Positions 1-37,688 of a DNA stretch of 37,688 nt are shown one piece after another; the stretch's first letter is position 1, and each line of letters starts with the position of its first letter. Position numbers and translations under genes: made by a program. Under the pieces are notes generated by a model, which saw only the letters and a program-made list of their open reading frames with translations, was not told the DNA's origin and searched no databases. The stretch spans positions 1-37,688 of the forward strand of contig JAHTBO010000016.1 in the NCBI GenBank assembly GCA_019166125.1, read 5' to 3'. This DNA comes from Alcaligenaceae bacterium CGII-47 (lineage in GTDB: Bacteria; Pseudomonadota; Gammaproteobacteria; Burkholderiales; Burkholderiaceae_B).

Positions 1-495
1 GAGCGTGAGCGTGGCATTGTGAAGGTTGGCGAAGAAATCGAGATTGTCGGGATTCACGACACGGTCAAGACCACCTGCACGGGTGTGGAGATGTTCCGCA
101 AGCTGCTCGACCAAGGTCAGGCGGGGGACAACGTTGGGATTCTGTTGCGCGGCACCAAGCGCGAGGACGTCGAGCGTGGTCAGGTCTTGGCCAAGCCCGG
201 TTCGATCAAGCCACACACGGACTTCACCGCCGAGGTCTACATTCTGTCTAAAGAAGAAGGGGGCCGTCATACGCCGTTCTTTAAGGGCTACCGTCCTCAG
301 TTCTACTTCCGTACGACTGACGTGACGGGCACCATCGAACTGCCTGCCGATAAGGAAATGGTTCTGCCTGGCGATAACATCTCGATCGTGGTGAGCTTGA
401 TTGCACCGATCGCCATGGAGGAAGGCCTGCGTTTCGCTATTCGCGAAGGCGGTCGCACGGTGGGTGCCGGGGTCGTCGCCAAAATCGTTAAGTAA
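1..495 (+). CDS. tuf: Elongation factor Tu, 3' part of gene
   Basis: C-terminal 164 codons of EF-Tu, the GTPase that delivers aminoacyl-tRNA to the ribosome. The gene runs off the left edge and is open from base 1 in frame 1. The visible part covers domains 2 and 3, including VGEEIEIVG, the [10 protein letters not shown] stretch and the C-terminal [12 protein letters not shown], and ends at TAA. It precedes tRNA-Trp and secE, the usual place of the tufB copy in betaproteobacteria. From base 7 it is identical to the other tuf copy as far as that copy is visible. The first six bases (gagcgt, coding ER) do not match the other copy, which has RV there. I suspect a contig-edge artefact rather than a real difference. 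Confidence 0.97.
7..194 (+). repeat. tuf direct repeat, left copy (188 bp)
   Basis: Bases 7-194 are identical to 37501-37688, the last bases of the window. Both are the same stretch of a tuf gene. Duplicate tuf genes kept identical by gene conversion are well known in proteobacteria, and such repeats commonly end assembly contigs. Confidence 0.97.
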
Positions 496-535
496 TTTTT
501 GATGTACAATGGTGGGCTTTTAGTCCGCCGAATTT

Positions 536-569
536 AAAAAACGGGGGTACGTGATCGTACCGCCGTTTT
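536..569 (+). terminator. Terminator-like hairpin between tuf and tRNA-Trp
   Basis: An A-run is followed by a stem of about 12 pairs (540-551 with 556-567) with one G-G mismatch at 545/562, loop TGAT, and a T-run at 566-569. It lies 26 bases past the tuf stop (570 is the first base after the T-run) and only 8 bases before tRNA-Trp. It may end the tuf transcript or serve as a processing site; read-through into the tRNA and secE is possible. A TACAAT element at 505-510 could be a -10 box for the tRNA, but I see no good -35. Confidence 0.6.
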
Positions 570-577
570 CGAGGTTT

Positions 578-653
578 AGGGGTATAGCTCAATTGGCAGA
601 GCGTCGGTCTCCAAAACCGAAGGTTGTAGGTTCGATTCCTACTGCCCCTGCCA
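578..653 (+). tRNA. trpT: tRNA-Trp (anticodon CCA)
   Basis: A 76-base cloverleaf. The acceptor stem AGGGGTA pairs with TGCCCCT (one G-T pair), the anticodon stem TCGGT/ACCGA encloses loop CTCCAAA with anticodon CCA at 611-613, the T-arm contains GGTTCGATTCC, and CCA is encoded at 651-653. It lies between tuf and secE, the usual order in betaproteobacteria, and is probably cotranscribed with secE-nusG. Confidence 0.97.
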
Positions 654-696
654 CAGACCACTTCGTTGCGCTTGTCGCGGCGTCACCAGCCGGAAT

Positions 697-1077
697 ATGT
701 CACACCAGAACGTAGAAACAGTTAACCGCGCTGCAGATCGTATCAAACTCGGTCTGGCCGTGCTAGTTATTGCCGCAGGCATCGTCGCATATTCTGTGTT
801 CGATAGTCAGCCAGCTTATATTCGCGTTGGGGCCTTCATCGGCGGCCTGCTCATTGCTGCGTTGATTGCCTGGTTCAGCGATACCGGTCGGCGCACGATC
901 GCTTTTGCGCACGAGGCTTATAACGAGACTCGCCGCGTGGTATGGCCCACCCGCAAGGAAACCACACAGATGACTGCTGTGGTATTTGCCTTCGTCGTGG
1001 CAATGGGCGCTTTGCTCTGGATTGCCGATAAGCTGCTCGAGTGGATCATTTATGGCCTGCTGCTGGGCTGGAAATAA
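697..1077 (+). CDS. secE: Preprotein translocase subunit SecE
   Basis: A 126-residue inner-membrane subunit of the SecYEG channel. It has three predicted membrane helices (about residues 17-33, 43-61 and 92-118), like the long enterobacterial SecE and unlike the one-helix form. The conserved cytoplasmic amphipathic segment with ETRRVVWPTRKE, which contacts SecY, is at about residues 77-89. ATG at 697 is the only reasonable start; its ribosome-binding site is weak (GGA). nusG starts 9 bases after the stop, the usual secE-nusG pair. Confidence 0.97.
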   Translation: MSHQNVETVNRAADRIKLGLAVLVIAAGIVAYSVFDSQPAYIRVGAFIGGLLIAALIAWFSDTGRRTIAFAHEAYNETRRVVWPTRKETTQMTAVVFAFVVAMGALLWIADKLLEWIIYGLLLGWK

Positions 1078-1086
1078 AGGAACCCC

Positions 1087-1620
1087 ATGAGCAAACGTTG
1101 GTATGTTGTTCACGTCTATTCAGGTATGGAAAAGAGCGTTCACAAGGCGCTCGTCGAGCGTATCGAGCGCGCCGGCCTGCAGACGTCGTTCGGTCGTATT
1201 CTGGTGCCCTCAGAGGAAGTGGTCGAAATCAAGGGTGGAAAAAAATCCATTAGTGAGCGGCGCATTTTCCCCGGCTATGTCATGGTAGAGATGGATCTGA
1301 CGGACGAGACGTGGCATTTGGTTAAAAACACCAATCGGGTGACCGGTTTTCTTGGCGGCTCGGGGAATAGACCAGCGCCGATCTCGGATCGCGAAGTCGA
1401 AAAAATTCTCTCGCAAATGGAAGAAGGCGTCGAAAAGCCGCGGCCCAAGGTGTTGTTTGAGGTGGGCGAGCTGGTGCGTGTCAAGGACGGCCCGTTTGCG
1501 GATTTCAACGGCAATGTCGAAGAAGTCAATTACGAAAAAAGTAAGGTGCGGGTTTCAGTCACAATTTTTGGCCGGGCCACACCTGTAGAGCTGGATTTCG
1601 GTCAGGTCGAAAAGGTCTGA
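1087..1620 (+). CDS. nusG: Transcription termination/antitermination protein NusG
   Basis: A 177-residue NusG that binds the RpoB/RpoC clamp through its N-terminal NGN domain (from [13 protein letters not shown] to about residue 115) and links RNA polymerase to Rho or to ribosomal protein S10 through the C-terminal KOW domain ([16 protein letters not shown] at about 125-140). The [11 protein letters not shown] segment is typical. The length is normal and the start is fixed by a preceding AAAGGAA (1076-1082). It is cotranscribed with secE. Confidence 0.98.
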
Positions 1621-1683
1621 TTTTATTAACCCGGGGAGCCTGAGGCAGTCGTATCAGGCGTTAGCACCCGACAGGAGCATCGC
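1621..1683 (+). promoter_or_regulatory. rplK leader with hairpin, possible L1 control site
   Basis: The 63 bases before rplK contain a perfect 6-bp stem GCCTGA/TCAGGC (1638-1643 with 1654-1659) and a strong Shine-Dalgarno AGGAG (1673-1677), 6 bases from the ATG. In E. coli, L1 represses the rplK-rplA mRNA by binding near the rplK start, so this hairpin is a candidate for the equivalent site. This rests on position only; I did not identify the rRNA-mimic sequence. Confidence 0.3.
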
Positions 1684-2118
1684 ATGGCGAAGAAAATCGT
1701 CGGCTTCATCAAGCTGCAAGTGCCAGCTGGTAAAGCCAATCCGTCCCCTCCGATTGGCCCGGCTCTGGGTCAGCGCGGTTTGAACATTATGGAATTCTGC
1801 AAGGCGTTTAACGCCAAGACGCAGGGCCTAGAGCCCGGTCTGCCGATCCCCGTTGTGATCACCGCTTTTGCCGACAAGAGCTTTACCTTCATCATGAAGA
1901 CGCCGCCGGCGACAATCCTGATCAAGAAGGCCGTCGGTTTGCAAAAGGGTTCTGCTGCCCCGAATACCGCAAAGGTTGGTGTGCTGACACGCGCCCAAGC
2001 CGAAGAAATCGCCCAAACCAAACGGCCCGATCTGACGGCTGCTGATCTGGACGCTGCTGTACGCACTATCGCTGGCAGCGCACGTAGCATGGGTATCGAC
2101 GTTGAAGGAGTGGTGTAA
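1684..2118 (+). CDS. rplK: 50S ribosomal protein L11
   Basis: A 144-residue L11, which binds 23S rRNA at the GTPase-associated centre and is needed for the stringent response. The N-terminal domain carries the proline-rich [19 protein letters not shown], the site associated with thiopeptide binding. The C-terminal RNA-binding domain ends with [13 protein letters not shown]. Length is normal. rplA follows 2 bases after the stop, the standard L11-L1 unit. Confidence 0.98.
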
Positions 2119-2120
2119 TC

Positions 2121-2816
2121 ATGGCTAAGCTCTCTAAGCGTGCAGCGGCGATCGCAGCCAAGATCGATCGCACCAAGTTTTATCCTGTGACCGAGGCCCT
2201 GGCGTTGGTCAAGGACACTGCAACAGCCAAGTTCAATGAATCTATTGACGTGGCGGTGCAGCTTGGAATTGACCCTAAGAAATCCGACCAATTGGTTCGT
2301 GGCTCGGTGGTGTTACCTGCCGGGACGGGTAAGTCTGTTCGTGTCGCGGTATTCGCTCAAGGCGAAAAGGCGGAGGCGGCTAAGGCTGCGGGCGCCGATA
2401 TCGTCGGTATGGATGACCTTGCCGAGAGCATCAAGGCAGGTAATATCGACTTTGATATTGTCATCGCCTCGCCCGATACTATGCGTGTGGTCGGTGCGCT
2501 GGGTCAGATTCTTGGCCCCCGGGGCCTGATGCCTAACCCCAAGGTCGGCACGGTGACGCCTGATGTTGTGACGGCAGTCAAGAACGCCAAGGCGGGTCAG
2601 GTGCAATATCGTACTGATAAGGCCGGGATCATTCATGCAACGATTGGCCGTGCGTCGTTTGACGTCGAGCAATTACAAACTAACCTGGCTGCCCTGATGG
2701 ATGCGCTGCAAAAAGCGCGTCCGGCCGCAGCCAAGGGCATTTATCTGCGCAAGGTCGCCGTTTCATCCACGATGGGTGGCGGTGCTCGCGTCGAGCTTGC
2801 CTCGCTGGCTGTTTAG
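2121..2816 (+). CDS. rplA: 50S ribosomal protein L1
   Basis: A 231-residue L1 that forms the ribosomal L1 stalk and, in other bacteria, represses its own rplK-rplA mRNA. The family signature is clear around residues 119-140 ([18 protein letters not shown]), and the C-terminal region has the expected [12 protein letters not shown]. Length is normal. GGAG lies 10 bases before the ATG, inside the end of rplK. A 232-base leader separates it from rplJ. Confidence 0.98.
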
Positions 2817-2849
2817 TTTAACAACCAGTTAATTGTACTTTGGGCTGTA

Positions 2850-3048
2850 GCCGGTCTTCGGATCGGATGCCGCTGTCAAAGACCGCTGGAGCCAAAATCG
2901 TTGGTGGATTGCGGCTTAATCCCGGGTAATTGACCGGATCCAGCGTAGACGGCGCCCAGGAAGAATTCTTTCAAGAACTCGACCAGGTGCGCCGCATTCG
3001 GTTGACGCAAGGGAGCCTCCCGAGCGTCGTTAGATGGAGTGTTCAAGC
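2850..3048 (+). ncRNA. L10 leader (rplJL autoregulatory mRNA leader), candidate
   Basis: The 232 bases between rplA and rplJ hold no gene. They contain a 7-bp stem CGGTCTT/AAGACCG (2852-2858 with 2879-2885) followed by GCTGGAGCC, then further purine-rich single-stranded segments. In bacteria the L10(L12)4 complex represses rplJL by binding a structured leader at this position. Location, length and hairpins fit; I cannot test the consensus kink-turn here. Near the 3' end, GGAG at 3036-3039 is the rplJ ribosome-binding site. I found no convincing promoter in this interval. Confidence 0.5.
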
Positions 3049-3573
3049 ATGAGTCTCAATCGCCAAGAAAAAGCGGTCGTTATCGAGGAAGTCTCGGCGC
3101 AGGTCGCCAAGGCCCAGTCGATTATCGTCGCTGAGTATCGTGGTTTGGACGTCGCCTCCGTAACCGTATTGCGCAAAACCGCGCGTGAGTCAGGTGTGTA
3201 CCTGCGCGTATTGAAAAATACGCTGGTTAGCCGTGCTGTGGTGGGAAGTCCTTTCGAGGATATTACTGCTCAGCTGACTGGTCCGTTGATCTATGCGATC
3301 AGCACGGATCCAGTCTCGGCAGCCAAGGTGCTCGCCGAATTCGCTAAGTCAAACGACAAACTGGTCATCAAGTGTGGGGCATTGCCCAACAGCCTGCTGA
3401 GCCAGGATGGTGTCAAGGCTCTGGCCACGATGCCGTCTCGTGATGAACTGCTGTCGAAACTCATGGGTACCATGCAGGCACCGATCACGCAATTTGTGCG
3501 TACGCTCAACGAAGTACCTACCAAGTTCGTGCGCGGCCTCGCAGCCGTTTGCGAACAGAAACAGGCGGCGTAA
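3049..3573 (+). CDS. rplJ: 50S ribosomal protein L10
   Basis: A 174-residue L10, the base of the ribosomal L7/L12 stalk. The N-terminal rRNA-binding domain has [17 protein letters not shown] and [12 protein letters not shown], and the C-terminal helix that holds L12 dimers ends in [10 protein letters not shown]. An ATG 15 bases upstream is in frame, but I prefer ATG at 3049: GGAG at 3036-3039 gives correct spacing and MSLNRQEK is the usual start in betaproteobacteria. It is paired with rplL. Confidence 0.97.
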
Positions 3574-3651
3574 GTTCCTCTCTGTTTTGTGTAATTCGTC
3601 GTTACGAGCGATCACCAAACCTGGTTTAAATATTTATCTGGAGTTCTAAAA

Positions 3652-4029
3652 ATGGCACTTAGCAAAGCTGAAATCCTCGACGCCGTAGGCGCGATGTCTG
3701 TTCTGGAATTGTCCGAGCTGATCAAGGACATGGAAGAAAAATTCGGCGTGTCGGCTGCTGCCGCTGCCGTGGCTGTCGCAGCACCTGCTGCGGGTGCAGC
3801 GGCTGCTGCCGAAGAGCAGACCGAATTCACGGTCATGTTGACTGAAATCGGCGCTAACAAGGTCAGCGTCATCAAGGCCGTGCGTGAAATTACAGGCCTG
3901 GGCTTAAAAGAAGCCAAGGATCTGGTTGACGCAACGCCTAAGGCTGTCAAGGAAGGCGTGGACAAGGCTGCAGGCGAAGACGCCAAGAAAAAGCTTGAAG
4001 AAGCTGGCGCCAAGGTCGAGCTTAAATAA
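3652..4029 (+). CDS. rplL: 50S ribosomal protein L7/L12
   Basis: A 125-residue L7/L12, the multicopy stalk protein that recruits translational GTPases. The order is an N-terminal dimerisation domain (to about 35), an Ala-rich flexible hinge (about 38-56, runs of AAAA and [14 protein letters not shown]), and a C-terminal domain with [20 protein letters not shown] at about 68-87. A GGAG ribosome-binding site precedes the ATG. The gene is followed by a hairpin with a T-run that separates it from rpoB. Confidence 0.98.
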
Positions 4030-4043
4030 GACCTCGCTAGTCT

Positions 4044-4075
4044 GCCCGGGAAGGCGATTGTCTTTCCGGGCTTTT
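4044..4075 (+). terminator. Attenuator/terminator between rplL and rpoB
   Basis: A 10-pair stem (4044-4053 with 4062-4071; GCCCGG paired with CCGGGC plus one G-T pair) with an 8-base loop, followed by TTTT at 4072-4075. It lies 15 bases after the rplL stop. In E. coli a partial terminator at this position lowers rpoBC expression relative to the ribosomal proteins, so partial read-through is likely. Confidence 0.75.
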
Positions 4076-4080
4076 GCGTT

Positions 4081-4133
4081 TCCAGAAAACCCGCGTTTAA
4101 TCGCCTCGCGGTCCCAAAGCCGGGTTTTCTGGA
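4081..4133 (+). repeat. Perfect 13-bp inverted repeat in rpoB leader
   Basis: TCCAGAAAACCCG (4081-4093) is exactly complementary to 4121-4133, with a 27-base loop. It follows the rplL attenuator directly and ends 55 bases before the rpoB start. In E. coli an RNase III-processed structure lies between rplL and rpoB; this long stem is a plausible counterpart. Its 3' arm contains TTTT but is not followed by a T-run. Confidence 0.7.
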
Positions 4134-4188
4134 GTCGTAAACCGTGGCCGTGGTTGACGGCCTATGTAACCCTCGAGTCGGAGTGCTC

Positions 4189-7100
4189 ATGCCTTATTCG
4201 TACACCGAAAAGAAGCGCATACGCAAAAGTTTTGCCAAGCGTGAGGACGTTCAAGACGTCCCGTATCTGCTGGCTACTCAACTGCAGTCGTTTAGAACAT
4301 TTCTTCAGTCAGAAACTGTACCATCCAAACGCAAAGAAGAGGGCCTACAAGCCGCCTTCAGTTCTATTTTTCCTATTGTCAGCCATAACCAGATGGCGCG
4401 GCTGGAGTTCGTCAGCTATGTGCTGGGAACGCCGGTGTTTGATGTCAAGGAATGCCAGCTTCGCGGGCTGACCTATGCCTCACCGCTACGTGCCAAAGTG
4501 CGTCTGGTGCTGATGGACCGTGAGGTGAGCAAGCCCACAGTCAAAGAGATCAAGGAACAAGAGGTCTACATGGGTGAAATGCCACTCATGACGGACACAG
4601 GTTCCTTCGTCATCAATGGCACCGAGCGTGTGATCGTCTCGCAGTTGCACCGCTCGCCAGGCGTGTTCTTTGAGCACGACCGGGGCAAGACCCACAGTTC
4701 GGGCAAGCTGCTCTTTTCGGCTCGCGTGATCCCTTATCGTGGCTCGTGGCTGGACTTTGAGTTCGACCCCAAGGATATTCTGTTTTTCCGTATTGATCGT
4801 CGCCGCAAGATGCCGGTGTCGATCCTGCTCAAGTCTATCGGCATGAGCGTTGAAGCCATTCTGGCCTATTTTTCGAGCTTTGACCATATTACCTTGCATC
4901 AGGAAGGTGGCATGCTCGAATTTGTGCCGGATCGCTGGAAGGGCGAAATTGCGCGCTTCAATATCAGTGATAAGCAAGGCAATGTGATTGTCGAGAAGGA
5001 CAAGCGCATCAACGCCAAGAACTTGCGCGACCTGACGGCCGCCAAGGTAGACCATATTTCGGTTCCCGAAGACTACCTGTTGGGCCGGGTTTTAGCCAAA
5101 AATGTCGTAAACCCGGAAACGGGCGAGGTGCTGGGTAACGCCAATGACGAGCTCACCGAGTCCATGCTCGCCGAGATGCGCGTGGCGGGTATCGATAAGA
5201 TCGAGACCTTGTACATCAACGATCTGAACGAGGGTGCGTACATTTCCTCGACCTTGCGTACCGATGATACCGCCGACCAAATGGCGGCGCGCGTGGCGAT
5301 CTATCGCATGATGCGTCCAGGCGAGCCCCCGACCGAGGATGCTGTCGAGGCCCTGTTCCAGCGCCTGTTCTACAGCGAAGACACTTACGATCTGTCGCGC
5401 GTGGGCCGCATGAAGGTGAATAGTCGTCTGGGCCGCAATGTCGGCACAGAAGGCGAATTGACCCTGACCAATGAGGACATCCTCGAGACCATCAAGATCC
5501 TGGTGGATCTGCGTAATGGTCGGGGTCAGATCGATGATATTGATCACCTGGGCAATCGCCGTGTACGGTGTGTGGGCGAGCTGGCCGAGAATCAATTCCG
5601 TGCTGGACTGGTGCGTGTCGAGCGCGCAGTCAAAGAGCGTCTGGGACAGGCCGAGACTGAAAACCTCATGCCGCATGATCTGATTAACTCCAAGCCCATT
5701 TCTGCGGCCATTAAAGAGTTCTTCGGATCGAGCCAGCTCTCGCAGTTCATGGACCAGACCAACCCGCTATCCGAGATCACGCACAAGCGTCGCGTCTCGG
5801 CGCTGGGACCAGGCGGTTTGACGCGTGAGCGTGCCGGCTTTGAAGTGCGTGACGTTCATCCGACACATTATGGCCGTGTCTGCCCGATCGAGACGCCAGA
5901 AGGCCCGAATATTGGTCTGATCAACTCGCTGGCGCTCTACGCGCGATTGAACGAGTACGGTTTCCTGGAAACCCCATACCGCAAGATCATCGATGGCAAG
6001 GTCAGTGATCAGATTGATTACTTATCTGCGATCGAAGAGAGCCACTACGTCATCGCCCAGGCGAATGCCCATCTGGATGATGAAGGTCGTTTTGTTGACG
6101 ATCTGGTGGCGTGTCGTGAGGCCGGCGAGACCATGCTGACGGCACCAGATAATGTTCATTACATGGATATCGCACCGTCGCAAATTGTTTCGGTTGCCGC
6201 ATCACTGATTCCGTTCCTCGAGCATGATGACGCCAACCGCGCTTTGATGGGTGCCAACATGCAGCGCCAGGCAGTCCCTTGCTTGCGCCCTGAAAAGCCG
6301 CTGGTGGGGACGGGTATCGAACGCACCGTTGCCATGGACTCGGGGACGACCGTACAGGCGACACGTGGTGGCGTGGTGGATCATGTGGACGCCGAGCGCG
6401 TCGTGATCCGCGTGAATGACGATGAGGATATCGCAGGCCAGGTCGGGGTTGATATCTATAACCTCAAGAAATACACACGTTCCAACCAGAACACCAATAT
6501 CAACCAACGGCCGATTGTGTCGCGTGGTGATATGGTGGCGCGCGGCGACGTCTTGGCTGATGGCGCCTCGACAGACCTGGGCGAGTTGGCCCTGGGCCAG
6601 AACATGCTCATCGCATTCATGCCCTGGAATGGCTACAACTTTGAGGACTCCGTACTGATCTCAGAGCGCATCGTGGCAGATGATCGCTACACTTCGATTC
6701 ACATCGAAGAGCTGACCGTTGTTGCCCGCGATACCAAACTGGGCGCAGAGGAAATCACCCGCGACATCAGCAATCTGGCCGAGTTGCAACTTAATCGGCT
6801 TGATGATTCCGGCATCGTGCATATTGGTGCCGAAGTGCGCGCCGACGACGTGCTGGTCGGTAAGGTCACGCCCAAGGGCGAGACACAGCTGACCCCCGAG
6901 GAAAAGCTGCTGCGTGCGATTTTTGGTGAAAAGGCCTCAGACGTCAAGGATACCTCGCTGCGCGTGCCCTCGGGCATGATCGGCACGGTCATTGATGTTC
7001 AGGTCTTTACTCGCGAAGGGATCGAGCGCGATAAACGCGCCCAATCCATTATTGATGACGAGCTGCGCCGCTACCGTCAGGACCTGAACGACCAATTGCG

Positions 7101-8300
7101 TATCGTCGAGAACGACGCGTTTGATCGGGTGCATAAAACCTTGCTGGGCAAGACCGTCAATGGTGGGCCGCGTAAGCTCGCCAAGGGGGCGGTTCTCACC
7201 GAGGAATACCTGACAGATCTTGACCGCTGGCAGTGGTTCGATATTCGCTTGGCTGATGAAGAGCATGCCGTAGGCCTTGAGCAGGTCAAGGAGTCGATCG
7301 AGCAAAAACGCCACCAATTCGATCTGGCCTTTGAGGAAAAGCGTAAAAAGCTCACGCAAGGCGACGAGTTGCCGCCTGGCGTGCTGAAGATGATCAAGGT
7401 CTACCTGGCCGTCAAGCGTCGCTTGCAGCCAGGTGACAAGATGGCGGGTCGTCACGGCAACAAGGGCGTGGTCTCGCGCATCACCCCAATCGAAGACATG
7501 CCGCACATGGCCGACGGTACGCCTGTGGACATCGTATTGAACCCGCTCGGTGTCCCCTCACGGATGAACATCGGACAGGTGCTTGAAGTTCATCTGGGCT
7601 GGGCGGCAAAGGGTTTAGGCCATCGGATCAATGATCTGATCGAGGATGAGCGTGGCGTGCAGGTCAAGGACGTGCGTGCTTATCTGGATACGATCTACAA
7701 CACCTGCGGTACACCGGTCAAGCTTCAGGCCCTAAGCGATGACGAGATCATGGATCTGGCGCGAAACCTGCGTGGGGGCGTTCCGCTGGCGACACCGGTG
7801 TTTGATGGTGCTGCCGAAGAAGATATCACCCGCATGCTCGAGATCGCCTATCCTGACGAGATTGCCGAACGACTCAAGCTCACCAGCGGTCGTACTCAGG
7901 CATGGCTCACGGACGGGCGTACGGGCGAACAGTTCGAACGACCGGTCACGGTGGGTTATATGCACTTCCTCAAGCTGCACCACCTGGTCGACGACAAGAT
8001 GCACGCGCGCTCGACTGGACCGTACTCCCTCGTCACCCAGCAACCGCTGGGTGGTAAGGCACAGTTCGGTGGTCAGCGTTTCGGTGAAATGGAAGTCTGG
8101 GCCCTCGAAGCCTACGGCGCGGCCTACACGCTGCAGGAGATGCTCACGGTCAAATCTGATGATATTTTGGGCCGTACCAAGGTCTACGAAAACATCGTCA
8201 AGGGCGATCATGTGATCGACGCGGGCATGCCAGAGTCCTTCAACGTGCTGGTCAAGGAAATTCGATCCCTGTCCCTGGACATGGATCTGGAGCGTAAATA

Positions 8301-8301
<1 letters not shown>
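4189..8301 (+). CDS. rpoB: DNA-directed RNA polymerase subunit beta
   Basis: A 1370-residue beta subunit, the betaproteobacterial length. The reading frame extends 15 codons upstream, but ATG at 4189 ([18 protein letters not shown]) has GGAG at 4180-4183 and the expected N-terminus. The rifampicin region near residue 515-540 reads [16 protein letters not shown] followed by [14 protein letters not shown], with wild-type residues at the usual resistance positions (Asp of MDQ, His of THK, Ser of VSAL), so rifampicin sensitivity is predicted. The C-terminus has [20 protein letters not shown]. Its stop overlaps the rpoC start by one base. Confidence 0.98.
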
Positions 8302-12566
<4,265 letters not shown>

Positions 12567-12588
12567 AGCCGACCCGCTGTTTTAGCAC

Positions 12589-12624
12589 CAATGAAAAGCG
12601 CCCCTTCGGGGGCGTTTTTCATTG
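12589..12624. terminator. Bidirectional terminator with UUCG loop
   Basis: A 16-pair stem (12589-12604 with 12609-12624, one G-T pair) closes on the tetraloop TTCG. The sequence has a T-rich arm on both strands, so it can end rpoC from the left and the CoA-transferase operon (minus strand, stop at 12647) from the right. It marks the left border of the catabolic block. Confidence 0.93.
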
Positions 12625-12646
12625 CTTGAAGGATCTGCGGATCGTA

Positions 12647-14227
12647 TTAATCGTGCATAAAGTATTGCGCAGACATCGTCTGGAGATCCGTTGCGACAAT
12701 AGGTAAGAAACCCATCTGGTCGAGGACATCCCGGCGTAAGTCGATGCCCGGTGCAATCTCGAATAGCTCGATGCCTTGTGGGGTCAGTCTGAAGTTCGCC
12801 CGTTCGGTTAAGTAGAGGACCTGCTGCTCGCGTGCCAGACTGCTTTGGCCGCTAAAGGATATTTGCTCTACCGTGTCGACAAGCTTTTTGATTGAACCTT
12901 GCTCGCGCACCACGATTTGGCCATTGCCGATGTCCAGCTGCACCCCTTTGGCTGTTAGCGTTCCGCAAAATACAACTTTTCGGGCATTTTGCGCGATGTC
13001 TATAAAGCCGCCAGGACCAACGGCGAGGCCGCCCAGCTTGGTCGCGTTTACATTACCGTCCTTGTCGAACTCGCCAAAGCCCAGGAAAGCAATATCCAGG
13101 CCGCCACCACAGTAGAGGTCAAACTGTGTGGGGGCGTCGAGTATGGCGGTGGCATTTCTTGCATAGCCAAACATCGTGCCATCGACCAAGGAACCGCCAT
13201 AGATACCATGTTCGATCGTTTGATAGATTTGGTTTTGCTCGCCTCGCGCAGCCAGTAATTTCGCGACCGCGTCGGGCACCCCAACACCAAAATTGACCAA
13301 TGGACGTTTTTTATCGGTGTTCAGGCATTCTATGGCTGCGCGCCGAGCAATGGTTTGGCGCGCAGTCAGCGCGCCGCTGGATTCGGCGAACGCGGTGGTA
13401 CGATCGAGCGCCTCACTGGCAGCGCGGGGCGCACCAGTCAGCTCACCACTAAACGCGGGATCGAAGGGGATGTCATAGCTGGTTCGCTGGTCAGGATCGA
13501 TCACGATGGCATCGACCCATGCCGCCGGAATGTAGACCTCGCGTGCCTTCAGTGAGCCTCTGGGCACGCGCTCTTTGACCTGTACGATGACCTTGCCGCG
13601 GCTATTATGTGCCGCCAGGGCGAGCGACTGGGCGTCCAGGTTGGCGGCCTCGTGTTCAAAGCTGATGTTGCCATCCTCGTCTGCGGCGCTTGCGCGGATA
13701 ATCGCCACGTGAATCGGGAACGGCTTGTAGCGCAGGTACTCGCGCCCGGCTATCTGTATCACCTCAGAGAGGTCTTCAGTAGCGCTGGCGTTCATTTTGC
13801 CCCCGTCCAGACGGGGGTCGCAGACGGTGCCCAGCCCCACATGGGTAAACAAGCCAGGGCGGCCCGCGCCGATCTCGCGCATGAGTTGACTGCATACGCC
13901 TGCAGGCAGGATATAGGCCTCAATTTTTTCGTCAATGGCAAGTTGTTGCATGGCTGGTGACCAGACCCAGTGGCCGCCGATGACGCGTTTGACCAGTCCC
14001 TCGTGAGCAAAGCAATTCATGCCTTTTGTCCTTTTATCGCCCAGGCCAAGGGCGTGGATGACGGTCAGCATACGTGGTGTCTGGGTGGACAGATAGTGGG
14101 TCTGGATGGCATCGAATAGGTAGCTGGCTTCCATGAGGCCGCCCCCGCCGCCCATCAGGCCGACGGTGTCGCCGTCACGAATCAGTTCGACGGCCTGTTG
14201 GGCACTCATGAATTTTTCGTTAGTCAT
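12647..14227 (-). CDS. Family I CoA-transferase (acetate/3-oxoacid type)
   Basis: A 526-residue protein with both halves of a class I CoA-transferase fused in one chain, as in propionate CoA-transferase and E. coli YdiF (similar length). The N-terminal half starts with a glycine-rich MGGGGGLMEASYLFDA segment. The C-terminal half has the EXG motif TIEHGIYGG, placing the catalytic Glu that forms the glutamyl-CoA intermediate at about residue 339. Such enzymes move CoA from acetyl-, propionyl- or succinyl-CoA to a free acid. It starts 9 bases after the acyl-CoA dehydrogenase stop and is the last gene of the left arm. Role here (inference): activating the carboxylic acid substrate or an intermediate. 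Confidence 0.9.
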   Translation of the reverse strand: MTNEKFMSAQQAVELIRDGDTVGLMGGGGGLMEASYLFDAIQTHYLSTQTPRMLTVIHALGLGDKRTKGMNCFAHEGLVKRVIGGHWVWSPAMQQLAIDEKIEAYILPAGVCSQLMREIGAGRPGLFTHVGLGTVCDPRLDGGKMNASATEDLSEVIQIAGREYLRYKPFPIHVAIIRASAADEDGNISFEHEAANLDAQSLALAAHNSRGKVIVQVKERVPRGSLKAREVYIPAAWVDAIVIDPDQRTSYDIPFDPAFSGELTGAPRAASEALDRTTAFAESSGALTARQTIARRAAIECLNTDKKRPLVNFGVGVPDAVAKLLAARGEQNQIYQTIEHGIYGGSLVDGTMFGYARNATAILDAPTQFDLYCGGGLDIAFLGFGEFDKDGNVNATKLGGLAVGPGGFIDIAQNARKVVFCGTLTAKGVQLDIGNGQIVVREQGSIKKLVDTVEQISFSGQSSLAREQQVLYLTERANFRLTPQGIELFEIAPGIDLRRDVLDQMGFLPIVATDLQTMSAQYFMHD

Positions 14228-14236
14228 GGTGAGTTC

Positions 14237-15397
14237 TCAACGATGTACGTCAAAAAGGGAGGCGCCCTTTTTCATGGTGCTCTTGGCAATAATGCCGCGA
14301 TGAATCTCGCTTGTACCGTCAAAGATTCGGTAGACGCGGGCATCCCGGTAGTAGCGCTCGATAGAGAGCTCCTTGCAGAAACCCATCCCACCAAACACTT
14401 GGACGGCGCGATCCACCACTCGGCCTAGGGTCTCAGCGGCATACACCTTGACCATCGAGATCTGTTCGCGTGCGTCGGCACCTTGATCCAGCATCCAGGC
14501 AGCGTGATAGATCATCCAGCGGGTGGCGTTCACCTCGATGACGCTGTCAGCGAGCATTTGCTGCACCATCTGAAAGTCACCAATTCGTTGGCCAAATTGC
14601 TTGCGGTCGTTAACATAGCCGGTCATCATCTCTAGCACATGGGTGGCCTTGCCTAGCGCCCGAGCACCCACTTGGGCGAGGCGAACGACATTGAGTGCTC
14701 CCATGGCAAGTTTAAAGCCCTGGCCTTGTTCGCCCAGGAGGGCGATAGGCTCCAGATGTACATTGTCAAAGAACAGTTCCAGGTGGGGCGTGCCGCGTAG
14801 GCCCATCATCTGTTGGTTTTTGCCGATCGTAAAGCCAGGCAGGCCTTTGTCGACCATAAACATCGAGATCTCTTTTTCGCCCGTTTTCGCGGACACCAGG
14901 AAAAAGTCGCTCCATTCACCATCACTGATGAATTGCTTGCTGCCGTTGAGCACCCAGCCCCCGTCGGTCTGCTTGGCATGGGTTTTTATTCCCGCCGCGT
15001 CCGATCCTGCGCCGGCCTCTGTAATGGTAATCGCACAGGTGCGCGCCCCTTGCACAGCGGGCTTGAGCCAACGCTCGACCTGCACGCCCCGGCAATGGAG
15101 CAGCGGCTCATAGACATTACCGAAGGCGCGGCGAATCAGGATATCGGTGGTGTGCCCAAATTGCTCTTCGCACAGAATACGGTCAAGGTTGCTTAGGCCG
15201 CCTCCGCCCAATTCGACGGGCATATTCATGGCATACAGGCCTAGTGCCTTGGATTTCTCGTGGATGGCTTGCGCCTTGGACGGGTCGAGGAAGCCCTGGT
15301 TTTCAATCTCTTCTTCCAGGGGCTTGAGCTCTTCGGCGATAAAACGTCTCACCGTTTCAATCATCATTTTTTGTTCGTCGTTCAGGGAAAAATCCAT
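14237..15397 (-). CDS. Acyl-CoA dehydrogenase with Asp at the usual catalytic Glu
   Basis: A 386-residue flavoprotein of the acyl-CoA dehydrogenase family, which inserts an alpha-beta double bond in acyl-CoA and passes electrons to ETF. The order is a helical N-terminal domain, the FAD/substrate signature ITITEAGAGSD (about 123-133), the beta domain, and the C-terminal helices with RQFG-like KQFGQRIGDFQMVQQ and VFGGMGF. The segment that normally reads Y/F-E-G-T-S-E-I has IFDGTSEIHR, with Asp360 where short- and medium-chain enzymes have their base Glu. Some subfamilies naturally have Asp there, so activity is not excluded, but substrate class is uncertain. AAGGA precedes the ATG. It is paired with the CoA-transferase. 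Confidence 0.93.
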   Translation of the reverse strand: MDFSLNDEQKMMIETVRRFIAEELKPLEEEIENQGFLDPSKAQAIHEKSKALGLYAMNMPVELGGGGLSNLDRILCEEQFGHTTDILIRRAFGNVYEPLLHCRGVQVERWLKPAVQGARTCAITITEAGAGSDAAGIKTHAKQTDGGWVLNGSKQFISDGEWSDFFLVSAKTGEKEISMFMVDKGLPGFTIGKNQQMMGLRGTPHLELFFDNVHLEPIALLGEQGQGFKLAMGALNVVRLAQVGARALGKATHVLEMMTGYVNDRKQFGQRIGDFQMVQQMLADSVIEVNATRWMIYHAAWMLDQGADAREQISMVKVYAAETLGRVVDRAVQVFGGMGFCKELSIERYYRDARVYRIFDGTSEIHRGIIAKSTMKKGASLFDVHR

Positions 15398-15553
15398 ATT
15401 CCTTCTCTCTAAGAAATTGCGATCAACGGCAGCGTGCGGCTGCTAAATCAGTGCTGGCAGAAAAAGTGCGTTGATGGCTTACGCGCTGCTGAACCAGCGA
15501 GCCCCAAAGAAGAACGGTAGGCGAGACAGGATCTGGATACGTGTCGACATGGC
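15398..15553. other. Non-coding gap in left arm
   Basis: These 156 bases separate the TIM-barrel gene from the acyl-CoA dehydrogenase gene. Read on the minus strand they contain only the AGAAGGA ribosome-binding site of the latter. I see no clear promoter, terminator or small gene. A second promoter for the last two genes cannot be excluded. Confidence 0.5.
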
Positions 15554-16411
15554 TCAGCGTTCCAAGTATGGTCGGCTGGATTTCAGGCCTTGCGCCGCCC
15601 ACTGGCGTGGATCAAAATGCTTTTCACGTTCTAGATTTACGATTTCAATGCTGATCGGCAGATCGACGGGGAGGGCGTTGAACAGGCTTTCGAGCTCGAT
15701 ATTGCCTTCGCCGGGCTGCAAGCGTTCGCAGCGCGCTGTATGGATCATCTGCTCAGGAGTGAAATGGGTGCCAGCCTGCGCATCGCAGATCTGCGCGTAG
15801 TGGATCAGCGCTGGTGGAATGGCCCGGATATCATCGAGCGTCGTATGCGAGCGGGCAAAGTGCAATGCATCGACGATCACGCCGGCGTTGGCGGGCATGC
15901 CGGCGTTGCGTATGATGCGCAGCGCAGCGTTTGCGTTGGGCACCGCCGTCCACGGCATGAACTCCAGGTCGGCGCTGATTCCATAGGGTTTCAAAGCTTC
16001 GCATAAACGCGCATAGTTCTCGGTCAGGCGCGCTTCGTTTTTATCGTCACCTGCAATCAGGATGGTTTTGGCCTTTAGCGCTGCCCCGATCTCGTAGAGC
16101 GCGTCCCACGTATGGGGGTCGAACGACTCATTAATGCGGATGATTTCCAGATCAAATACGCCGACCCCGGTGTCGCGCAGTGCCGCAAGGGTATTTTTCA
16201 AAATGGCCGGCTCGCCGAGCATGGGTTGCACCGCCTTGTCAGGTGTGTTTGGCCACAGGCGCATGCCCACATAGGCATAGCCTTCGGCGGCAGCGATCTG
16301 TATGGCCTCGATGGGGGTGCAGCGATGCGCAGTGAGGTAGGACAGCGAGTACGCACGCACAGGCTTTTTCCCTACGGGCGCATCCGATGCCGCAGCAGAG
16401 CTCGATTTCAT
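15554..16411 (-). CDS. Xylose-isomerase-like TIM-barrel protein (isomerase/dehydratase)
   Basis: A 285-residue member of the AP-endonuclease-2 / xylose-isomerase-like barrel family, which includes inosose dehydratase (IolE), hydroxypyruvate isomerase and 3-dehydroshikimate dehydratases. Likely divalent-metal ligands are Glu150 (ADLEFMPW), Asp181 (VIVDALH), His204 (LIHYAQICD) and Glu256 (ISIEIVN), with spacing like that of known members. RLQPGEGNIELESLF at about 230-244 is the family's usual loop. Residue 152, where 3-dehydroshikimate dehydratases I recall have a catalytic His, is Met, so that activity is doubtful. It lies 10 bases after the NIPSNAP gene and in the same operon as a Gfo/Idh oxidoreductase, a common pairing in cyclitol and sugar-acid catabolism. 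The exact reaction is unknown. Confidence 0.85.
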   Translation of the reverse strand: MKSSSAAASDAPVGKKPVRAYSLSYLTAHRCTPIEAIQIAAAEGYAYVGMRLWPNTPDKAVQPMLGEPAILKNTLAALRDTGVGVFDLEIIRINESFDPHTWDALYEIGAALKAKTILIAGDDKNEARLTENYARLCEALKPYGISADLEFMPWTAVPNANAALRIIRNAGMPANAGVIVDALHFARSHTTLDDIRAIPPALIHYAQICDAQAGTHFTPEQMIHTARCERLQPGEGNIELESLFNALPVDLPISIEIVNLEREKHFDPRQWAAQGLKSSRPYLER

Positions 16412-16421
16412 TTCAAATACC

Positions 16422-17048
16422 TTATTTCATGGGCGAAATGGCCGTTGGCAGCGCGATCGTAGACACCATATTGGTGGTCAGATAGGCTGGCCCACCCTTC
16501 GGGGGCCAGATGCCTTGCGCGACGGCGTCGGCTCGGGTTTGGCTTCGCTCATCCAGACTTTTGTAGGCCCAAATATTGGTAAAACGTAGTGGACCGTCAA
16601 GTGCTGTCATCGCTAATACGCAGGGCGAGAGGCGTTCACGTGGCGGCACATACTGTTCCCACAGATCGATAGTTGGCTGCAAGCCGCCTGGCTTGATGCC
16701 GTAAGTGCGAATTTCATATACCGGGCCAGTGATGCCTGAATCCGCGCTGGGGCGAGCGGGCTTCATCCAGGCAAACCCCCGGTAGCTGTCTTGTTCCAGG
16801 GTTTGAAAAATATCCTTGCAGCCGAACGGATCGGCGCTCAGTTGGGTACGCAGACGCTCTGCCTGCAGCAAATCGAATGTTGCAAACCCGCGTAATACGA
16901 TCATCTGGTTAAGCACGCCGATATCGGTAGACCAGCAGCCGAGCAGTTCGCCTTTGGCCTCAGGTGCAGTGCAAAAGGCCTGGGCCTGCGTGGCCGCTTG
17001 TGCCGTGGTTCCAAAGGGGAGTGTCATTGTTGCAAGTTCGTAGAACAT
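16422..17048 (-). CDS. NIPSNAP-family protein, two domains
   Basis: A 208-residue protein with two ferredoxin-like alpha+beta repeats. The first begins MFYELATMTLPFG; the second begins VYEIRTYGIKPGGL at about residue 112, the NIPSNAP signature, and contains FTNIWAYKSLDER. Family members form alpha-beta-barrel dimers and are of mostly unknown function. AAGGAAG lies upstream, and the gene follows the KstD-like flavoprotein gene by 12 bases. A one-domain homologue (25948-26301) also directly follows a KstD-like gene, so a functional link with these flavoproteins is likely (inference). Confidence 0.85.
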   Translation of the reverse strand: MFYELATMTLPFGTTAQAATQAQAFCTAPEAKGELLGCWSTDIGVLNQMIVLRGFATFDLLQAERLRTQLSADPFGCKDIFQTLEQDSYRGFAWMKPARPSADSGITGPVYEIRTYGIKPGGLQPTIDLWEQYVPPRERLSPCVLAMTALDGPLRFTNIWAYKSLDERSQTRADAVAQGIWPPKGGPAYLTTNMVSTIALPTAISPMK

Positions 17049-17060
17049 GTGTGTCTTCCT

Positions 17061-18806
17061 TTATTGAGGGGCTTGTCCTGCAGCATGTTGTGCCGCGACA
17101 AAGCCAAAAGTCATGGCGGGTCCCAGGGTGATGCCACCACTGGGATAGTGACCGCCCATGATGCTCGTCATATCGTTGCCAGCCGCGTACAGACCGTCGA
17201 TAATCTGGCCCGCAGCGTCCAGGGCCTGGGCGTTGTGATTGACCTTCAGGCCAGCAAAGGTTCCCAGGCTGCCCATGACGATCTGGATAGCGTAATAGGG
17301 GCCTTGTTGTAGGGGTGCCATGCAGGGATTGGGATGTCCTGCGCTGATATCGCCCTGTATCCGGTTATAAGGAACGTCGCCTTTTTTAAAGTCCAAGTCC
17401 CGACCGCAGCGCGCCATGTCGTTGTACCGTGCTACCGTTGCTTGTAGCGTTGCCGCGTCGATATGACATGCTTGGGCCAAGCTATTGAGGGTAAGTCCGC
17501 GCTTCAGATAGCCTTTGCGTACCCATGATCCCAGCGGTATCGGGGCCGGTTTGACCGCCCCCAGCCCGTAGCGGCGGATGAATGCGTGATCACAGATCAG
17601 CCATGCGCGCGGTGGCTCGCCTGGCGGCGTTGCCCGCAATAATGCTTGCATGACATCATGATAAGAGTCCGCCTCGTTGGCGAAGCGCTTGCCGTGGGCG
17701 GTCACCGCAATCAGACCGGGTTTCGCACGGTCGATCAGGTGTGGAAAATAAATGGTACTGCCGTCACTGCGTGGGACGAGCGAAACCGGCGCCAGGGCGG
17801 CCGCCTGCTCTAAGTCGTCGGCAACTGTGGCGCCAACGACTTCGCCCAGTCGCAGGCCGTCGCCTGTATTGCTGCGCGGTGCCGCAGACCAGTGTTCGTG
17901 TCCGGTGGGAGCATGCGGCAGCAGGGCGCGCTTGCGTTCAGTGTCGTGGGGAAAGCCCCCACAGGCGAGCACCACGCCGTGACTGGCGTGGATGGTGGAC
18001 TGACCGCCTTCAGGGGTAGTAACTTTGGCGCCACATACACGCCCGTGCGCACGTAGTAGTTGTGTGGCGGGGCTGTTGGTGTGTAGTTCGACGCCCTTGT
18101 CCAAAGCGGACTTCATCAGTGCAGCGACCAGCGCATTCCCGTTGACCAGTCGCATGCCTCTGCGATAGAGGAGACGATCGCGCCAGTAGCGAAGCACCAG
18201 GCGGGTCACATACGAGAACGCCCGTATGGAATGCGTCGCGTCAAGAAAGTGGCGTACATCCCCGGATGCAATACCCATCCCGGCGAGTGTCGTCTCGGGG
18301 AGCTGCGGTTTAAGTGTCCGGATGTGCCGGCCCAAGAGACGGCCATCGAACGTGGCGGCACAGACCGAGCGGCCGCCGGTTCCAGCGTCCGGCGTATTGC
18401 CATGAAAGTCAGGGATGGCATTGCCATCGATAAAGCGCAAGGCGGTGTGCGAACGAAAGAACGCCACCATACGAGGTGCGTTCTCTAGAAAGCTGAGGAT
18501 CAGCGCTTCGTTGAAGTGATCGCCCAGTTCATGGCGTAGGTAAGACAAGGGTTTGTCGATGTCCTCGATGATCCCGGCCTCTTGGGCCAGCGGGTTGCGT
18601 GGAATCCACATCCAGCCGCCCGACCAGGCGGTGGTGCCACCGAGCAGGGGGCTTTTTTCCAGAACGATTACTTTCAGCCCCAAATGCGCGGCAGTGACGG
18701 CGGCCGACAAGCCGCCTGCTCCTGAACCAATGATCAGCAGATCGCAGTAAACATCCGATTGCGGCGAGGTGAGTGAAGCGGACATCAACGTTGAATCACT
18801 CTGCAT
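17061..18806 (-). CDS. KstD-like FAD-dependent dehydrogenase 1
   Basis: A 581-residue flavoprotein of the fumarate reductase / 3-ketosteroid delta1-dehydrogenase superfamily. The dinucleotide fold GSGAGG is at residues 27-32, followed by LEKSPLLGGTTAWSGG. Toward the C-terminus, NEADSYHD carries the tyrosine matching the active-site Tyr of KstD's NExxPY motif, and MGGHYPSGG carries the Tyr and Gly of KstD's YPxxG active site. The N-terminal PDYY-type motif of KstD reads PDFH here. Predicted chemistry is trans-removal of two hydrogens next to a ring ketone; the substrate is unknown. Start: ATG at 18806 overlaps the iclR stop by 11 bases; ATG at 18785 is the alternative, and neither has a strong ribosome-binding site. 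Confidence 0.9.
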   Translation of the reverse strand: MQSDSTLMSASLTSPQSDVYCDLLIIGSGAGGLSAAVTAAHLGLKVIVLEKSPLLGGTTAWSGGWMWIPRNPLAQEAGIIEDIDKPLSYLRHELGDHFNEALILSFLENAPRMVAFFRSHTALRFIDGNAIPDFHGNTPDAGTGGRSVCAATFDGRLLGRHIRTLKPQLPETTLAGMGIASGDVRHFLDATHSIRAFSYVTRLVLRYWRDRLLYRRGMRLVNGNALVAALMKSALDKGVELHTNSPATQLLRAHGRVCGAKVTTPEGGQSTIHASHGVVLACGGFPHDTERKRALLPHAPTGHEHWSAAPRSNTGDGLRLGEVVGATVADDLEQAAALAPVSLVPRSDGSTIYFPHLIDRAKPGLIAVTAHGKRFANEADSYHDVMQALLRATPPGEPPRAWLICDHAFIRRYGLGAVKPAPIPLGSWVRKGYLKRGLTLNSLAQACHIDAATLQATVARYNDMARCGRDLDFKKGDVPYNRIQGDISAGHPNPCMAPLQQGPYYAIQIVMGSLGTFAGLKVNHNAQALDAAGQIIDGLYAAGNDMTSIMGGHYPSGGITLGPAMTFGFVAAQHAAGQAPQ

Positions 18807-19626
18807 AAATAGGTTTCTTGGGTAGATGGACCGTACCGTTTTCGCCGACGCTAAAATTGAAAAACGGGGACGAGTTACTGATTGCCGCGAGTTGCGCGGC
18901 GGTGTCGAGCAGGGCGGGCGCCGCCGCTAACATACGCTCTAGCGTAAATCGTGCAGTGGGACCGGCGACAGTCAGCGCGCCAATCGCAGGCTTGCCCTTC
19001 AGGCGAATAGCGGCGCCGATCGCAGAGAGACCGGGACTGTAAGTGTCAATCGTGACGCTATAGCCGCGATTGCGCGTTTCTGCGATCGCTTCCTGCACCG
19101 CCTGCAAGGTGGCCGGTGCATTGGGCCCGAACTTTTCTGGGGAACCAATGCCCTGTTTGATAACCATGGCCAAGGCGTCTTCTTCGCTCATGGTGGCCAG
19201 CCAGGCCAGGCCTGATGATGAACACGAAAGGCGCGCCATGGTGCCCATATCTGGATCGTAACGCAAGCCTTGACGCGCGCCTTGCGCAAGCGCAACCCAG
19301 GTTAACTGCTCGCCATCTACGACGGAAAGACGAGTAAGCTCGCCTGAGGCTTCTGCCAACTGGTTGATCAGGGGTTGGGCGATATCGACAATGCCTGTTT
19401 TGCTTAGATAGGTCAATCCTATCGACACCAGTTTGGTAGATAACTGGTAGTCGCCACGGTCTCGTCTATGACGCACGTAGCCCAGGCGAGTCAGATCAGC
19501 GAGCAACCGGTGCACGGCGCTTTTTGGGATGTTCAGTTGTTCGGCAATCGTGGCCAGTTGCATACTTTCGCCCTGGTGCGACAGTAATTCCAGAATGCCC
19601 AAGGTTCGTTCAAGTACCCCATTCAT
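18796..19626 (-). CDS. IclR-family transcriptional regulator
   Basis: A 276-residue regulator. The N-terminal winged helix-turn-helix (about residues 1-65) contains LATIAEQLNIPKSAVHRLLADL. The C-terminal effector domain contains RLSCSSSGLAWLATM and the YSPGLSAIGAAIR stretch typical of IclR ligand pockets. IclR proteins often control aromatic and hydroaromatic catabolism (PcaR, PobR, QuiR-like). It is embedded in the left arm between the Gfo/Idh gene and the first KstD-like gene, so it probably controls its own arm. The palindrome TTGAACG-T-CGTTCAA at 20749-20763 is the best candidate operator (inference). Confidence 0.94.
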   Translation of the reverse strand: MNGVLERTLGILELLSHQGESMQLATIAEQLNIPKSAVHRLLADLTRLGYVRHRRDRGDYQLSTKLVSIGLTYLSKTGIVDIAQPLINQLAEASGELTRLSVVDGEQLTWVALAQGARQGLRYDPDMGTMARLSCSSSGLAWLATMSEEDALAMVIKQGIGSPEKFGPNAPATLQAVQEAIAETRNRGYSVTIDTYSPGLSAIGAAIRLKGKPAIGALTVAGPTARFTLERMLAAAPALLDTAAQLAAISNSSPFFNFSVGENGTVHLPKKPIYAE

Positions 19627-19641
19627 GTTAATCGTTTCCGT

Positions 19642-20691
19642 TTAATTGTTGAGTATGGCTATGCATGATACGGCTTGTTTCGTTTGTGCTGCTTCATGTA
19701 TGGCCAATGTGGCTTGTAGCGTGCGTAGACCATCGAGTGCGCTACAAAGCGGCGCGGCCTGGTCAGTGATCATCGCTGCAAAATGCTCGAGCTGACGCGT
19801 ATACGGGTCAGCGAGGTGAACCATGGTTTGCGAGCGTGTCATCTCGGCATGCCAGTGGCGTTCTCCGGGATAGTGCCACAGGGTGAGATCAGGTAGTGAA
19901 AGCGAGCCGTGCGTGCCGGTAATAAAGTGGGATTGCACCTGCTGGCGGGGGTATTGGTCTTGTTCGCCCGCGCAGAAGTCCCAGCACCAGGGGGCGGTGG
20001 CGGCGTCCGACACGATCACGGTACCTAGCGCGCCGCTGGTGAATCGCAGCAAGGCTGCTGCCGTGTCCTCGACATCCATGCCGCGTGCGGCGTGACTGTC
20101 CAGAGCTTGTACTGATTCGATTTCGCCAAGCAGAAAGCGCAGCATGTCGATATCGTGGATGAGGTTGATCAGCACCGGACCGCCGCCGGGCTGGCGACGC
20201 CATGCAACATCGAAGTAGCCGTCGGGCTTGCGGAAGGTTGCGAGTGCCGTCGCCGATACGATTTGCCCCAGCTGCCCGGACTGGATGATTTCTTTGGCCC
20301 GGTGAAGGATGGGATTATGGCGACGGTGGTGACCGATCAGCGCTGGCGTGTTCTGGCGTGCGGATGCATCCACAAGTTCTTGCGCCTCGGCCACGGTACT
20401 GGCGATGGGTTTTTCCACCAGAACCGGGATGCCGCGTGCCAGGCAGTCGCAGGCGACGGACACATGCGTTGCATTCGGTGTGGCCACGATCACGCCCTGC
20501 GGTTCGGTGCGCTCCAAGAGGTCTTGATGACTTGCAAACCACGGAATGTTCAAGTCTTGCGCTAGCGTCTTGCCTGCCGCAGACGGGTCGGCGATCGCGC
20601 TTAGAGCCAGTTGCGGATGACGTTGTATGCGGTCGATATGCGTCCGCCCGATGGCTCCCGCCCCGATCAGAGCTAGTTGAATTGCGCTCAT
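19642..20691 (-). CDS. Gfo/Idh/MocA-family NAD(P)-dependent oxidoreductase
   Basis: A 349-residue oxidoreductase with an N-terminal Rossmann fold (LIGAGAIGRTH, residues 8-18), the family motif VLVEKPIAS at about 90-98, and the catalytic segment GGGPVLINLIHDIDML at about 175-190 with the conserved His-Asp pair. Family members oxidise inositols, sugars and related polyols. The frame continues upstream to a TTG, but ATG at 20691 opens directly into the Rossmann motif and leaves room for a short leader from the promoter at 20735-20763. It is the first gene of the left arm, 15 bases before iclR. Likely role: oxidation of a ring hydroxyl (inference). Confidence 0.92.
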   Translation of the reverse strand: MSAIQLALIGAGAIGRTHIDRIQRHPQLALSAIADPSAAGKTLAQDLNIPWFASHQDLLERTEPQGVIVATPNATHVSVACDCLARGIPVLVEKPIASTVAEAQELVDASARQNTPALIGHHRRHNPILHRAKEIIQSGQLGQIVSATALATFRKPDGYFDVAWRRQPGGGPVLINLIHDIDMLRFLLGEIESVQALDSHAARGMDVEDTAAALLRFTSGALGTVIVSDAATAPWCWDFCAGEQDQYPRQQVQSHFITGTHGSLSLPDLTLWHYPGERHWHAEMTRSQTMVHLADPYTRQLEHFAAMITDQAAPLCSALDGLRTLQATLAIHEAAQTKQAVSCIAILNN

Positions 20692-20734
20692 TGTGCTTGT
20701 CTCGTCGTGTCCATTGTTATGAGATATTGATTTG

Positions 20735-20763
20735 ATTCTATATGAAAGTTGAACGTCGTTCAA
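20735..20763 (-). promoter_or_regulatory. Promoter of the left (minus) arm
   Basis: Read on the minus strand: -35 TTGAAC (20763-20758), 17-base spacer, -10 TAGAAT (20740-20735). This fits sigma-70 with 4/6 and 5/6 matches. Transcription would start near 20728, giving a leader of about 37 bases to the ATG at 20691. The -35 box is one arm of the palindrome at 20749-20763. Confidence 0.65.
20749..20763. promoter_or_regulatory. Palindromic operator candidate (IclR site)
   Basis: TTGAACG-T-CGTTCAA is a perfect 7+1+7 inverted repeat. It holds the -35 boxes of both divergent promoters and lies at the centre (20756) of a 43-base imperfect palindrome, 20735-20777, in which 16 of 21 positions match. 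A dimeric regulator bound here would block both promoters. A neighbouring repeat TTCAAT-T-ATTGAA (20759-20771) overlaps it. Assignment to the local IclR protein is inference. Confidence 0.7.
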
Positions 20764-20777
20764 TTATTGAATAGAAT
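20749..20777 (+). promoter_or_regulatory. Promoter of the right (plus) arm
   Basis: Plus strand: -35 TTGAAC (20749-20754), 17-base spacer, -10 TAGAAT (20772-20777), identical in both boxes and in spacing to the opposite promoter. Transcription would start near 20784, about 45 bases before the first gene. A second possible -10, TATGAT at 20792-20797, has a less good spacing of 19 bases to TTGAAT at 20767-20772. Confidence 0.65.
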
Positions 20778-20829
20778 TCTGTTTTTCGTAGTATGATTCA
20801 ACCCTATACCAAATATAAAGCCGAGAGAC

Positions 20830-21624
20830 ATGATCAAAACCCTAAGTGGTGCCTTGCGTGTTCATTTCATCGTTGGGCACCCGATCGCCCAGGTAAAGTC
20901 GCCTGCGGGCGTAACCCAGGCCTTTATGGATCAGGGGCAACATGCGATCTGTATTCCTGCTGACGTAGAACCATCAAATTTGACCGCATGGCTCGCTGGG
21001 GTGTCGGTTGCCCGCAACGTTGACGGGATCATCGTGACCGTTCCGCATAAGTTCGCCTGTTTTGAATTGTGTGCAACGACCTCTGCGCGTTCATCTTTTT
21101 TACATACGGTGAATACGATGCGCCGCAATCCCGATGGTGCGTGGCATGGCGATATGTTTGATGGCCTGGGTTTTGTGGATGCGGTGCGTGCCGCGGGGTA
21201 CCAGCCACGAGGCAAACGTGCTTTGCTGGTGGGCGCTGGCGGGGCAGGCTCGGCGATTGCCCATGCTTTGGTTGAGGCGGGGGTGGCGCAGTTGGCGATT
21301 CACGACGAGGATGTCATGCGGCGCGACGTGCTCATTGCGCGCTTGCGTGGCTTGGGCCAGGCCACATTGCAAGCGGGCAGTGCCGATCCGTCGGGCAGCG
21401 ATATTGTTATTAACGCAACGCCGATGGGCATGGCGCCTGGCGATCCGTACCCGGTTGATCCCGCACATCTAAGCGCCGACATGTTTGTGGGCTGTGTCAT
21501 TACGGCACCTGCCGTTTCACCCTTCGTGCAGGCAGCGCGCGAAAAAGGGTGCATGACGATCACGGGAAGCGAGATGTTTGGCTGTGTGCGTGACCGTATG
21601 CTCAAGTTTCTAACCGAGGTCTGA
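20830..21624 (+). CDS. Shikimate/quinate dehydrogenase-like protein (AroE family)
   Basis: A 264-residue AroE-family protein. The catalytic pair is present: Lys74 in VTVPHK and Asp111 in DMFDGLGF. Asn95 in TVNT, the NADP-fold loop GAGGAG (135-140) and INATPMGM are also kept. Two substrate-contact regions differ from biosynthetic AroE: the GxPIxHSxSP motif is GHPIAQVKSP, with the first of its two serines changed to Val, and the C-terminal GMLxxQ region reads SEMFGCVRD without the Gln. Catalysis of a related but different substrate is therefore likely. GAGAG precedes the ATG. It is the first gene of the right arm, 1 base ahead of a KstD-like flavoprotein gene, so it is catabolic by context. Confidence 0.9.
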   Translation: MIKTLSGALRVHFIVGHPIAQVKSPAGVTQAFMDQGQHAICIPADVEPSNLTAWLAGVSVARNVDGIIVTVPHKFACFELCATTSARSSFLHTVNTMRRNPDGAWHGDMFDGLGFVDAVRAAGYQPRGKRALLVGAGGAGSAIAHALVEAGVAQLAIHDEDVMRRDVLIARLRGLGQATLQAGSADPSGSDIVINATPMGMAPGDPYPVDPAHLSADMFVGCVITAPAVSPFVQAAREKGCMTITGSEMFGCVRDRMLKFLTEV

Positions 21625-21625
21625 T

Positions 21626-23368
21626 ATGCACCTGAGTCGCCAAGGCATGCAGGGAATTATTGACAATGATCCATTTGATGTGATTGTGGTCGGGGCGGGC
21701 GGTGCGGGTTTATCAGCCGCCTTGTTTGCCGCGATTGCGGGCGCACGCGTTCTGTTGGTGGAGAGCACCCAATATGTTGGCGGTACCACCGCCTGGTCGG
21801 CCGGCACGACATGGGTGCCGGGAACGCATCATGCGGCGACCGTGAATGCGCAGGATACGCTGGCTGCCGCCGCAACCTATCTTGATCAGGCGGTTGGTGA
21901 CTATGCACCAGGCGCGATGCGGCAGGCTTTTTTGGATAACGGTGCTGAGGCGGTCGCGCATATCGAAGCGCACTCCGAGCTTAGGTATCGGCCTTATCCA
22001 AAGCACCCAGACTACATTTCGAATCTTGCAGGCGCTACGCTGAATGGGCGTGCCCTGGAGCCGCTACCGTTTGATGGCCGATTGCTCGGTGAGCTGTTTG
22101 GGCTGATACGCCCGCCTATTCCGGAATTCACGGTGCTTGGCGGCATGATGGTTGATCGCACCGACATTAACCATCTGCTGGCGCTGACCAAATCATGGGG
22201 TTCCTTCAAGTATTCGATGCGTATCCTATTGCGTCACTTGGCCGATCGGCTACGCCACCCCCGAGGTACGCGCCTCGTGATGGGAAACGCACTGGTCGCG
22301 CGCTTGTTGTATTCCCTGTCGCAGCATGACCGGGTGACCCTGGCGCTCAATACCTCTGTGCAGGCTTTTCGGGAAGGCGCCAACGGCATCGAGGGCTTGA
22401 GCCTGCTTAGCGGCGAATCGGTGCGGGAAGTTCATGCCCTGGCGGGTGTGGTGTTGGCGAGTGGCGGCTTAAACCGCAATCCGGATTTCCGCAAGCAGTT
22501 TTTACCCCATATCGAGATGGACTGGTGCCCGGCGGCACCGGGTCATACGGGACAGATGCAAGAACTGGCCCTGGCTTTAGGCGCACAGCACAGCACGAGC
22601 GATATGAGCCCTGCATTTTTTGCGCCGGTGTCGATTCGCAAGCGCAAGAATGACAGTCTGGCGGTATTCCCGCATTTTGTGATGGATCGCGCCAAGCCGG
22701 GTATGGTCACAGTGAATCAGGCGGGCGAGCGTTTCCTCAACGAGAGCACGTCTTATCATTTATTTGGACTGGGGATGCAGGCAGCGGATCGGATCACGCC
22801 GTCTATCCCCGCCTATCTCGTATGTGACGCCGCAGCCTTGCGTAAATATGGCATAGGCATGGTGCGTCCGGGGGGCAAAGGGCTGGAGCCATTTTTGGCT
22901 GATGGCTATTTGACCCGCGGCGATACGCTCGATGAGCTGGCTTCACAGCTGGATATGGATGCAGTTGGGCTTAAGCGCAGTGTTGAGCAAATCAATGCGT
23001 ATGCCAAGACGGGTATCGATCCGGATTTTGCGCGCGGTACGACAGCCTATGAGCAGAATCTGGGCGACCCCAATTGGCCAGGCAAAAATCCGGATATTGG
23101 CCCCTTGGAGCAAGCACCGTTTTATGCAGTGAAGCTCTACCCGGGCGATATCGGTGCTTCCACGGGCCTGGTGACGGATCCGCACGCTCGTGTGATGCGC
23201 GGGCAGGCGCCGATTCCTGGGCTTTACGCCGTTGGAAATGACATGCAATCAATCATGGGCGGCGTCTATCCAGCCCCGGGCATCACGATCGGCCCCGGCT
23301 TGGTATTTGCTTATGTGGCCGTACGCGATGCGATGCATAGGCGCGATGCATCGGCCTTGGCGCGTTAG
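21626..23368 (+). CDS. KstD-like FAD-dependent dehydrogenase 2
   Basis: A 580-residue flavoprotein of the KstD/fumarate-reductase superfamily. The FAD fold GAGGAG is at residues 23-28, followed by GGTTAWSAGTTWVPG. The KstD-type catalytic positions are visible as HPDY (N-terminal half), NESTSYH and MGGVYPAPG. It is similar in layout to the flavoproteins at 17061 and 24248. Predicted to desaturate a ring ketone; the substrate is unknown and the steroid label should not be taken literally. It starts 1 base after the AroE-like stop, so the two are translationally coupled. The stop overlaps a possible GTG of the next frame, but the SDR gene has a better start downstream. Confidence 0.91.
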   Translation: MHLSRQGMQGIIDNDPFDVIVVGAGGAGLSAALFAAIAGARVLLVESTQYVGGTTAWSAGTTWVPGTHHAATVNAQDTLAAAATYLDQAVGDYAPGAMRQAFLDNGAEAVAHIEAHSELRYRPYPKHPDYISNLAGATLNGRALEPLPFDGRLLGELFGLIRPPIPEFTVLGGMMVDRTDINHLLALTKSWGSFKYSMRILLRHLADRLRHPRGTRLVMGNALVARLLYSLSQHDRVTLALNTSVQAFREGANGIEGLSLLSGESVREVHALAGVVLASGGLNRNPDFRKQFLPHIEMDWCPAAPGHTGQMQELALALGAQHSTSDMSPAFFAPVSIRKRKNDSLAVFPHFVMDRAKPGMVTVNQAGERFLNESTSYHLFGLGMQAADRITPSIPAYLVCDAAALRKYGIGMVRPGGKGLEPFLADGYLTRGDTLDELASQLDMDAVGLKRSVEQINAYAKTGIDPDFARGTTAYEQNLGDPNWPGKNPDIGPLEQAPFYAVKLYPGDIGASTGLVTDPHARVMRGQAPIPGLYAVGNDMQSIMGGVYPAPGITIGPGLVFAYVAVRDAMHRRDASALAR

Positions 23369-23415
23369 TGTCACGACCCGAATTTTCCATGAGTAAGAAT
23401 AGAAGGAGACGGCAG

Positions 23416-24228
23416 ATGGATGATGAGCGGCATTGGCTGGGTTTGAGCGGCAAAGTCTGCGTGGTGACGGGGGCGGCCAGTGGTATTGGCGCAGCGGTCG
23501 CCTCCAGCCTGGCTGAGGCGGGCGCAAGGGTGGCTTTGTTGGATCGCGATGTCGCAGGGTGTGAGCGCGCTGCGCAGCAGTTGAATGCACAGGGGGCGAG
23601 CGCCCTTGGCATGGCGTGTGATGTCACGGATGAGCAGCAGGTTTTGAGCGCCGCGGCGAGCGTTCAATCGCAGCTTGGCCCATGCCATGCCTTGATCAAT
23701 ATTGCTGGTGTCTTGCGGGCTGGTTCACTTGAAGAGGTGAGTATCGAGGACTGGAATACCGTGCTGTCAGTCAATTTGACGGGTTATCTGCTGTGTGCGC
23801 GCGCCTTCTTGTCACAAATGGTCGGGCGCGGTGGTGGCGCATTGGTGCATGTCGCTTCGATTTCCGCCAACTTTCCGCAGACCAATAGCGGTGCCTACAG
23901 CGCAAGCAAGGCCGGGGTGTTGTTGTTGTCTCGGCAGATGGCTGTGGAATGGGGCTCGAAAGGCATTCGCAGCAATGTGATTTGTCCGGGCATGATTCGT
24001 ACGGCCTTATCGGCGAAGTTCTATGAGGAACCTGGCCTTGAGGCCAGGCGCGCCCTAATGACCGGCAGTCGCCGGATTGGTGAGCCGCAGGACATTGCGG
24101 ATGTCGCTTTGTTTTTGGCCAGCCCGCGTGCAGCGTACATCAATGGCGCCGAAGTGGCCGTAGATGGCGCCATGTCCTCGATGCTGATGGATATGGTGCC
24201 GCGCCCTGGGTACAACGAAACCGTCTGA
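23416..24228 (+). CDS. Short-chain dehydrogenase/reductase 1
   Basis: A 270-residue classical SDR. Cofactor motif TGAASGIG near residue 20, NIAG (the NNAG position), catalytic Ser-Tyr-Lys in VASISANFP and AYSASKAG, then CPGMIRTAL. The frame is open back to a GTG overlapping the previous stop, but AAGGAG at 23403-23408, 7 bases before the ATG at 23416, decides the start. It would oxidise a secondary alcohol or reduce a ketone. The C-terminal extension SSMLMDMVPRPGYNETV resembles the tail of the SDR at 31975-32796, which suggests the two are paralogues. Confidence 0.92.
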   Translation: MDDERHWLGLSGKVCVVTGAASGIGAAVASSLAEAGARVALLDRDVAGCERAAQQLNAQGASALGMACDVTDEQQVLSAAASVQSQLGPCHALINIAGVLRAGSLEEVSIEDWNTVLSVNLTGYLLCARAFLSQMVGRGGGALVHVASISANFPQTNSGAYSASKAGVLLLSRQMAVEWGSKGIRSNVICPGMIRTALSAKFYEEPGLEARRALMTGSRRIGEPQDIADVALFLASPRAAYINGAEVAVDGAMSSMLMDMVPRPGYNETV

Positions 24229-24247
24229 ATCTGAAGGAGTTGGAAGC

Positions 24248-25951
24248 ATGAGTAAGACTGAATACGATTTGGTGGTGGTTGGCTCAGGCGCCGCAGGTCT
24301 GGTGTGCGCTATCACCGCGAAAAAGCGCGGCTTGAGTGTCGTTGTGTTGGAGAAGGAGCCCGTGTTTGGCGGGACGACTGCGCTCTCGGGGGGCGTGCTG
24401 TGGGTGCCGCTCAATGTGCACGGTCGCAAGCAAAATCCGAAGGATTCAGCCCAGGCCGTCCATACCTACCTGAAGCATGAAACGGGATCCATGTTCGATG
24501 AGGCGACGACACAGGCCTTTATCGAAAACGGCCCGAAGATGGTGGATTTTCTTGAGCGCGAAACCGAGATGAAATTTGTGCCGACCTTGTACCCGGATTA
24601 CCACCCAGACGTCCCGGGTGGTGTCGATATTGGTCGTTCGATTCTTGCCGCACCCTACGATATACGCGGCCTAGGCAAGGATATGCCACGGCTCAAGCTG
24701 CCGCTCAAGACCATCACCTTCATTGGCATGATGTTCAACTCTTCGAATGCTGATCTAAAGCATTTTTTCAACGTTACCAAGTCCTTGACTTCATTTATCT
24801 ATGTGACCAAGCGATTAATGAGTCACATCAAGGAGCTGGCCCTTTATCGTCGGGCAATCAATGTGACCAGCGGAAACGCGCTGGCCGCGCGTCTGGCCAA
24901 ATCTGCCTTGGATCTGGGTATACCGATCCTTACGGATACGCCTGCCAACCAGGTGCTGGTAGAAGGCGAGCGAGTAATTGGTGTGTTGACCCGGAACAAG
25001 GACGGCGAGCGCCGGTTCGTGGGGCGCCGCGGTGTGGTCTTGGCGTGTGGCGGCTTTCCGCACGACGACAAGCGCCTTGCGCTAGCGTATCCCCATGTTC
25101 GGCGTGGACATCAGCACTTGTCGCCCACGCCAGTGGCCAACACAGGCGATGGCGTCAATATGGCTGAGTCGGTGGGTGCGGTTGTCGATATTAGGTTTGC
25201 TGATAGCGCGGCATGGATGCCTGTCAGTCGGGTCGATTTTGGCAAGGGGGAGTTTGGTGTGTTTCCCCATTTGCTTGACCGCTACAAGCCTGGCGTGATC
25301 GGTGTGCTGATGGATGGCCGGCGCTTTACCAACGAGTCCAATTCTTATCATGACGTGGGCGCTGCGATGACCCGGGCGTGCCAAGACATGGCCGAGACGG
25401 CGATGTGGCTGGTTTGCGATAAAACCGCACTGCAAAAGTATGGCCTGGGCTATGTCAAGCCCGCGCCGCTGCCGTTTGGCCGCTTGATCAAGAACGGCTA
25501 TTTGCTAGAAGGCGCCACGCTCGCCGATCTGGCGAAAAAAGCAGGGATCAATGCGGATGGTCTGGAGAAAACAGTGCGTGACTATAACGAATACGCGCTC
25601 AAAGGTGAAGATCCGGCATTTCACCGTGGCAAGACCGCCTTTAATCGTTACCTGGCCGATGCCGAAAATACGCCGAATCCTTGTGTGGCGCCCATCGTCA
25701 AAGGGCCTTTTTACGCTGTGAAATTAGTGATGGGCGATCTGGGAACATTTGATGGGATTGAAACCAGTGTGGTGGGCGAGGTGCTTAGGCGTGATGGGAC
25801 GGCGATACAGGGTCTCTACGCAGTAGGCAACGATCGCGCCAGCATGATGGGCGGCAACTATCCCGCAGCTGGCATCACACATGGCCCGAATATGACTTTT
25901 GGATATCTCACTGCCAACCATATAGCAGATCAAACCGGAGCGACAACGTGA
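24248..25951 (+). CDS. KstD-like FAD-dependent dehydrogenase 3
   Basis: A 567-residue flavoprotein of the KstD/fumarate-reductase superfamily. The FAD fold GSGAAG is at residues 12-17, then LEKEPVFGGTTALSGG. KstD-type active-site positions are present as YPDYHPD, NESNSYHDV and MGGNYPAAG. AAGGAG lies 9 bases before the ATG. The stop overlaps the NIPSNAP gene (GTGA), so the pair is coupled, as is the KstD-like 1 / NIPSNAP pair in the left arm. Likely a ring desaturase of a step different from the other two (inference). Confidence 0.91.
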   Translation: MSKTEYDLVVVGSGAAGLVCAITAKKRGLSVVVLEKEPVFGGTTALSGGVLWVPLNVHGRKQNPKDSAQAVHTYLKHETGSMFDEATTQAFIENGPKMVDFLERETEMKFVPTLYPDYHPDVPGGVDIGRSILAAPYDIRGLGKDMPRLKLPLKTITFIGMMFNSSNADLKHFFNVTKSLTSFIYVTKRLMSHIKELALYRRAINVTSGNALAARLAKSALDLGIPILTDTPANQVLVEGERVIGVLTRNKDGERRFVGRRGVVLACGGFPHDDKRLALAYPHVRRGHQHLSPTPVANTGDGVNMAESVGAVVDIRFADSAAWMPVSRVDFGKGEFGVFPHLLDRYKPGVIGVLMDGRRFTNESNSYHDVGAAMTRACQDMAETAMWLVCDKTALQKYGLGYVKPAPLPFGRLIKNGYLLEGATLADLAKKAGINADGLEKTVRDYNEYALKGEDPAFHRGKTAFNRYLADAENTPNPCVAPIVKGPFYAVKLVMGDLGTFDGIETSVVGEVLRRDGTAIQGLYAVGNDRASMMGGNYPAAGITHGPNMTFGYLTANHIADQTGATT

Positions 25952-26301
25952 GTGCAATGACTCAATCAACCGCCAAGCCGCTCGTCGATCATCGGATCTA
26001 CACGATTGCATTACGCAAAATGCCCGAGTTCCTTGAGGTCTTCAACCGTCTGGCCATGCCAATTTTGATGGAGACCTTGGGTCACCCGATAGGCTTTTAT
26101 ACCAGCCTTGTCGGTCCGCAGAATCAGTTCATACATCTGTGGGCCTATGACGACCTGGCGGATTACGAACGGCGTAGCCGCATGCGCGATCAGCATCCGG
26201 ATTTTGGTGCCTATCTGCAGGCCTCCGGTCATCTTATTACGCAGCAGGAAACGCGGTTGATTCAGGCGACGGCCATGCCTGGTTGGACGGGCGTGCAGTA
26301 G
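25948..26301 (+). CDS. NIPSNAP-family protein, one domain
   Basis: A 117-residue single-domain NIPSNAP protein. DHRIYTIALRKMPEFLEVFNRLA is the family's first strand-helix unit (from about residue 13) and FIHLWAYDDLADYERR the second. It starts at GTG 25948 within the flavoprotein stop (4-base overlap); CCGGAG at 25935-25940 gives good spacing. ATG at 25957 is a less likely start. It is half the length of the left-arm NIPSNAP protein. Probably an accessory or small enzyme acting with the flavoprotein; function unknown. Confidence 0.85.
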   Translation: MSAMTQSTAKPLVDHRIYTIALRKMPEFLEVFNRLAMPILMETLGHPIGFYTSLVGPQNQFIHLWAYDDLADYERRSRMRDQHPDFGAYLQASGHLITQQETRLIQATAMPGWTGVQ

Positions 26302-26364
26302 ACACCTGGGACATCGATAGAAATTATAGGGCCCCGCCTTGATCGGAGGCCCAGGAGACAAGCT

Positions 26365-27210
26365 TTGAATACACAATCTGACACGGATGTCGGCGCAGCG
26401 GATGATCGTGCAAGCATGCCAGTCGTGCTGATCACCGGAGCCGCAGAGGGTATCGGTTGGGCGTGCGCCGAGTTGATGGCGGCCCGTGGGTGGCGGGTGG
26501 CTTTGGCAGACTTGCGTGCCCCAACGGTTGCGCAACGAGCCGAGCAATTGGGCGATGACCTGCACTTGGGCATAGGCTGCGACGTGACCGACCACGACAG
26601 TGTGCGCCGTGCGGTACTGGCCATCGTCGCCCGCTACGGTCGTATCGATGCCTTGGTCAATAACGCAGGTATTGGCGATCAGACGGTGCCCACATTAGAG
26701 CAAACTGCCGAGGCATTTGATCAGGTGCTGGCGGTACACCTGCGCGGCGCCTTTCTGGTCAGCCAGGCCGTCTTGGCACAGATGCGCCAGCAGGCACCTG
26801 ATGCCTACGGAAACCGTGGCGCCATCGTCAATATTGGCTCTATCGCCAGTTTTGGGGGAATTCCAGGACGCAATGCGTATAGCGCGGCAAAGGCTGGCGT
26901 ATTGGGGATGACGCGGGCGATGGCGATCGAATGGGCTCGCGCAGGCGTGCGTATCAACGCGGTAGCGCCGGGCTATGTCGCAACAGCATTGGTCACGCAG
27001 CTTGCCAAAAATGGGGCCGTAGATACGGCGGCAATTGCACGTCGCACACCGTTGGGCCGTATGGCAGAGCCGGTGGAAATCGCCGAGGTGATCACCTTTC
27101 TAGCCAGTCCCTCATCGAGTTACGTCACGGGTGCCACGCTGTCTGCAGATGGTGGATGGAGCGTGCTTGGAGCGCCTGAGGCGGCATTGACAGCAATGGA
27201 TGGGGGCTAA
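26365..27210 (+). CDS. Short-chain dehydrogenase/reductase 2
   Basis: A 281-residue classical SDR with ITGAAEGIGW (about 21-30), NNAG, catalytic Ser in IGSIASFGG, Tyr-Lys in AYSAAKAG, and AVAPGYVAT. I chose TTG at 26365 because AGGAGA at 26353-26358 is correctly spaced; the first ATG, 16 codons later, would leave only six residues before the cofactor motif and has no such site. It differs from the other two SDRs in lacking the CPGMIRT segment, so it probably serves another step. It stands between the catabolic genes and the transporter. Confidence 0.91.
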   Translation: MNTQSDTDVGAADDRASMPVVLITGAAEGIGWACAELMAARGWRVALADLRAPTVAQRAEQLGDDLHLGIGCDVTDHDSVRRAVLAIVARYGRIDALVNNAGIGDQTVPTLEQTAEAFDQVLAVHLRGAFLVSQAVLAQMRQQAPDAYGNRGAIVNIGSIASFGGIPGRNAYSAAKAGVLGMTRAMAIEWARAGVRINAVAPGYVATALVTQLAKNGAVDTAAIARRTPLGRMAEPVEIAEVITFLASPSSSYVTGATLSADGGWSVLGAPEAALTAMDGG

Positions 27211-27243
27211 ATTGATCAAAAATTTCAATAGGGAGAGCAGATA

Positions 27244-28095
27244 ATGCTGACGATCAACTTGTTTAACGGCCTGGTTTATGGCGCATTGCTGATTGTGATG
27301 TGCGCTGGGCTGGCATTGATATTTGGCTTGCGTCGGGTGGTCAATTTTGCTCACGGCTCGTTATATATGCTGGGCGCTTATTTGGGCTACACGATTGCGT
27401 TGTACAGCAATTTCTGGGTGGCCATGATTGTCGTGCCCATCATCATGGCCATCTTGGGCATGGTGCTGGACCGGTACTGCTTTCGCCTCTTGCAGGATCG
27501 CGACCCCCTGACGGTCGTGCTCGTGACGTTTGGCCTGCTCCTTATTCTTGAGGACCTTGTGCAGACCATCTGGGGCACGAGTAACTTCTCGCTGCCCATG
27601 CCCGAAGCGCTGAATTTCTCTGTAGAGATTTTTGGCACGACGGTGCCGACATACCGAATCGGCGTCATTTTCTTTGGTGCTGCCGTAGCGATCGGATTGA
27701 GCTTGTGGCTGCGTTATTCCAAGGTGGGATTATTCGTTCGCGCGGCCAGTACCGACCCTGTCACGACCGCAATGCAGGGTGTCCACACGGATCGTTTGAG
27801 TGCCGGCGTGGTTGGCCTGGGGACGGCCCTGGCGGGATGGGCCGGCGTGGTTGCCGCGCCTTTCCTGTCCTTGTCGCCCTCGATGAGCGCAGACGTATTG
27901 ATCGATTCTTTTGTGGTCGTAGTGATCGGTGGGCTGGGCTCTTTGACGGGGGCATTCGTCGCCGCCGTGTTCCTGGGTATGTTGCAGGCAGTTGGCGCGG
28001 TGTATTTGCCCGAAGTGTCTGTGCTGCTGCCGTTTGTGTTCATGGTGGCGATCTTAATCTGGAGACCGGCTGGCCTGGCTGGTAGCCGCACCTAA
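27244..28095 (+). CDS. Branched-chain amino acid-type ABC transporter permease (LivH-like)
   Basis: A 283-residue polytopic membrane protein of the LivH family. It shows the family start LFNGLVYGALLIVMCAGLAL, the motif VNFAHGSLYMLGAY at about residues 34-47, and GGLGSLTGAFVAA near 230-242. About eight hydrophobic segments. GGGAGAG precedes the ATG. It is the first gene of a complete Liv-type importer. Such importers carry not only amino acids but also aromatic and alicyclic acids; the operon context favours the latter (inference). Confidence 0.93.
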   Translation: MLTINLFNGLVYGALLIVMCAGLALIFGLRRVVNFAHGSLYMLGAYLGYTIALYSNFWVAMIVVPIIMAILGMVLDRYCFRLLQDRDPLTVVLVTFGLLLILEDLVQTIWGTSNFSLPMPEALNFSVEIFGTTVPTYRIGVIFFGAAVAIGLSLWLRYSKVGLFVRAASTDPVTTAMQGVHTDRLSAGVVGLGTALAGWAGVVAAPFLSLSPSMSADVLIDSFVVVVIGGLGSLTGAFVAAVFLGMLQAVGAVYLPEVSVLLPFVFMVAILIWRPAGLAGSRT

Positions 28096-28113
28096 GCCTT
28101 GAGGGTGAATCAT

Positions 28114-29112
28114 ATGAGTGTTTTCCGGATAAGTATTTCTACCATCGTTGCAATATTGGCGGGCATTGTCGTGATGCTGATGGTCAGCTCGCACATCGTG
28201 CTGTCTTTATTGACGCAGGCCACCATCTATGCGGTGTTTGCCGTCGGTCTGGGTATCTTGTTGCGCCAGAACGGGCATGCGAGCTTCGGTCATGCCTTGT
28301 TTTTTGGCCTGGCTGGCTACGCAATGGCCATCATCTTGCGTCTGGATCTCATGCCCGCCGAGGCTGCGGTTGTGGTGACCTTGCTTGGGATGGGTGTGTT
28401 TGCATTCCTGATCGGCCTGGTGATGGTGCGTGTCCCGGGTATCGCCTTCAGTATGCTGACCTTGGCGGTCGGACAGATGGGCTACCTGACTATTTCACGC
28501 TCTCGTGGCTGGACGGGCGGTGCGGACGGAATGGGTATCGATTGGCCTGCCAGATTGTTCGGCTTCACTCAGGCGCAATTGCTCCAGCCCAGCACCTGGT
28601 TTTTGATTTGCTGGGTGGTGTTGGTCGTGGTCATTGCATTGTTGACGCTGCTATTGCGCGGCCGATTTGGTGCTGTTACCGAAGCGGTACGCGATAACGA
28701 GGAGCGTGCGCGTTTCATCGGAATCTCCACGGTGTTGCCACGAGCAGTGATCTTTGCCTTGTCGGCCATGGTCACGGGTCTGTCGGGGGTATTGGCCGGC
28801 TTCAATACCGGCTTCATCTCGCCCGAGAGCTTGCACTGGAGCCTATCGGGCATGATGCTGATGATGGTCATCGTCGGTGGCTTCAAGGTCTTGTGGGGGC
28901 CAGCGCTGGGCGCAGCGGCGTATTTCCTGCTCAAGGATGTATTGGGTGAGTTTGCGTCCCATTGGATGGCAATTTTCGGTGTCGTGCTGATCACGGTCAT
29001 TGTGTTCTCTCCGACTGGAATCGCCGGGGCTTTGCAGCGCTTGCTCGGCGCCAACAACAATGCCAAACCGCAACATGCCATTGGCATAAATGAACACTCC
29101 ACAGAGGCATAG
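28114..29112 (+). CDS. Branched-chain amino acid-type ABC transporter permease (LivM-like)
   Basis: A 332-residue permease of the LivM family, partner of the LivH-like protein. Features are GHASFGHALFFGLAGYA at about 49-65, the coupling-helix region AVRDNEERARFIGIS, and GGFKVLWGPALGA. Multiple hydrophobic helices span the protein. A TTG five codons upstream is in frame, but GAGGGTG at 28101-28107, 7 bases before ATG 28114, fixes the start. It ends 2 bases before the ATPase gene. Confidence 0.93.
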   Translation: MSVFRISISTIVAILAGIVVMLMVSSHIVLSLLTQATIYAVFAVGLGILLRQNGHASFGHALFFGLAGYAMAIILRLDLMPAEAAVVVTLLGMGVFAFLIGLVMVRVPGIAFSMLTLAVGQMGYLTISRSRGWTGGADGMGIDWPARLFGFTQAQLLQPSTWFLICWVVLVVVIALLTLLLRGRFGAVTEAVRDNEERARFIGISTVLPRAVIFALSAMVTGLSGVLAGFNTGFISPESLHWSLSGMMLMMVIVGGFKVLWGPALGAAAYFLLKDVLGEFASHWMAIFGVVLITVIVFSPTGIAGALQRLLGANNNAKPQHAIGINEHSTEA

Positions 29113-29114
29113 AT

Positions 29115-29834
29115 ATGACCCAATACATATTGGATGTGCAGGATGTTGCTATTCATTACGGGGGCGTCAAGGCGGTCGATGGCGTCGCACTTCGGCTTGA
29201 AAAAGGCCTGATATGCGGTCTTATCGGGCCCAATGGTGCAGGAAAATCAACGGTTATTGATGCGATCACGGGTCGGCGCAAGCTGACGCGCGGCAAGGTC
29301 ATACTGCGCGACGAAGACGTCAGCGATCTGGGGGTGGTGGAACGCCGTAAGCGCGGATTGTCGCGCAGCTTCCAGCGCACCAGTGTTTTCGGCGGAATGT
29401 CCGTGCGCCGGCAAATTGAGCTGGCATCGTACAAGATGGGCGTTAAGGACTCCGAGGCGGATGCCCATGCATTGATGCACGAGTTGGGCTTATTGCCACT
29501 GGCCGATGTCATGGCTGAGGATTTGGGCTATGGCGAGCAACGACGGCTTGATCTGGGCTTGGCCTTGGTTGGGCGGCCCAGTGTTTTGCTGCTTGATGAG
29601 CCAATGGCTGGGCTGTCGGTTCAGGAGTCTCTGGAGCTGGCCCAGCATCTAAAAGCCTTGACTGCCCAATGGGATGTTTCAGTGTTGCTGGTGGAGCACG
29701 ATATGGATGTGGTTTTTGGTATTTCGGACACGGTGACTGTCTTTGAGCTGGGACGAGTCATTGCCAGTGGTGATCCAGCGACCGTGCGCGCCGACGCAAG
29801 AGTGCGCGAAGCTTATCTTGGGAGTGCGGCATGA
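29115..29834 (+). CDS. ABC transporter ATP-binding protein (LivG-like)
   Basis: A 239-residue ATPase. Walker A GPNGAGKST at about 38-46, a Q-loop near SFQRTSVFGG, the ABC signature LGYGEQRRLDLGLAL (a variant of LSYGQQR), Walker B VLLLDEPMAGL, and the H-loop in VEHDMDVV. The signature and VEHDM place it in the LivG group. It overlaps the next ATPase gene by 4 bases (ATGA), so the two are coupled. It powers the importer formed with the LivH- and LivM-like permeases. Confidence 0.94.
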   Translation: MTQYILDVQDVAIHYGGVKAVDGVALRLEKGLICGLIGPNGAGKSTVIDAITGRRKLTRGKVILRDEDVSDLGVVERRKRGLSRSFQRTSVFGGMSVRRQIELASYKMGVKDSEADAHALMHELGLLPLADVMAEDLGYGEQRRLDLGLALVGRPSVLLLDEPMAGLSVQESLELAQHLKALTAQWDVSVLLVEHDMDVVFGISDTVTVFELGRVIASGDPATVRADARVREAYLGSAA

Positions 29835-30535
29835 GCACCTTATTGAGTTTGGAGGGTGTCCAGGCCTACTATGGCGCGGCCCACATCCTGCATAACCTGA
29901 GCTTGCAAATCAGTTCGGGCGAGCGCGTGGCCTTGATTGGACGCAATGGTGTAGGCAAGACCACTGTCGTCAATACGATTCTGGGTTTGGCCCAAAAAAA
30001 GCAAGGCATCATCCATTTCGGCACCAAGGCAGTTAGCCAGCCGCGCATCTATGTGGCTGCGCAGCACGGGATCGCCGTAGTCCCGCAGGGGCGTCGCATT
30101 ATAGAAAATCTGAGCGTAGAGGAGAACCTCTTGTTAGGTGCTGCCGTGGGCCGTAAAGGGCCGTGGTCAGCCAAGGAAGTCTATAAATTGTTTCCTATCT
30201 TGCAGGAGCGTGCCCACACGCCAGGCACTGCTTTATCCGGCGGGCAGCAGCAGATGCTTGCAGTCGGTCGCGCACTGATGGCCAATCCCAGTCTGATTCT
30301 GCTGGATGAGCCCACTGAGGGTCTGGCGCCGGTAATCGTCGATCAGCTGGCCGAAACCTTTAATCAAGTGGCAGCTCAGGGGACGGCTTTGCTCCTCATT
30401 GAACAGAATATGAGCATCGTTGTGCGCGTGGCACGGCGTTACTTGGCGATGGCCAAAGGCTCCATCGTTGTAGAGGGCGAAGTGATCAACTCCAAGGAAG
30501 GGCTCAAAACGCTTGAGGCTCATGTCATGGTTTGA
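29831..30535 (+). CDS. ABC transporter ATP-binding protein (LivF-like)
   Basis: A 234-residue ATPase of the LivF group. Walker A GRNGVGKTT at about 37-45, the LivF-typical VPQGRRIIENLSVEENLLLGA, signature LSGGQQQMLAVGRAL, Walker B LILLDEPTEGLAP and LIEQNMSIV. It heterodimerises with the LivG-like ATPase. It starts inside the stop of that gene (ATGA) and is separated from the binding-protein gene by a 96-base gap with stem-loops. Confidence 0.94.
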   Translation: MSTLLSLEGVQAYYGAAHILHNLSLQISSGERVALIGRNGVGKTTVVNTILGLAQKKQGIIHFGTKAVSQPRIYVAAQHGIAVVPQGRRIIENLSVEENLLLGAAVGRKGPWSAKEVYKLFPILQERAHTPGTALSGGQQQMLAVGRALMANPSLILLDEPTEGLAPVIVDQLAETFNQVAAQGTALLLIEQNMSIVVRVARRYLAMAKGSIVVEGEVINSKEGLKTLEAHVMV

Positions 30536-30559
30536 CCACGGGTGTAGTGAATGACGGCT

Positions 30560-30600
30560 GCCGGACCGTTTTCCGGCGTTCTGTCTCCCATGTGGGACAG
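30560..30600 (+). promoter_or_regulatory. Stem-loops between livF-like and binding-protein genes
   Basis: Two adjacent hairpins: GCCGGA/TCCGGC (30560-30565 with 30572-30577, 6-base loop) and an imperfect CTGTC/GACAG stem (30581-30585 with 30596-30600). No T-run follows, so they are not ordinary terminators. Such structures often stabilise the downstream binding-protein mRNA and raise its level above the permease genes; that role here is inference. Confidence 0.45.
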
Positions 30601-30631
30601 GCGTGTATTTATATGTAAACAGGAGACAAGT

Positions 30632-31825
30632 ATGTTTAAGCTCAAACCCTTTCAGAAGCTCTTGATGGGTGCGGTACTGGCTGCTGCGGTGCCACTGGTA
30701 TCCGTCGCTCAGGCTAAGGAACCCGTAAAAATCGGCCTCGTTTCGTCCAAGACCGGCGTGTGGTCCGAGCAGGGCGGCGACATCATTCGTGGCGCCATGT
30801 TTGCTATCGAGCAGGCCAATGCCGCCGGCGGCGTGGATGGCCGCAAGGTGGAAGTCGAGCAGGGCGATGACGAGAGCACGCCTGAAGGTGCGCGGCGTGT
30901 GTCCGAGAAGGTCGCGCGTGATGGCTACAATCTGTTGCTCGGTCCCATTGCCTCGTCGGCCTCCTTGGCGATCATGCAAAGTCTTGATCGCTGGGATGCT
31001 GCCTACTTTGGTGTTGCCAGCAAGGCGGACGCAATAACAGGCGAATCGTGTAATGCTCGCGCGTTCCGTACCAATCATTCCGATGCCATGGACATCGCCA
31101 TGATTAACGAGTGGACCAAGTCTATCGAGGGCAAAAAGTTTGCAACCTTGGCTGCAGACTATAACTGGGGCCGTGGTTCATCTGATGCCTTCAAGGCGGC
31201 AATTGAGGCGCAGGGCAAAGAAGTTTCGCTCAGCTTGTTTGCTCCGGTGGGGACGAAGGACTTTTCCCCTTATATCGCACAGTTGAATGCCTCTGATGTA
31301 GACGCTATTTGGGTGGCTGAAGTCGGCCGCGATGCAATTGCCTTCGTTAAACAAGCCAAAGAATTTGGCCTGATTCCCAAGAAGCAATTAATCGGCCACG
31401 CCTTAATCTTGAACTTCATCGTCAAAGCGACTGATGAAGCGCTCGACCAAGTGCAAGGCAATACCGAATATACGCCGGACGTGGATACGGATAAGAACCG
31501 GGCCTTTGTCGCTGCGTGGAAGGCCAAGTTCGACCGCCTGCCTACCGATAATGAAGCCCAGGCGTATAACGCCGCTCAGGTGATCTTCAATGGCGTCAAG
31601 CTCGCCAATAGCGTCAAGCCGCTGGACGTCAGCAAAGCATTGTCGGGTGCCGAGATTGAAACAATCTACGGGCGCGTGACCATGCGCGCAGCCGATCATC
31701 AATTGATGATCCCCAACTATGCAGCGCGCGTGAAAACAGTCGATGGCGTGTTGCGCCCGACCATCGAGCATACCTTCGGGGTTGAAACCATTCCGGCCGC
31801 ATCGCCGCTGTGCAAGATGAAGTAA
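30632..31825 (+). CDS. ABC transporter periplasmic substrate-binding protein (LivJ/LivK-like)
   Basis: A 397-residue type I periplasmic binding protein (Peripla_BP_6 fold). A signal peptide is clear: MFKLKPFQK, a hydrophobic core to about residue 25, and an AQA cleavage site after residue 28. The mature part starts EPVKIGLVSSKTGVWSEQG. The frame is open 27 codons upstream, but AGGAG at 30621-30625 and the signal sequence fix ATG 30632. It delivers the ligand to the LivH/M/G/F-like importer. Ligand specificity is not readable; relatives bind amino acids, amides and aromatic acids. A strong terminator follows. Confidence 0.95.
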   Translation: MFKLKPFQKLLMGAVLAAAVPLVSVAQAKEPVKIGLVSSKTGVWSEQGGDIIRGAMFAIEQANAAGGVDGRKVEVEQGDDESTPEGARRVSEKVARDGYNLLLGPIASSASLAIMQSLDRWDAAYFGVASKADAITGESCNARAFRTNHSDAMDIAMINEWTKSIEGKKFATLAADYNWGRGSSDAFKAAIEAQGKEVSLSLFAPVGTKDFSPYIAQLNASDVDAIWVAEVGRDAIAFVKQAKEFGLIPKKQLIGHALILNFIVKATDEALDQVQGNTEYTPDVDTDKNRAFVAAWKAKFDRLPTDNEAQAYNAAQVIFNGVKLANSVKPLDVSKALSGAEIETIYGRVTMRAADHQLMIPNYAARVKTVDGVLRPTIEHTFGVETIPAASPLCKMK

Positions 31826-31864
31826 GGATGACTGGGGTGATTTAACACCTCTGTCGATGTCTGA

Positions 31865-31910
31865 GTGCTCAAGGCCCGCCGTTGGATGACGGGCCTTGAG
31901 CACTTATTTT
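31865..31910 (+). terminator. Rho-independent terminator ending the right arm
   Basis: A perfect 14-pair stem (31865-31878 with 31890-31903, GTGCTCAAGGCCCG and its complement) with an 11-base loop, followed by TTATTTT. It lies 39 bases after the binding-protein stop and separates the transport operon from the SDR gene at 31975. Confidence 0.93.
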
Positions 31911-31924
31911 GTGTTGTATATAAC
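31896..31924 (+). promoter_or_regulatory. Candidate promoter for SDR 3
   Basis: TTGAGC (31896-31901), 17-base spacer, TATAAC (31919-31924): 4/6 and 5/6 matches to sigma-70 boxes. The -35 box lies within the descending arm of the terminator. It could drive the SDR gene at 31975 independently of the main operon. No copy of the 20749 palindrome is seen here. Confidence 0.45.
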
Positions 31925-31974
31925 AATCACCCTGACCTGAGTGTCTGGCGGGGCGGGGTTGGCGGGAATTTTCT

Positions 31975-32796
31975 ATGAAGCAAAAACCCAGATTACACGC
32001 ATTGGTCACTGGCGCCACGGGTGGGATTGGCCAAGGTATTTGTATGGCGCTTATCGAGCGGGCTCGCAAGGAAGATATGGATATCCATATTACGGCTGCT
32101 GGTTTGCATAAAGGTGAGCGCATTGATGCGCTCGTGGCGAGCTTGCGGGGGGCAGGCAGCGGGGCATCAGGCATTGCCGGTGACGTGACGGATGCGGCCC
32201 AGTGCCGCAGTCTGGTTGACGAAGCGATATCCCTCGGTGGGGATCTGAACGCGCTGGTTTGTGTCGCGGGAGCCTCTATTCCAGGCCGTTTGGCAGATCT
32301 TTCAGTAGCCGATTGGGATCAAACATTCAACCTCAATGCCCGATCGGTGTGGTTGATGGCTCAGGCGGCTCGTGCTTCGCTGCTGCGCACGCGAGGCAGC
32401 ATTACGGCGATCGCATCAATGTCCGGTCTGTTTCCACATCCCGGATATGGCGCGTATTCGCCTGCAAAAGCGGCGCTTGTCATGCTGTGCAAGCAGCTTG
32501 CCCAGGAATGGGGCAGTGATGGCATTCGGACCAATAGTGTCTGCCCTGGCATGATACGCACACCGCTGACCGAGGCCGTCTATCAGGATGAAGAGATGTT
32601 GCAGCAGCGTGCGGCGCTGGTGCCCGTCGGCCGTATCGGTGTTCCCGATGATATTGGCCAAGCTGTCGCGTACTTGGTCGGCGATGGGGCGTCCTATGTC
32701 AACGGCGTAAGCTTGGTCGTCGATGGGGGCGTGTCGGAGCATATGCTGTCCTTGATTCCCGGGCGGCCGCGCAAAGAGGAAGGTCAGCGCCGTTAG
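31975..32796 (+). CDS. Short-chain dehydrogenase/reductase 3
   Basis: A 273-residue classical SDR. Cofactor motif VTGATGGIG (about 11-19), VAGAS at the NNAG position, catalytic Ser in IASMSGLFP, Tyr-Lys in AYSPAKAA, CPGMIRTPL, and a tail MLSLIPGRPRKEE like that of SDR 1. The ribosome-binding site (GGCGGGAA) is moderate. It sits outside the main operon, after the terminator, and converges with the dehydroquinase-like gene. Probable alcohol dehydrogenase of a related step. Confidence 0.91.
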   Translation: MKQKPRLHALVTGATGGIGQGICMALIERARKEDMDIHITAAGLHKGERIDALVASLRGAGSGASGIAGDVTDAAQCRSLVDEAISLGGDLNALVCVAGASIPGRLADLSVADWDQTFNLNARSVWLMAQAARASLLRTRGSITAIASMSGLFPHPGYGAYSPAKAALVMLCKQLAQEWGSDGIRTNSVCPGMIRTPLTEAVYQDEEMLQQRAALVPVGRIGVPDDIGQAVAYLVGDGASYVNGVSLVVDGGVSEHMLSLIPGRPRKEEGQRR

Positions 32797-32842
32797 CATC
32801 AGGTTCCTATTTTTATCTTTGTAGGCGCCGTTTCATGACAGA

Positions 32843-33283
32843 TCATTTGGCCCGAATCGCCGATACGGCGGCACGTAGTGCCAGCAGATAGCTGTCCACG
32901 CCAAACCCGCAAATTTGACCCATTGCGATGTCAGCGAACACAGAATGATGGCGGAACGCCTCGCGAGCGTGGATATTGGACATATGTAGCTCAACGATCG
33001 GTACGGCCAGAATCGCGAGCGCATCACGTAAGCCGTAGCTGTAATGTGTCCAGGCGCCTGCATTGATCAGCACCGCATCGACCTCGTCCTGATAGGCTTG
33101 GTGGATGCGTGCGCACATGGCACCCTCGCAATTGGTCTGATAGCTCTCGATCTCTACGCCTAGCTCTTGGCCCAGAGCCTGGAGCTGGGTATCAATTTGC
33201 TCGAGTGTGATCGTGCCATACTGTTTGGGGTCCCGCTTGCCAAACATATTGTGGTTAATGCCGTGGAGCATGAGGATTTTCAT
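32843..33283 (-). CDS. Type II 3-dehydroquinate dehydratase-like protein (AroQ family)
   Basis: A 146-residue protein of AroQ family length. Active-site positions retained: Asn10 (GINHN), Arg17 (KRDP), Tyr22 (QYG), Asn74 (LINAGA), His105 and Arg111 (SNIHAREAFRHHS). Variations from the usual sequence: GPNLN is GINHN, NPGA is NAGA, and NHEG is NCEG. Dehydration of 3-dehydroquinate or of a similar ring is plausible. A longer frame begins 21 codons upstream, but ATG 33283 opens on the conserved strand and has AGGAC upstream. Its position beside a catabolic block, not next to accB-accC, argues for a catabolic rather than biosynthetic role. Confidence 0.92.
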   Translation of the reverse strand: MKILMLHGINHNMFGKRDPKQYGTITLEQIDTQLQALGQELGVEIESYQTNCEGAMCARIHQAYQDEVDAVLINAGAWTHYSYGLRDALAILAVPIVELHMSNIHAREAFRHHSVFADIAMGQICGFGVDSYLLALRAAVSAIRAK

Positions 33284-33360
33284 GAGACGTCCTGTCTGTC
33301 GATCATAGGAGGCCGACGGGATCGCAGCCGCTGTCAGGCTTATCATACTGGATATGGCGC

Positions 33361-33389
33361 TTGTCTTCGACTTTCGCCTGTGCTAATAT
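33361..33389 (+). promoter_or_regulatory. Candidate promoter of the str operon
   Basis: TTGTCT (33361-33366), 17-base spacer, TAATAT (33384-33389) preceded by TGC, an extended -10. Transcription would start near 33396 and give a leader of about 230 bases before rpsL. Confidence 0.55.
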
Positions 33390-33422
33390 GCCTGGCTTAC
33401 CAAACATCATGATCGCACCCGT

Positions 33423-33456
33423 GCCTTCGTGGTGCTAGGCCCCAACGAGGCTTTTT
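33423..33456 (+). terminator. Terminator-like hairpin in the rpsL leader
   Basis: GCCT-CGT (33423-33426 and 33428-33430, one bulged T at 33427) pairs with ACGAGGC (33445-33451), followed by TTTTT (33452-33456). It lies about 30 bases after the predicted str transcription start, so it could act as an attenuator. The stem is short (7 pairs), so this is tentative. Confidence 0.4.
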
Positions 33457-33626
33457 AACAAAGCTTTCAGGGGATACCAGAAATCCAGGGGTTTTGAAGT
33501 CGGCAGCTCGTGTTGTCGATTTCGCCCTTTGTGCAAGACCCGCTCTTTACGTTATTCGTTTCAGGCGGATTTTGTGCAAATCGCTTGAAAAATCAGTACG
33601 CAAGTACAAAGGATGCGTAAAAGGTC

Positions 33627-34001
33627 ATGCCTACCATTAGTCAACTCGTGCGTAAGCCGCGCGCAGTCAGCCGCGAAAACAGCAAGAGCCCAGCTCTTGA
33701 GAACTGCCCCCAGCGTCGTGGGGTTTGCACTCGTGTCTATACCACTACCCCCAAAAAGCCGAACTCGGCCTTGCGTAAGGTCGCCAAGGTGCGCCTGACT
33801 AACGGTTACGAAGTCATTTCGTACATCGGCGGTGAAGGCCACAATCTGCAAGAGCACTCGGTCGTGCTGGTGCGCGGTGGTCGTGTTAAGGACTTGCCGG
33901 GTGTGCGTTATCACATTGTCCGTGGCTCTCTGGATCTTCAGGGTGTTAAGGACCGCAAACAGTCCCGTTCTAAGTACGGTGCTAAGCGCCCCAAGAAATA
34001 A
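33627..34001 (+). CDS. rpsL: 30S ribosomal protein S12
   Basis: A 124-residue S12 at the decoding centre. The invariant [11 protein letters not shown] is at 41-51 and [15 protein letters not shown] at 82-96. Lys43 and Lys88, the classical streptomycin-resistance positions, are wild type, so this gene predicts sensitivity. AAGG lies unusually close (2 bases) to the ATG and a second AAAGGA is 13 bases away, so the ribosome-binding site is not ideal. First gene of the str operon. Confidence 0.98.
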
Positions 34002-34132
34002 ATCCGTTCTGCCCAGCCAGTTCGCTGGTTTAAAACGTGCAGCTGCACTGGTTTGCAGCATGTAAGTAGCCTCCCGTCTGGGTGGCTGTGGCCGCATTAG
34101 CGGTACAACTGAATCGTCACAAGGAAGTTAAT
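34002..34132 (+). promoter_or_regulatory. rpsL-rpsG intercistronic region, possible S7 site
   Basis: These 131 bases contain small stems CCAGC/GCTGG (34016-34030 area) and GCTGCA/TGCAGC (34042-34047 with 34054-34059), and end with AAGGAAG (34120-34126), the rpsG ribosome-binding site. In E. coli, S7 binds between rpsL and rpsG to control the operon; this region is the positional counterpart. I did not identify the binding motif. Confidence 0.3.
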
Positions 34133-34603
34133 ATGCCTCGCCGTCGCGAAGTCCCCAAACGTGAAATCCTCCCCGATCCCAAGTTCGGTAGCATTGAACT
34201 GGCCAAATTCATGAACGTCGTCATGCTCTCCGGCAAAAAAGCCGTTGCAGAGCGCATCATCTATGGCGCATTCGACCAGATCCAGTCCAAGACGGGCAAA
34301 GATCCGATCGAGGTGTTCAATCTTGCGATTACCAACATCAAGCCCGTCGTTGAGGTCAAGAGCCGTCGGGTCGGTGGTGCGAACTATCAGGTGCCAGTCG
34401 AAGTGCGCCCCGTGCGCCGCCTGGCTCTGGCCATGCGCTGGCTGCGTGAAGCCGCCAAAAAGCGTGGTGAAAAATCGATGGATCTGCGCCTGGCCGGCGA
34501 GTTGCTCGACGCCTCCGAAGGCCGGGGCGGCGCAATGAAAAAGCGTGAGGATACCCACAAGATGGCCGAAGCCAATAAGGCGTTTAGCCACTTCCGTTGG
34601 TAA
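34133..34603 (+). CDS. rpsG: 30S ribosomal protein S7
   Basis: A 156-residue S7, the primary binder of the 16S rRNA 3' domain. [20 protein letters not shown] is the standard N-terminus, [11 protein letters not shown] and RALA-like RLALAMRWL follow, and the C-terminus is NKAFSHFRW. The frame extends upstream to a GTG, but AAGGAAG 6 bases before ATG 34133 and the family length decide the start. fusA follows 18 bases later. Confidence 0.98.
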
Positions 34604-34621
34604 CACTAGGAAATACACATT

Positions 34622-36724
34622 ATGTCCCGCAAAACCCCCATCCAGCGCTATCGCAATATTGGTATCTCTGCGCACATTGACGCAGGTAAGACCACGACGA
34701 CCGAGCGCATTCTGTTTTATACCGGCGTCAATCACAAAATTGGCGAAACCCATGAAGGTTCGGCCACCATGGACTGGATGGAACAGGAGCAGGAGCGTGG
34801 TATTACCATCACGTCCGCAGCGACTACCGCGTTCTGGAGCGGTATGGAGCACCAGTACCAGGAACACCGCATCAACATCATTGACACCCCGGGACACGTT
34901 GACTTCACCATCGAGGTCGAGCGTTCCATGCGTGTGCTCGACGGTGCCTGCATGGTGTACTGCGCCGTGGGTGGTGTGCAACCCCAGTCCGAGACAGTAT
35001 GGCGTCAGGCCAATAAGTATGGCGTGCCCCGCCTGGCCTTCGTCAACAAAATGGACCGCACTGGCGCCAACTTCTTTAAGGTCTATGACCAGCTCAAGCT
35101 GCGTCTGAAGGCCCATCCTGTGCCGATCGTTATTCCGATTGGTGCCGAGGACAGCTTTAAGGGGGTCGTTGACCTCACCAAGATGAAAGGCATTATCTGG
35201 GATGAAGCTTCCCAGGGGACGAAGTTCGAGTACATCGATATCCCTGCGGATCTCGTCGATATCGCGAACGAGTGGCACGAAAAGCTCGTTGAATCAGCAG
35301 CCGAGGCCAACGAGGAGTTGATGAACAAGTACCTCGAGACCGGCTCGCTCACTGAGGCCGAAATCGACCAAGGTATTCGTCTACGCACGATCGCCTGCGA
35401 AATTCAGCCGATGCTATGCGGTACCGCCTTTAAGAACAAAGGCGTGCAACGCATGCTCGATGCCGTTATCGACTACCTGCCCTCACCTGTTGATATTCCT
35501 GATGTCGAAGGGATTGATGATCGGGGTAACACGGTCACGCGGGCCGCTGACGATAACGCCAAGCTGTCTGCGCTTGCATTTAAGCTCATGACTGACCCGT
35601 TTGTGGGACAGCTGACGTTTATCCGCGTGTATTCAGGTGTTCTGCGTTCAGGCGATACGATTTACAACCCGATCAAGGGCAAAAAAGAACGTGTTGGTCG
35701 TATTTTGCAGATGCATGCGAATAACCGTGCCGAAATCAAGGAAGTGATCGCTGGCGACATCGCAGCGGTCGTAGGCCTGAAGGACGTCACGACGGGCGAG
35801 ACGCTGTGCGATATGGGCGACCATATCGAACTCGAGCGCATGATTTTCCCCGAGCCCGTCATCTCGCAGGCCGTCGAACCCAAGTCCAAGGCCGACCAAG
35901 AGCGTATGGGTATTGCGCTACAACGCCTGGCACAAGAGGATCCGTCCTTCCGTGTACACAGTGACGAGGAATCCGGCCAGACGATTATCTCGGGTATGGG
36001 CGAACTGCACCTCGAGGTCTTGGTCGACCGCATGCGTCGTGAATTTAACGTCGAAGCCAACGTAGGCAAGCCTCAGGTGGCTTATCGCGAGACAATTCGC
36101 AAAACCTGCGAAGAAATCGAAGGTAAGTTCGTCAAGCAATCCGGTGGCCGGGGTCAGTACGGTCACGTCGTGCTCAAGCTCGAGCCCTTGCCTGCTGGCG
36201 GTGGTTACGAGTTTGTGGATGCCATCAAGGGTGGCGTGGTGCCGCGTGAATATATTCCTGCCGTCGACAAGGGGATCCAAGATACCTTGCCTGCTGGTGT
36301 GGTGGCGGGTTACCCGGTTGTGGACGTCAAGGTCACGTTGTTCTTCGGCTCGTACCACGACGTTGACTCCAACGAGAATGCATTCCGCATGGCGGCATCC
36401 ATGGCCTTCAAGGACGGCATGCGCAAGGCTAACCCTGTGCTGCTCGAACCCATGATGGCTGTCGAAGTCGAGACACCCGAGGATTATGCTGGTAACGTGA
36501 TGGGCGATTTGTCCTCACGTCGTGGCATGGTCCAAGGGATGGACGACATTCCGGGCGGCGGCAAGACCATCAAGGCCGAGGTTCCCTTGGCTGAGATGTT
36601 CGGTTATTCCACCAGTCTGCGTTCACAGACCCAAGGTCGTGCAACGTATACGATGGAATTCAAGCAATATTCCGAGGCGCCGCGTAACGTCGCCGACGAA
36701 GTTATCGCAGCACGCGGCAAATAA
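34622..36724 (+). CDS. fusA: Elongation factor G
   Basis: A 700-residue EF-G, the translocation GTPase. Domain order is normal. G1 [14 protein letters not shown] is at about 17-30, the switch region [12 protein letters not shown]3 DTPGHVDF, G4 NKMDRTGAN, and domain IV has GGRGQYGHV at about 510. The C-terminal domain has [19 protein letters not shown]. Length matches betaproteobacterial EF-G. It is the third str gene. Confidence 0.98.
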
Positions 36725-36730
36725 CATGAT

Positions 36731-36784
36731 CCGCCCTCCCCATCGGGAAGGGCGGAGACCATACTTATTCATTTCCTAGGAAAT
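36731..36784 (+). other. Hairpin and palindrome between fusA and tuf
   Basis: An 11-pair GC-rich stem with one C-A mismatch (36731-36741 with 36745-36755, loop ATC) starts 6 bases after the fusA stop. No T-run follows, so it is more likely a processing or stability element than a terminator. The 14-base perfect palindrome ATTTCCTAGGAAAT (36771-36784) follows, ending 14 bases before the tuf ATG. Confidence 0.55.
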
Positions 36785-36798
36785 TTACGGGATTTATC

Positions 36799-37688
36799 AT
36801 GGCAAAAGGCAAGTTTGAACGGACCAAACCGCACGTCAACGTAGGGACGATTGGACACGTTGACCACGGCAAGACCACGCTTACGGCGGCGATCACGACC
36901 GTTCTGGCGACGGCATTTGGCGGCGAAGCCAAGGGCTACGCACAGATTGACGCGGCGCCCGAAGAGAAGGCACGTGGGATTACCATTAATACCTCGCACG
37001 TCGAGTACGAAACAGCGGCGCGCCACTACGCGCACGTTGACTGCCCGGGGCACGCTGACTACATCAAGAACATGATCACGGGTGCTGCACAGATGGACGG
37101 TGCGATCCTGGTGGTGTCGGCCGCAGACGGCCCTATGCCCCAGACACGCGAGCACATTTTGCTTAGCCGTCAGGTGGGCGTGCCGTACATCATCGTGTTC
37201 CTGAACAAGGCCGACATGGTTGATGATGCCGAGTTGCTGGAATTAGTCGAGATGGAAGTGCGCGAGCTGCTCACCAAGTACGACTTTCCGGGCGACGATA
37301 CGCCGATCATCACGGGCTCGGCCAAGCTCGCCTTAGAGGGCGACGAAGGCCCGCTGGGCAAGCCTGCCATCCTTAAGTTGGCAGAGGCCTTGGACAGCTA
37401 CATCCCCACGCCAGAGCGCGCGGTCGATGGTGCGTTCCTGATGCCGGTCGAGGACGTGTTCTCGATCTCGGGTCGCGGCACGGTAGTGACGGGTCGTGTC
37501 GAGCGTGGCATTGTGAAGGTTGGCGAAGAAATCGAGATTGTCGGGATTCACGACACGGTCAAGACCACCTGCACGGGTGTGGAGATGTTCCGCAAGCTGC
37601 TCGACCAAGGTCAGGCGGGGGACAACGTTGGGATTCTGTTGCGCGGCACCAAGCGCGAGGACGTCGAGCGTGGTCAGGTCTTGGCCAA
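36799..37688 (+). CDS. tuf: Elongation factor Tu, 5' part of gene
   Basis: The first 296 codons of EF-Tu, running off the right edge. [27 protein letters not shown] contains G1, [14 protein letters not shown] is switch [13 protein letters not shown] is G3, and NKADM is G4. It is the str-operon copy (tufA position), after fusA. Its last 188 visible bases equal the start of the other tuf copy. Confidence 0.98.
37501..37688 (+). repeat. tuf direct repeat, right copy (188 bp)
   Basis: Identical to bases 7-194. Together the two copies bracket the whole window. Confidence 0.97.

Follow-up and report, generated by a model that had tools for sequence, protein, structure and literature searches.

How might one short stretch of DNA control two sets of genes that are transcribed away from each other? 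The question is raised by the 37,688 nucleotides of Alcaligenaceae bacterium CGII-47 analysed here (hereafter, the window), in which two predicted gene arms diverge from a gap of 138 nt, between the gfo ATG at 20691 (minus strand) and the ATG of an aroE-like gene at 20830 (plus strand), with 34% GC vs. 57% for the window. The element at 20735-20777, within this gap, is likely to be a control region common to both arms of a divergent catabolic cluster, working as an auto-regulated IclR repressor switch. The genes concerned are listed below.

12647..20691, minus strand: left arm, seven genes (gfo, iclR, FAD enzyme, NIPSNAP, TIM barrel, acyl-CoA dehydrogenase, CoA-transferase)
19642..20691, minus strand: left-arm gene 1, Gfo/Idh/MocA oxidoreductase (Pfam)
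18796..19626, minus strand: left-arm gene 2, IclR-family regulator (HTH_IclR and IclR_C above Pfam cut-offs)
20830..31825, plus strand: right arm, eleven genes (aroE-like, FAD enzyme, SDR, FAD enzyme, NIPSNAP, SDR, four ABC transporter genes, binding protein)
20830..21624, plus strand: right-arm gene 1, shikimate-dehydrogenase-like protein (Pfam Shikimate_dh_N above cut-off)
32843-33346, minus strand: type II dehydroquinase gene
15554-16411, 16422-18806, 20830-23368, 24248-26301 and 32843-33346: genes bearing on the reading of an alicyclic acid as substrate

For gfo, the ATG that immediately precedes the family match (20691) was taken as the start, and not the upstream TTG of the open reading frame. 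The regulator scores 58.5 bits for HTH_IclR (cut-off 22) and 77.7 bits for IclR_C (cut-off 24), and it is the sole regulator found among the proteins scanned. The iclR gene is 15 nt from gfo and shares an 11-nt overlap with the gene that follows, which makes co-transcription with the left arm probable. This arm contains a gap of 156 nt (15398-15553) and is followed by a terminator-like site (12614-12599), of a kind that is no commoner in the region than in shuffles. On the other side, an SDR gene at 31975 comes after the eleven genes of the right arm, following a 149-nt gap, and the ABC transporter genes of this arm are of the branched-chain type. For the product of 20830..21624, all NCBIfam shikimate dehydrogenase models score below their cut-offs.

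The left-arm FAD enzyme is of the 3-ketosteroid-dehydrogenase type, and the three FAD enzymes are related to 3-ketosteroid or 4-oxocyclohexanecarboxylate dehydrogenases, with most NCBIfam equivalog cut-offs not reached. The two NIPSNAP proteins adjoin aroE-like, dehydroquinase, and weakly dehydroshikimate-dehydratase-like genes. This combination of FAD enzymes, NIPSNAP proteins, and aroE-like and dehydroquinase neighbours suggests that the cluster catabolises an alicyclic acid. Together with the dehydroquinase gene, the cluster (12567-33626) lies in the roughly 21 kb between rpoC, which ends at 12566, and rpsL, at 33627. Nine other genomes of the genus were compared: in three (G003, G004, and G008), rpsL is found some 2-3 kb past the matched rpoC end, and in the other six it is absent from the 3-6 kb examined past rpoC, so the spot seems variable.

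The promoters and operators predicted in the gap are the following.

20749..20777, plus strand: putative sigma-70-type promoter of the right arm, TTGAAC-17-TAGAAT, 9/12 to consensus
20735..20763, minus strand: putative sigma-70-type promoter of the left arm, TTGAAC-17-TAGAAT, 9/12 to consensus
20767-20794: weaker alternative candidate for the right-arm promoter, TTGAAT-16-TAGTAT, 8/12, overlapping op2
20749..20763: op1, primary putative IclR-type operator, a perfect palindrome containing both -35 hexamers
20767..20781: op2, second and weaker candidate operator TTGAATAGAATTCTG, 18 bp from op1, over the right-hand -10
20732..20746: op0, doubtful third box TTGATTCTATATGAA, 17 bp left of op1, over the left-hand -10

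Read directly, the plus strand carries TTGAAC at 20749-20754, a 17-nt spacer, and TAGAAT at 20772-20777, and the minus strand carries TTGAAC at 20763-20758, a 17-nt spacer, and TAGAAT at 20740-20735. The two -35 boxes are the arms of the perfect 15-bp palindrome TTGAACG-T-CGTTCAA (20749-20763, centre 20756), and the 43-mer at 20735-20777 is an inverted repeat with 16 of 21 positions symmetric (76%). An earlier note on this DNA had described these identical boxes and spacings, the palindrome formed by the -35 boxes, the symmetry count, and a seven-gene and an eleven-gene arm with iclR second in the left one; the letters and the count are confirmed, as is the gene order for the predicted arms. 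Nevertheless, a symmetry of 16/21 is not rare, being reached by two odd-centred and one even-centred 43-mers in the 37.7 kb of the window. What is remarkable, rather than this overall symmetry, is that the centre is perfect and that both -10 boxes match and are equally spaced.

The exact pattern TTGAAC-N17-TAGAAT has one match per strand in the 3.45-Mb genome, both being this element, and TKGAAYNNNRTTCMA occurs in the genome at this element only, the reversed-pattern control giving 0. With up to two mismatches, the 15-mer has seven genome sites vs. six for the reversed control, and no wider regulon is seen; as this is near the control level, only the perfect site stands out. The flanks were then shuffled base by base with the central 15-mer held fixed, a hexamer being counted as -10-like if it matched at least 5/6 positions with the A and T in place. 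Such hexamers appeared on both sides at a 17-nt spacer in 1 of 20,000 shuffles (0.12% if spacers of 16-18 nt are allowed), and outer arms symmetric at 9/14, as observed, in 0.5%. Of all promoter-like sites in the window (9 forward, 11 reverse), these two alone form an interlocked pair. In a DNA-level comparison of the gap with 101 genomes, no match from another genome spans 20735-20777, and short matches are found in or around the two flanking genes. An Rfam scan returned a tRNA alone and no other RNA element.

Two divergent sigma-70-type promoters are probable at this element. Their -35 and -10 hexamers are 17 nt apart on both strands, within the 16-18 nt expected, at 9/12 each, a score that these two promoters alone reach within the divergent gap. 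Both -35 boxes match just 4/6 consensus positions, and across the cluster 9/12 promoter matches are not clearly commoner than in shuffles (15 vs. 10.8, sd 4.1). The -10 boxes (20735-20740 and 20772-20777) are separate, and not shared as in bidirectional promoters.

The assignment of an operator relies on the regions upstream of iclR homologues. These were searched for in three overlapping sets, namely 399 genomes of the order (9 matches at E <= 1e-50, own genome included), 64 genomes of the family of genome G097 (7 at E <= 1e-60), and 250 genomes of the organism's own family (18 at E <= 1e-65, own included). A plasmid search and a contig scan yielded additional homologues (the scan of genome contigs with IclR gave 2 loci). 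Upstream regions were taken for tblastn matches at E <= 1e-40 starting within 10 residues of the IclR N-terminus. Once upstreams shorter than 150 nt and those with an identical last 60 nt had been dropped, 49 were left, including that of the window's own iclR, and the other 48 were reduced to 36 non-redundant ones by shared 8-mers. Within 250 nt upstream of the iclR homologue, the motif TKGAAnnnnnTTCMA is present with at least 9 of its 10 fixed bases in 33 of the 36 relatives, a count that is not independent of the consensus, which was picked by eye after some of these upstreams had been viewed. Dinucleotide shuffles, which control for chance and not for this choice, gave a mean of 1.18 of 36 and a maximum of 3. 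At least 8/10 fixed bases are found in 35 relatives; the three below 9 are two at 8 and one lower. Upstream of the window's own iclR, which is not a first gene, the best site reaches 7/10, and it was excluded from the counts.

Op1 has all 10 fixed bases of this motif. Scored with a matrix of the relatives' sites, built without the window's own 20749 site, it ranks first among all window positions (18.1 bits). By hand count, it matches 10 of the 14 consensus positions of the published IclR group 2 motif, TGRAACAN1-2TGTTYCA: the core GAAC/GTTC is kept, and one outer base and the innermost base of each half differ. Because the motif recurs upstream of the homologues of this IclR (33/36), op1 is very probably the operator of the cluster's own regulator. 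This lends support, at the level of a predicted operator, to the earlier proposal of one regulator site over both -35 boxes with likely feedback on iclR. By eye, TTGAA arms tend to go with homologues whose recognition helix reads QLRSGCHRTL, and TGGAA arms with those reading IPRSAxHRLL; the window's IclR (IPKSAVHRLL) has TTGAA arms, which makes this link a loose one.

The predicted operator is tandem, not single, and consists of op1 and op2. Tandem operators have a second palindrome 18-22 bp away, centre to centre, and op2 lies at 18 bp with 8/10 fixed bases; it ranks fourth in the window by the matrix (11.5 bits), and a score of at least 8 at an offset of 17 or 18 is reached in 0.55% of flank shuffles. 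Op0 is weak, with 7/10 fixed bases and 2.7% of flank shuffles doing equally well or better. The earlier suggestion that one regulator dimer would cover both promoters, thus, needs correction: as op1 is part of a tandem array, two, perhaps three, IclR dimers are likely bound. Two window sites that outscore op2 (24724 and 21062) were set aside, since they are inside coding sequence and are probably due to chance or coding constraint. A site resembling the one at 24724 is also present in genome G007, of the same genus, at 12308 of its contig.

The same tandem spacing is found in the relatives. A second box, with at least 7/10 fixed bases, stands 17 or 18 bp from the best site in 28 of the 36 (10 at 17 and 18 at 18). 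Among the other offsets compared (14-25), second boxes number zero at 14, 15, 16, 21, 22, and 25, six at 19 (none with 8 or more), one at 20, two at 23, and two at 24. In Marinobacterium lacunae (L014 9868-9902), two boxes of the GTGAAA...TTTCAA type stand 20 bp apart before a homologous iclR, with variant letters and spacing.

Nine gaps picked by gene neighbourhood, the window's included, were inspected. In G097, G461, G462, and Diaphorobacter sp. HDW4B, iclR-FAD-NIPSNAP(-TIM) is divergent from aroE-like-FAD, with 52-75% protein identity; iclR comes first, with no gfo between, and the TIM barrel gene is present in three of the four (the G462 contig ends within NIPSNAP). The core of the cluster, thus, occurs in the genome under study, in three genomes belonging to a second family of the order, and in Diaphorobacter. 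In each of these four same-order clusters, the divergent gap contains a 10/10 box with a partner 18 bp away; the partner is itself perfect in G461 and scores 7 or 8 in the other three. In G455, the genes diverging from iclR are those of an acyl-CoA dehydrogenase and a CoA-transferase, resembling the left-arm ones, and the boxes are one perfect and one of 7/10. On a Ramlibacter contig (L015), iclR is divergent from a FAD gene, with boxes of 9 and 7.

The G007 cluster is rearranged, and tandem boxes occupy two of its divergent gaps (gfo/binding protein and FAD/FAD). At L012 14863-14983 and 18636-18757, IclR-type boxes stand 18 bp apart in each gap, one of which has a third box. The gap boxes are the top five matrix matches of contig bases 20001-32061, and the best match in bases 1-20000 is lower (10.2 bits). 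The promoter candidates TTGAAT-17-TATTAT and TTGAAT-18-TATATT (9/12) have their -35 in one box and their -10 in the next, like the right arm here, and in one of these gaps opposed candidates (9 and 8 of 12) overlap even more closely. The G007 IclR, encoded on the same contig, was found after the count of 36 relatives and is outside it; it is 40% identical and has no box above 7/10 in its own upstream, so that its link to the boxes relies on proximity.

The promoter arrangement behaves differently from the operator motif. When the pairs at 17 or 18 bp were tested for -10-like hexamers in the window's register, no enrichment was seen (6 of 28 tandem pairs vs. a permuted mean of 5.2). By strand, this test gave 4 on one and 3 on the other (permuted means 2.8 and 3.1), and it does not support a general role of the tandem step in creating a promoter with a -10 in the second box. 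None of the four same-order orthologues has two opposed 9/12 promoters in the window's register, their candidates, where recognisable, being in other registers or weaker. In G097, TTGGAA-18-TAAAAT on the minus strand (9/12) and TTCCAA-17-TAAAAT on the plus strand (8/12) take their -35 from the same six base pairs, read in opposite directions; the sharing of a predicted -35 region, therefore, recurs there in another register. G461 keeps this plus-strand candidate, and HDW4B has an 8/12 candidate, TGGAAT-18-AATAAT, whose -35 falls in the perfect box and whose -10 falls in the following one. Since the register is unenriched and the same-order clusters are without it, the 15-bp motif of the predicted operator is the conserved part, and the exact promoter interlock is a local arrangement. 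The palindrome, whose conservation in relatives with the same gene order the earlier note named as a test, accordingly holds as a 15-bp motif (33/36 relatives and the four same-order clusters) and fails in its exact letters, TTGAACGnCGTTCAA, and the exact -35 interlock does not hold up as a general design.

The explanation that we favour may be described as follows. Two sigma-70-type promoters would point outwards, their -35 boxes being the arms of the primary operator of the left-arm IclR, and op2, 18 bp rightward, would cover the right -10. Without ligand, IclR would bind as two dimers or a tetramer (perhaps three dimers) and block RNA polymerase at both promoters, thereby also keeping down its own production. 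Binding of the ligand, probably a pathway substrate or intermediate, would release IclR, and both arms would be turned on together; as the promoters overlap, a single polymerase could load at a time. What the sequences show is the element itself, its rarity, a conserved motif and tandem spacing, and an association with iclR homologues and with the same set of genes; we infer that IclR binds, that it represses and does not activate, that polymerases compete, that a ligand is involved, and that transcription starts near 20728 and 20784. With its centre some 28 bp upstream of these two starts, over both -35 boxes, and with a second box over the right -10, the operator fits, by its anatomy and by what is known of the family, a ligand-relieved steric repression with iclR feedback.

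An alternative that is possible, though unlikely, is that the operator is real and the true promoters are elsewhere in the gap, for example at 20767-20794, with no interlock. The sequence TTGAAY is both an operator half-site and a -35-like hexamer, so the -35 boxes may be mere by-products of the operator, and the 8/12 alternative TTGAAT-16-TAGTAT, which overlaps op2, would be available as a right-arm promoter. The unenriched interlock register in the relatives also points this way, as does the aroE-side candidate TTCCAA-17-TAAAAT, which G097 and G461 have in another register. Nevertheless, paired -10-like boxes at matching spacing occur in just 0.005% to 0.12% of flank shuffles, for which the operator alone gives no explanation on the left side, and no other promoter within the gap reaches 9/12.

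IclR might instead act here as an activator or dual regulator, in the manner of PcaR, which reportedly has such a role when bound over -35 and -10 elements. Both -35 boxes are at just 4/6. Op1, however, has its centre near -28 of each inferred start, well inside the core promoter, and the simplest effect of a protein bound there would be occlusion; the IclR repressor binding site is also said, in the title of a reference, to overlap the aceBAK promoter. We regard activation or dual regulation as improbable. That the operator serves some other regulator encoded in the genome is very improbable, for although its assignment to the cluster's IclR is made from sequence, the motif precedes homologues of this very IclR in 33/36 relatives, and the four other IclR homologues of the genome (E <= 1e-10) are 24-27% identical to it, with upstream sites of at most 8/10.

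The repressor switch, which remains the preferred explanation, can be extended to a more speculative form, in which every core promoter box doubles as operator and two or three IclR dimers set both promoters at once. Both -35 boxes would then be arms of op1, and each -10 would fall within a flanking box at 17-18 bp, firmly so for op2 and doubtfully for op0. We consider this extension rather doubtful. An offset of 18 corresponds to the 17-nt spacer, and the arrangement holds for the window and for the two promoter candidates of G007; it is no rule across the 28 pairs. If it is true, promoter and operator letters cannot change independently, and the 17-18 bp step, shorter than the family's usual 19-21, would space a -35-like half-site and a -10 as a promoter requires.

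Several parts of the element have counterparts in known systems. The box TGGAAATNATTTCCA is presumably the E. coli IclR box. As listed in PMC13273656, it is like op1 in being a 15-bp palindrome, with TGGAA/TTCCA arms, and an overlap with the aceBAK promoter is reported in the reference title mentioned above; the window site, in contrast, spans a pair of putative opposed promoters and is accompanied by a tandem box. A survey of the IclR family (Suvorova and Gelfand 2021, PMC8222616) describes two motif types and tandem sites with 18-22 nt between centres (94 orthologous groups), which are explained by tetramer binding. Its group 2 resembles the window in having palindromes with GAA...TTC arms before metabolic operons, in their tandem arrangement, and in belonging to a family that binds as dimers or tetramers. 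The window arms TTGAACG/CGTTCAA, however, differ from TGRAACA/TGTTYCA by two bases per half, and the offset is 18 bp here and 17-18 bp in the subgroup, as against 18-22 bp, mainly 19-21, in the survey (PMC8222616). Steps of 17-18 bp fall on or just beneath the lower limit of this published range.

Overlapping divergent promoters are also known. On plasmid pLS20 (PMC4207663), the Pc and Pr promoters overlap in this way and are governed by one regulator, whose binding motif lies over the core promoters; unlike here, this regulator is of the Xre type, there is looping to a second operator, and the effects on the two promoters are opposite. No second distant operator like that of pLS20 was recognised at the window element. 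The bidirectional promoters of E. coli (PMC12825309) likewise have pseudo-symmetric DNA and divergent transcription, with one polymerase excluding the other, but they share a -10, whereas the window's putative promoters share their -35 regions and have separate -10 boxes. The window element, thus, joins known features, namely IclR tandem operators and overlapping divergent promoters.

Overall, the locus offers a testable candidate operator for an IclR regulator, tied to a catabolic cluster with an aroE-like gene, three flavoproteins, NIPSNAP proteins, and an ABC transporter. The tandem step of 17-18 bp constitutes a small refinement of the spacing published for the family. Such an operator would let the regulon and, via induction, the substrate of the cluster be found.
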